Source of the DNA: Theristus sp. LFF4_11
Taxonomy: Eukaryota; Nematoda; Chromadorea; Monhysterida; Xyalidae
Length of the DNA: 64,000 nucleotides
NCBI GenBank assembly: GCA_030248135.1
Contig: JASANC010003362.1
Coordinates: 1-64,000 of the forward strand
Direction of reading: 5' to 3'
Shown: positions 1 to 64,000 of the stretch, in pieces
Layout: each line of letters starts with the position of its first letter
Position numbering within the stretch: the first letter of the stretch is position 1
Program-made: the position numbers and the translations under genes
Notes under the pieces: model-generated
What the model saw: the letters and a program-made list of their open reading frames with translations, nothing else
The model's database searches: none
Told to the model about the DNA's origin: nothing

Positions 1-164
1 AAAAATATGACTCTTATGTACTTGTATCCGTGTGTACCACATCAGAGACTTGAAAAGGTTGTCGAGCCAAGTCTTTCACTGCTTACACAAGGCCATATTC
101 CTCCTTTTATATGCGTCTCCCGCATTTTTAGATAATATTCTGACTTTTACATAAGCCCCGAAGG

Positions 165-935
165 TCGGACCAAAATCACAATACGTTGGGCACACAACTC
201 AGGTTTTTCATTTTTCGTTTTTAGGGCAATTTCGTCTATGCTATTTCGCCCAAAATCGTCACGATTCAGTACCTAGAAATTGCTCACATAAGAAAACTGA
301 CCCAAAAGCCGTGATCGGCGCAATGAATTACCATAGAAAACACCGACTTCTTGTTTTTCATTTCTGGACCGGTTTCACTAAATTCCACGGCCGATTCGCC
401 CGAAATCGTCACGATTCGGTATCTAGAGTTGCTCACATGAAAAAACTATCACAAAATCCGTGATCAGTGTATTTAATTACCATGGAAAACACCGTTTTTT
501 TTTGTTTTTCATTTCTGGACCAATTTCGCCAATTTCCACGGCCGATTCGCCCGAAATCGTCACGATTCAGTATCTAGAGTTGCTCACATAAAAAACTAAC
601 ACAAAATCCGTGATCAGCGCATTGAATTACCCTGGAAAACATCCTTTTCTTATTTTTCGTTTCTGGACCGATTTGGCCAATTTCCACGGCCGATTCGCCC
701 GAAATCGTCACGATTCAGTATCTAGAGTTGCTCACGTAAGAAAACTAACCCAAAATCCGTGATCAGCGCATTGAATTACCCTGGAAAACAATCTTTTCTT
801 GTTTTTCGTTTCTGGACCGATTTCGCCAATTTCGACGGCCGATTCGCCCGAAATCGTCACGATTCAGCATCTAGAGTTGCTCACGTAAGAAAACTAACCC
901 AAAATCCGTGATCAGCGCATTGAATTACTACGGAC
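165..935. repeat. Tandem repeat, unit about 149 bp
   Basis: A tandem array of about five units. The anchor GTGATCAGCGCATTGAATTAC (or a close variant) recurs at about 313, 461, 610, 759 and 908, a spacing of 148-149 bp. Each unit also carries a Helitron-unrelated block with GATTCGCCCGAAATCGTCAC. Units at the left are more diverged than those at 600-900. No coding potential is seen. This looks like a satellite or minisatellite block that may continue left of the window. Confidence 0.85.
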
Positions 936-1224
936 TAGACCTTTTTCCTACTATTTTTCGCAGCTCAGACAAAATTTGTAAGAGTGAAAAACTGATACCC
1001 AGTCAAAATGCTACGAACTTTCAAAGAATGCACAATTTTGACTCAAAAAAGTGCCCGGGCAAAAAAATTAACTAAATTTTCAAAAAATACGGATGAAATT
1101 ACCCTAGGAAACATTTTTGTTCAACTGTGAAAGTGTCCCAGCTAAAAATTGAAAGGGCGAACACTTAAAACCAGGTGAAAACCCTCCGAACAATTAAAAA
1201 TGCTAAAAATTAAAACCTTAGATT

Positions 1225-2400
1225 TTTGCCCCGGGCATTTTTATTGCTCTAAAAATGGGGCAAAACACATTTTTATGCGTTTTTCAGTGGTTTTGCTTAA
1301 TTTTTAAAATAAAAAAATGCCCGGGGCAAAAATATAAGGTCAGATTCGAATTCAGCGATTCCGAAAACCTCTCTGTAGAATTAAAAATTAAAATTACAAA
1401 TTGTTTCTAAACTGATTCTTTTACTGTGAAACGAAATAGTGTGCAAAAAGCAAAAAAATCAACTTTTTACCCATGTTTTGGGTGGGCAAGTGGTCAGTTG
1501 CAAAATATCAAAACTGATTCAGATACAGCGGTTGTAAGGCTGTTATGAAACTGTTTTTTAATTAACTCTACATTTAAAACTAAAAATTAAAACAAAAAAC
1601 CACTGGAAAACGCAAAAAATGTGTTTTTGCCCTATTTTTAAAGCAATAAAAATGCCCGGGGCAAAAATCTAAGGTCAGATTCAAATTCAGCAATCTTGAA
1701 ACTCTCCCTGTAGAACTAAAAATTAAAAGTACAAGTTGTTTCTAACTTGATTTTTTCACTGTGAAACGAAAACGTGTGCAAAAAGCAAAAAAATCAATTT
1801 TTACCCATTTTTTAAGTGGACAAATAGTCAGTTGCAAAATATCAAAACAGATTCAGATACAGCGGTTGTATGGCTGTTATAAAACAGTTTTGTTAAAAAA
1901 ATCCGCACTTAAAATTAAAAATTAAAACAAAAAACCACATGAAAACGCATAAAAATGTGTTTTTGCCCAACTTTTAGAGCAAAAAAAAGTCCCTGGACAA
2001 AAATCTAAAGGCAGATTCGAATTCAGCGACCCCGAAACCCTCTATGTAGAACTAAAAATTTAAATTACAAGTTGTTTCTAACTTGATTTTTTCACTGTGA
2101 AACGAAAACGTGTGCAAAAAGCAAAAAAAATCAACTTTTTCCCCATTTTTTGGGTGGGCAAGTGGTCAGTTGCAAAATATCAAAACTGATTCCGATACAG
2201 CGGTTGTAAGGCTGTTGTAAAACAGCTTTGTTAAAAAAATCCGCACTTAAAATTAAAAATTAAAACCAAAAAACACTGGAAAACGCAAAAAATGTGTTTT
2301 TGCCCAATTTTAGGGCAAAAAAATGCCCGGGGCAAAAATCTAAGATTAGATTCGAACTCAGCGACCCCGAAACCCCTTGTTGAACCAAAAATGAAAATCG
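1225..2400. repeat. Tandem repeat, unit about 335 bp
   Basis: Three to four diverged copies of an A/T-rich unit. The anchor CAGATTCGAATTCAGCGA (with variants) occurs at about 1343, 1677, 2012 and 2348. Each unit also has AAAATGCCCGGGGCAAAAAT, a near-palindrome around CCCGGG, and the block GTCAGTTGCAAAATATCAAA. It is adjacent to the 149 bp array but different in sequence. No gene is seen. Confidence 0.8.
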
Positions 2401-3205
2401 AAAAATTGTGTTTATGAGCTCAAAAAATGTTTTAAAAAATAGCGTAATTTAAAAAAAAAGTAATTTTAACTAGCGTCGTAGCTCCTCAGGGACCCCCCTT
2501 GCAAGGGCTCATTGATACAGGGCCTTAAAGAACTCCGCAAGATCTTTCACGTGAATACTGTGTGAGGTTCCAGAAACTGTGCAACTACGAGATACGGTAG
2601 GGCTAAAAAGGTACACTTTGCGAAAAATCGCAAAAAATCGAGGGTTTTTTAACTTCCGCGTCCTAAAAACGACCTTTATAGGCATAATCAGGGGGTACTC
2701 AGGGGGTAAACCTGAAGCGCCTTGATTAGTAGAATGTCCCTGCACCCTTGGTTTAAAAACTTTCCCATGTAGCGCAGACCCCCCCCCCCCCCCCCACTCT
2801 TATTTGCAAACGGTGTTAACATGCTGGCGCTGCTTGGCTGCTTGGCTGCTTGCTCAAGTGTGAAAGCAAGTGAGCAAGCGATTTTTCAAAAAAATCGCTT
2901 TCAGTGCTGCTGAGGAAACTGAAACAAAACAAAATAAGACAACTTGCTTAACCAAACAACTTCACAAGCACGCAAGAGCATTTTTTGCAGATTGACACTT
3001 TAAACAACGCTAGCTTGATGGTTGACACAACAATTCAAAATTGCTTGATCATGAGGATAACGACAGGGTCACCACTGAGGCGATTATTGCCGTGTCACAC
3101 AAATAACATGAAACAAATTCCTCATGTAAATTTTGAAAACTGCAGAACTCGCAGAACCAAAAAGCTGGTAGCACAAACATGATTCAACTTGTTTTATTTT
3201 TTCAG
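2401..3205. other. No gene recognised; poly-C tract
   Basis: I see no conserved coding sequence here. Short open frames on both strands match nothing I know. A run of about 18 C lies near 2779-2797, and a TGCTTGGC microrepeat lies near 2830-2850. Confidence 0.5.
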
Positions 3206-3303
3206 TGATCACAATCGTGCTCGTTAAAGTTGAAGAGATCGACGAGCTGCCTGACGGCATCCAGCAAGTGGACGTGATAATCTCCGAGTGGATGGGCCAT
3301 TGT
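3206..3303 (+). pseudogene. Orphan exon of a type I protein arginine methyltransferase (PRMT1-like)
   Basis: After a good acceptor (polypyrimidine then TTCAG) there is an open stretch of about 32 codons. It reads VITIVLVKVEEIDELP, then QQVDVIISEWMGHC. Type I PRMTs carry the same block (a VEE..LP segment followed by the double-E loop start SEWMG), where the glutamate binds the substrate arginine. The usual next residues of the family (LFYESML) do not follow, and no other PRMT exon is visible within several kb on either side. I therefore read it as a detached gene fragment. An alternative is one exon of a gene whose other exons lie left of the window. Confidence 0.6.
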
Positions 3304-4109
3304 ATTCAAGCTTCAGTCATTTCAAGTCGATTTGTTCGATACTAACCTAACTAAACAACGGAAATGACAACCCAAATTAACCAAAAGTTGTGAAAACTGA
3401 GTGTTACAGAGACTGTGTGGTTTTCCTGTTGATTTTCAACTTTTGTGCGACGTTCCTGGAACCTTGATTCTTCATCGATTGTTCACTTGATTGCATGTTC
3501 AACCAAATTGAATTTCCGTTTCAAGCCATATTTTGTGTATGTATTGTTGGTGTCTTTTCGCTTACAGCAATACTGACTGATTGTGCTGTTTCTCTCACAC
3601 TCAGACTGAGCCGAACACTGTTTAGCCAATACACCTGTCGGTTGTTATTGTAGTGCACGATTGCAGCCGCAAGCTGTTTTAATAGAAGCAAAAAAGAACG
3701 ACGTTTTGGCTATTTGTTTCACGGAATAAGATTGGGAGACTCGCATGCGTTGCCTGTGTTCCAGTCTACTGTCATGTGATTGTTTCACATTCCAATTCAC
3801 AATCCAATTCCAAGGTTTGTAAACGATTTCCAGACTGATCGTATTTCAACACCGAAAGCTGAAAGAAACCAAATCAGATTATTCAGGTTGGTCATAGTTC
3901 GAGTTCGAGCATAACGGGAATGTTTCATTTTGTCTAGTTGCGTCGGGTTGCAATTTTTCGATTTTCAAGTTGCAGTTCTGTTGTTAAATGGTGGCTGGGC
4001 GCGTGCGTGAGAGGGTGTGCTGAAACTCCGCCTCCTTTTTTTCTTCCCTGTGTTTTGGAGGAGGAGCACCGGAACTGCAGATGCAGCTACTTTTAATAAT
4101 GATGCATTA
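3304..4109. other. No gene recognised
   Basis: Non-coding by inspection. There are no long frames, no family motif, and no mobile-element ends that I could pair. Confidence 0.5.
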
Positions 4110-4256
4110 CGGAACAACTATGCCCCCCAAAGTCACATGGCCCCCCCCGCGCCCCCCCCCAAAATTTTCCAGCTATCTATCTATCTGGAAAGTTTGCTCC
4201 AGCTATCTATATCGGCCCCCCCCAACCCCTCGGCTCTGGAACAACTATGAATAGAC
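4110..4256. repeat. Dispersed low-complexity repeat, copy 1
   Basis: The sequence runs from GGAACAACTATGCCCCCC, through C-runs and an AGCTATCTATCTATCTGG stretch, to CCTCGGCTCTGGAACAACTAT. The same order of blocks recurs at 18235-18385 inside FARSB. The two copies share both the C-runs and the TATC microsatellite, so it is a dispersed repeat and not a local expansion. Confidence 0.7.
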
Positions 4257-4559
4257 CATTAGATGTTTGAATTAAATTAAATTTTCTTTGACTTTACCTT
4301 GTCACTTAGTCTTCAACGCTGCAGGTAGTATTCTGGATTGATTTATCGACTGTTTTCAGCCTTGGTGAGTGATGATCGACTCGCGCATTGAAGTACTTGA
4401 GCGTCGCAAAGGCTAGTTCAACAAATTCCGATGTCGCTAAGGTGAGATAGAAGCAGAGAACTCACATTTACGCATCGTTTTTCAGGATCTCGAAAGGTGG
4501 AAATTGCACTGTCTGCCACTGCAAGCGTAACTTCGTTGGTTGCTCGTTGCTGTTTCGCC

Positions 4560-4800
4560 TCGTGTCGTCAGCATGATCACACCGGTTTGTTGTGGAACTT
4601 GTTTCCATGTTATTTGAGGTGAATTGAGAGGAAAAACACGAGACGTGATGTCGTCGGTGGGAAAATGGGGTCGCCGAAACCAAGTCTGAAATTTTCACCC
4701 TCCTCCCATATGAGTGGGGGTCATATGGTAAGTCGGTGGCTCCTCAGATGGTGATATTCGGACTCCCTGAAAAATTCTGAACAACTTTCATTTTAAAAAA
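4560..4800 (+). repeat. Dispersed repeat Z, copy 1
   Basis: This block contains CATATGAGTGGGGGTCATAT and CCACATATG-like motifs and ends in an A/T-rich stretch. It is the reverse complement of about 63230-63475, with nearly the same sequence over about 240 bp. Together with repeats Y and X it forms a composite that recurs at the right edge of the window in rearranged order. Confidence 0.75.
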
Positions 4801-4849
4801 AAAATTAAAAAAATTTTTTTTTTTTAAAGAAAAAAAATAGAAAATCTTT

Positions 4850-5030
4850 TTTTTCTTGACATCTCTAGGTGGACCCCCCCCCACAGAAAATTTTGAAAAA
4901 ATGCACCCCCCCCATGGGGGGGTCCCACGTTACCATAGGTTGGACCCCCCCCCTCACTTTTTGGTCGGCACCCCCCCCCCCCACGGCACCGTACCCCCCC
5001 CCCCCCCTTCGAAATTTTTTTTGGGCCCAC
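4850..5030. repeat. C-run low-complexity stretch
   Basis: Many runs of 7-12 C separated by short spacers. Open frames on both strands here are proline- or glycine-rich artefacts of the runs and are not genes. Confidence 0.7.
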
Positions 5031-5235
5031 GGTACTGCTGACAGACGAAAGTTTAACACGTTAGTTTAGCTCAGCACGCAAGTTTTAACATGTGGCCATG
5101 TTATCGGGTATCTGAAAAACGGTCGTGTGATGTGGTATTAACCAACATCTCGGCTCCAATTGTTTAACAATATATCGCACAACTCCATTGTAGACCTATA
5201 ACATACGCCAATCAACAAGATATCATGTTCATCTC

Positions 5236-5590
5236 ATGGCCTACCGACTGAAAAACATGTTCTAAGTTGCAAGAAAACGATTTCTGAAACGATATTTCAA
5301 TTCAGTTAAGTCATTTCAACGCTAAAAATTGACTCTAGAAGTCATCCAAATCGAAAAACATGGAGTACGTCGGTCAAAATGACCAAATAATGACATTTAC
5401 CTAAGCACACAAAGAAGTTGGGAAGAAAATTTGGTTTGAACTTTCAAAAAATTATGCCATAAATCGAATTTTCAGAGCAAAGTAGAAGAAAAATTTTTCA
5501 AATTTTTTTTTTTAATTTGAAAAAAAAATCCAAATTTAAAAAAAAAAACGAAAAAAATTTTTTTTTTCAAAGCCCCTAACCCTAGGTGGT
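5236..5590 (+). repeat. Dispersed repeat Y, copy 1
   Basis: The stretch from CATGGCCTACCGACTGAAAA to CAAAGCCCCTAACCCTAG is nearly identical to 60325-60686 over about 355 bp in the same orientation. Its right end, CCTAACCCTA, is the complement of a TAGGGTTAGG-type terminus. This resembles hAT ends, so Y may be a truncated hAT element. Confidence 0.75.
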
Positions 5591-5656
5591 GTCGCGTGAC
5601 CCCCCCCCACCCCCACCCCCCCCCCCACCTCTACTCGTCGTAGTAACAGACCAGAG

Positions 5657-6396
5657 TAGGGTTGTTAAAAAAAACAAAAATCGTCATTTTTGTTTTTTAT
5701 TTTTAAAAAAAATTTTTTTTTTTTTTTTTTTTAAATTTCAAAAATCAAAGTTGTGCTAAATCAATCAGGGAGTCCGAAGAACCACATATGATATGCAAGC
5801 GCCTCCCGAATGACTCCCATATGACGGAACTTTGCAGATTTTGTTTTGGTGACCTCAATTACCCCTTTTCCAAACCGTCACCATGCCTCTTCTTGTGTTT
5901 TGACCTCTAAAACGTCACTAATTGTCCCCAGCTAAACTAATGCTAAAGTGAAGACAAACATACCGCCTTGAAATTCGATCAATTCTTCTGATGGTGTCGC
6001 GACGACACGACACGAAGCAGCAAGCAACCAGACAACGTAGCGCTTGCAAACGGAGCAGCGAGCACAACCGGACGCTTTGCGAGGCTAATCGTCACCTTAT
6101 CTGCATCGGAAATGGTAGGCCAAGCTTTGGGACGCTCAAAAACTTCATCGCAGATGTTGTCGAAGCGTAAAATCAGTCGGTAAAACGGTCCAAAATCGAC
6201 TGCTAAAGGTTTTACGAGGTATAATCAAAGAAAATTTTTGTTGAACTTTCGAAAAATTGTGCCAAAATTGAGGTTTTCAGAGCATATTAGAGGAAAATTT
6301 TATGAATTTTTTTTTAAAAAAAAAATCGGCATTTTTGTTTTTTTTTAATCACTTTTTTTTAAAAAAAAAAATTTTCATTTTTGTTTAACAACCCCA
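5657..6396 (+). mobile_element. hAT-type MITE (repeat X), 740 bp, with 8 bp target duplication
   Basis: The element begins TAGGGTTGTTAAA and ends TTTAACAACCCCA, its imperfect inverted repeat. It is flanked on both sides by the identical 8-mer GACCAGAG (5649-5656 and 6397-6404), the duplication size of hAT elements. It has no coding capacity. A partial reverse copy lies at 60686-61029, and another copy starts at 63505 and runs off the window. The element ends 66 bp before the FARSB start codon, so it is in the proximal promoter or 5' leader of that gene. Confidence 0.85.
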
Positions 6397-6462
6397 GACC
6401 AGAGTGAGTACCAGACTGATTTGTTCCTATACGATCAAACGATAAAGCGAATAAGGAGAGTA

Positions 6463-9400
6463 ATGCCAATCATCGGTGTGCGCAAGAAGCTGCTTGATCA
6501 GGCACTTGGAAAAAACTTCAGTGAGTTTTCAGCACTTTTTTGTTGATTTTTGTGCAAATCGGAACTGGGGGGAGCAAAGCAACGCTGGCACTCGTTGCGT
6601 GCTGATTGCTTTTTGGGTACTCCTTCAAAATACGGGTCCGCTCAAATTTCATCGCAGCGCGCTGATTGATGGCTCAAATGAAAGCCCTCGTTCTGCTGAG
6701 TAATCCTGTGTATGGGTTTTTTGAAATTCAAAAATTTGAAGAAGTTATTTGAATTTGAAATTTTAGATAGGGTGGGTCTGTGGTGAGCTTGTCAAGTGCA
6801 CTGAATGTTGTATTTATGTGCTTGATAGATATTTATGATGGATACCGTTCACATGATTGCATGAAACAGTCATACGTCTGAAATTGGTGCCCACGGGTTA
6901 CGGTAGCGGCAGTTTTGGGTCTTGACACGAAGTTGCAGAAAACCACTTTGTTTCTTGGGAATAACAGTTGAAACCTTTTAGAAACATGCAGCATTTATAA
7001 CAGAATGTCAAAAACCGGATTCCAAGGATTACGGTAATTCTGCAGTGGGTCTCGACACGATTTTTTAAAAACGTCCTTTTATTGCCAAGATAAGCTACTA
7101 GAATGATGGATGCCGTTCACGTGATTGCATGTAACAGTCATATGTCGGAAGTTTGGTCCCACGGGTTACGGTAGCGGTAGTTTGGGGTCTTGACACGAAG
7201 TTGATGAAAACCACTTTGTTTCTTGTGAATAACAGTTGAAAGCTTTTTGAAACATGCAACGGAACTCAGAAAACACTCGGCTGTCCCTAGGGTTGGCACA
7301 GGAAAAAAAACCGGTTTCTTTTCCGTTTTAAAACCGGTTTTTTTCTACTTTTTTCCTGAAAAAATAAAGAACCGGTTTTTTACCTAAAAAATTTTTAGAC
7401 TTCGTGGACAAAAATCACAATTCTTCGTTTGATTGATAAAATGTAAAATTATATTTTTCAAAAAACGGTGCAGTGAACTGTGTCGAACTGAACTGGTGAA
7501 GCATCATTTTGCAGAAGCTTTTGTGGCAAGGGTCAAGTGAAATACGATAAAGACAAGGTGACTGCTAAACTAAATGCATATGCAGACTGACTGACGATGT
7601 TGTCGATTTGCAAAGGGTAACTGATGAAATGTTATTTTTCGAACGCAATCCGCTACCGGTTTCACTTTGCAGTTCTGCAAATCTCGCCCCCTGATCGGGG
7701 TCAGCTATCCGGTCTCCTTGCAACCGTCCCTCCCGCTCCCCACACCTACACGGTCACTGCCCAGTCTTTGTTTTCAATTTATTGAACGTGCTGCCCTGGA
7801 AACCAATAAAAGCAAAATTGGTTTGATTTGAGACAAAACGTTGGGTTGCATTGGGTGGCAAAAAAGCAAATTGGGTCGGCTGTATTCCCAAAAACCGCAT
7901 TTTACGCTGCTCAAAATCACTAATTTTGATGTATTTCCTATTTTGAGTTCAAGATGCCAAGTTCTGGAAAGTTTTGGAGCTGGGAAGCATTCGGTTTTTT
8001 ATGGTTTTAAAACGGTTTTAAAACGGAAAAGAAACCGGTTTTTTTCCTGGCAATATAAAAAACCGGTTTTTTACCAACTCTAGCTGTCCCATTCAGCGAC
8101 GTTCAGCAAACGGCGGCTACGAAATTGGCATGTGCTGTATGGCTACTCTCAGGGTGACATCGCTACTTTTACTACATGTACAAACGCAGCTAATGTTACA
8201 CAACATTTTTGCTTGAGAAGACATTTGTTCGCGACCCTTCGAGTCACTTGCTGCATTCGTTACCGGGTTTCATTGGCATACTTTCTCAATTTCACGACTG
8301 CGATGTCAAAGTTTTCTGTCAACCCACCAATCATGTGAACGGTATCCATCATTCTAGTAGCTTTTCTTGGCAATAAAAGGACGTCTTAAAACAATCGTGT
8401 CGAGATCCACTGCAGAGTTACCGTAATCCTTGAAATCCGGTTTTTGACATTCTGTTATAATGCTGCATGTTTCTAAAAGGTTTTAAGTGTTATTCACAAG
8501 AAACAAAGTGGTTTTCTGCAACTTCGTGTCAAGACCCAAAACTACCGCTACCGTAACCCGTGGACCCTACTATCAGACGTATGACTGTTTCATGCAATCA
8601 TGTGAACGGTATCCATCATAAATATCTATCAAGCACATAAATACAACATTCAGTGCACTGTACACGCTCACCACAGACCCACCCTATCTAAAATTTCAAA
8701 TTCAAATAACTTCTTCAAATTTTTGAATTTCAAAAAACCCATACACAGGATTACTCAGCAGAACAAGGGCTTTCATTTGAGCCATCAATCAGCGCGCTGC
8801 GATGAAATTTGAGCGGACCCGTATTTTGAAGGAGTACCGCTTTTTGATTGACTTGTGCTTTCTCGAACACATGTTGAGCATGCACATGACGACAGCCTGC
8901 AGATAACCGCAGTTGCAAAAATATTCTGTTCTCTTCTGACTGACTGACGGGAATCAGCGCAGGCGGGAAATATACATGCCTCCGTGACGTGACTCCGGAT
9001 CAAACTGTGACCTTTTTCAGCCGAAGAAGAATTTGATGCACTGTGCTTCGATTATGGCCTCGAGTTGGATGAAGTGGTAAGTGCAGGGCAAAGTGAATTC
9101 GGACGGAAAGGTTTTGTGGTGTTTTTTTTAAATTCTTGTCCGCTCCAAAATCATAGGGGGCTCCGGTCCGAGGGATTCGAGAGCTAAGTCCGGGGGCTGA
9201 CAAATACTTTTTTCTTGCGTGCAAAGTCTGCAAAGTTGCATTTCAGACAACGGAACGAGCGCAGCTCGAGCGTGAAGGTGGCACGACGACGGCGGCGTCG
9301 GTGGCCGTTGGATCGAACGACGACGACGTCATATATCGCATTGAGCTGCCGGCGAATCGTTACGATCTGCTCTGTTTGGAGGGACTCTCGACCGCACTCC

Positions 9401-12400
9401 GCGTGTTCCTGTCAAAGTCGGTCGAAAGATGCAACCGTGCGCTTTATGTCCGCTATTGACTGCTTTTGGGTGATGCTGTGCTTGTGCAGCTGCGATTGGG
9501 AATGCTAGAAAACGACTTTCACTCAGAAAACTGTTTTTTGTGCGGATTTCCGAAATTTCGATTTCTTGTCGACTCGAATTAAATTTCTTGTTTTTGTTTT
9601 GTTCGACTCGGCATTTTTTTGTTTTTCGGTTTTTTTAACTTATTTGTTCGCAAAATTGTCGATTTATTATTTTGTTCAGGCAACCCATTCCACAGTATCG
9701 GCTAGCTCGCCCTTCAAAGATGCAACGATTGGTGATCGAAAAAAGTGTGCGTCACACAGTGAAGATGCAGTGCTTGATTTTTTTGGTGTTTTTTGTTCGC
9801 TTCATAGATTAAAATCACCAGTGGCGAACAGAAGCATCACAACTTGTCCAATGCCCTGTTTTTTTTATTTTAGACCCAAGACGTGCGTCCGCACTGCGTG
9901 GCCGCAATCTTGCGAAACGTCACAATAACACCGGAATCATATGCGAGCTTCATTGATCTGCAAGTCGGTGATTGATATGGCGACTTTGGTTGTTTTCAGT
10001 TCGGTGTTGGGTTAGTTTAGCGTCTGTTGTTTAACTGATCGGCGTTTGGCTGCATTTACGGAGCTTGTTTATGGTTGATTGGTTGTTTCTAGTGCTGCGC
10101 TGAAATTGTATGGTTTCATTTGATTACCTCATGGTTGTAGTTCTGCAGCGAGAACAGTGACTCACCCCACCCGTGCCAGATTATTTACCAGATCAGAGTG
10201 CCTTCGTTTTTCGTGATTTTCACCGCGCATTTCATTTCATCGCCGGTTGACGTTGCTTGTGCAGGACAAACTACACCAGAATCTGTGTCGCAAACGGTCA
10301 CTGGTCGCGATCGGCACGCACGACCTCGACACAGTCAAAGCGCCGTTCCGATACGTCGCACAGGCACCGAACGAAATTCGATTCAAAGCGCTCAGTCAGA
10401 CGGAAGAGCACACCGCTGCGCGGCTGATGGAGATTTATTCGGTATAGCGTCGTTCGCCGCTGATGCTTGCGCGTTAAGTCGTTTGTGGCAGAGATGGGCG
10501 CCGGGACAGTCTGTCCCGCACTTGCCCGGCGCCACCCCGCACTGTCCTGTACCGCAACCGAAAACCCTGTCCCGCGCCCCATCCCTAGTTTGTGGTGTAT
10601 TGCGAAATTCACAGTTTTATTTTGTCGATGAGACTTTGACGTTATGATGAACGGGAAGATGCAAGACGTGGACGTGACGACATGACTCAAAGAATTCACA
10701 ATAATGGGCAGGCAAAACGGTTCGCTTTCGTTAACTATCGTCGCCCGCAGGACTATATGATAGAAATCGGGTGTTAAGGGCCGTTTCTGCGTGACCTATG
10801 CGCATACGGCACGACGCGTAACGTCAGGTGACGCGTTATTGCATACGACCGTTCATGCCCGACGTACGTCTGCATACGTCAGTTGAATTCAGTTTAGTTT
10901 TATTCTGCAATGCACGGCATAAGACCAGAGAAGTGTAAGACACCATGAGTAGGCAAGCCAAAGTCACGCATCAACGGGCCTTCGGGTGTGTGCACAAGAA
11001 TAATCGCGCAAAAAACGGTTCGGTTTTCGTTCGCTCGCGCAGACGGACAGTCACCTACGTCACTATCTGCCGATCATCCGCGAGCAGCCGCACTACCCGG
11101 TCATCTACGACGCCAACGACGTTGTCCTCTCAATGCCGCCCATCATCAACGGTGTGCCCAATCAGAACGTTCATAATTACTGATCATCATATTCCACCCG
11201 TTGAAATGCGCGGAAGGCGCACTTTTTTCCTAGTTTCCGTTCTTGTTTATCCTTGCCCTGTTGGTCGTAAATAACGGATTTGGTGAGTTTCGTGTGTTTT
11301 CCATATGCGAATATTTCAATCGACGCTTCGGTCTCTGGACTCGGTGTACACCACGAAAACCATACTGGACATTTTTTTTAAATTTATTTGCACGCGCGCC
11401 GGTTCCGGAAACCCGAAGGTACCAAACTCCGGCGGAGACGGGCAATACTGCCCCGAGCCCAATTTTACCCTCGGCTCAGGAGGGAATAGACCATTAGATG
11501 TTCATTGGTCACTCTAATTTTCCACGAGTATGTCTTGTCCACAGCGAGGTTCGAACCCGGTACCTGCAGAACTGTAGGCCGAAGTTCTACCGCTACGCCA
11601 TTGACGCGACATTTGTCGGCAAAGTGTTGGCCCACTGGACTGATTGCAGGTTCATGTGATGCTTTTTTTTCAAGAAGACTATACCAACGGGTTTTCAGGC
11701 GACCACTCGAAACTGACGACCGACACGAAAAACATTTTCATCGAATGCACGGCCACGGATCTGGGAAAGGCGAAGATCGTGCTCGACACGCTGGTGACGA
11801 TGTTCAGTGAGCACTGCCAGCAAGCATGCACGTTCGTGGACGCCTGCGACAGTCGCTGTTTCTGAATTTGATAACACTGTCACTGCAGTTCACACCTTTT
11901 CCGCACATAAGGTGGCGGAGTGCCCTTACACTAGGTGTCAGCTCAGAAACTTCAGATGACATAAAATTTCGATGAAAACTTTCGGTTTTCTTTCCCATGC
12001 CAATCCTAGTGCTGTTGACAGTTTTTAGGATTGTTTCATTTTCAGACGCCAACGTTAAATGCTCGGGATAAAGACACCTGAGAAGTTTTGGGAGAACAGT
12101 TCCAACAGGAATTAGGCGTCTGCTATTCGGCAAGCAGCCAGCGAGGCCAGCAGAATACTTTTCAGAGTGTTTTTTTGTTTGCTTTAGCATCGAGCCAGTC
12201 GAAGTGCAACAGGTGGATGGCAGCGTCGTCGTGTATCCGGAGTTGAGGTACAGAACTGAAACGGTGTCAGTGTCGAAAATCAATCAACTGATTGGCATTG
12301 AGTGAGTGAATGAATCATGACGTTTGATATGAGTGTTGCAGAAAATCGGAACTTTGATGCTCGTTTCACTCGCATATTTTGATATTTTTAATACTGAATT

Positions 12401-15400
12401 TTGATATGTCACATTTATATTTTGAAGCGCTTCTCGCAGCCGTGTCGATATCATAAAACATTGTCAAGCATTGCGCATATCAGAGTCGCATCGTAGCCGT
12501 GTATGACATTGCGTCACAGTAGCAAGCAACTGACCAAAGTGCTCAAACTGAGCATTCAATTGTGACCGATGTTTCGCGGCGACTAAAAAAGTTCATGTAT
12601 TGTTGTTGCACGACATACTTTTGGTCCGCCCTGTAGAAAAAAAAGGTTTTTGAGAAGCCGTACAATATGAAGCGGCTTGTAGCAAGGCACGCTGATTGAA
12701 CATATTCCAGTCCCAGGTGTCAGGGTTTTTTACCGATCCCAGCTGCATGCGGCTGTGCGACGTAGACCTAGACGATGTTACGCATTGGCCGAGTAAACAT
12801 GGCATCTTTTTTCAGGGTGCAGGGAGCGCGCGAAGTTTGAATAAAAGAAAAAAGTACTTTCAGAAAGCCAATTATTCATCAAATTAATCGTGCTTTTTTA
12901 AAGTTGATTCATCAGTTTGTGCTATACTGTTCGTTGTTCGTCCATTGCACACACGCTTGGGATTCTTGGCATTCTTAAAAAAGGCAGCTCCTAGTCTACT
13001 ATTACTAGTCTAATACTAATCCGGTTTTGATGGAGAATACAAGAATTGTCTTATGTATTCGACCACACTGTACCAGCACGAAACTCGTTGCCCGTCGTGG
13101 ACTATTTTACCAGCACGTAGGGTTGGCATGGTAAAAATACCGGTTTTTTTACCGGTAAAAAAACACGTATTTATACGCGTTTTTTTACCAGGGCAAAAAT
13201 TGGTGCCTTGAAAAAAACGGGAAAAAGACCGTTTCTGTATTTTTCCGTTTTTTTTCGTATTTTTCCGGTTTTTTTCAATTTCGGACCCTGAGTTTTCATA
13301 TCATTTTTGATGAGAAAATGAGAAAATCTGTGACCAAGAAAAATATGATGACGAAATTGACACTGATGTTTTGAAAGAACTGTTAGCGAGGTGCAAGAAT
13401 CGGCTGGAGCTGGCGAGCTGAGCTGAAAATTTCAAAAATCCCAAATGTCGCTCAAAATTGTCTTTCTTACACAATTACTGATTTGTTTTCTTTTTGATCT
13501 GAACTGACTCTAAATTCGGTTTAATTGCGTTATTGCAGCAAATTGGGTTCGTCTATTGTGACCAAAGACTGTCCGGTGAAAACGCTGTGGTTTGTTTTGT
13601 GTAATTGATGGAATATAAACGATTGAGCAAAAGATAATGTTCGATTTATTGCTCACCTTTTGGGTTTTCAAGCCCAAACATAATTTATTTTCTTTGTTGG
13701 TGCACGATATTTTGAACAAAGCATTCTGAAAGTTATTTTCACAAATCCTGGTTCAAGTTTAAGTCGGCTGTGAAAAATATGTGGGGGTTTACAACTTTTT
13801 GGCTTTCGTTTTTTTTCGGTAAAATTACCGTAATTTTACCGATAAAATAAAAATACAGGTTTTTTACCACGATTTGAAAAAAAACGGTATTTTGCCAACC
13901 CTACCAGCACGAAATTTATGTTCAAAACTAAACTTACCATCAAAACACATGAAATGTGAACAATTTTTATGCAGCCAACATAGATTTTAAAAATCGATTA
14001 AAATTTTCTGCTTTTGAAAAATTCAAAATTCATAAAAGTAAACGCAGAAATTTCACGGTCTTCCAAGCGCAACAGCCAACTGTGCATTTTTGTTATTTAC
14101 CCGTTTATACGCTGCAATGAACAGCAACAGATAGGGATAGCAAAGATAGCAATCCCACTGTTTCTGGATTTTTTTTGAATTTTCAGCCGAAAAGTGATAT
14201 TGGTTTATCCGTTTGCGAAACTTCTGATGCTAGAATATCAGATCAAAATTTGAGCCCGATTTCATCAAGTTTTAATTTACGCAAAATCGAGTTAGTGCAA
14301 ACTACCGACATGCTTTCGAATCACCATGTTCCCCTGTGCATGGCATGATGATACCTGAGGAGTGCACAACACCATGAGTTGCATGCCAAAACAGTGTGCT
14401 TTCGTGGCTGATGTTTCAGTTAGGCTATAACATTGTTACGCACAATGATGCCAGAACGTTTTTTTTGACTCACCCTGTATAAAATATTTGTTTTTTGCAG
14501 AGCCGTATCGTGGTGATATGAACGGCTTGTGATAATTTGTTGGCTGTTATGGGATTGCTGTTGTTAGTGAACGGCATTCCAGTTAAAAACCACCAGTCAG
14601 CTTGGTTTTGGGCAATTCGGTATCGGTTACGGTTTTGTGTTATGTGTTGAGTGATAAATTGATTTGTCCGTAAAATTTGAGAAAAAGACCGTCCATAAAA
14701 GTGGCTTTAAGTTAACACAAAACATACGCTCTGTGTGTGTGTGCCAGTGTGTTTGGTTTGTGATCATTCATCGTTGATCACGGTGGAATATGTGAATGAT
14801 TTTCAGATCAGGCCTTTATGGTCATGACTGCACGCTGCGGGGCTTGCAAACAAAACCAGTCGTTTCTGATCTGAAGCACTACAGTGGCGTCCAAAAGTGT
14901 TGTAACGCTGCGCTCGTGTGTGTGCTGTGTATTGCGCGCGTGTTGCATCAGCCGTACAAACGCTATAAAAGAATTTATGGGCAACGTTGGGTTTCACAGG
15001 ACACTCCCAACGTTGCCCATAAATTTTTACAATAGCGTTTGTACGGCTGATGCAACACGCGCGCAGCGTTGCAACACTTTCGGCCGCCAGTCGCCACTGT
15101 AGTTGACAGCACAATGACAACGAATTATTGCAGCACAGTGATTGCAGAGTTTCGCATTTCTTCTTTGCAGCCTTCCGCCGAAGCACATGGCGGCGCTACT
15201 GACGCGCATGTGCCTGAAGGCGAAAGTCGTCGACGGCGACGACGATCTCGTGGACGTGCTGGTGCCGCCGACACGACACGACGTGCTGCATGCGTGTGAT
15301 GTGGCCGGTTAGAGCGGGCACATTCGCTGATTCGCTGTTGTGCATTTCACACGGCACGGCACGCATGAACACGCTGATTGATAACATGGCCGTTCGGGTT

Positions 15401-18400
15401 TTACATTTCCATCATGTCGCTGCCGCTGCGGCAAATGGCGAATGCCGCAACGCTATGGCAACTGCAACAACAACATCATCTTCCTCCATCATGTCATTTT
15501 TGTACAGAAACAGTGTACTTCTTCAGGTGCATTCATGAAGCAGTACTTAGTGTCGCGTAGCTACAGCTACGCGTCACTAAATATTATTTCATGAATGCCG
15601 CTTTCCGAGGTTCCGCGCATTCATTTGCACCTCGGAAAGCCGGAAAATTGCAAAATTTCGCAATCGTTTCTGCCGCAGAGGACGTCGCGATCGCCTACGG
15701 CTACAACAACATCGAGCAGTGCGTGCCCCAAATGGCCACTGCCGGCAGGCAGCAGGCGTTGAACAAACTGACCGATCTGCTGCGAGTGGAGCTGGCGCAG
15801 TGCGCGTTCACGGAAGTGTTGACGTTCTCATTGGTTTGTTCGAGAAAAGTCGCAATGTGATGTTTGTTTGTTTGTTTCGCTTGTCGTTGCGTCATGCAAG
15901 CACATCATCAGAACAATCGGGTGGTCGGGTGAATGCGATGTTTGCGTTGGACGCGCACTTGATCGCGAGCCGCAGGAAACGCGCGTCTTATTGCACGTCT
16001 GTTGTTGCTGCTATTTGGCGCTACTGTGCAGTTATCATGAGAAGCATGATGCTGTGCGGAAGAGCAACGCGGTTGCTTGCCAGGCGAGCTGCTCTGTACT
16101 GCCCCATGCGTACAGTCAAACTGTAAATTATGGGCAATCAGCTGATTGGTTGGTGATCACGCGTGTGCATGCGTTCTGTGCAGCACAAACTCCACCTTCA
16201 CAGTAACGCGTGCAGAGAAAACGTGTATCACGTGATCTTTTGTTGTGCCCCTTGTGCAACTTTTTTTTCAAATCAGTGTTTCTGTTTTTAGTGTAGTAGA
16301 GACGACATCTCAACGAAATTACGCCAGAAGAATGGCACTGAATCAGCGGTGCGTGTTGGCAATCCGAAAACACTCGAATTTCAGGTAGGTGTAAATAATA
16401 CGACTACATGGTTTTATATTTATCACTACTATTACTATTTACCACATCAGTTCCATTACATGTTTAATACTATTTATTTAATATGTCAAAGGTGGAACAA
16501 AATAGATTCTGGGAGCCAAGGAAATTTTACTTACGTGTAAAAATGGAATGCGGCTTTTTGCTCACTCACATACCGTATTACCTCTAATAAACCCCCATGG
16601 GGGTTTATTTCTTCAGCGACTTCTGGGGGTGGGGGTTTATTTTTGGGGGGGGGGGGGATTATTTTTGGGGGGGGGGGTTTATTTGGAAACCATTTTTAGG
16701 GGTGAGCAAAATGGCAAAAATACTTTCCATGGCAGGAAGGAAGTCGCAGAAACTTCTACTTTTCACAGAGATTTCCTTTTGTAACAGCCTTTTGTAATGA
16801 AATTACCACTAACTCATCCCTTTGGGGCCTTTGGTAGCACAATTTCACCAATGTCACTGCATTCAGCCACTGAATTCGCTAGGTATGTGTTTCAAACAGG
16901 TTTCTAATAAACCCCCATGGGGGTTTATTTTTGGGGGGGGGATTATTTGGAAACTTGTCGAGGGGGTGGGGGTTTATTTTTGGGGGGGTTTAATTTTGGG
17001 GGGGGGGTTAATAGAGGTAATACGGTAGATGAATTTCGCGCTGTCGTTGTGAGGAATCGATCATACAGTATGCGATCCATGAACCACGAGTTATCATTGT
17101 TCCTGTTCACACTTTTCGTTCACCAGGTCGCGCGCACAACATTGCTGGGTGGCATTCTGAAAACGATCCACTACAACCGTGACGTTGCACTGCCATTGCG
17201 TCTGTTCGAAATTCAGGATGTTGTGCTGAAAGATAAAACGAAAGGTTTAACGGGGGTGTTCTTGCGAGTATTTTTGACCTTGGGGATTGTTGATTTGCAC
17301 AAATGAACAATCTGGAGTTGGTTTTTTAAAGGCGCGTTAAGGGGGGTTTATTATTTGGGTTGTGGGGCGCGAACGACAAAAAGGAAAACACGGCGGGAAA
17401 TCGTGTCGTGTGTGCCATCTTAATGCATTACGGACACGACTAGTTTGCGCACGGGATTTAGAACGATGTTTGTGCGTACGGACGAAAAACTAAATGGTGT
17501 TTCCGCCTTTAGCAATTAGATTTTCGTACGTACGCACGGAACGCACGTCGTTCTAAATGCGGGGCGCAAAACAGTCGTTTCGTTTACGCCACACGACAAA
17601 ACTGAAAACTGCGCACCGCATTTAAAACGACTGAAGTGTCGTGCATACATACGGAGAACTAATTCGCGTGGGCAAAAAGTTGTGTGGTATGTCCGAACGT
17701 GCGGACGGACAAGCTTGCGTACGGGAATTAGAAAACGTGTAGCATCCGTCATACGACTGTCGTTCTAAATGCCGTAACCAAAAATAGTCCGTTCTGTTGC
17801 GGACAAAAATGCAAATGTCTGCCCTAGCAAATTTAAAAACGGGAATTTACAAATTTTATTTTTTAGTGGTCATCTCCCTTGCATTCCCTCCCCTTCCCCT
17901 ACCCCTTTCCATAGTTGTTCTAGGGGGGCCTGGGGGGGGGGGCGGCCCCCCCAAAAAATTTTCGAATCTATCTCTATCAGACAGGTTTTTTCGGCTCAGC
18001 TATTATCTATCTAAAAAATTTCTCAGCCAGCTACCTATCTGAAAATTTTTGTCTTCGAAGACATAAAATGAGTCAATTTTTGACCAAAATTGACCATTTT
18101 TTCTCGTAATTCTTGAAAATTTCGCTAACTTGAGGTAAAATACGCACTTATACTTGATTTTTAGTGTATTTTTAGCATTATTTTGCTGTTTTTATAGCTT
18201 TTTAGCGTTTTAGCTATCTATCTATCAAATTTCAAAATTTTGACCGCCCCCCCCCCCAAAGTCACATGCCCCCCGCGCCCCCCCCCCCAAAATTTTCCAG
18301 CTATCTATCTATCTGGAAAATTTGCTCCAGCTATCTATATCGCCCCCCCCCCCCCCAACCCCTCGGCTCTGGAACAACTATGCCCCCTTCCCCATTTTGC

Positions 18401-20037
18401 ATTCAGTTTGTCGTCGCATTTTTATCACATGTGTTCTCAAGAAGCGCATGTAAAAATCTAAATTCTTTCAGTTTTGGTATATACAAACTGAATTTGAACA
18501 AATTTTGATTTGGATCTTTCAAAAATGGAAAATGCTGACCCAAAATCTCCGCCGACGCTGATCAGTTCGCTCGACGAAGCGCAGGTGACAGAGAAGCTGA
18601 TCGAAGCTGTTTTGCTTTTTTGGAGCCAGCAGCCCCCTTCTCCGAAACCAGCAAGCAAACAAACAAACAAACAAACAAACAACGAAATACAACAGTTCCC
18701 AGTAGATTTCAGTTTTCTTTCTTTTCAAAACAGGCAAGTAGACCCGCACCAAATGAAACTGAGCATTTTTTCCGTTGCCCCAACATCTAAAATACGTTAA
18801 TTTTCAACTTAAAATTAACAGACACTGGAAAATATGAACTTGTCCGCACATCTGTCGAACGACTTTTTGCTGCCAGCAGCAAAAAGTCGTCGGACAGTCG
18901 TGCGCAAGAAATTCTAATTCGCGTGCGCATTTGTCTTTTTACGCTGCTTTGCGGACGTACGTCGACACACGTCAAGAGCACGTCTCTGTGGGCGGTGACG
19001 GTGGAACACAAACATCTAGAGAAAAGCTCAAATGTCGACATGTTCAAATTATAACGGCTCCCAGATAGCAGAAGCGCAGTGAATATAAAGTTTTAAGCTG
19101 ATAAACAAAATTTCGCTTTCTAGAAGACATGTACCATACTTCAACTCCATTCATCAACGTTTGGTTTGATATCTTCTCTAGGCAAATTAAGATGTGTCCA
19201 TAATTCTGGACCATCCTGTATGCGTCTGTGTATTGCAATTGCAACTGGTGCAAGCACGGTTTCTTGCCGTATGAACGGTAGAAAACTGAAACAAAAAACC
19301 TGACGTGACGTGCCGCAAACGCATACGTCAGTATGAACGGGTGTTTACGTTCGAAAGCCGCTGTTTGCCGCGCGCACCACATGCCGTTCGCACAGTTTTA
19401 TCGGAGTTTCGTGCTTTTTTGGCGAAATAAATCGAAATGCACTGGAATGAACGCTTGTTGCAGACGTCGGCGCACGCAACGAACGACGCCTCTGTGCCGT
19501 CTACTACAGCAAGGCGGCTGCGTTCGAAGTCATCCACGGACTGTTGGACCGCGTGATGTTGCTGCTCAAGATGGCGTTCTCGAAAACAGACGGCACCAAT
19601 TCGTATTATATTCGCGCCGCTCATGGTCAGCCGGAATAAAGACAGTTTTTTTCTTGTCGTTTTCTTTCGTTGTGTTCGATCGTTCCGCATTGAACTTCGC
19701 CCGAAAAATGCTGTAAATATACTGTTTAATGAACAATTGCTGTGTCCTTTACCACTGATTCAGATGACACGTTTTTCCCGGGGCGTTGCGCGGAAATCGT
19801 CGCACGTGGCAATGTGATTGGACGGCTTGGCGTGGTGCACCCGGAGGTTGGTGGTAGATTTGGCTTGCGTGCAAACTTGGTGATTGAAAATAGTTGGCAC
19901 GAACTCCGATTGGACGTGAATTGCTTTGCAATCCAGCAATGTAGCAACTGTTGTTTGTTTGTTCGCAGGTGATGGCTGCATTTGACCTGGCACTGCCCGC
20001 CTCCGCACTTGAACTCAACATTGAGCCGTTTCTTTAG
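6463..20037 (+). CDS. FARSB: Phenylalanyl-tRNA synthetase beta subunit, cytosolic, 16 exons
   Basis: Beta chain of the (alpha beta)2 enzyme that charges tRNA-Phe in the cytosol. Proposed exons: 6463-6520, 9021-9076, 9247-9410, 9680-9746, 9874-9963, 10265-10441, 11043-11151, 11699-11831, 12188-12301, 15171-15307, 15679-15833, 16292-16384, 17127-17244, 19464-19625, 19764-19846, 19969-20037. They total 1785 nt (594 residues, close to the usual 590) with frame kept throughout. Family blocks seen in order are [138 protein letters not shown] and the C-terminal LELNIEPFL. Start chosen at [16 protein letters not shown], matching the conserved N-terminus. The donor of exon 8 (GTTCGT) is weak but is the only one that keeps frame. 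Introns hold many transposons; no exon is interrupted. Confidence 0.95.
6616..8838. mobile_element. Long-terminal-inverted-repeat DNA element in FARSB intron 1
   Basis: The left end GGTACTCCTTCAAAATACGG is the inverse of the right end, which finishes GAAGGAGTACC. The inverted arms extend about 650 bp each (about 6616-7280 against about 8091-8838) with only scattered differences. Both ends are flanked by the 8-mer GCTTTTTG (6608-6615 and 8839-8846). Within each arm, sub-blocks containing GTTCAC(A/G)TGATTGCATG are repeated. No coding sequence is seen, so it is a foldback-like non-autonomous element. The 8 bp duplication suggests hAT or a relative; a Mutator-like origin (9 bp) is less likely. 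A hAT MITE is nested between the arms. Confidence 0.85.
7288..8082. mobile_element. hAT-type MITE, 795 bp, nested
   Basis: It starts TAGGGTTGGCACAGG and ends TTACCAACTCTA, with subterminal AACCGGTTTTTT blocks in inverted orientation at both ends. An identical 8 bp duplication GCTGTCCC lies at 7280-7287 and 8083-8090. It is inserted between the arms of the 6616-8838 element, so it is the younger insertion. It belongs to the same family as 13118-13903 and, more distantly, 50018-50328. Confidence 0.88.
10775..10910. repeat. Dispersed repeat F, copy 1
   Basis: This is a block in FARSB intron 6 with GCGCATACGGCACGAC, ATTGCATAC(G/T)ACCGTTCAT and GACGTACGTCTGCATACGTC. The same order of blocks recurs at 49305-49437 in an FCHO intron, and a shorter piece is near 19285-19340. 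It has partial internal palindromes around GACGTACGTC. It is probably a MITE; its ends are not resolved. Confidence 0.6.
11385..11462. repeat. Dispersed repeat G, copy 1
   Basis: The block CGCGCCGGTTCCGGAAACC followed by GTACCAAACTCCGG is found in inverted orientation at about 58797-58845 just inside intron 1 of FCHO. It lies immediately left of the tRNA-derived SINE at 11465. Confidence 0.55.
11465..11615 (-). mobile_element. tRNA-derived SINE in FARSB intron 7
   Basis: Read on the minus strand, the head is tRNA-like. There is an A-box-like TGGCGTAGCGGTAGA and, about 35 bp later, a B-box-like GGTTCGAACC. A tRNA-unrelated tail follows, running to TAATGGTCTATTCCC. The tail sequence AATAGACCATTAGATGTT also appears at about 4248-4266, suggesting a second, headless copy there. 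The element is too degenerate in stems to call a working tRNA gene. Confidence 0.65.
13118..13903. mobile_element. hAT-type MITE, 786 bp, in FARSB intron 9
   Basis: It starts TAGGGTTGGCATGGTAAAAA and ends TTTTGCCAACCCTA, a clear terminal inverted repeat. The 8-mer CCAGCACG flanks it on both sides (13110-13117 and 13904-13911). The interior is non-coding, with subterminal runs of ACCGG/TTTTT. It is the same family as 7288-8082. Confidence 0.9.
14882..15099. mobile_element. Mariner-type foldback MITE, 218 bp, in FARSB intron 9
   Basis: It is an almost perfect palindrome. The left arm from CAGTGGCG, through GCGTGTTGCATCAGCCGTAC, to AATTTATGGGCAACGTTGGG is mirrored to CGCCACTG. A TA dinucleotide flanks each end. 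Short size, palindromic structure and TA target site indicate a Tc1/mariner-type MITE. It would form a long hairpin in the pre-mRNA. Confidence 0.85.
15545..15645. repeat. Palindromic dispersed repeat H
   Basis: The block has the short inverted repeat GCGTAGCTACAGCTACGC and then TTTCCGAGGT..ACCTCGGAAAG. A related block with ACGCGTCACAAATAATT.. and AATGCC lies at about 55470-55560 in an FCHO intron. The ends are not resolved. Confidence 0.45.
16108..16206. mobile_element. Half copy of the CAGTCGA MITE, FARSB intron 11
   Basis: It begins TACAGTCAAACTGTAAATTA and continues with GGCAATCAGCTGATTGGTTG and GTGCATGCGTTCTGTGCAG, as in the left arm of the MITEs at 24555, 26970 and 52696. It then stops near the centre, so only one arm is present. 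Confidence 0.65.
16571..17027. mobile_element. MITE with TACCGTATTACC ends and internal G-runs, copy 1
   Basis: The 12 bp terminal repeat TACCGTATTACC is mirrored exactly at the right end as GGTAATACGGTA; the target duplication is probably TA. Just inside both ends are arrays of TTTATT followed by 7-13 G. The central roughly 200 bp (from ATGGCAAAAATACTTTCCAT to GTGTTTCAAACAGGTTT) is the reverse complement of the centre of the copy at 34172-34629. It lies in FARSB intron 12. Glycine-rich frames across it are artefacts. Confidence 0.85.
17370..17520. repeat. Dispersed repeat J, copy 1
   Basis: AAATCGTGTCGTGTGTGCCA and ACGGACGAAAAACTAAATGG lie in FARSB intron 13. The same blocks in the same order recur at about 29140-29260 in the esterase gene (AAATCGTGTCGTGTGCGCCA and following). 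Confidence 0.55.
18235..18385. repeat. Dispersed low-complexity repeat, copy 2
   Basis: It contains C-runs, AGCTATCTATCTATCTGG and CCTCGGCTCTGGAACAACTAT in the same order as at 4110-4256. It sits in FARSB intron 13. Confidence 0.7.
18524..18620 (+). other. Unassigned open segment in FARSB intron 13
   Basis: A GC-richer open stretch beginning [20 protein letters not shown] and continuing [10 protein letters not shown]. Its base composition and amphipathic look differ from the surrounding intron. It then runs into a CAAA microsatellite (18653-18680). I do not recognise a family. It could be the remnant of a retrocopied or transposon exon, or chance. Confidence 0.25.
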
Positions 20038-20820
20038 TGAATTTTTGTTTTGGTAAATTTTGTGGTAAATATGGCGAATTTTTCTCAAATGGTTTTTCAA
20101 TCTGATTTATGTTCACTTGAAGATGTTGCAATAGGGATTTATTTTTTGTTATTGTTGTTGTTTCTTTTGCTTCTGTTATTTTCGGTTATGCCTATGTGAT
20201 TTTGGGCGGAAGTATGCTGCGATGAATTCTAGTTTTTTTCTAGTGGTTCGGTTTTGAAATTTGCCTTTTTTTCTCTTCTGAAACAACTGATACCAAAGCG
20301 TATGTGCATAAAATATAAATTCTGTTGATTTCGCTGATTTCTTTGTCGTTGTTTTCGTGTCATTCTTGATCACGATACTGGTGTGTACAGAACTCAGTAA
20401 TACCGTTTCTTCTCATGTTTCAGCTAATTATGGAAAGCGTGTTTCTCTGCATTTTGTTGGCCGATAATTGACCATTCAACTGGTTTTCTCGTTTCTGATT
20501 TTCGAAACCTGGGTCCGGTTTACGAACGTTGGTAGTCCCGTGGTGAGCGCACCACTGAGCGTCGGAATGAAAGTTGAAATCATGGACCAACATCACAGTG
20601 TCGTTGTTTTCCACGTGAACTGTTTCACCAGTGTCTGCTGCACTTGAACGAGATGTCAGCAAACGGAAATGTGTTGATTATCACGCAGTAATCCAGGCGC
20701 TCACTGGTGTAGCACTACCGAACTGCTGGGCTTCTACAGAAAAAAACCGGTCCCTGCGCACGCTGATTGATAGCGCTGTGTGGTTACGTTTAATGCAGCG
20801 TGTGAAACTGTCACCGGCTG
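20038..20820. other. Intergenic region FARSB to PIF1
   Basis: No additional gene is seen. It presumably holds the FARSB 3' end and the PIF1 promoter. No clear AATAAA close to the FARSB stop was found by eye. Confidence 0.5.
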
Positions 20821-23800
20821 ATGGCTTTTCAGTTGGAAGAACCAGCGAAGGCAACGACAACGGAAATGGCGCCAGCTGGCGGGCAACCAGAGCAGGACGA
20901 CTCGCCAACTGACGCCCGCCACTGCCACCGCGTGCAATGCGCCGTCACGGTCACGTCAGCCGATGGCGTCAGCGGAGCCAAAAAGTTCCACGCAAAGTCC
21001 GCTTGCGTCTCGTTGGGTCGCAACGAGTTCAGAGACATTCTCGTCCATGTCACGTTCAACGGCAGCTCGGTTGGTCGTTTGTTAAACAAAACGCAGCTGA
21101 TTAGCGTCTTTGAATTGAGCTCGCTGATTGGTGCGACCAGTTCGATGCAGCCAAACAACATACCATGATCAAATGTGAAAATACAGCAATTGTCTACTAA
21201 CTCAATCACGAATGCAACTAGCTGATTGGTTGGCGAATACATTCTGTGCATGAATTGTTTTTTCTTCTTCGGACTTTGGTTTGCACAAAATTTATTCATC
21301 ACGTGACCGCCGACTAGGGATGGAGCCGGTTCCGGTCCGGATTCCGGATTCCGGCGCCTAAAATTGGATCCGGATCCGGTCCGGATTCCGGCGCAATTTT
21401 GCCGGATCCGGCCGGAATGGCCGAGACCCGCGAATTAACCAGTTGATTCCTTCGGTTCAGAGCTGTTCAATGGTTTGACAAATTTGTTTCGGTGCTTTGT
21501 TGGTTTTGTTGTTGTGCATTTGGCATGTGATCAGTGAGCGTTTCTTTAGTTTAGTGTTCTGTTCAATGGTAAATGGTTCACTGCTTTTGTCTTGAGTGGT
21601 AAACTTATGTGCAGCAACGTCCACTTTAAAAAACGTGGCTGCCAGCTTTTGGCCGACGTTGTTGATGAACAATAGCAGGTTTTTTTTAAATCAGCCATCT
21701 TCGTTGGTCATATTCAGTTAGCTGTCAAACAGTTGCTTTTTTGTGAGCCCCAGAACACCAGCGATTTTAGCGACGTGCGTTACCGTGGGTGTGCGGGGGT
21801 GCCGTGATCCCCTAAAACCCGATAGACCCCCCCAACGACGAATCCACGAGACGACGAATCCATTTCAACGGTGTTGCCCGCCGTTTGCGCACTGAAGCAG
21901 CGCATCGAACAAGTCGATGCGAGTGGCATTGGTACGACGAAAGAAACGCTGCTGACCAGCATCGACACACGCTTCCGTGCGCTTTTCCAACAAATCCAAC
22001 GAATCCAACATCATGGCCACGTACGTTGATCCGCGATTCAAGAATACTGCAGTCGTCTTCGAAAATGAAGGCGCGATTCGTTGTGACTACTTCACATTGC
22101 AAAGAAAATCTTGAAACGACCGGAGACGCCCACAAACTGCGACGATACATCCGAGATCGCAAACAACGACGATGACGAAAGTGAACGCGAGCCCGAGCCA
22201 AAAAAGAAATCGACTGGCCTCTACGGAGGCATCGAGTTTCACGTTGCGCGACCGCGCAACCAGTCAGGCGAATGCAGTCTCGAAGACGAAATGAATATGT
22301 ACGAGTCGGATGATTTTATCGACGAACCGGACAAAAGTGATCTAATGCTAGACTTTTGGCGGCTGAACTCGTCTAAATACCCCAAACTATCGACAATCGC
22401 GCGCAGATACCTGGCACCGCTACCAACAAGCGTGGCAAGCGAACGAATGCTCTCTGAAGCCAGGCAGGTGTTTGTGTACAGCCGATCTCGTCTGTCAACT
22501 CAGAACGCCGAAAAGGTCATGTTTCTGAATGGAGTGTTGGCAGCACTTGATTATCCCTATGCGATGTGAATTTTGTCAATTGTTGTTGCTGTAATTTTTG
22601 GTTGGTTCACGTGCTGTGTCTTGCTGACTTTGTTTCTGTGCTGTTTTATGCTGAAAATGTGATGAAGAAGCGACGAAATGTGCGTAGATGTTTTTTAGAC
22701 ATAAAAAAGCCATTCCGGTCCGGATTCCGGCAATTTTTGCCGGATCCGGCCCGGCCGGAATGGGATTTTGCCGGATCCGGCCCGGATTCCGGCAAATTTG
22801 CCGGATCCATCCCTACCGCCGACCAATCATCTGGCTGCATATGTTGTTGAGTTTGACTGCATATGTTTTGCAGCGTGATTGTAGCGAGCAGTTGGTTTGT
22901 TGACTCTGCTTCGAACACGAATACCAAATTTGATTGGCTCATTGTCGGTTGTTGTGTGCGTGTGTTTTCCCAGTTCAGCATCATCCGCAATTGCAGATCA
23001 GCTACAAACTCGACCACTGCAAGGTGCACCACCGGTTCGCCGCCAAGGAGGGCAAGGCGACCATCCAAGTGCTCGACCAATCGCTGAACATTCTGCTCAG
23101 CAACTGTGCGCCGGCGCGATTGAACATTTTCACCAAGACGCTCGACGCAAAACTGGCGCTCATGCGAAAATGTGCCCAACAACGAGGGGCAAATCTGGCC
23201 AAATCCGGCCGAACGCCGTCGACTCTGTCGGCGCGCCAGCGACTGTTGTCCGATTTGCCGACGATTTTCGAGCAACTGAGTCCGCTCACTTTGCGCGAAA
23301 TCCATGAGTTGCGACCGAATTTGGCCAAATCGCCGCTGGCTGCCCCGGGTAGTCGGAGGGTGCCGTTGGGCGATCAGTCGAACACGCCCGCAAGGACGCC
23401 GCAGCGGAAACGCGCCGCTGTTGGACGGGGTCGGTGATGATGAACACGTTTATTTATTGAAGTTTGAAGTGAATTTGGAATTTGGAAATTTTGTCAGCTC
23501 GGAATCCATCGTTTATTTGTTGAAATGTTGAAGTTTGAAGTGAATTTGGAATTTGGAAATTTTGTTCGCTCGGAATCCTACACTCGTCAGCGTTCCACAG
23601 ATGGCAACAACTGGCTATTCGATGGTCAAATTGATATTTGGCAAAAGCTATTTCTGCAGACATGCATTCCATGGTTCCATGATGGTCGCCTTCTGAACAC
23701 GTTTACCGCCGTTTCCTACTCAACAGCGCGTGCCACTTTATTGAATTTCAACGTATTTTTTCGGTTTTTTTCAGGTACCGAAAACGCCCGCACGCCCACC

Positions 23801-26800
23801 GGAGTTGGTGCACTCAAGAAACGACGCCTCTCCGCGACTGCACTGGTGCGCGTGCGTTTTGCTCCGTTTTTTTCACCGATGATCTCACGAATTTCGCATC
23901 AATTTCCGAGCGGCACTGCCGTGATGTCCATTGGTGCCATTGCAGACGTCACCAAACAGCAATGCGCCTGCCACTGCGTTCTCGATCACCCTGTCCGCCG
24001 AGCAGAAGCGAGTGCTCCGTGCCGTGCTGTCCGGCGTCAGCGTGTTCTTCACCGGCTCAGCAGGCACGGGTAAATCGCTGCTGCTGCAGAAGATCATCGG
24101 TGCGCTGCCGGCCGACTCGACGTTCGTCACTGCGGCCACTGGTACGATACGCCAAGTTCGGCTGTGTGCGGTTTAGGCTGTTTGCGGTTTCGCCGGGTAG
24201 ACTGACGCATACGGCGGTGCCTCCTGGCCTCGTCAGTGCGACGGACACCAGGGAGAAAAACCACAGACACATTTTATAGTTTGGGTAAACCATCAGCGAA
24301 TCTAGAATGCAGAACCTCGCACACAAGCAACCATCCCGGGCAATAAAGCCACAAGGGGGGCCGGTGTTATGCAATAGCGTGTGCACACTGGCAGAGTTTA
24401 CATAGCAACCGGTGTTTCCATCTCATCGTTTGATGACGCTGATCTACTTCCTGTGAATACAGTGATATGTCATTTTTTGCGCGGAACACAGAGCACGAGA
24501 GATCCAATGAAAAAAGAATGAAGAGGATTCAGGTTTGGCTGGAATCGCAGTGTACAGTCGAACTCTAAATTATAAGGAATCTGCGTCGTCATTCGTGATG
24601 CACGTGATGCATGCTTTCTGTGCAGGCATTGCAGTGGGGGGCGGAGTTTGGTTGGCACAGAAAGCATGCATGTGCACGTGATCCACCAACCAATCAGCCG
24701 ATTGCCTATAATTTCTAGTTCGACTGTAACAATGATTGGCTGGCGTTTGCATGCACATCAACGATTGTCCGTCCCATTCGCACGCAGGCGTCGCCGCGTG
24801 CCACATCGGCGGCGTCACGCTGCACAGTTTCGCCGGCATCGGCTCCGGCGAGCAATCGATCGAGCGATGCGTTCAATTGGCCGAGCGCGCGTCCGTGCGT
24901 GCGCAGTGGCGCCGCTGCGAGCATTTGATCGTGGACGAGATCTCGATGGTCGACGCGGAGTTGTTCACGAAGCTGGAGCAGGTCGGACGGGAAGGCGAGG
25001 GAACTGTTCGTTGGTGAACGGCTGCAATTGTGTGCTTGTTAGAATGATTAGTGGGTGAAAATGGAACTTTTGCTGTTAAACACCGTTTGAATTGTTTCGT
25101 TTGAATCATTGTACACTTGTGTGACGGCCCTGGTTCATGCGCACGTGTGTTGACGTGCGTCAAAAGCACGTCTCCATTGACGGTGCTAGTGCGCGATTTG
25201 ATGAGACGTGTCGTGTCGTCGTGTGTCAGCGCGTTACACACAAAGACAGAGAAAAATCGATGGGCGCTCTACACTCGACGGCGTTTCTGTACGCTTCTCT
25301 GAGTTAGCCCTGGCTGAAAACATCACCTGAACATCCCAACAACAACCAGGTCGCCCGCCACATCCGTCGAAACGATCGTCCATTTGGTGGCATCCAACTG
25401 ATTCTGTGCGGTGATTTCCTGCAGCTGCCGCCGGTGCAAAGCGCACACCAACAACACAGGAAGCAGTTCTGTTTTGAGGTGACTTGCAGTGTTGTGTTCT
25501 CTCTGTACTCAGGTAGCTACTATTAGGTGCTGTCACGTTTTCATCGGATTCGCAGGCTTCTTTGTCTTTGTCTTTATTTTTGTCTGTGTTCGTATTCGGT
25601 TGTTTTGTTTGTCTTTTTTACTCAAACACAAATTAAAAACAAATGAGTTTATTATTAATATTTTGTTGGGCGTGTGATGGCTGCACTGATGAGATTAACC
25701 CACACGCTGTGCGTCTGCAGCCTTAAAAATCGAAGCGCACACTGTCTGTCATTTGTTTTATTTGGTTTGATTCAAGTATCAAATGTTTGCAGTGGAAAAC
25801 AGTTTACAGTGCAAATCAACCAAGTTGTACGATGGTTCCCTGCATTTCGGCCTGGCCAACATCACATGCAGAAGACGGGTGGTCTCATCAGTGGTGATGT
25901 GCCCCTCTCGAACCACCGTAGATTAAAAAAACTAGTGCCATAGCTCATTCACAGAAAACCGGTGTGTTTGCAGTGCATTCAATGTTTCATTCATGGAGTC
26001 GTTGTGCAGAGCGCCGTCTGGGACCGCTGCGTTCGTCGGTCGATCGTTCTCCGTGAGGTGCGCCGACAGGCGGATGCGAAATTTGTCGCGATCCTGAACG
26101 AACTCCGACTCGGCCACTGTTCACTGGCGGCCGCTGCAACGCTGGAGGCAACACGCGCGCACACACTGGACAAACACACTGGCATCGTGGCGACTCGCCT
26201 GTGCACGCACAAGAAGCACGCTGAGCAGATAAACACGGCGAACTTGGCGCAGTTGAATGGTGCGCGCCGTGGGTGACCGTTGCGGCTGCGGCTGGGGTTT
26301 CTCGGCCCTTGTCAAATTTATTATCTGCTTCGTCACATCACAGTGTCGTTTTGTTTGTGTTTACGTCAGATTCAACCAAAAGTGGACTGTCAGCCATTTT
26401 GTACGACCGTTGTCATCAAAAACATGGTTTGTGTTTTCCAGGCGAATCTCGTCTGTTCCGTGCGTCGGACAGTGCGCCGGTGCCGGCCTCGATGGATTTA
26501 GGGTGCCCTGCAGTGGTGGAGCTGAAGCAGGGCGCGCAGGTGATGCTGACGCGCAACCTGCACCTGGCGCAGCAACTGAGCAATGGCGCGCGCGGTGTGC
26601 TCGTCGGATTCGCGAAGCACACTGGTTGGCGCGCATTCTCATTTGGTGTTTCACTTCTGAAATCTGACTCCTGTCGAAAACGCCGATGGTCTTTGGATTC
26701 AAGTTTTTCGAGAGATATGAATTACGCCACTGCAGGATTTCGCACCGCTTCACGGTTTTGGTTTCTGAGAATCCGTGTATTTCGGAGTTGTTTAGGTCAC

Positions 26801-27683
26801 CCTGTGGTTGAATTCGTCAGCGGCGTCCGTGTGGCCATACGGCCGACGCGTCACGTGTTTCGTGTGCCCCGTTGTGACACGCTTCTGACGCGCGTGCAAA
26901 TCCCGCTACAGCTCGCCTGGGCAATGTCGATTCATAAGTCACAGGTGTTGACAATTGCAAGTGTTTCTACAGTCGAACTGTGAATCATAGGGAACCAGCT
27001 GATTGGTTGGTTGGTGATCACGTGCATGCATATGCTTTCCTGTGCAGAAATTGCCGTCGTGCGCAGTTTGGTTTGCACAGAAAGCTTGCATGCACGTGGA
27101 TTACGAACCAATCAGCGGATTCCCTATAATTTCGAGTTTTACAGTGTAGATTGTATTTAGACGATGATTTCCAAGCACTTTTCACACTGGTGTTGTGTCT
27201 CGACTGAGCCAAGTGTCAATTGGTGCAGGGCATGTCGCTTGACCTCGTCGAGGTGTCCGTGGCGGGCGTCTTCGAGGACGGCCAGGCGTATGTGGCGTTG
27301 TCGCGGGCGCGTTCGCTCGCGGGCCTGCGAGTACTCGATTTTACCCGTGCCTGCGTGCGCGCGAATCCAAACGTCGTTCGCTATTATCGGTTCGGTTTCG
27401 CTGTTTGCATTATTATGTTTGTCTTGTCAATCAATACCCATATTTATTTTGATCGCTTTCAAAAACCCGATTCCGTTTTGCCTTTTTATGCGAGAACCTC
27501 AACTGAGAGTTCATGATTTGCATCAGTGCCCATTGATTTTTATGTGTATCTCTTTTGTTTAGACGTCTTGACGAAGAGGACTGCTGCGGGGTGACACCGA
27601 CTTTGGCGCAACAAGAGAGACTGCAACAAGGCGATATTGGCTTCGTGAAACGGGCCGCTTCAATGCGCGCCATTAGGGCCTGA
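20821..27683 (+). CDS. PIF1: PIF1 5'-to-3' DNA helicase, 11 exons
   Basis: SF1B helicase that unwinds G-quadruplexes and restrains telomerase in nucleus and mitochondria. Proposed exons: 20821-21069, 22979-23429, 23775-23845, 23946-24141, 24788-24981, 25350-25478, 26010-26259, 26442-26624, 26796-26944, 27229-27389, 27563-27683 (2154 nt, 717 residues, frame kept). N-terminal PINT-like region: [10 protein letters not shown] in exon 1, [14 protein letters not shown] in exon 2. Helicase core: Walker [12 protein letters not shown], then [20 protein letters not shown], Walker [43 protein letters not shown], the late motif [10 protein letters not shown], and [11 protein letters not shown] with GLRVLDF. 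The start is the first ATG in frame upstream of the conserved block. A Helitron helicase also occurs in this window, but this gene has the full host PIF1 architecture. Intron 1 carries a hAT element; introns 4 and 9 carry CAGTCGA MITEs. Confidence 0.95.
21315..22815 (+). mobile_element. hAT transposon, 1501 bp, with perfect 8 bp target duplication, PIF1 intron 1
   Basis: The ends TAGGGATGGAGCCGG and CCGGATCCATCCCTA are inverted repeats. The identical 8-mer CCGCCGAC lies at 21307-21314 and 22816-22823. Just inside each end are tandem GGATTCCGG/GGATCCGG blocks (about 100 bp each side), which look like clustered transposase-binding sites. The interior carries the C-terminal part of a hAT transposase, so this is an internally deleted copy. 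The clean duplication suggests a recent insertion. Confidence 0.93.
21840..22569 (+). pseudogene. Truncated hAT transposase (C-terminal and dimerisation region)
   Basis: Coding remnants lie in more than one frame. An [10 protein letters not shown] block (around 22013) matches the hAT core motif with DPRFK. From 22111 a frame reads through an acidic linker to [20 protein letters not shown], then [17 protein letters not shown], ending near residue LDYPYAM. This last part is the hAT C-terminal dimerisation domain (W....YP.L...A...L..P.SS..SER.FS). The DDE catalytic core upstream is missing and the frame changes between 22100 and 22120, so it is not functional. Confidence 0.85.
24555..24726. mobile_element. 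CAGTCGA mariner-type MITE, PIF1 intron 4
   Basis: The left end CAGTCGAACTCTAAATTATA and the right end TATAATTTCTAGTTCGACTG are inverted repeats, with TA on each side. The arms contain CACGTGATGCATGCTTTCTG and its mirror, so the roughly 172 bp element folds almost completely. Related copies lie at 26970 and 52696, with a half copy at 16108. Confidence 0.88.
25253..25325 (+). mobile_element. SINE A, 3' fragment, PIF1 intron 5
   Basis: GATGGGCGCTCTACACTCGA through GTACGCTTCTCTGAGTTAGC and CCTGGCTGAAAACA matches the tail of the tRNA-derived SINE seen whole at 30757, 36455 and 52256. The tRNA-like head is missing. Confidence 0.65.
25835..25915. repeat. Dispersed repeat E, copy 1
   Basis: The block GCATTTCGGCCTGGCCAACA followed by GTGGTCTCATCAGTGGTG in PIF1 intron 6 recurs at 51883-51945 in an FCHO intron with the same order and orientation. 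Confidence 0.55.
26970..27145. mobile_element. CAGTCGA mariner-type MITE, PIF1 intron 9
   Basis: It starts CAGTCGAACTGTGAATCATA, only 25 bp after the donor of exon 9. Inverted arms carry GTGATCACGTGCATGCA and the mirrored GCATGCACGTG. The right terminus is degenerate (TTTTACAGTG). TA flanks the left end. Confidence 0.8.
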
Positions 27684-28315
27684 ACGGTGTTTGTGGGTAT
27701 TTTTGTTTTCCTTTTTGTCTTTTCATGTAACCTTTATTTCTATGAACCAGTGCGACTTTGATGGGGTTACGTTTTGGTGTTTTTGTTTTGTATTTGAAAG
27801 CTTCATTTTTTTGCAGTTCAGTTTTTATTAGTTTAGCCATGATTCGTTGATCTCAATCTCATTTCCCATTTAACTATGGGTTCTCTTATTTATTGGTCTT
27901 CTCAGAACTGCGTTATCATTTTCTTGCTCTCATTTTTTTCAAGCTTCTAAACATGCAGTGTTGTTTTCAAACCTTCTTGAGTGTGTTTCTTTCTTCGTCT
28001 TTCTAACGACTGCATTCTCTTTTCAGGGAACGTTGTTTAGTGGCGTGCGCGTGCCTAATCAACTCATGTGCAGTTTATTTTTATTTTTAATTTTAATTTT
28101 GGCTCATTTGGCAGAACACAGTTGTTGTACAACATGCAGTGATAGCAACAATAAACAGGCGAGATTGCGTGGCAGAGTGATTTGAAAGGAATGTTAAGAA
28201 GGCAGTATTGCGAAAAACGGAAAAAAGCGAAAGAGAAATTAACAAATCTGACAGCAAACCACAATAAAGCGCGTCAGAACAGCAGCAGCAGCATTTTACA
28301 AAGATTTCAACAAAT
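27684..28315. other. Intergenic region between convergent PIF1 and esterase genes
   Basis: The PIF1 stop and the esterase stop face each other about 630 bp apart. The stretch is T-rich with AATAAA at about 28150 and 28263 on the plus strand, which could serve PIF1. TTTATT motifs could serve the minus-strand gene. No other gene is seen. Confidence 0.55.
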
Positions 28316-31300
28316 TCATGCAACCGCGCCCGCGCAGAATTCCGACAGTTCGTAGATGAGTTTTTCGGTCATCGAGACCGGCATCGACAGAACACCATGC
28401 AATGCGGTGGGATAATTCTTGTAGGTGGTTGGCACCCCAGACTGACGCAGCCGTTGGTGGTAGAAGTAGCCTGAAACGCTGCAGAATGCGACCAATTCAT
28501 GGCGGTGTGCCCCGCTGTTGCTGGTTAGGACACTTGTTTTCCTTTGTGTACTTGCCGGACACTTCTAATCAGTCTCGACTCTCGAGTTCAACAACAAACA
28601 AACAAAAATATTACAAAACTAACAAGATGACTAGTAAAATATCCTGAAATGCGCCTAGGCCAGTCGAAATCATGAAACTGTGCGATTGGGACTTTCAGTG
28701 ACCAATCAGCTTGCTCGATGTGTCAAGAAGCAACCAATCAGCTGCTTGCCTACGAGTGTGTGTGTGTAGCAAGACGCCTGCGCCGATACGAGCGGAGCAG
28801 TAGTGGTTACCCTCAAACTGGTGCGATTAAAAAGTGAAACGCCACTTGAGCGCGAAGTGCTCCGGCTTTAAGGATCCTCAGCCACCACCGCGGTACGGTC
28901 GCGCGGTTCTTGAAGCAACCTTCAACCGTAAACCGTTCAACCGTAAACTCGCACACCGTCGTCTCGTAGAATGTCGTAGCCGCAAGTGACGATCATCGTC
29001 CGCGGCGTCTGCTCCAGTCGCTCGCAGAACATCGGCGAAAAGTCTGGATCCGTCAAAAATGGCGCCAGTTTTTCAGCCAACTGAAACTTTTACGAAACCT
29101 GTCAAGGGGATTCAGCATTTTAATTGAAAAATGGCCACGCGATTCAGAAATCGTGTCGTGTGCGCCATCTTAATGCGTTACGGACAGAACGACGTCTGTG
29201 CGTACGCACAAAAAAACGAAATGGTGTTTTCGCTTTTAACACACTCATTTTCTCCTGTGAATATTTCAACCGCTCGCTACAGCAATTGGAATGGATCACC
29301 ATATAACATCCCCCTGGCATCAAAATTTGAACTGCAAAAACGACCAGCTAGCAGAACCAATCGGTGAACCGTATTGCATATGCATCCATAAAGTTGCATT
29401 GTAAATAATGAAGAATCAGTCAAACCGATTTGTGGACTTGATCGTCGTTGTACGACCTACTACGGTCGCAGCATTGTCGAAAATCTTTGAAAGAGTCCGG
29501 CAATAATGAGTAGTCGAGTCGCTGTCTGAAGATTTCATTTTCGCTTCGTAATTTCGGACAAACGTGGCGATTGCGACTGACAGATTTCAGTTCGTCAGCA
29601 GTTGGATTGAGGCCTAGAAAAGTTGCATGATGTGGTCTGTAATTTTGGTCCGGAGACTCAATGCGCACTAGATACAATGTAGGTGAACAGTTTTGTGAAT
29701 TCAAAATCGGCAAAGTGATACGAGCCCTCCAACATAAGACTGAGTCACTTTGGCGATTTTGAATTGGCACATAAAGATTGAAACTAGATTCCTTTCTAAG
29801 TCTGCATACGCACGCACTGAGTCGCAGAATAAAAAAATTGATAATACTAAAGAGAACGAAAACAAGAGGTCCATCTCAACAGAAAGCTAAACTGAGAAAA
29901 AAACGTGTAACGCAAACAGTGATATGCAAATTGGAGCATTCAAATCCGCAGGCACGCTAAAAAAAGATATCTGTGTCTCCATCTCATGATGGTCCAGCAA
30001 ACCAATCAACATTCAACTTTCTGGACAGATACAACAACAAGAAACCGATCACATATGGCTCCAACCAGTGTATGACATTGCCATCAAGACAGCACGATGT
30101 GGACTGAGGGCGCCAGACCCATTGAGCGACTCGTAGTAATGCTGGTAGGAAGGGGTGCAGAAGTCGACCATTTGCAGGTACGGGTAGATCAGCAATTGCG
30201 CCTGTGAACGAACGTTGGAACGCTTGAAATTATTGCTAACAACGGTTGTATCTATTTGAAAAAAAAATGTTTAATGTGGTGTTTATTGGAAACTCGAGAT
30301 GTGTAATTCCGTGCAGAGACGGAACTTACATAAGTCAACGAATAACATAACATTTTGTTCAGTGAGGCAAAAAGAATCGACTACTAAAGAGTCAACACTC
30401 TGTTGATCAAATAAGACTTTGGTGCGACCGAAAGATTCTGTGGTCAACAAAAGCTGCTGACCCTACTGTTACTGTTTTGCTTTTTTGCGATAAACCAACC
30501 GCAATTCTGGGCAGCTCCTGATTCTCGACTCTACTCAATCGGTTCACAATGGCAGCGGCGAGATTGCCGCCAGCGCTGTCGCCCATCACAATCGTTTTGG
30601 TCGCATCATAAGAGAAGAATGAATGTTGTGTTCGCAAATGACACTGCAGCACATGCCAGCAGTCAGTCAGCGCCGCTGGGTACGGGTGCTCGGGCGCGAG
30701 ACGGTAGCTGAAATAGAGCGGCAAGTTGTTGTTGTTGGCATTTTTAGGCGATGTTTTTAGCCAGGGCTAACCCAGAGAAGCGTACAGAACGCCATTGAGT
30801 AGGGCGCCCATCGAGTTTTCTCTGTCATTAAGTGCATATACACCCCTCGGCGGGGCTCGATCCCCCAAGCGCACATACTAGTCCAACGCACTACCACCAG
30901 GCCACGAGGGTGACATTGTGTGACAAACAAGGAGGTGCGATCAATTTGATCAATCAAATGCGATCAAATTGGCTTTGATTGAACCGATTTTGAGCGCAGA
31001 CGTTACTCGTATATCATGCAGATTGAATCGCATCTTCACAGCAAACCAGTCCATTTTTTATGTCGCATTACCGTCACAAAAAAAACGAATCCAGCAACTC
31101 TCAAAATTCCCATACTCGATGGAGATGACCGGCATGCGCGTGTGCTGTACGAGCCGGACAATCGGCTTATCGTAGTCCTCTGCTCCGAGCACGCAGAATC
31201 CACCGCCGTGAATGAAAATTATCGACGCTCTGTTTGTAAGTAGCTGTTCGTCGTCAGTGTTGGAGTTTGGAAAGGCAGTCTGTTCATGATGCGATTGTTT

Positions 31301-34300
31301 CGGCCGATCATGTTCAGTTGTTGTCGTCGGTGTGTACACACGAACGCGAACAACCGACGATGCGTGGTGTCTCGGCAGCGTCTCATTGCGCACGTGCACG
31401 CCTCGGGTGTCGCGAGCTCGAAAGAAGCCGAAGAAGCGAGCTGCTGCGAGCACCCGGCGACTCCAGCGGATCTGCGCGTGACCGCCGAAACCGAGCCGCT
31501 CGAGCACGATGTTCTGATGTGTTGATTGAGCGGCATGCATATTTTCGGAGGCATATTGATATTATCAATTGTTTAGGTTCTACGGACTGAATGCGTATGC
31601 AGACACGTTGGAAAGGAAACTGTGCCAATCTTTATGTGGCAATTGAAATCGCCTAAAGTGACCCTCGGCGACTCGGATCAATTTACCAATTTTGAGTCCC
31701 GTGTCATGCATGAAACTGTTTCGGGACCAAAGTAAAAGGTATCAAGTTGATGTGTGAAGACCGCAATGCTGTTGGTATGTCCGCCATCCGTGGCACTGAC
31801 GAGCTTCCAGGGCATTGTAAACAGTTTCGCAACTTTGCGCCAATAAACGTTTTTTTGCCAAACGCACCATGTTGTTTTTTTGCTACCAGTGATAGCGACA
31901 AGAAATAGGAGCGTTTGGCTGAGGTGTTTGGAAACGGTTTACAATGGCGGAGACATGTCCGTTGTACAGGGTGGGCCAAAAAAAAGGTTCCATTTTCAAA
32001 CTGCTGTCACTGGCTGGTGTTTTAATATTATGAGCTGAAATTTTCAGCACTGATAAAACATGCGTTGCCATTTTACTGACAAAATTTTTTTCCGATATAT
32101 AATTCCTAGCGCTCACTGTGGCAGATTTTCTAAAAAAAACTCGAAAAATTAACAAATCTACTATACTAAAAAAATACTTTGTCTGTCCGTCTGTCTGTCT
32201 GTCTGTCTGTCCGTCCAACTTTTTGCTATAAAATGCTTTGTTTTACTTCCATATTCTATTATTTGTACTTCTTTAGCTAATCAATCAAGAATAAGAAGAA
32301 ATCGAAGCCGTGTTTGTTCTATTTTATTGTCATCATCTCAATCTTAAAACAAATTTTCAATATTCTTCGCCATACAGTTTTCCTGCTTGCTGTGTTTTTT
32401 ATCAATTGTTTTTTACTGCTCACATTCTGCAACAAAAACAACGCCTCTGCATCATCAACGTTAAAATCACTGAAATCGTGCCGCTTCCACGCAGCGTCTG
32501 TGTCATCAATGAAGCGCAATCTCGAAACACCACAAGAATACAACACAAGGAAAAAGCGCGAAAAGCGTGCGAAAGTGAGAATAGACGAAACAAATGAAAA
32601 TCGTAATGATCGTTTGGAGTCTGAACGGTGAGATTACGATATAAAATTTTAATTTCAGCTAAATCCGCGTATAATATAATTTAATAATTCAATTTACAAA
32701 TGCAAAATCAAATAAAAACACCGAAATGCAATTTTCACTGACTTTCAGACAAGATCGCGTTCTTAGACGGCGCAAGAGAGACCAACAGGAGACAGATGAA
32801 GTTCGCGCAGAACGATTGGAACATGAGAAGTCTGTCGATTAAGATAGGCAGTGTTCAAAATTGACATACCAGTTATCTAAGAAATCATATACAACACATT
32901 TAAATTTAAAAACAAAACATTGGAATTCAGTTTTCACTGATTTTCAGGCAAGATCGTGTGGAATTCAGTTTTCACTGATTTTCAGGCAAGATCGTGCTAT
33001 AAGGCGGCGAGAGAGAGATCAAAAGGAAACAGATGAAGTTCGCGAAGAACGATTAGAAAATGAGCGGTCTGTCGATTAAGATAACCAGTGTTTAAAATTC
33101 ACATGTCACTTATCTTAGAAATCATAAACAACGCATTCAAATTTAAAAAAAAATAAAAATACTGAAATCCAGTTTTCACTGACTTTCAGGCAAGATCGTG
33201 CAATTAGGCGGCGAGAGAGAGATCAAGAGGAAACAGATGAAATTCGCGAAGAACGATTAGAAAATGAGCGGTCTGTCGATTAAGATAACCAGTGTTTAAA
33301 ATTCACATGTCACTTATCTTAGAAATCATAGACAACGCATTCAAATTTAAAAACAAATAAAAATACTGAAATCCAGTTTTCACTAATTTTCAGGCAAGAT
33401 CGTGCAATTAGGCGGCGAGAGAGAGATCAAGAGGAAACAGATGAAATTCGCGAAGAACGATTAGAAAATGAGCGGTCTGTCGATTAAGATAACCAGTGTT
33501 TAAAATTCACATGTCACTTATCTTAGAAATCATAAACAACGCATTCAAATTTAAAAAAAAATAAAAATACTGAAATCCAGTTTTCACTGATTTTCAGGCA
33601 AGATAGTGCTATAAGGCGGCGAGAGAGAGATCAAGAGGAAACAGATGAAGTTCGCGCAGAACGATTAGAAAATGAGCGGTCTGTCGATTAAGATAGCCAG
33701 TGTTTAAAATTCACATGTCACTTATCTTAGAAATCATAAACAACGCATTTAAATTTAAAAAAAAATAAAAATACTGAAATCCAGTTTTCACTGATTTTCA
33801 GGCAAGATAGTGCTATAAGGCGGCGAGAGAGAGATCAAGAGGAAACAGATGAAGTTCGCGCAGAACGATTAGAAAATGAGCGGTCTGTCGATTAAGATAG
33901 CCAGTGTTTAAAATTCATATGTCACTTATCTAAGAAATCAAAGACAACGCATTCAAATTATAAAACAAATAAAAGAAATCATAGACGACTCATTCAAATT
34001 TAAAAACAAATAAAAATACTGAAATTCAGTTTTTACTGATTTTCAGGCAAGATCGTGCTGTAAGGCGGCGAGAGAGAGATCATGAGGAAACAGATGAAGT
34101 TCGCGAAGAACGTTTAGAAAATGAGCGGTCTGTCGATTAAGATAACTAATGTTTAAAATTCACATGTCACTTACCGTATTACCCCCATTAAACCCCCCAC
34201 CATTAATCCCCCCCAACCAATAAACCCCCCCCCCCGACAAGTTTCCGAATAATCCCCCGCCCCCCACAAATAATCCCCCATGGGGGTTAATTGGAAACCT

Positions 34301-37300
34301 GTTTGAAACACATACCCAGCGAATTCAGTGGCAGAATGCAGTGACATGGTGAAATTGTGCTACCAAAAGCCCCAAAGGGATGAGTTAATGGTAATTTCAT
34401 TACAAAAGGCTGTTACAAAAGAAAATCTCTGTGAAAAGTAGAAGTTTCTGCGACTTTGTTGCCTGCCATGCAAGGTATTTTTGCCATTTTTTAAAAAACC
34501 CCCACCCATAGAATTTGTTTGTAAATAAACCCCCCCTACCAATAATCCCCCCCCAACCAATAAACCCCCACCCCTAAAAGTCGCTGATGTATTAATCCCC
34601 CATAGGGGTTTATTGGGGGTAATACGGTATCTAAGAAATCAAAGTCAATTTTCTGCAGTATTATGAATACCTGCATAGTCTTTTCCGATGGCCTTAAAAA
34701 ATGCCACATTTTTTGTTTGGCAAAACATCTGATTTAAATTTCACAGACTATTTTTTACGATGAATTTGTTTTAAAAAAGAAAACAACGGCTGCTGCAACA
34801 TAACATAAATTATTAAAAATTTTAATTTCAGCTAAATTCGCGTAGAATATAATTTACGCTTCTGGAATATATTTTTTATCCAAATTGCATTATTCATAAA
34901 GCTTTCAAAACATCCAGGCATCGAACGTCTGAACGTAGAGGGCATTTGGCGGAGAATGAAACTCCAGCAGATCGCGAACAACGGTTGCTGCAACAAAGGT
35001 TTTCAGCAAAATTAGAATTGTTATTTCACTAAAAACCACGCATTTGATGTTTTAAAAATTTGTAGAACAAGCTTGCCTACGAAAGAGCGGCATTTGGTTG
35101 GGATCGCACGACAACCAATAAATCCATCATCGAAACCGTTCGTTGATGAAGAAAAAATGGACAAAAAGTGCCACCACTGTAGCGCGTTGCACTGGGATTG
35201 GGAGAAAGGCCGCGGACACAACTACAGTCCGTGCTGCAACAACGGAAAAATCAGATTGCCGCCGTGGCCTGAAACTCCGATCGTACTTCAAGAGCTCCTC
35301 ATGTCCGACACAAAACGCGCGAAGCAGTTCCGCACAAACATCAGAGGTTACAATCAAGTCTTGGCGTTCACGTCAATTGGGGCTTCAATCAACGCTGATA
35401 TTGCCAATAATCGTGGACCTTTTACATTCAGGTAAACTGCAAACCTAAGAATCTATGTAAACATTTCATTAATACAAGCAATTGAAAACAATCGGAACTA
35501 TATATCCAGACTTCAAGGCGAGATTAAGCATCGCATTGGTTCAATCGCGATGCCAGCCAGTGGTACGCGTCCAAAATTTGCCGAAATGTACGTGTACGAC
35601 ACCGCTAACGAGCTGCAAAACCGAATGAACGCGCTGCCAAATTTGGACGAAGGAACGCTGCAAACATTACAGGACATGTTGCACGTTGTGAACCCATACG
35701 TGCAAATGTTCGAGCAAGCAGGAAAAGCAATTGCTCTTAATCCAACCGAAAATTTTGCAATCGTCATCAAAACAGATGTTGCCGGACTTGACAGTCGGCG
35801 CTACAACCAACCATCAGGAGAAGAAGTTGCAGCAATAATGATAGGCGATGGCACTGATGAATTCTCAGGACAAGACATCGTTTTGCGAACGACGCATGGG
35901 CAATTGCAACGTATCAGTGAATCCTCACCTGTTTTCGAACCGCTCCATTACGTCTTGCTCATGCCTTACGGCACATCCGGTTGGACGTATACTTTGGTCG
36001 GTCAAGATGGAAAGAAGATTACGCCGATGGACTACGCGAAATTTAAGCTGGCTATCCGTGACAGTCCGTTAAAAATTCTTTTAATGCTGATTCTCCATTT
36101 ATACACGAAAGCTTCATCTCTATCTCAGGTCAATGCCCGATGCCACACCGCGGTGGCCGACTTTTCCTGCAGTACATGGTGGATCTGTTTGTGCGCATGG
36201 AACACGAGCGACTTCAATGGGTGCGTCATCATCAGAGCGAAATTCGCGCTGAGCAGTACAAGGGATTGTCAGACGCGGTGACGGCAAACGACACAACAAT
36301 GGCGTCTAATGTCGGTCGGCGTGTTGTACTACCTGCGACTTTCACTGGCAGTCCGCGACATATGTACCAGATGTATCAGGTTAAAAAGTTATGGTTCAAC
36401 TGTCATTGTATTCTTATTGCCTTCAGAATTAATAGCTATGAACAAACGAACGGTGATTTAAGCCATGTTTTAAGCCAGGACTAACCCAGAAAAGCGTGCA
36501 GAACGCAGTAGAGTAAGGCGTTCATCGAGTTTTTACTGGGTCATTAAAAGCCTAATCACCCTCGGCAAGGCTCAATCCCCAGAAGGCACAGGCAAAAGTC
36601 CAGCACTCAAGCCACGAGGGTGACTTGAAAATATTTGCTTTTAGGATGCCATGGCTGTGGTTCGCGTGTACGGTAAACCGGATCTGTTTATTACGATGAC
36701 GTGCAACCCCCAATGGCCTGAGATCACGCAGGCACTTTTGCCTGGACAAACGTCTTCCGACCGGCCAGACATTGTCTGTCGTGTCTTCAATCATAAACTT
36801 CGCCAAGTGCTCCATGAAATTCGAGATGTTGGCATATTCGCACAACGCCACGAGACTCGATACGCTATTCGACCCAAAGCAATTGTGCACGTTGTGGAGT
36901 TTCAGAAGCGAGGTGTCTTTGACTTCAAACATGCATGTAATTTAATATCAAACCATGTTGACATCTTTACCATTAGGCTTGCCTCACGCGCACATTCTGG
37001 CCATTTTGCATGACGACGACAAATTGCGATCGCCGGATCAATACGACCAAATTGTTTCTGCAGAACTTCCGCAACAGGCTAGCAACTATAACAAACAATC
37101 CAAATATGGCTATTATGATTGAAATTTTTGAATTTCTAAAATTTGATTTGTTATTTTTACAGTTCTACATCGACAACAAAGGTGATCAGGAAGAATCTGC
37201 CCTGTACAAAACCGTTGTTACGTGTATGATGCACGGGCCATGTGGCACAGCCAACATGAGTGCGCCATGCATGTCCGACAGTTGTTGTACGAAGCGCTAC

Positions 37301-40300
37301 CCACGTGATTTCTGCGACAGCACAGCAGAAAATTCCAATGGATACCCAATATACAGGTTAAATTTGACTGCTCAATTTCATAACAATTTTCAAAATCATA
37401 GCCGTCTAAACTTTTAATTTTTGAATTATAGACGCCGCGATGATGAGCGCACTGTGACCATCCGTGGTATTCCACTTGACAACCGCTGGGTTGTGCCGTA
37501 CAACCCGTACCTCTCACAGAAATACAACTGTCACATAAACGTTGAAGTGTGCACATCCGTTACATCCGTAAAATATTTGTACAAATATGTTTACAAGGGT
37601 GCAGACAGGGCGGTGGTGGCCATCAGCAAACAGCACAGCACCGGCAGCGACAATCACGATCAGCCGGCTGACACAGACGAAATATCACGATACGTTGACA
37701 GCCGTTACGTCTCGACATCAGAAGCGTGTTGGCGTATTAATGGATTCGCAACACATAGTCAACAACCGAATACTGTCAGATTGCAGGTTACCACAACAAT
37801 AAAAAATTGATTAATGCAAACATCAAACAGCTGAAACGGGTAAAAAGCTAAAAGCAGGTCCATCTGCCAAGCGAGCAGACTGTCCAATTTCATGAAGACG
37901 ACGACCTGCGTGAAGTCGTACGAAAAGGTCCGCCTGGAACGACGCTAACGGCCTGGATGGATTTCAACTGTCAGAGCAACAAATATCACAACCTTTACTA
38001 CCACGAATTCGTCAAGGCAACTGTTTTTCCATCAAAACAAAAAACATTTATTATCATATACATTGTTTATAAAATATAAAATAACGTTTCAGTAATTTTT
38101 TCCAGGTAGCTGTATGGAACCGATCAAGTTTTAAATGGACAGAGCGAAAGCGTTTCGCAACCGAAACGGTCGGACGTATGTACTTCGTGCAACCGACTGA
38201 AGGTGAAAGATACTACCTGCGTCTGATGCTGCACAATATCCCAGGCGCAAAGTCATACGAAAACTTGAGAACGGTCAACGGCACAGTGTATGAATCGTTC
38301 CGCGAAGCCGCGAACGCAATGGGCCTGCTGGAAGATAACAGAGGTTCACAACGGTCGCATTTTTTCATCAGCCGTTTAATAAGCCGCTGAATTTTTTATG
38401 AAACGCAGTGCGAAAATATTTTTTAAGAGTGGGCACAGTGCTTAGAGGAAGCAGCTGCAATGCACAGTGGCCGTCAGCTGCGCTCTCTGTTCGCCACAAT
38501 CCTAATTTTCTGCCAACCAACCGCACCAGAATCACTTTTTGAGCGGTTTCTACCCAATCTTTGCGACGACCTGCTCCAACGGAGATCACAAAAAAATCGA
38601 CCAGGTGGATAATTTCTAACTGCATAAACAAACAAACCAAAAAACTAAATCAAAAACCTCAGAAGAGATCAACGAGCGCCTGATCAACGAAACGCTGCGT
38701 GACATAGCAAACAATTTGGAGGTGCATGGCAAAGCCTTGGCTGATTTTCCGAACATGCCCACACCATCCAACCAAGACATCACAACCGATGAGGACGACG
38801 CATTATTATACGCGATTGATATGGCAAGCTTGCCCGCAAGAATTGAAAACCTGACAAATGAACAGAAAAACGTGTTCAACGAAATAATGTCAGCAATTCA
38901 TGACAAAAATGGGCGAGCATTTTTTATCGATGCACCCGGAGGCACAGGTAAAAAAATTATTTTAATTCAAAATGAAATATGCACGTATGTACAGAACACT
39001 TAAAAAAAACTGTGAGGACCTTAACGCAGGAAAGTCGCACACCATCAACACAATCATCGACAATGCACGCTTCAACAACTACAACGTGATTGCTGTCGCA
39101 TCGTCCGGAATTGCAGCCTTGATCCTTCACGGCGGACGAACGGCACATTCACAATTCAAGATTCCGATTGCCAACTTAAATGAAACATCCACACTTTTTG
39201 TCCCAAAGCAGTCACAGTTGGCCAAGAGGCTGCAAAATGCTCATCTTATTGTCTGGGATGAAATCAGCATGGCGAACAAATACCAACTCGATTGTGTTGA
39301 TCGATCTTTGCGTGATCTGTGCGGCAGTGATCAACTGTTCGGTGGAAAAGTTTGTTTAAAAGAAACTTAGTGCTCAACAAAAAATTACAAAGGGAAAAAA
39401 CGCAAAATTTCATTAAAGGTGGTCCTGTTTGCTGGCGATTTCAGACAGGTCCTACCTGTCGTCCGCAACGGCAATCGCGCAAGAATTGTTTCGGTAACAG
39501 CAAAAAGATGGACAAACTGGGATAAAGTTAATCATTCTTCTGTATTAATTCTTCGATTGTGTTATTAAATAATGTCTCTTAACTTCCACAGTTTTCAAAA
39601 AATAGGTCAAGACTCTCCGATTGACGATGAACATGCGAATAGCATCGGCCACTCAGAACCACGAAGAGTCAGAGAAGTTTGGCAACTGGCTCCTGCGTAT
39701 CGGTGAAGGACGAGAGCCCACAACAACAGACAGCGTCCAGCACGATTTGATACAGCTGCCGCAAATTATGTTGCTACCATCGGTCAATAAACTCATGAAT
39801 GAAGTGTTTCCAGATCTCAAAAATGAGTGCCATTTGACATCAAGGGCAATTCTAACGTCGAAAAATGCTGATGCTGACAAAATGAACTACGCCATCATGT
39901 CACGAATGGAGGGAGACAAGAAACTGTTCAGATCAGTTGACACAGTCGACAACGACGGTCAAAATGCCCTTTTCCCAACAGAATATCTAAACACACTGAC
40001 ACCAAGCGGCATGCCGCCACATGAGTTGTGCCTTAAGATCGGAACGCCCATCATTTTGCTACGGAATTTAAATTCAAAGGAAGGACTTTGCAACGGCACC
40101 CGACTGATCTGCAGGCAATCAAATAGACACTTTAAAAATATGGTTTCAAAGATTTTTTTTATTTAAAAATTTTTAGATTTAAAAATTATTATTTTTTTAA
40201 CAAAACAAAAATACAGGGCATTCGGAGGGCGAGTGATTGACGCAGAGATCATCAGCGGTGTTCAAAAGGGACGGCGTGTGTTTATTCCTAGAATCACGTT

Positions 40301-43300
40301 GACCCCATCTGACAGTCCGCTGCCGTTTGCATTGAAAAGGAGACAATTTCCGGTAAAAACAGATAAAAAATCAAAATCAGCAATAGGACATCGCAATTAA
40401 ACGCAAAAGGTTAACAAAAATCTAAACGTCAGGTGCGCATATGTTTCGCGATGACAATAAACAAAGCTCAAAGTCAGACGCTGAAGATGGTGGGCATCTA
40501 CCTTCCACAGTCTGTGTTCACTCACGGTCAACTGTATGTCGCATGCTCGCGCGTCGGAAACCCAAATTCAATCAAAATTTTTGTCGAAAACAAAAACAAA
40601 CCAGATGCTGATAAAACAACAACGCGAAATATCGTATACAAGGAAATATTGTGAATTCGAAAAATAATCGTGTTGTTCTCAGGACCAAGTTAATCAAAAT
40701 GGCGTTTTTGTTTTGCACAATTCCATTGTTCACGTACATTTCTTTATGTCCCAGTTACATATGTTTAAAATCAACCAAACGTGGCCAATTGCTATTTCTA
40801 ATGAATTCATACCGAAAAAGAAGCTACAAGAATTGTTTTTCAAAATTTAAAACCAGAAAGAAGTTGAAATTCAAATATTCACGCAGTTCGTGCAGTTAGG
40901 GTATAGATTCACAACCATAAACACAACAACTTAATTTTTGCTAACCAAAAACGGCCTTTTTTCTTCTGAAAAACAATGCAGAAGCTCCAATATTTACCTT
41001 AGGAAAGTCTAATGAATCAGCAATCAATAAGTGCACGGATTGTGCATCAACATCCATAAGTTCGGGAACATGTGCATAAACAAGAACATTAATTTTCTGC
41101 GTGTTTGACAAGCTAAAAATTCTATCCCTGATTTTACACAGTCAATGAATGCCATAGTAGCAAAAAAGTTGTGTGATTGTAAGTGAAAAAAAGCACGTTG
41201 CTTGACAAAAGTTCAAATAAAAGCAAATGAAACCAAAAAAACCGACACCACAAAAAAACGTGAAATATGTTTAAACAAGGATACAAATACAAGGAACGAT
41301 TATAGCCAAACGGTAACGTTTACCGTAGTACGGTTCAAAGCATATTTTCACAACGTACACGTACACGTATAATTTTAATTACGTTACACTACGTACACGT
41401 ACACCAACTCACAAAAGACACGTAAACAAATTTGGAAATAAAACGAAAAAACAGATCCGTTTTCAACTCATTACAACATCTGTCTGCTCGCAAAAACTTT
41501 TAAAGCAGAAAAAAATAAAAAAAGAGAAATCAAGTCATCATCTTGGAATGGCTGAGATTGCAGTGGACGCGGCAGCTGAGAATCAGCAACAAGCACAAGA
41601 GCTGCTGACAATTAGTCAACTGCAACGAAGCTCGACAAAGTAAAGTGACCATTGTATTTCTAATTGAACAAGTATCATTGTATACTTAAAAAAAGATTTG
41701 TATTTACGGATTTGAACACACCTAAAAACTCAGCTGGGAATTGCGAGGCAGAGTAATTGAGCAAGGCAACGTGCACGAGTTCACGCGTCCAAACGGCACG
41801 GGGAAGGTGTTCTCAATTGAAATTGCCGACGCAACAGGCGAAATCAGAGTGACAGCGTTCACAGAGCATGTTGAGTCATTACGCGCAGTTCTGGCCGCAA
41901 ACACACTCATCAGTTTGAGGTGATTATTTAAAAAATTTAATGAATTATGAATTTAAAAATTAAAAAAATTAAGAAAAAACATGACATTCAAGCAACTGCA
42001 CTGTGCGCGACGCGAACAAGATCTATTCGTCATTGACGAACGGCCTGGAACTGACGCTGAATGACAGCTGCACAGTAAATTAATTTAGTGTTGAATAAAT
42101 GACACAAATGGAACATTTTGAAAAACAAAAAACAAAAACAAAGGTACTTTTAGATAAGTGAGTGCAGCGATGAAATTGACCATGTCCCTGAGAAGGTGTA
42201 CAATTTTGCGCAATTTCCAAACCTGCCAAAGATGGTTGGACAAACCGTCGGTAAGAAACTACTGTGAAAATAAAACATTACAAACGAACACTAAATTATT
42301 GTAAATTATTAGTTGGTAAACACACGCATGATGATTGTTTAGCATCACGTAATCACAAGCCAATCAGCTTCAACTCCAAATTTACATATTATTATAATTG
42401 CAAATATATTCTGAAATACGAAAAGCAGACGTTATCGGCCAGTTGATCGACGTCAAACACGGCACGGTGAAAAACAAACAAACGACAACAATGAAGCTCA
42501 AGGACCAACATGATCAGCTGATAAACTGCATTCAGTGGGAAAAGACGGTAACAAACTATTATATCTAGATATTTATAAACGAACATGCACAAAGAGTGAA
42601 AACGAAAAATGAAAATGAAAACGGCCTAGCGGCTACAAAAAAACGACAAATTATTGCAAAAAGTGGAAAAAAAACCAATCAAAGTCCTTCTCACAAAACA
42701 TAACAAATAGAATTTATGTTCTCACGATGTTCAGGCACGAAATAAAGTTCACCATTTCAAAAAATGAAAATGAACTTTATTTAACTTTTATAAACCAGGA
42801 CTTGGATGCGAGCAAAACGACGAAAGTGGCAATAAAGGCTGCAAAAGTGAACATGTTCAACAACAGTGAGTATGTACAATAAAAAAGAAAAAAACGATAA
42901 AAATTGACAAAATTAAAAGATTGTGATTAAATTGTAGTGGTGCAGCTGTCCGGCGGAACAATTGAGAAGAATCCAGACATCAACATTGACGGACAGTTGT
43001 GTGCGGATGAGGACGGCACCAAGTACCGAATCTATCACAATCAGTACGAAGAGGTGAAAATGTGTTTGGGCCTGTGTTTCAGTTGCAAAAGACGGAAACA
43101 TAAAAAAACGCGTACATATTCAAAAACTAAAAATCATCAATCATTTATTGTGTACAAAACTCAGAATGTCAAGGCAGAGCCGAAGGTGACGACCAAACGA
43201 GCCGCCGACACGCTGAACAACAGCAACAAAATCACGGAGTTTATCAACACGCTTGAAAAGAAGATGCGCAAAATGAACAATAAAGAAGCGCAGAACATGA

Positions 43301-45915
43301 TCGACAAGATCAAAATTTCGTTGTTTGATGCAGAATAATTTTATTCAGTACGATACTGATCTGTGTTTTTTTTTACCAAAAAATATTTGAATTACATGAT
43401 GTTTTTTATTTAAATCAATGCGAATGATTTTAAATGATTTTAAAGCTTTATGTTCAAAAAAAGAGAAAAACATACACCGTGCCACAGGCACGGGTCAACG
43501 GCTAGTCTATAATACTAAAATAATACTTTGTCTGTCCGTCTGTCTGTCTGTCCAACTTTTTGCTATTTAAGGTAACGAAATCAAAATGTTGCTGTCACTT
43601 TTTAACAATTTTTCTATGCGAATCATTTTCTTTTGGTTTTCAACAACGAGTCATCATGATTCATTCAGTTCTTTCCTCAACGTTGGTTGGTTGGTAGTTG
43701 GTGGTGATGTAAATAGATGAGATTATAATGTGCGGGAACGAACTGCTCTAACGAAGCCATTATCTCACAGAATGGACGGCACATCCGATTATGATCGATA
43801 GCAAAAATTGGATAAACGGGTCTCCCGATAAAACGAATTTGCGACTTTTTGAAAACCCGACAAAAACGAAATTGGCTTTTGAATTTTTTTTCACACAAAA
43901 GTGAATAATAATTGAATCCCATATTTGTTTCTAAACTAAATACACGGGTAACGTTGATGCGGCACATTCTATCAAAGCAAAATGAAACAGGTAATTAGAG
44001 CACTAAACAAAAGCAGTTTTACAAGATTTTAACTAAAATTCTGTGACTTTCAAAAAGCAAAATTGTGAATACAAATTTTTGTGCAAAAGCGGGTTTACTG
44101 TTATCTTTCTTATTAAACGTGACCCAATATGCGTTTGCACGCTCAGATAGAGAAAATGTTTCATGGCTGCGCGGCAATTTAAAATCAGCAAAACTTAACG
44201 TATTCTGACGGCAGATTTGTGCAAGAAATTGAGAAAAAATTAGAATTTTATCTCACTAAATAAATTTACTTTATTTCGTATTTGAATTACGTTCAGGCGC
44301 GATACATTTTTTCAGCTGTGCGGCTTTTCCACACATCATTCAACATTACTCGGCCTCCTTCGCACGAAAAGATAATACAAAAAACACAAATGGGATTGTG
44401 CAAATGAACGGGTATCGATTCCGGCCAGTTCTGTACAATAAAAATAAACGGGCCTCTTTGGGTCAAACTTAGCGACTTTGAACAATGAAATTGTTAAACA
44501 ATCAAGTCACGTTTGAACAATTTCAGTCAACCAGAAAAAATCTAACGGGAACGAAATGCCTTTAACAGGTATATCTCAACGATTGCAAAATCAGCAAAAC
44601 AGAGTTATAAAAAATCATTTTTGACATTAACTGACACTGTTTGAATTGACACCGAATCGAAAAGCTTGAAAACAAACATTTGAAACGTTTGAAAAGCACT
44701 TTTAAAAATCGAGCGGGTACTCGAGATAAAAATAATTGCGGAATGCTTGCCTCAAACAATAAACGGTATCAACGAATTTAAACGCATGAAAGCTTTGGTT
44801 AAAAAAATCAACACGTTTCCAGTTCCAGGAAAGCAGAAGCAAAGAAATGTCAATTGGGTGCACCTTGCTGTTAACAAAATCGCAAAAATTTCTTACCCGG
44901 GCCGTAGGCACGGGTCAACTGCTAGTTGACTAAAATGAGTGCAAGAAAAAATTAGTATCAAGATGCGTGATTCAATTTTGAAACTGTTGCGAAAGTGACA
45001 AATTGGTCTTTTTGGATACCCGCGATAGTTCAAATCATGCGCTCAGAGTGGAAAGGTCTCACACTTGAATTGCATTTGAGCACCTCGAGCGAAATTCTGA
45101 TGTTTCACAACGGACTCGAGTCAGCAGCCATGCGACTGCGACAGAAAGAATTGTTAAGTTGATTTTTTGTTTTCTGTGTTGCTCTGTCTGTTAATTTGTT
45201 TCTTTTGAAAAGTTTTTCTGCGGTTTGAATAAAAACAGTGTTTCAGTTTCAGTTTTCTGCAGTTTCGTCATGGTTAAGTGGACAGCAGAACAACGGGTCT
45301 GGTGTGCTATCTGGTGGGAGCAATCTGAAAGTTTTTCTGCAGTGACTCGCCAGTTTCGCGTAAAATTCCATCCAGCCGCTGCCGGACGACAAACCTTGAT
45401 GATGATTTGGATGTCTATGAGCAATGATTCGTTGTTAAATTCTTGGTTAAAAATCCGTTTTTTTGAAAATTTGGGAATTTTTAAACATTGTGCTGTAAAA
45501 CTGAATCTACTTGACCAAACTGGATAAAAATTTTGTCAGAAAAATGGCATCACATGTTTTATCAATGCTGAAAATTTCAGCTCATAATATTGAAATACCA
45601 GCCAGTGACAGCAGTTTGAAAATGGAACCTTTTTTTTTGGCCCACCCTGTACATATTGTACCTGGCAAAACCTCAAAACAGCCAACTTTGCGCGATGCAA
45701 CAATACAGCGTATGGCCTTTTGTCTTCTAGGCGGGGGTGCAAATGGCATCATACTCGTGCAACACATTTCTTACCGGCCATTCATCGACGAATCGAATAC
45801 CAGTGGCAATCGCCTGCATCACCGCATAGTCGGACACGTCCGATGGCAGGGCGACGTGCACGAAGTGGAAATAAATGCAAATGAACACAATGATGACGAA
45901 CAGTACTGCGGCCAT
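28316..45915 (-). CDS. Arylacetamide deacetylase / neutral cholesterol ester hydrolase-like esterase, 7 exons
   Basis: Membrane-anchored alpha/beta hydrolase of the hormone-sensitive-lipase group, which hydrolyses lipid or xenobiotic esters at the ER. Minus-strand exons in order: 45775-45915, 31116-31513, 30500-30707, 30066-30201, 29438-29613, 28957-29080, 28316-28470 (1338 nt, 445 residues, frame kept). The N-terminus MAAVLFVIIVFICIYFHF is a single membrane anchor. Next come the oxyanion motif IIFIHGGGFC, DYRLAPEHPYPAAL formed across a splice, the nucleophile motif VMGDSAGGNLAAAI, LLIYPYLQMVDFCTPSY, the acid region YDILRDDG and the histidine in TALHGVL. Exon 1 was placed by matching the N-terminal pattern and the phase-0 donor CCG/GTAAGA. 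Intron 1 is about 14.3 kb because of a mariner and two Helitrons. The exact family member (AADAC or NCEH1) cannot be fixed. Confidence 0.9.
29140..29260. repeat. Dispersed repeat J, copy 2
   Basis: It carries AAATCGTGTCGTGTGCGCCA and CGAAATGGTGTTTTCGCTTT, matching 17370-17520. It lies in the intron between the 29438 and 28957 exons of the esterase. Confidence 0.5.
29640..29800. repeat. Dispersed palindromic repeat D, copy 1 (esterase intron 4)
   Basis: It contains GAGACTCAATGCGC, CACTTTGGCGATTTTGAATT and GACTGAGTCGCAGAA-type ends found in all D copies (31570, 51220, 53098, 54290, 55935, 57705). The unit is about 170-200 bp, A/T-rich in the middle, with imperfectly inverted termini (T/CTGCGACTCAATGCG). 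Confidence 0.6.
30757..30926 (-). mobile_element. tRNA-derived SINE A, copy 1 (esterase intron 2)
   Basis: On the minus strand the head reads GTGGCCTGGTGGTAGTGCG (A-box-like) and, about 35 bp on, GGGGGATCGAGCCCCGCC (B-box-like). It continues to a tRNA-unrelated body with AGAGAAAACTCGATGGGCGC and the tail CTTCTCTGGGTTAGCCCTGG. Other copies lie at 36455 (inside the Helitron) and 52256 (FCHO intron), with a fragment at 25253. Three copies share the same head-to-tail layout, which supports a single SINE family transcribed from an internal pol III promoter. Confidence 0.82.
31570..31735. repeat. Dispersed palindromic repeat D, copy 2
   Basis: GGTTCTACGGACTGAATGCG, ATGTGGCAATTGAAATCGCC and GTGTCATGCATGAAACTG match the consensus blocks of D. 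It lies in esterase intron 1, about 60 bp upstream of exon 2. Confidence 0.65.
32509..40654 (+). CDS. Helitron RepHel: HUH replication initiator fused to PIF1-type helicase
   Basis: Rolling-circle transposase. Exons: 32509-32627, eight 81 nt exons (32749-32829, 32986-33066, 33190-33270, 33394-33474, 33598-33678, 33802-33882, 34047-34127, 34918-34998), then 35066-35431, 35510-36057, 36129-36379, 36645-36912, 36977-37077, 37163-37356, 37432-37786, 37858-38010, 38106-38343, 38428-38604, 38663-38947, 39030-39349, 39419-39526, 39606-40114, 40217-40352, 40433-40654. Total 4998 nt, 1665 residues. Order: charged repeats; zinc-finger-like CHHCSALHW and CCNNGKIRLPPWP; FRTNIRGYNQVLAFTS; HRIGSIAMPASG; Rep motif YGKPDLFITMTCNP; HUH motif LPHAHILAIL; two-tyrosine region KYLYKYVYKG; GERYYLRLMLHN; helicase APGGTG/KS (split by an intron), IVWDEISM, AGDFRQVLPVV, LRLTMNMR, LCNGTRLI, TINKAQSQTL, GQLYVACSRV. 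Two introns seem to use GC donors. Confidence 0.92.
32749..34127 (+). repeat. Tandem array of units of about 200 bp, each carrying an 81 nt exon
   Basis: Seven copies at 32749, 32986, 33190, 33394, 33598, 33802 and 34047, mostly 204 bp apart. Each has an acceptor preceded by TTTTCACTGATTTTCAG, then an exon of exactly 81 nt and a GTCTGT donor. Each encodes 27 residues beginning QDRAIRRRERD and ending REERLENER. All exons start with one base of a codon and end with two, so any number can be joined without changing frame. An eighth 81 nt exon (34918-34998) with diverged sequence (HRTSERRGHLAENE..) follows. A partial 38 bp duplication at 32948-32985 gives copy 2 a duplicated acceptor. Confidence 0.92.
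34172..34629. mobile_element. MITE with TACCGTATTACC ends, copy 2, inside the Helitron
   Basis: It has the same termini and C/G-run layout as 16571-17027 but in inverse orientation. It interrupts the spacer after the seventh 81 nt exon. Sister repeat units read CACTTATCTTAG at the same place, here split as CACT/TA..TA/TCTAAG, which shows a TA target duplication and an empty-site control within the same element. It lies in an intron of RepHel. Confidence 0.9.
36455..36628 (-). mobile_element. tRNA-derived SINE A, copy 2, in a RepHel intron
   Basis: It carries the same blocks as the copy at 30757 but more diverged (AGCCAGGACTAACCCAGAAA, CACTCAAGCCACGAGGGTGA). It is inserted in the RepHel intron between 36379 and 36645 and leaves the next acceptor (GCTTTTAG/GAT) about 17 bp away untouched. 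Confidence 0.75.
40655..41547. other. Spacer between RepHel and RPA-like gene
   Basis: A/T-rich, non-coding. It contains CGTACACGTACACG repeats at about 41355-41405 and probably holds the RepHel 3' end and a promoter for the RPA-like gene. Confidence 0.5.
41548..43338 (+). CDS. Helitron-encoded replication protein A large-subunit-like protein (OB folds)
   Basis: Single-stranded DNA-binding protein resembling RPA70 DBD-A and DBD-B. Exons: 41548-41639, 41734-41919, 41993-42074, 42154-42250, 42429-42547, 42799-42865, 42938-43053, 43165-43338 (933 nt, 310 residues, frame kept). The first OB fold shows WELRGRVIEQ, GKVFSIEIADATGEIRVTAF and LTNGLELTLNDSC; it is followed by FAQFPNLPKMVGQTV and DVIGQLIDVKHG, the start of the second OB fold. 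The C-terminus is a lysine-rich helix (FINTLEKKMRKMNNKEAQNM). RPA-like genes are known passengers in several plant and animal Helitrons. Here it lies downstream of RepHel in the same orientation and probably coats the displaced strand. Confidence 0.9.
43477..43505 (+). terminator. Helitron 3' hairpin and CTAG terminus
   Basis: A perfect 7 bp stem CCGTGCC/GGCACGG with loop ACA (43477-43493), then GTCAACGG and CTAG. In Helitrons this hairpin acts as the rolling-circle termination signal. Confidence 0.9.
43506..44925 (+). mobile_element. Non-autonomous Helitron, 1.42 kb, head-to-tail with the large one
   Basis: It begins TCTATAATACTAAAATAATA immediately after the CTAG of the first Helitron, with the same GTCTGTCC start region. 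It ends ACGGGTCAACTGCTAG, preceded by an imperfect hairpin around CCCGGGCC/GGCACGGG. The termini match the 11 kb element, but the interior has no Rep, helicase or RPA sequence. It is probably mobilised by the large element's proteins. Confidence 0.88.
45271..45420 (+). pseudogene. N-terminal fragment of a mariner-type transposase (DUF4817-like helix-turn-helix)
   Basis: MVKWTAEQRVWCAIWWEQSE followed by SFSAVTRQFRVKFHP resembles the DNA-binding domain that starts many mariner-like ORFs (an aromatic-rich helix, then R.F...F). It ends after about 50 codons with no DDD catalytic domain. A sister sequence at 59698-59838 shares MVKWTAE, WW and VRQF. Confidence 0.65.
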
Positions 45916-47761
45916 TTGTTGTGTTGATCGCGTGAAAATGGGGGATTTAATAGGGTTTTTTTGGATATTATTTATTATTAGTTCGTTTTTAATAGAATCT
46001 AATAGAATAATCTAATAAATTTTTAATAGAATAGAAATCTGGAGGCCAAGAATAAACTAGAACTGCGCACCTCGTAAGCGCTGACAACTGAAACGAGCAC
46101 GCAGATTATTTCTTGAAAAGGAATAAAGTAAACTGAAAAAAAGGAAAACAGGGTTTGGAAAACGAGCAGCAATGTGCCAGCCAGACACAATTACCACAGC
46201 AGCTGTGCTGCACGTTCAACAACACACTTTTTTTGCGGTGGGGAGCCAATGTTACTGGCGCAAAAACAAATTTGAGTGAACGTTCGTGTCCAAGTAGAGA
46301 CGGGAACAAGAAAAAACACATCACCAGACGTTTTTGCCACTGCTGCCGAGCTAATTTTTTATCAATACAATCGTGAGTGTGCACACTTTTTCACAAACAG
46401 CACACATACAGAGAACATAATCATGCTAAAAGTCTGCGGTCTCACTGAAAACCATGCGCTGCGCACACAGCACACATACGCGCGTATATGGCGAATAAAT
46501 AAAGTGCAGCGGTCTTTTTTGTTGCTCATGATTCTGTGCGCACACGCACACGCACGGGCAAGGTCAGTCAGGGAATGCATAAACGTAAATTATACATTTT
46601 GCACTGTATGCTGCACAACCAGGCATTGCCGAAGGGCACCTGGAAAGTTTGTGGCACCGCAATGCATTCCAATTTGGGTTCACTTTTTTGTTTGCATGGT
46701 GAACTGGCCGGTGTGCTATCATGCGCTTGAGTGTTTTCTTTCACTTGTGTGCGTGCGCAGCAGATTTTGGGATCAGAAAGAAACCACTGATGACTTTATG
46801 CACACAGATATATTACATTATAACGGACTGTGACAGTGGCAATACAAATTGCATTCTTGCGTACAAACAAATTTTAAACTTGAAAAATTCTGAAAACTTA
46901 CACTTTACATTAACTTTCACAAATAGGTGTACACTCGAATGTATCACAGACTTGAAAAAATTACGTACAATTATAAGACCGTATGTCGGATTGTGCAGAG
47001 AATGAGTGTGAAACAAAAACAGCGAAGTTGTGAACGTTTCAATTTCAAAAAATTCTTCAATCCTAAAAAAAGCACTGCACAAACACTGCGCAGGGTTCCT
47101 GTCGGTTCTATTTGTTGCAGGGACACTCTGCATGTGCAATACATGATACATTGAAACAAAATGAAAAAACGAAAACAACACGATACAATTAAAAACAACA
47201 ACAAAACGTTACAATTGGAAGCACGTTTTTCCTGTGGAGCGCGCTTGTCTGTGGCACAGAAAAGGTTGAACCGCTGAATGGTAAGGGAATAAAAAAATAA
47301 ACCACGTAGAGAGAGAGATTGTCACAAAATAAATAAAAGAACTCTAAAATGGAATAACACAAGTAACATAAAAATCACCCAGTTATCCAGACAATGAATG
47401 CCATAGTGTTTGCAAAATCTGATAGTAAAAGAACTTTTGATAAAATACAAAATCTTGAAAAACCAATCTGTTTTGCACAATTGCACGACAAATCTTCACG
47501 CAACCATTATTTACAACAAGTTGAACTTTACAAAAGTCACAAGGTTACAACGAACGATGCTTGACCGAGCTGAAGAACGGAAAGTTGAAAACGTTTTTTT
47601 GAACAGCAATCACCAGAACCCAGAACCAGATGTCCAAACCTACAAACAGCAAACGAAGCCGAAAAAACACAACCAGCCAGAGGAGAACCCCGAAAAGCTC
47701 TCATCCTAAAACCCCAATCACAACAAGCAGAGCGACAAGATTGCAACTGCTGCGATAACCG
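45916..47761. other. Intergenic region, esterase 5' side and FCHO 3' side
   Basis: Both neighbours are on the minus strand. It must contain the esterase promoter (just right of 45915) and the FCHO 3' UTR (left of 47762). I recognise no further gene; frames here are short and unlike known families. Confidence 0.5.
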
Positions 47762-50700
47762 TCAGCGTCTGCTCGGCTCACAGAAATACTTTCCAGCGAT
47801 CACTTTGCGGCGCAGCAGCGACAGGCGGTACTGTTCGCCGAGCACTTCGACGCTCGAGCCGGATATCGTCGCGTCGCTGGCGGCGAACTTGACGTACGTG
47901 GCCGCCGGAGCCGAGGGGCCCCGCGAGACGCACATGCGCGCCTTCAGGGAGCCGCTGCGGTCGCCGTGCACCGAGAGCTCCGTGAGACGCCAGGTGAGTT
48001 GCTCGCTTGGGGGCAGCCTGCAAGCGCACGCGTGCGCGAGTCGTTCAAGAAAGGCTTCGCTTAGGGTTACGCTTGCATTAGGAACACATCAACGATTTCA
48101 TTGCACGCAACATTTGATCGAACATCGGAAATCATTTTTAAGTGAGAATAGCGATCCACTGCTGTCAATGGTGTGCGCGTCTTCCTAGTTAGCAACGAAA
48201 AGTGCCAATTTAGAAAATTCTTTGTCGCGATGTTACACGAACACACGAACAAACACAGTCGAAACCACAATTTTTTCTTGTCACTTATCAGCATTTGAAG
48301 CTCGACAAATAATTCCGAGCGAACACTCCACACAGAACTTCCCCACTTTACCGACACACAGTAATATGGCGCCTAAATGGTTATGTTCCAAATTGTCTTC
48401 TTAATGTGATTTTCCAACAGAGCACACGGATAACAACGTTGTTTATAAAGTAAACCAAAACGAAAAAAAACAGTGTTGCCAAAAAAACCAGTTTCGCTCG
48501 CTGACTTTGACAACATAAACAAAACCCCGCATGTATTTTTTAGCAAGCAAAAAAGATTGGAGGCCTGTGACCTGAATGGCCCCGACAAAACCGGGGCAAA
48601 ACTACTACAAATACGAACATTGCCGTGAGTGTGCAAGCATAGCCAATCAGCGTGCAACACGCAATTGCAACCACCACCAACCACTCAGCGTCCGGCTTCG
48701 CGACCACGTCCTGGACGGCGCCATCGATCTTGGTGGCGAACTGCAGATTCAGCAACGCCACCGACAGACGACAGTCGGCATTCAGTCGATAGTCGACGCG
48801 CAAGTCCGTTTGCGTGCTGTCGCACTTCCAGTACGACCAGACGATCAGGGGCGCCGCCACCGGCTGGCGCACCTCGTAGCGAAGCACCTGAAGGCATGTT
48901 TACACCTGACGTATGGCCTATTTTTTTAAACGTGTCCCACTGAAATGACGTCATGTGCCACAAAACATGCGCTTGTCGTTCACAGCAAACCAGACTATCC
49001 GTTTAGCCGATTTCTTCCCGTAAACAAATGGTGAATGTCGAATCAGTCACCCCAAACTGAAATTTTAGTGCCTGTACTTTGACAAACGGGTTTTTTTAAA
49101 TAAAATGACGTCACGCTAGTCCGGACACGTTTGAATAAATCCACAATACACACAGTGACAGTCCATCTGGATAATATGTGCAACTGGCTGATTGGTTGGT
49201 CATGCGCAATTCTCAGCGCTGATTGATTGGTCCTTGGTCATGAGCATTTCTCAGCGCTGATTGATCGGCCATTACGTCATGTTGCATATATTGTCCAGAT
49301 GGACTGTATGCGCATACGGCACGGCACATAACGTCACGTCACTTTAGGTCTCGTGTTATACTGTTATTGCATACTACCGTTCATACCTGACGTACGTCGA
49401 CGTACGTCTGCATACGTCAGGTATAAGCGGACCCTAACTACAGAAATGCACAGTTCACAGTTGACTGGCTGCTGTGTCTGTCTGTTATGTCGTATGACAT
49501 TATGCACATATATGCAACTGGCTGATTGCTTGCCGACCACGCGACGCATACACTCGGTGCAGTTCGGCACCCCGCCTCCACGGCGATGCGTGCACAAAAA
49601 TGCTTGCGGCACGTGATTTACAAATAGCCTGTTGTTGCAATAAAATGAGAAACACTTGTGTGTGAAGTAAAAAACAACACAACATTAACAGTTGGGTTTT
49701 TAAAACACAGTGTTTGATTGGCTGCGTGTGCATTGCACAACCGATCACCAGCCAGCAATGTAGTATGTCTTCCAGAAATCTCACAAGCATCATAATGTAA
49801 ATCGCCCGATATCCATCAATCACAGTTTCATGCGCGCTGCAAACTGCAGCCCACAGAGACAACAGAGCCAGACACACCTCGATATTGTAGAACTGAGCGT
49901 TTGGCTTTGCATCGCGTTCCCGTTGCAAATGGCGACTGAGTCCGCTGGCATCGAACGTGAACTCGTGCGAGGAGCAACTGACGAACTGCGATTTAGCATC
50001 CGCTGAGAGCACCTGAGTAGGAATTAAAAAAAAACGTTTTTTGTCAAAAAACCGGTTTTTTCATGGTTTAAAAACTGTTTTTCTTGAGAACTTTTTTCTC
50101 GAAAATGGCTTTTAGCTTGAGAATATTGCTCTGGATTTTGCCAAACAAACAATTAAAACATGAAAAGGTGGAGAAAACCTGTTGAACAATAATCAACGGT
50201 GTTCTAGCCACCAACAGGCAACTCAACAACACAACTGTGTGGTGGATCGACGACTGAAAAGTTGCATTTGTTTCGACGACTGGAAATTCAGTATTGGTGA
50301 AAAAACCGTTTTTTTCGTGCCATCCCTATACCTAAGAAACAAAACATCCAAAATGCAGGCGGCAGGCTGTTGCTGATTGGCTGGCATCGCAGAAACACCA
50401 GGCGCACCACCAATCAGCGGACATCGATCTTTGAAGCTCGCCTGTTTATTTGGAATCAACGCGTGCAACTTCTCGGCGTGGTTGAGTCGGAACGTCAACG
50501 GCAACGGTTTGCTCAGATCATCGTCGTGCTCAACGTCAACGTGCAACAGCGGCACGGCGGCACGCGGGAACGACACGAGCACCGAGCCAAACACGCGCAC
50601 TTTCTCAGCTCTGCAAGAAAATGCACAGTTCGAAACAAGGCTCGACGTTTTGTTGGAATCGAACCGCCATGAGAGATGTTCCAGCATGCTCTGCAGCGAT

Positions 50701-53700
50701 AACCGAGTGGGGCGGTGTTTACCGGAACGTGGTGAATCTGCCGGCCATGTGGTGAGCACAACAACACACACGACACACCATGTGGCAATGTTCAGCACAC
50801 GGCGGCAGATTCAGCACGGCTGCACAGGTGATGCCATGCCAAGCCAGTACCAACCAACCAACCAACCCAGCCAGCCAGCCAGCCAACCTGTGCGTGTCAC
50901 CAGACGCAAACCACGCGTGCACCGTCTCGTTGATCGCCATCGCCACCGGTATCACGTCAGCAGCAGTCAACTGCGACAGACTGTGCCCGGAGCGCAGCGT
51001 GCCGAACGCGTCGCCCTGCAGCGAGCCCATCGAGTCGGCGCGGTAGAAGCGGTCGCCACCGGTGCTGGTGCTGGCGCTCGTGTCCAGCGACGTCTGCAAA
51101 ACAACGCGCATGCGTGTGTGAATTGTGTTCGCTCGGGTGATCTTGGGGGTGGCAGACAGCAAGCGGATTGCCTGAGCGGCTCGCAAACAAGCTGTTACCA
51201 ATTTTTTTCGGTTGTGCGAACTGCGACTGAATGCGTTTGCAGACGTAGAAAGGAAACCAGTTTTTCATCCGTATGTCGCAATTCAAAGCAGCCTAAGTGA
51301 CCCGACCCTATTTAGAGGACTCGGATCTCGGATCACTTTGCCAATTTTGAATTCCCGCGTCGTGCATGCAACTGCTTATTTATCTATGCGCGCATCGAGT
51401 CTCGGGACCAAAATAAAAAATAATAAATGCACGACTTGATGCACTGTTCAGCAGTGTTTCGCTTGGCGCGGAACGCACATGTTCACAAAGTAGCACATCG
51501 TTCGCCAACCTGTTTGTTGAGCGAGAAAGATGAGTGGGGGGTGTGGGGGGGGGGGGGGGGAATGGGGGGGGGGGGGGAAGGGATTGGGGGGTTAAAGGGG
51601 GAGGAAAAAATTTTGAATTATTTGGGGGTAAAGGGTTTTTGGGGGGTCGCCGGTGAGTGCCGGTCGCAGCAGCTGGATCGAGCGCTTCGGTTTTGTCTGC
51701 GTGCCCCCGACCGGCGCCCACGGGTCGTTCTCTCCAGAGCCACCGCTCGGCGACTCCTGGATGCGCGCCAACATTTCCGGCGCACCCTGTGCCCCGCTAA
51801 TGCGGCTGATCGTCGACAGTTTGTCTGCACGTACAACACACACACGCATAAAAAATCAAGCAAGTTGCAGCATGTGGTTCTCTGCATTTCGGCCTGGCCA
51901 ACACCATATATGCAGAAAAGGGGCGGCCTCATTAGTGGTGTTCAAAGGCACATGTTCAGCAGTTCAAAGACACTGTTCAGCACAAATTGCTTTGCCGGAT
52001 TTTTCGATGCAGGATTTCTCTTCAAAAAACCGCCCGGGTAGTGGTGATTGAACAAAAGCGGACGCAAACCGATGGTCATTCGTAGTTCATCAGCAGATGC
52101 GGTCAGTGATTTCGCGGTTGAATTCAACGTGCCGCCGGTGGTGTCCGCTTCAGACGCGATCGGCTTGATCGCCAGACGTTTCAGCTTTTTCGTTTGCTCA
52201 TCTTCCTCGCTGTCTGAACAAAAAAAACCAACGAACCATTTGTTTTGTTGGAATTTTAGGCGATATGTTTTAGCGCCAGGGCTAACCCAGAGAAGCGTAC
52301 GAACGCCGTCGAGTGGGGTGCGCCCATCGGGTTTTCTGTCTCTAAGTGCATCAACACCCTCGGCGGGGCTCGATCCGCCGAACGCACAGACAAGAGGCTA
52401 ACGCGCTACCACAGGCCACGGTGACACGAACCATGGTATATTACTGAATGAAATCGATTGTGCGCAACGCGCTGATTGGCTGCGCGTGAGTGGCGCCTGC
52501 GAAATGCAGGGCAGAACAGAAAAAAAACATCGAACCGGAAAACTCCGAGGATTCTTCAGCACTCTGCCTGCTGTCCCACTTTGGCGGTTTCCGGGGGTCA
52601 ACGATTGGGCGCACTGTGTATCCCTGCTCGTCAACCGGAGGCAGGTCACGTGACTGCAAATACAACTTGTTCAATCTCACTGCTCCGTCGAATTACAGCC
52701 GAACTCTGAGTTATAGGCAATCAGCTGATTGGTTGTTGATCACGTGCATGCACACTTTCTGTGCAAAACCGACTCCTCTCCCACGGCAATTTCTGCACAG
52801 AAAGCATACATCCACATGATCAGCAACCAATCAGCTGATTCCCTATAATTTATTGCTCGACTGTAACTGATCGAGCCATATTCCGCAATAACCAATTTAA
52901 CAAGCCAACAGAAATGTCGCTTTAAAAAAGCAATGGAGCAAAGCTAAAAATGGTGAACGATGAAAGTGGTGATGCAACCAAAGAGCACAAAGCAAGCCGC
53001 AGGCCACCGACTGACCGTGCGCTGCTCACTTCTGCTGCTTGTCTCGCTTCTCAGGTCGTCGTCGGCACTGAAAACGCACTCAATCGCGCTTATTATTTTT
53101 CATTTTTGTCCCGCGATACTCAATGCACGCATAGATGGAACAGATTCATGCATGACGCGGGAATTCAAATTTCGCAAAGTGATCCGAGTCACTTTGGCGA
53201 TTTTGAATTGCCACATAAAGATTGGTTTCCTTTCTACGCCTACGCATTGAGTCGCAGAACCTAAAAAATTGATATCAGTTTCGCAGCAAAATTTCTGTTG
53301 TCCAACATAAAAACATGCTTTCCAATATCCTACCTGGTCGCTGCCTCCTCGCGTTGCTTCTTTTTCGCTTTTCGTCGTTTCTTCAGAAAGTTCAGACTGT
53401 GTTCTAAAAAGAAAAAAAAATTCAGACGTCAAAAAACCTTTCCTTGCGCAACCATGTACTTGCAGATGTGTGTCTCCAAAAAAAAATTGTATTCGAGTGT
53501 TTGCTGAAACTGAACAAGAACCACGTGGTAAAGGCGTCAAGCGCCCCCGGTCACCTTTCTCAGCGGCAGCGGTGTTGTGCGCGTTTGACGTGGGCGTCAC
53601 GCCAGCACTGCTGTCCTCCATTGGACTTGGCGTCGGCGTCGCCAGCACGGTCGACGTTGACTTGGAGGATTTCGATTTGCGGCCGGGCAGAAATAGATTC

Positions 53701-56700
53701 AGTTTCGCTGACAGATTCGAGGCCGATAGTGACGAGTGATTGCCGGCCGCTGTGGTCGGTGGCGCGTTTGCGGAGCCGCTGGTCGTGTCTGATAAACCTG
53801 CCGATCACTAATGAATGAACTATTTTATTGGCACATGCAACAATGAATGATGGCTGTGTGCCCAGCTTTGCTGCTTTGGAAACTGGTTCTCCGTGTGCAT
53901 CGCATACGCCTGACAATTACAATGCGTCGAATAAAATCAATCAATCAATCAATGCAACGGCGGGTTTCACTACCATGGAATTGTGCGTTATTTTTTTTTC
54001 AACGACATTCTTTTTTCAGAACACTTCAATGCTTTCTTCTTTTAGGCGCTCGACTCCCGCTGATTCGCGAAAGACATCCAAGCAGCGGAGAACTTCATTC
54101 AACCTTGTGCATCATTTGACCGACACAACAAACATCAAGTTGGTAAAAAAGCGTTCACATTGAACGCGCACGCCTGATATCCTCAAGGATCAAACAAATT
54201 CATTCAGAAAACATCACAGAAAGCCGATACAATCCGACAGTCGACAGCAAAAATTCCAAGAAGCTATTAGCAATTTTCTAGGGGTCTGCAACTTTGTACA
54301 TGTGCAGACGTAGAAAGAAAACCAGAAAAACTTTCCGTGACCATTCCAAATAGCCCAAGCGACCCGGCCCTTTATAAGGCACTCGGCGCCACTTTACTTT
54401 ACCAATTTTGAAGTGCCGCGTCATGCACGAAACTGTTTACCTATAATCTATGCGCGCATTGAGTCTCGAAACCAAAAAATAAAAGATAATACCATACCAG
54501 TGGACGACATGGGAGAAGGCGGCGCGACTTTGTCAATGGTGATCACGCTCGGTTGGCCGGCGTCAGCAGATGCGCCGAGGTGAATCGAATGTTGCAACTC
54601 GTCCAGATTGGAACTCGCCACGGCATTGGTGGTGTCCGGTGGCACTTTCGTTGTCATCAACGGATCGAGTGAGCCTAACGTCGGCGACAACACCATTCTA
54701 CCGGTCTGCTCTGCGTTCGTTGGTTGGTGCGCTGCTGATTCCGTCGTCTCACCTGGCGATCGTGAAAAAATTGTCTTTTAATATTTTCAAAAAAACGGTT
54801 TTATTTTCCATGCCAAACACTCGTCGCACCAACCATTCAATGGTGGCGGTCCAACGAGTGGCAACGGCGGCGGCTGCTCTTGCACCGGCGACAAATGGAT
54901 CAAGTTCTGATCGTCTCGTGTCGCTGCAGTGTCGGACGCTGCGCTCAGCGGTGTTTGTGTGCCATTCAAGTTTGCCGCTGAATCATTGATGACGATCGCA
55001 CGTTTGTCGGTTGGTTTCGGTGACGCCCCCGAGGTTGACGGTAATGAAACGTCGAGCAAATCGTAGACGGACGTCAGTGGGCGCCGTGAGTCCTGCAAAC
55101 AGAAACAAAAGTTGACTGGAAGCCAATGCAACGGAGACAGCTCAAAATGCTCTGTCAAGCCAACGGCGCACACAAAGAAACCAGTTAAATCTCAATGCGA
55201 CCACCGGAACCTGTATTTTGTGTTCTGTTCTGTTTCGGGTTACGAGTTTCTAAAATATGGACAACGAAACGAGCAAAATTTCAATAAAACACGATTTGCG
55301 CTTTCACAGTTGATTGGATCGCTCTAAAAATGGTCTAGCTTTACTCAGCTCGACGAGACGCTTTGAAACAACCGAACGCTTCGAGCTTGTGAAACAAAAA
55401 TTCAGGTTTCCCTCTAGTTCTGTTCACCCACACAACACACACATTGCTAGCTCTCACTTCACAGTAAAGCGGCATTCACGTAGCACTAGCAGTATTTGTG
55501 ACGCATAGCCATGTTTTCATATAACTACGCGTCACAAATAATTCGGGAAGAATGCCCCTTCAGGGAAGTTCTCTATGCCCAAGTCCTGAATAGTTCCTGA
55601 GAAAAACGTCCCATTGGCAGACTTGCCAAGTCCGTGCTGTTGTTGACCACCGGCGCACTGTTCACAATTGCAGCATCGCGATTCCTCTGCTTTGTCTCCT
55701 TCAAGTTATTATTATTATTATTGGTGCTATTATTGAGCGTCGTGAACGGTCTGCTGCCGATGCTCGACGCGACACTGCCGCCCGTGCCCGTCGACAGATC
55801 GTCAGTGGAGCGTTTTTTATCGCCCGCAATCGGCGGCAATAGACTGGCCAGGTCGGGCTCTTCAAAAACGGCGACCGCTGAAATGTTCGTTTTGTTCATT
55901 TTGTCGTCTCGCTTTGTTTTGCCTATTATCATTTTTTGGGTTCTGCAACTCAATGCGTTTGCAGACGCAGAGCGGAAACTAGTTTTCATCCTGATGCGGC
56001 AATTCAAAATCGCCTAAGTGACCGGGTCCATATTTAGGGGACTCGGATCACTTTACCAGTTTTGAGTTCACGCGTCATACATGAAGCGGTTCACTGTATG
56101 CGCGCATTGAGTCTCTGGACCAAAAATAAAGAACCATACAGTTCAATGTTTATTATAGCTCAGTCTCACTTTGTAAAGTAAAACTAGCTGAGTAGCATGA
56201 CCTGAGAGCAGATTGACCCGGATCACAGTAACATGAAATTCAAAAATTACAAGTTAAACGTTACGATTAATCGCTTTCCATTTTTTTAGCATATGTGTGA
56301 AATATAATATGAAAACCTAAAGCTCTCCAGCTCACCGAATCCCGCACTGGGTAAACCATAAACACATTGATTTACAACAAGAATAAACAGCTAACGGTGT
56401 GTTTGTGATAAAAAGCTGCAAAAAATCAACTACAATAGAAAGCCGAAACCACTTATACACCCAAAAGCACAATGAAGCAAACGCACGTGGCCTTTCGGAG
56501 CCGGTGCTTCGCTCTTCCACAAACTGTAGCATGATTTCATTCGGGTCCATGTTTTCGACTGCGATGCGAAACTCGTGAAAAACCTGTGAAATGCGTTTGT
56601 TGGACAAAGAAACTCGATACAAAGCGTTTCGAAAGTTATCAAAAACCAGGAAATGGTGATGAATGTGATTGTAGGAAAAGAAACTCGATACAAAGCGTTT

Positions 56701-59020
56701 CTAAAGTTATCAAACATCGAAAACGGTGTTTTGAAAATGTTTATTGTCGTGAATGTGTGCGCTAGCAATGTCATTGTTAATGTTCAAGCTGCATCGCTGA
56801 AAATGTATGTACTTTTACAATTGAAGTATTTTATGTTACGTTTGTTTCCCGCCACTTTTTTCGCAAAATACAGAGCTTACGAAAAAAGAACGGCGATATC
56901 GGATTTGCAAGAAAGCATATTCGCTCTTAATACATTCGCTCTTTTTTTTACTGCAATTCAAAATTCTCTCTCATGTTCCAACCTGCGCCGAGACATTATG
57001 GCAATCCTCGACGTGTTTCGCGAGTCCAATCAGCAGTGCCTTCATCTTCAACAGATGCTCAAATTCGTGCGCCTGAAAATGACCGGCACTCGTCGTGAGC
57101 TTGTGCTCGAAGTCGACGCGCACTAGTTCATACTTGTCGATCTGCTGTTTGTAGTCGTCGCGCGCTTTGTTCAGTTTTGCTTCCGCCTAAAACAAGCGTG
57201 AACGACAAAATGCAACGTTGGTTTCTTGGATTCTCGGGCATAACATACGTTGTGGTTCAGGCATGGTCAGAGATATGAGCAACTTCAGTAACGCGCAATT
57301 GGGCAAGATAAACGAACGCATCAATGTTTCAGCAACGTTGATGTCACCTTTGCGATTTCCTTCGGTGTGCTTGAAGAATCCTGTTTCAGCTTGTGCAGCT
57401 CCACACAGCGAGTGGCATACGTTTCTTTTGCCTACAACAACAAAAAAATGTTAATAAGAAAAGCGGTTCAGTTCCTGCAATCAGTTCAGATATTCACGAA
57501 TAGATTTTCAATGTTCATCATGTTATTCATTGGACACAATATCTAACATCCATTTTTGAAATATCGAAAAAATCTAAGGTTTGGAAACGATCTTGGAAAA
57601 TGAAACGTCAAGTGTATCTCAACCAATCACATGAAGCACGCGGATCGGCTGTTGAATGATGATTCAAAAGCAGCAGATCCATAATCTTTTGTGTTATTTC
57701 TGCTCTGCGGTTCAATGTGCCAGCAGACGTGGATTGAAAATAAAAAACGATTGGAGTTTTTGATCCGCGTGTCGAGTTTTAGGGATCCGGCCAGCGTCAT
57801 AAACGATTTTAAATTGCCCGTGTAAAAAATGAAACTAATCTCCCTCTCTGTACACATCGAGTTGCAGAACTAAAAAACACAAGCACTGTGACTGCATAAC
57901 TGCCGCCAACCCAAAAACTGCGACCAACTTTCTGCAGACACGTCGTCGTGGTCTGCATCAAATTCACGGCGTCAAACGTCGCCTGCTCCTTCAGTTTGCG
58001 TTGCGCCTTCTGCAGTTCATCGCTGTACTTTTTCGTCTCCTTCTCCAGCAATTGTATCGACTGTAGCAAATTGGCGCGCGTTTGCAGCACCCGTTCCAGT
58101 GTGTTCTTCGTCAGAAGCCATGCGCCGACAAACGAGTGGTGAGTCGGTTGACTCTGTTGCTGCTGCGATCCGCTGCCGGAGTTTTGCGGACAATAGGAAC
58201 AGACCTGCAGAAGCAGTGCGTGACTGTCAATAGGGACGCAATGAATCAGTGACGAACACAGTCTTTCAGACAGCAACTGTATCGTATGGTGTATGGCAGA
58301 TTTGCGTTGTGCGGAAAATGAAATGTAGCTGATTTGGAAAGCCGACAAAACTTTATGTCAAGCAATCAAGCATTTCAACGCGTTTCAAGTTTTTCATTTT
58401 CCAGCATTTCAAAGTTTGACGTTGCACTGGTAAAAGCGGCTGTTTTGACTGCCAGCATGCGGCCGTCCCGCAGGCCAAGCCAGACACACCCGATTGAAGT
58501 GTTTCGCGAGCATCTTGTTGTAGTCGTCGTCCATCTGCTGGCGCTCCTTCACCATTTCGTGCAGCTCTTTCACGCACAACTGGCCGCATTTCATGTTCTG
58601 GTACATCGCTTGGAAACCTAGGTGACGTTCGCCCTGGAACGAGAAGTTGAAGCTGTAGCAATTTCGTTCCGTTGTAAAAGATGATCGACAGAAAGAAACT
58701 TTCGATGTTTGAACAACACATCACTCAGCACTTGGAACGTTCACACTTCTGCGTTCACAGCAACAAGTCAAATATCTACCTAGATACTTATGGTTTGGGC
58801 CGGAGTTTGGTACTTTATGGTTTCCGGAACCGGCGCGTGAACAAACAAATAAATAAATACTTTTGACAATGAAAACAATCGACGACCGGGCCTGACCACC
58901 TACCAGTAAGTAACATGCCAAAAAAACGAACGTTAAACTCACCCAAAAATGATCGGCAAACGACACGCCATCAGAGTCACCGTCTTTGTCGCGTACGTGC
59001 GCAGTTTTCGTGTTCGCCAT
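47762..59020 (-). CDS. FCHO: FCHO-type endocytic adaptor (F-BAR plus mu-homology domain), about 18 exons
   Basis: Early clathrin-coated-pit protein that bends membrane and recruits Eps15 and AP2. Minus-strand exons: 58943-59020, 58490-58633, 57929-58204, 57348-57431, 56983-57186, 56487-56583, 55651-55877, 54834-55092, 54498-54752, 53334-53788, 52536-52653, 52070-52213, 51712-51824, 50901-51093, 50442-50608, 49878-50012, 48682-48887, 47762-48005. F-BAR: FADHFW/GERHLGFQAMYQNMK, LEKETKKYSDELQKAQRKL, TYATRCVELHKLKQ, FRIAVENMDPNEIM. Linker: FEEPDLASLLPP, proline-rich PPPLPLVGPPP, AKLNLFLPGRKSK, DEQGYTVRP, DSEEDEQTKK, ADELRMTIG. Mu-homology domain: PVAMAINETVHAWF, GSVLVSFPRAAVPLL, LTFRLNHAEKLHALIPNK, NAQFYNIEVLRYEV, WSYWKCDSTQTDLRVDYRL, ISGSSVEVLGEQYRLSLLRR, GKYF. 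Length about 1130 residues, longer than vertebrate FCHO (about 810-890) because of the linker. The 53334-53788 exon may contain an in-frame retained intron. One GC donor follows 50442. Confidence 0.92.
49159..49303. mobile_element. Mariner-type MITE with CAGTCCATCTGG ends, FCHO intron
   Basis: The left end CAGTCCATCTGGATAATATG is mirrored by CATATATTGTCCAGATGGACTG, followed by TA. Internally GCGCTGATTGATTGGTC is repeated. It is a short palindromic element with TA at the right flank. It is immediately followed by repeat F. Confidence 0.75.
49305..49437. repeat. Dispersed repeat F, copy 2
   Basis: GCGCATACGGCACGGCAC, ATTGCATACTACCGTTCATA and the palindromic GACGTACGTCGACGTACGTC are present, in the same order as at 10775-10910. 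Confidence 0.6.
50018..50328. mobile_element. hAT-type MITE, 311 bp, abutting an FCHO splice acceptor
   Basis: The left end TAGGAATTAAAAAAAAACG and the right end TTCGTGCCATCCCTA are degenerate hAT-MITE termini like those at 7288 and 13118, with AACCGGTTTTTT blocks inside. The flanking 8-mers CACCTGAG (50010-50017) and TACCTAAG (50329-50336) match at 6 of 8 positions. The left duplication overlaps the acceptor of the 49878-50012 exon on the minus strand. Confidence 0.75.
51220..51420. repeat. Dispersed palindromic repeat D, copy 3
   Basis: GCGACTGAATGCGTTTGCAG, AGACGTAGAAAGGAAACC, GAATTCCCGCGTCGTGCATG and GCGCATCGAGTCTCGGGACC are present, in an FCHO intron. It is one of the most complete D copies. 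Confidence 0.7.
51530..51605. repeat. G-run low-complexity tract
   Basis: Runs of 6-16 G interrupted by T or A, within an FCHO intron (template-strand C-runs in the transcript). It may form G-quadruplexes on the plus strand. Confidence 0.75.
51883..51945. repeat. Dispersed repeat E, copy 2
   Basis: GCATTTCGGCCTGGCCAACA and GCCTCATTAGTGGTG match 25835-25915. Confidence 0.5.
52256..52432 (-). mobile_element. tRNA-derived SINE A, copy 3 (FCHO intron)
   Basis: On the minus strand the head GTGGCCTGTGGTAGCGCG, a B-box-like GGATCGAGCCCCGCC and the tail TTCTCTGGGTTAGCCCTGG match the copy at 30757. Confidence 0.8.
52696..52863. mobile_element. CAGTCGA mariner-type MITE, FCHO intron
   Basis: The left end CAGCCGAACTCTGAGTTATA and the right end TATAATTTATTGCTCGACTG are present with TA on both sides. 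The arms hold GGCAATCAGCTGATTGGTTG and the mirrored CAACCAATCAGCTGATTCCC. Same family as 24555 and 26970. Confidence 0.87.
53098..53268. repeat. Dispersed palindromic repeat D, copy 4 (reverse)
   Basis: CGATACTCAATGCACGCATA, CATGACGCGGGAATTCAAAT and ACGCATTGAGTCGCAGAACC are present; reverse orientation relative to copy 3. Confidence 0.68.
54290..54480. repeat. Dispersed palindromic repeat D, copy 5
   Basis: GCAGACGTAGAAAGAAAACC, GTGCCGCGTCATGCACGAAA and GCGCGCATTGAGTCTCGAAA are present, ending 18 bp from the 54498 exon. Confidence 0.65.
55935..56132. repeat. Dispersed palindromic repeat D, copy 6
   Basis: GTTCTGCAACTCAATGCGTT, GCGGCAATTCAAAATCGCC and GCGCGCATTGAGTCTCTGGA are present, in the FCHO intron between 55877 and 56487. 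Confidence 0.68.
57690..57875. repeat. Dispersed palindromic repeat D, copy 7 (diverged)
   Basis: GCAGACGTGGATTGAAAATA and ACACATCGAGTTGCAGAAC resemble the D ends. The middle is diverged. It lies in the FCHO intron between 57431 and 57929. Confidence 0.5.
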
Positions 59021-59150
59021 TTTTGTTCAGTTCAGTTTCTTAATTCTTAAATCTTAAACCAATCCCACGTAATAGTTTCGTTTTCAAAAGCTTTATTTGT
59101 TGATCAAACACCTGCAAAAGCAACATTGTTTGGTGTTTGTCTGTCATATA

Positions 59151-60245
59151 CAGGGTGAACCAAAAAAAGGTTCCAATTCTAAAATGCTCTCACTGGCGTG
59201 TGCTGAGGTGTTTAGAGCTGAAAATTGGAACGCTATTAGAAAACAGTTGGAGGTTTTTCTGACTGTTTTTTTTTTCACGGTATGTTGCCCCTATCACTCA
59301 CTGCAGCAGAATATCTGAAAAACATGAAAAATCGACAAATGTGGTGAAATGCAGAGAATTAATTTAGCTGTTACAAAGACCAAATGATGAACGTTGGTGA
59401 TAACCCGAGTGTTCGCAACACAAAAAAGATGAAAAAAACAATACGCACACACAACAGCTTGGAAATGCCGAATGCTCAATGGCATTTGAACAGTCTTTGA
59501 GCAAGCTGATGTTTCACTTCGAATCTTCTAGGGTGCGTGAGCGGTTCTGCTCAGAACAGATGCGAATTTCTCTTTTCAAATGCGAAATGTTTTTCTTTTT
59601 TAATTCACACAATTTGCCACTCTGCTTTTTTCACCATAGCAGATTGATTGTTTTCTGCAGTGAAAATGCAATTCCATTTTCAGTCGTTGCGGCCATCATG
59701 GTTAAGTGGACGGCAGAAAAGCGAGCCTGGTCTGCCAATTGGTGGGAACATGCGAATAAGTTATCGACAGTGGTTCGCCAATTTTGTACAAAATTCTATT
59801 TTACACCTCGTGGCGATACATCAGTTCACAAGTCGGTATGAGCAATGATAAACAGTGAGATTATGGGCGACCGTTGTTTTTCGTCAAAAATCGCTATTTT
59901 TTTGAAAATTACACTGTAAAAATAAACTGAAACGTGTAAACCAAAAAAAAAAATTTTTAATCACAAAAAAGCTCTCAAAGTGTTCTGACAGTGTTCCAAA
60001 TTTTAAGCCATGAGGTTCTTGCTACAGCTAAATCAACCCTCTGTATTTCTCCACATTTGTCGATTTTTCTTGTTTTTCAGATATTCTGCTGTAGTGAGTG
60101 ATAGGGGCAACATACCGTGAAAAAAAAATAGTCAGAAAAACCTCCCAACTGTTTTCTAATAGTGTTCCAATTTTCAGCTCTAAACACCTCAGCACACGCC
60201 AGTGAGAGCATTTTAGAATTGGAACCTTTTTTTTGACTCACACTG
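59151..60245 (+). mobile_element. Mariner-type element with long inverted repeats, 1095 bp
   Basis: CAGGGTGAACCAAAAAAAGG at the left and CCTTTTTTTTGACTCACACTG at the right are inverted repeats. The inverted similarity extends about 190 bp inward (to CGACAAATGTGG and its mirror). TA flanks both ends (59149-59150 and 60246-60247). It lies about 130 bp upstream of the FCHO start codon, in its probable promoter or 5' leader. It is related to the element split by Helitrons in the esterase intron. Confidence 0.9.
59698..59838 (+). pseudogene. N-terminal fragment of a mariner-type transposase (DUF4817-like)
   Basis: MVKWTAEKRAWSANWWEHAN followed by KLSTVVRQFCTKF resembles the fragment at 45271. It stops after about 47 codons, with no catalytic domain before the right inverted repeat. 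Confidence 0.65.
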
Positions 60246-60324
60246 TAGTTGTTTCAGTCCGGCCGAACCCGAGGGGGGGGGCGATGTAACTGTAATTTTT
60301 TTTTTTTAAATGTAATGTAACTGT

Positions 60325-60686
60325 AATCATGGCCTACCGACTGAAAAAACATGTTCTAAGTTGCAAGAAAACGATTTCTGAAACGATATTTCAATTCAGT
60401 TAAGTCATTTCAACGCTAAAAATTGACTCTAGAAGTCATCCAAATCGAAAAACATAGAGTACGTCGGTCAAAATGACCAAATAATGACATGTACCTAAGC
60501 ACACAAAGAAGTTGGGAAGAAAATTTGGTTTGAACTTTCAAAAAATTATGCCATAAATCGAATTTTCAGAGCAAAGTAGAAGAAAAATTTTTCAAATTTT
60601 TTTTTAAGTTTGAAAAAAAAATCCAAATTTAAAAAAAAACGAAAAAAAATAAAAAAAAAATTTTTTTTCAAAGCCCCTAACCCTAG
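60325..60686 (+). repeat. Dispersed repeat Y, copy 2
   Basis: Nearly identical to 5236-5590, from CATGGCCTACCGACTGAAAA to CCCCTAACCCTAG. Confidence 0.78.
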
Positions 60687-61029
60687 TCTGGTTGCCGTTT
60701 CGTGTCCTGCCGTCGCGACACATCATCAGATTTGATCGAATTTCAAGCCGGTATGTGTATTTTCACTTGGGCTGGGTACAATAAGTGACGTTTTGGGGGT
60801 CAAAACACTAGAAGAGGCATGGTAACGGTTTGGAAAAGGGGTAATTGAGGTCACCAAAACAAAATCTCCAAAGTTCCGCCATATGGGAGTCATTCCGGAG
60901 GCGCTTGCATATCATATGTGGTTCTTCGATTTCCCTGATTGATTCAGCACAACTTTGATTTTTGAATTTTTTTTTTAATTTTCTTTAAAAAAAACAAAAA
61001 TGACGATTTTTGTTTTTTTAACAACCCTA
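60686..61029 (-). mobile_element. Repeat X (hAT-type MITE), truncated reverse copy
   Basis: It ends TTTTAACAACCCTA, the complement of the X left terminus. Its interior is the reverse complement of about 5690-6030 (for example GTGGTTCTTCGATTTCCCTG). It is truncated where it joins repeat Y. Confidence 0.75.
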
Positions 61030-61034
61030 CCTGG

Positions 61035-61246
61035 GAGCACCAGTGGTCTTAGCCCGATTTCGGTTTCGGTGGCCTGCGGTCGCTATATCCCCGTAAGGCA
61101 GCGAATCCGAAAGCTTTAGTTGAAAACGAGTGTAGTTATTAGAGTAGAGAGCTACACTGGCGGCAGTTTGTCATCCTCCGTGGGGGATCGAACCCGTCAC
61201 CTTCTGGGTTGAAGGCGAACGTGCTAACGACCGAGCCACGGAGGCG
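61035..61246 (-). mobile_element. tRNA-derived SINE B
   Basis: On the minus strand the head is strongly tRNA-like. CCTCCGT and ACGGAGG would pair as a 7 bp acceptor stem, with an A-box region TGGCTCGGTCGTTAGCAC and a B box GGGTTCGATCCCC. The anticodon loop is only 6 nt and the T stem has mismatches, so it is not a good tRNA gene. About 130 bp of tRNA-unrelated body follows (ACAAACTGCCGCCAGTGTAG..) to GGTGCTCCCAG. Confidence 0.7.
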
Positions 61247-61249
61247 ACG

Positions 61250-63180
61250 ATTTTGTCGACAAGACACAAATTTCGAACCCTATGGACAGCCCGGCGCCGC
61301 GCCCATTCGAGACGACAAATCGGCAACAGCCAAGAGTTGACATGCAGTTTTCTTCCCGTTTTTGAAGCCTAAAAATAGGGTACTGCTTTATCCATATCAT
61401 CCATTAACAACGAGCTCACGAATGCGGCAGTGGCGGTAGCTTCCATCGGTACCTGGAATTTGCTCGTCGATCTTTGGCCTGAAAGTACAAATTGTCAAAA
61501 AAATCTGCCACAAACAAAGTCCACACGAAACTCTGGGCAAAAAAGCATGATGTCACTTTCTGGGGAAAAAGGTGCTTTGAGTGAGACGCATTTTCAGATG
61601 AAAGTCTTGCGCAATTTTTGATGGCAAAGATTTGTAAAAAAGGAATAAATCAAAATTCAAGAAAAGTAAAAAAAATTGGAACCCTAACCTAAGCCTGGTA
61701 AGTGGGAATAGAGAATTTTTTTAAAAGTAGTTTACAAGTAAAAAGTTCCATTCCAACCTGAAGAACAACAATTTTTGACGTGTAAATGAGTTGTTTGTTG
61801 CTCTTCAGAAAAATCGATTTTTCAGATCAAAAAGTAGAAGAAAAATTTCAAGTTTGAAAAAAATTCGGATAAAAAAGATTTTTTTTTCAAACCCATAAAT
61901 TAAAAATAATAATCCCGATTGAATTTTTTTCTCAAAGTAAAAAATCATCGAACAGGAACTCCGTATTCCTGATCCTGACAAACCAGGACAACTACAAATA
62001 AAAAAAAAACAAATAAAAATACAACTAATGCCCCCGCTTTACAGTCGCAGAAAATCGCGACCTATTGCGGAGTGCTACATTATGAAAGAAATGCACATGC
62101 ATCTTCATCAAAAATCCATTCCACTGGTACGGGTGCAGCGGCTGCACACGCACAGCATCTACTCATCTGTGGGGAGGTGTCGTGAACCCATCTGTAATAC
62201 TTGTCGATGTGGAAAATGGATCAGAAAACAAACTGGAACGATGAACTGATTCCATTCAGAGTCGCCTTATCAGTCTATCCTTCAATTCACCAGTTTTTTA
62301 TTGTTTTAATGGCTGTGAGCTCTGTATCTGTCTGTCTGTCTGTTCCCTCTGCTGTGCCACAGTGCAAGCAAAAAAAGTGGCGATGTGTGCTAGTCGTGAG
62401 GCATACAAATAAACTTGATTGACTTATGAAAATCGGCTAAAATCACTTTTCAGTGATGTTTTCGTATCTCTTGTTCAGTTCAAAGATCCTCCGATTTCCG
62501 TCTGCGATTGCTGCCTGATTGGATTGTACTGTGCCATATGAGTGAGTTTGGCTGCCACAAATTTTTGATAGTGCACAAAGTTTTGAACAACCAATCGAAT
62601 GTGCGTCCAGAAATTGTTCGTCGTTGTAGCCTGTGGTGATACCACCAATCAACGTGCCCGATTCGTTTTTCATTTGTTTTTCTGGGCAAGCCAATCAGGG
62701 CGCTATCAACCAACCGACCTTTATTTCGATCTTCATTTTAAGATTTCTGTTTATGGTCATCATGGTCTTGTGCACCATGCAACCAATCACCGTGTCACTT
62801 GTTTGTTTCTCTGGGTCAACCAATCAGAATCTCTGGTATCTCTGAGATCGCGAACAACGGCCGAAAGCACACGAATGGCGCCGCTTCAGCTTCTTCACTA
62901 CGTCCCTTAATTCAAAAAGTTGCAACAAGGAATTGCTTTTTCTCTTTTTGATTGAAAAACTAAACGACAGAAAACTAAATGAGTTTGGCTGCCACACCTT
63001 TTTAAAACGTCTATTTCTGTTTGTAAAGCGTGATTACTTATAATTCACGCTCCGGTTTTTTTTTTGCTGTTTAGTACAAATTATTTCTTTCCCTATGTAG
63101 GCCAACCGTCTTATTGCAGTCAGTCTCAATTCAAAGGAGAGAAATAAAAACAAACAAACAAAGTTGCGGCTCAGCTAGAG
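61250..63180. other. No gene recognised
   Basis: A/T-rich, with short open frames on both strands that match nothing I know. CCAATCA motifs recur (62580-62830). GTCTGTCT microsatellite pieces are near 62330. Confidence 0.45.
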
Positions 63181-63229
63181 ATGTCAAGAAAAAAAAATTT
63201 CTATTTTTTTTCTTTTTAAAATTTTTTTT

Positions 63230-63475
63230 TAAATTTTTTTTTTAAAATGAAAGTTGTTCAGAATTTTTCAGGGAGTCCGAATATCACCATCTGAGGAGCC
63301 ACCGACTTACCATATGACCCCCACTCATATGGGAGGAGGGTGAAAATTTCAGACTCGGTTTCGGCGACCCCATTTTCCCACCGACGACATCACGTCTCGT
63401 GTTTTGCCTCTCAATTCACCTCAAATAACACGGAAACAAGTTCAACAACAAACCGGTGTGATCATGCTGACCAGT
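63230..63475 (-). repeat. Dispersed repeat Z, copy 2 (inverted)
   Basis: Reverse complement of 4560-4800, including CCATATGACCCCCACTCATA and ACGACATCACGTCTCGTG. Confidence 0.75.
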
Positions 63476-63504
63476 ACCGTGGGCGGGGGGGGGGGGGTGG
63501 GGGG

Positions 63505-64000
63505 TAGGGTTGTTAAAAAAAACAAAAATCGTCATTTTTGTTTTTTTTTTTAAATTTAAAAAAAAAAAAATTTCAAAAATCAAAGTTGTGCTAAATCAAT
63601 CAGGGAGTCCGAAGAACCACATATGATATGCAAGCGCCTCCCGAATGACTCCCATATGACGGAACTTTGCAGATTTTGTTTTGGTGACCTCAATTACCCC
63701 TTTTCCAAACCGTCACCATGCCTCTTCTTGTGTTTTGACCTCCAAAAGGTCACTAATTGTCCCCAGCTAAACTAATGCTAAAGTGAAGACAAACATACCG
63801 CCTTGAAATTCGATCAATTCTTCTGATGGTGTTGCGACGACACGACACGAAGCAGCAAGCAACCAGACAACGTAGCGCTTGCAAACGGAGCAGCGAGCAC
63901 AATCGGACGCTCTGCGAGGCAAATCGTCACCTTATCTGCATCGGAAATGGTAGGCCAAGCTTTGGGACGCTCAAAAACTTCATCGCAGATGTTGTCGTAG
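63505..64000 (+). mobile_element. Repeat X (hAT-type MITE), copy cut by the window end
   Basis: It begins TAGGGTTGTTAAAAAAAACA directly after a G-run and matches 5657-6165 almost base for base (CACATATGATATGCAAGCGC and so on). The right terminus lies beyond the window. Confidence 0.85.

Follow-up and report, generated by a model that had tools for sequence, protein, structure and literature searches.

In Helraiser, a Helitron of bats, removal of the N-terminal 489 amino acids leads to a loss of single-stranded DNA binding, and this DNA-binding part also has a zinc-finger-like motif, according to passages of PMC4778049. A second described system is STPR, a DNA-binding tandem repeat of 23 residues. 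Parts of PMC4821344 describe the repeat as basic (pI 11.4) and as requiring a salt bridge between E4 and R9, and a title cited there gives its range as C. elegans to humans. Arrays of exons have been described in host genes: passages of PMC3236188 report tandem duplicated exons within the single gene Dscam, and passages of PMC10526429 report exons of 3-81 bp in schistosome micro-exon genes (MEGs). Among the matches listed in open-licence PMC, none concerned exon duplication in a Helitron and none linked STPR to the N-terminus of the Helitron transposase, RepHel. The locus described here, in a 64,000-nucleotide stretch of DNA from the nematode Theristus sp. LFF4_11 (the window), bears on both subjects.

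The window Helitron and its RepHel gene

A Helitron is expected to have a 5' TC, a 3' hairpin followed by CTRR, and an A/T insertion site without target duplication. The predicted element is complete and occupies 32157..44925 on the plus strand. Its 5' end, TCTACTATACTAA, is flanked by A (A|TCTACTATAC at 32157), and its 3' end, a hairpin with CTAG|T, closes at 44925. The 5' motif was read directly in the sequence, and a similar form is present at the 5' side of three other elements discussed below. The 3' end was the sole candidate in a 3'-end scan covering 40600-52000. A MITE-like insertion without assigned strand (34174..34627; inverted ends CCGTATTACCCCC and GGGGGTAATACGG, TA on both sides) lies within the element. 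Further downstream, a plus-strand exon of a second gene (41735..41920) resembles an RPA-like OB-fold (PF01336, E=9e-5), with a score of 22.8 bits that is under the Pfam cut-off of 27. An Rfam search of the window gave no match, and the nematode SL1 leader was not found with at most one mismatch allowed. The genome itself yielded 84 cuticle-collagen matches, compared with 0 in 14 control genomes that are seemingly prokaryotes; the cuticle-collagen family is not known outside nematodes.

The RepHel gene lies on the plus strand. Exon 1 (32509..32627, 119 nt) ends in phase 2 and already carries one copy (ETNENRNDRL) of the motif E[TS]xxxRxxRL. After the repeat exons come three exons within 35066..36379 (35066-35431, 35510-36063 and 36129-36379) with a CxxC...CC motif and the lead-in to Helitron_like_N. 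The last exons (36645..40654) encode Rep, with the HUH motif PHAHI and the tyrosines of YKYVYKG, and a fused downstream helicase with GGTGKS. Helitron_like_N (PF14214) matched with E 4.7e-54, and Helraiser (PDB 7lcc) aligned over query residues 169-1677 with E 1.9e-289. The model requires GC donors at three introns, and its donor at 36913 was picked to agree with the Helraiser alignment. With eight repeat exons joined, it encodes 1669 aa with no internal stop. A first-pass annotation of this DNA had proposed the same unbroken frame at 4998 nt; the present model keeps the frame and sums to 5010 nt including the stop.

Symmetric repeat exons in four Helitrons

The same annotation had described seven 81-nt units with their own splice sites, mostly 204 bp apart, followed by a diverged eighth exon at 34918, all sharing one phase. 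This description was confirmed. The plus-strand exons, each of 81 nt, are W1 (32749..32829, the most diverged of the seven), W2 (32986..33066), W3 (33190..33270), W4 (33394..33474, identical to W3), W5 (33598..33678), W6 (33802..33882, identical to W5), W7 (34047..34127) and the diverged last exon W8 (34918..34998). Each has a CAG acceptor and a GT donor, each is entered and left in phase 2, and the joined frame has no stop. In other words, the exons are symmetric, and any subset of them can be joined without loss of frame. Start-to-start steps are 237, 204, 204, 204, 204, 245 and 871, so that four of seven are exactly 204; the 237 step holds a 38-bp tandem duplication (32921-32996), the 245 step holds a 41-bp duplication (33932-34015), and the 871 step includes the 454-bp MITE-like insertion, located in the intron preceding W8. 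A decoy acceptor 38 nt upstream of W2 would lead to a stop if used. W3 and W5 differ at 5/81 exon sites and 5/150 intron sites.

Four RepHel loci were found in the genome, with 8 repeat exons in the window, 2 in C699 (exons labelled A), 3 in C2896 (C) and 9 in C2519 (B). A noisy inverted copy of the C2896 element (C2896:10000-12282), taken for an assembly artefact, was excluded from all counts. Units measure 296 bp in C699, 282 bp in C2896 and mostly 670 bp in C2519. Despite these different sizes, all 22 internal repeat exons are 81 nt long, in phase 2 and stop-free, with an AG acceptor and a GT donor, and in every one of them E[TS]xxxRxxRL begins at residue 15. Three more Helitrons thus support the claim made for the window, that a symmetric coding exon has multiplied in tandem. 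The first-pass annotation had also named what would speak against it, namely units with stops or without splice sites, and the 22 exons include no such unit.

In-frame stops occur within 60 codons upstream of all 22 units and within 35 codons downstream of 21; none was present in the 54 codons read after B8. With stops on both sides, the units do not form a single uninterrupted reading frame. A single long ORF with 68-aa repeats is ruled out in the window by a stop 4 codons past each of W1-W7. When the genome was searched with concatenated repeats, 21 of the 22 exons were listed and nothing else scored below E 0.4. At the DNA level, searches with the arrays of the window and C2896, and with a C2519 query of which 196 bp fell within the repeat unit and most of the rest came from the sequence before the array, matched only their own contigs.

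Are the repeats maintained as coding sequence? Between elements, ungapped exons are on average 46-56% identical, compared with 26-36% for flanks of 57-60 bases. In gapped comparisons, matches between introns are limited to stretches of 11-23 nt, the best with E 0.001; exon matches reach 1.8e-7 for C699 and the window but only 0.001-0.05 for distant pairs. Within C2896, exons differ by 9-11% and introns by 29-50%, an intron figure that is inflated by unalignable ends. Across 18 unit pairs, dN/dS was 0.14-0.39 in 11, 0.62 for A1/A2, saturated in two and 0.24-1.06 in four young window pairs. Most older units are therefore well below 1, as expected for an amplified coding exon: W1 against W2, W3, W5 and W7 gave 0.16-0.20, and the C2896 pairs gave 0.14-0.36. 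Fisher tests of three chosen pairs, uncorrected, gave p values of 0.006 (W1/W2), 0.014 (C1/C2) and 0.043 (W8/A2). The low dN/dS of most older units, together with the motif in all 22, show at the sequence level that single repeats are constrained. For some pairs, constraint appears weak or absent (A1/A2 at 0.62, W5/W7 at 1.06).

In a clustering of all 22 rows (14 distinct), the amplified exons grouped by element, W1-7 with values of 95/95, C1-3 with 90/90 and B1-8 with 97/92; the last exons W8, A2 and B9 did not form one group. In three or more lineages, the arrays thus appear to have undergone separate growth or separate homogenisation. Besides independent growth, concerted evolution of one old array would also produce clustering by element.

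Origin and possible role of the array

We consider it probable that the RepHel N-terminus consists of tandem 27-residue STPR-like repeats, each encoded by one symmetric 81-nt phase-2 exon, and that it has grown by exon duplication. Duplication in tandem of an exon and its intron, arising from unequal exchange or from replication slippage, would add or remove whole repeats without shifting the frame. In three or more of the four Helitrons, this would have happened separately, or an older array would have been homogenised separately. The 81-nt exons would be joined in the mRNA and would form a flexible arm that becomes helical once on DNA; such an arm may help RepHel to hold DNA or enter the nucleus, by analogy with STPR in FMBP-1. 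What the DNA itself shows is the set of exons, the frame they keep, their presence in all four elements and constraint on most older copies.

The STPR likeness centers on a short motif. E and R stand five residues apart, the E4-R9 spacing, in all 22 repeats, and the period is 27 residues in all 22 rather than 23. Against PF21107 (STPRs, cut-off 27 bits), the full and abridged window arrays, C699 and C2896 gave no match, and the abridged C2519 array gave a weak 8.5 bits, below the cut-off. Outside the 10-residue motif the likeness is at chance level (182/500 permutations), and the hhalign score is partly circular because the registers were set by the motif. Among related Helitrons, the arrays of P0054 (E 9e-13) and P0019 (E 4.5e-10) score as PF21107 above its cut-off. 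Of 81 N-termini, 11 contain the strict motif, where shuffles expect 0.09, and 3 of the 11 have more than one copy; a looser regex, which allows [TSED] as the second residue, was broadened once P0019 had been seen, and the 11/81 count rests on the strict form. P0002, P0019, P0047 and P0054 all carry the motif at the RepHel N-terminus in 23-residue steps. A 27-mer profile run against 123 sequences, namely the N-terminus of Helraiser plus 122 homologues, produced only three single matches above 5 bits (P0047, P0015 and P0006), and the regex is the more telling of the two. The window repeat thus resembles STPR without being a proven STPR. The window array holds 75 K/R and 85 D/E in residues 1-256, and this net negative charge, unlike that of the basic STPR, counts against an STPR-like arm. 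The first-pass annotation had guessed at a flexible or DNA-binding arm; the motif lends some support to a DNA-binding arm, which stays a proposal. A single alpha-helix of the ER/K type was rejected, as opposite charges at i,i+4 number 19 against a mean of 26 in shuffled sequences and thus show no enrichment. Three joined repeats, compared with solved structures, gave one match, at chance level (E 0.79).

Does repeat number matter? Possibly, though we hold this only tentatively, these Helitrons have a DNA-binding arm that can evolve in length through the copy number of its exons; recombination, perhaps also splicing, would retune the number of STPR-like repeats, and selection on transposition would have raised it repeatedly. 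If true, a transposon shapes the protein with which it handles DNA through modular exon dosage. An equally tentative alternative is that the exons are real but neutral passengers, a symmetric exon being harmless, its duplication tolerated and the repeat number without effect. The spread from 2 to 9 exons among elements agrees with this, as does the near-identity of C2519 units (zero differences for B1/B4, B2/B5 and B3/B6), which unequal exchange would give without selection. This three-unit repeat, within C2519:28700-35300, may be real or may stem from the assembly. Constraint on single repeats and the recurrence of STPR-type arrays among other Helitrons weigh against it, although neither implies that their number is important.

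Rather unlikely is the idea that the array serves as an alternative-splicing cassette, in which one-repeat exons would give each gene arms of many lengths, as in schistosome MEGs, whose exons are similarly short. Any subset would preserve the frame, and, judged by eye, the donors of the window (gtctgt, gttttc) seem weaker than the majority of those in C2896 and C2519 (gtaagt, gtgtgt, gtatgt, gtacgt). However, the strong-looking donors of those two elements suggest constitutive joining there.

It is improbable that the array is a plain intronic minisatellite with only an exon-like appearance. Helitrons often hold tandem repeats, and passages of PMC7492417 report them in Helentrons; the array has an even period, and between some young units exon and intron have diverged to a similar degree. 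However, a satellite would show no coding constraint between units, whereas synonymous change is in excess in most older ones. This faster synonymous change and the constancy of length, phase and splice sites alongside introns that share very little between elements argue against a satellite, and the flanking stops and the C2896 exon-intron difference, inflated as it is, add to its rejection.

Capture of a host STPR gene followed by amplification is very unlikely: Helitrons capture gene fragments (passages of PMC4778049) and the reported range of STPR would allow it, but the genome has no STPR above the curated cut-off (best 19 bits against 27; an exon-split gene could escape), and the N-terminal motif in other Helitrons points to an old RepHel feature.

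The probable reading, growth by exon duplication, would provide a case of a transposase growing in this way in several elements of one genome, and would tie a portion of the N-terminus of RepHel to STPR, a DNA-binding repeat already described. It offers a testable system for relating repeat number to DNA binding and transposition.

Comparison with known systems

Like the array, STPR (PF21107; FMBP-1, ZNF821) is built of short tandem repeats in which R stands five residues after E; in the array, RL follows. Unlike STPR, the repeats described here have a period of 27 instead of 23, fall below the Pfam cut-off, are slightly acidic in the window and are encoded by one exon each. Closer in context are P0002, P0019, P0047 and P0054, which share the protein, the N-terminal place and the motif. 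These are predicted proteins with a 23-residue period and no visible introns, whereas the window has an exon per repeat. The repeat as such is not unique, since 23-residue versions occur in uninterrupted proteins of related Helitrons. Helraiser has an alignable RepHel and an N-terminal part needed to bind single-stranded DNA, but its N-terminus fits the array only loosely, and the PMC4778049 passages describe no exon array. Dscam shares tandem duplicated exons within one gene, and schistosome MEGs share short exons; both are host genes rather than a transposase, and Dscam exons are mutually exclusive.

An array of 81-nt exons in a RepHel gene

The first-pass annotation described an array of 81-nt exons at 32749..34998 in a Helitron RepHel gene, and this array is real. 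It consists of seven exons of 81 nt (W1-W7, starting at 32749, 32986, 33190, 33394, 33598, 33802, and 34047), followed by an eighth of the same length that has diverged (W8, starting at 34918). All eight are entered in phase 2. The spacing, described as mostly 204 bp, also holds, with start-to-start steps of 237, 204 (four times), 245, and 871 bp. A 38-bp perfect tandem duplication (32921-32996) lies within one irregular step, and a 41-bp duplication (33932-34015) lies within another. The 38-bp duplication places a decoy acceptor and 11 nt of exon ahead of W2. Splicing at this first acceptor would lead to a stop, so W2 must either use the second acceptor or be skipped. The array's last intron carries a MITE-like insertion (34174-34627) with C-rich/G-rich inverted ends, bordered by TA on either side; a G-rich stretch at 16624-17012 may be related to it. 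Intron 1 (32643-32683) and the intron before W8 (34816-34856) share a 41-bp stretch (39/41 identical) with no reported counterpart in the array units. This stretch may mark an older exon-plus-intron duplication.

The joined gene model shows no frameshift, as had been claimed, and comprises 5010 nt including the stop, or 1669 aa with zero internal stops. A 777-residue part of the protein matches Helitron_like_N, the whole protein aligns with Helraiser (PDB 7lcc; query residues 169-1677), and the HUH, tyrosine, and Walker A motifs are present. The Helitron ends are found at 32157 and 44925, flanked by A and T. In this gene model three introns need GC donors (37078, 38017, and 40115), a share that looks high. 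Elsewhere in the window, judging by eye, the ORF at 30407-31561 (-) looks like an esterase/lipase, that at 22087-22569 (+) like a hAT dimerisation region, and that at 26225-26983 (+) like a PIF1-like C-terminus.

Recurrence of the exon in other elements

The genome searched was the assembly that contains the window, 159 Mb in 3744 contigs. Col_cuticle_N (cuticle collagen), a family not known outside nematodes, had 84 matches in it and none in 14 control genomes, seemingly prokaryotes. A protein search located RepHel at no fewer than four loci, namely the window and contigs C699, C2519, and C2896. Upstream exons of the same kind were present in C699 (two, A1-A2), C2896 (three, C1-C3), and C2519 (nine, B1-B9). 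A genome search with concatenated repeats recovered 21 of the 22 exons, missing the first C699 exon, and gave no further place below an E of 0.4. Stops or missing splice sites, which the earlier annotation would have taken as signs of a plain intronic satellite, were not found in any of the 22 exons of the four elements. Each is exactly 81 nt long, stop-free, and in phase 2, has an AG acceptor and a GT donor, and carries the motif E[TS]xxxRxxRL beginning at residue 15. A single long ORF spanning the units is ruled out, because an in-frame stop occurs within 60 codons upstream in all 22 units and within 35 codons past the exon end in 21 (B8 has none in the 54 codons read). Thus, the units are separate exons.

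At 28.9-33.7 kb of C2519 (L024), exons B1-B8 follow one another in steps of 669-670 bp, and the B1-B7 units are nearly identical. C2896 (L025) holds at its contig end (10000-12282) an inverted copy of the same element, riddled with deletions, that looks like uncorrected long-read sequence. The 5' motif lies 4 bases (C2519) or 3 bases (C2896) past a CTAG that resembles another Helitron's 3' end, with a hairpin seen by eye only at C2896. This suggests that both elements inserted beside an older Helitron.

Constraint and origin of the units

Most older copies are under constraint. Among the 18 exon pairs for which dN/dS was computed, the values were 0.16-0.20 for W1 versus W2, W3, W5, and W7, 0.14-0.36 for the three C2896 pairs, 0.29 for B8/B9, 0.62 for A1/A2, and 0.31-0.39 for W8 pairs of finite dS. 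Two of the 18 pairs were saturated. Fisher tests on rounded counts from three chosen pairs gave uncorrected p values of 0.006, 0.014, and 0.043. In C2896, exons diverged by 9-11% and introns by 29-50%, the latter figure being inflated by unalignable ends. Four young window pairs gave dN/dS values of 0.24, 0.24, 0.37, and 1.06. W3 and W5 differ at 5/81 exon sites and 5/150 intron sites, and thus exon constraint is not seen in the youngest units. This fits a recent origin and is compatible with neutrality too.

In a tree of 14 distinct exon sequences, the amplified exons cluster by element (W1-W7 95/95, C1-C3 90/90, B1-B8 97/92), and B9 is sister to B1-B8 (98/99). W8, A2, and B9 form no single group; therefore, the tree points to no particular exons as ancestral. 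Unit steps are mostly 204 bp (window), 282 bp (C2896), and 670 bp (C2519). Compared without gaps, the 57-60 bases flanking the exons show only 26-36% identity from one element to another. In gapped comparison, introns of different elements share at best 11-23-nt pieces (lowest E 0.001), and exon matches reach 1.8e-7 for C699/window and 0.001-0.05 for more distant pairs, whose likeness is carried by the protein motif. The arrays are most simply read as having grown independently, although a single old array evolving in concert would likewise produce clustering by element and may be the case. The C2519 units repeat as a three-unit block (B1/B4, B2/B5, and B3/B6 show no difference), as expected from unequal exchange; an assembly artefact is possible. 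Tandem exon-plus-intron duplication, with repeats separately grown or homogenised in at least three lineages, is in our judgment the probable explanation. The duplications would arise most simply by unequal exchange or replication slippage, and nothing in the analysed sequences ties them to rolling-circle transposition.

Likeness to STPR and other known repeats

According to PMC4821344, STPR binds DNA as a 23-residue repeat arranged in tandem in FMBP-1; it is flexible by itself and rich in helix on DNA, aids nuclear localisation, and depends on a salt bridge that links residue 4 to residue 9 within each repeat. At least 122 Helitron relatives were sampled (2 from one search and 120 listed of 3410 from another), and N-termini were tested in the 81 whose sequence extends 40 residues or more ahead of the CxxC...CC motif. 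The strict motif occurred in 11 of these 81 listed relatives (shuffles expect 0.09), more than once in 3; a looser expression found 12, 4 of them with more than one copy. One relative, P0019, has ten copies at exact 23-residue steps, and both P0019 (E 4.5e-10) and P0054 (E 9e-13) pass the Pfam STPR model PF21107.

The E and R of the 81-nt-exon motif are likewise five apart, but the period is 27 rather than 23. Furthermore, the window array did not match PF21107, an abridged C2519 array reached 8.5 bits where the cut-off is 27, columns outside the motif were no closer to STPR-type repeats than chance (182/500), and the window array is slightly acidic, all of which counts against membership. The repeat is therefore named STPR-like, not STPR. 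From the sequences, the four extra residues appear to sit in the linker between motifs, where the splice junction falls.

The exons are predicted to be joined in the mRNA, and our best guess is that the array would act as a DNA-binding arm whose binding strength is set by repeat number. In PMC4778049, removal of the N-terminal 489 residues of Helraiser abolished ssDNA binding, and these residues also contain a zinc-finger-like motif. Among the open-licence PMC matches listed (titles, abstract starts, and term counts), no paper concerned exon duplication in a Helitron; likewise, none of those listed concerned STPR in Helitrons. Among the ranked papers, the FMBP-1 paper alone combined two of the terms for the repeat and the element, although counting 'Helitron' as a whole word misses 'Helitrons'. 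The known neighbours are the STPR repeats themselves, other RepHel proteins that contain repeats, and host genes with tandem exon arrays; the new part is their combination.
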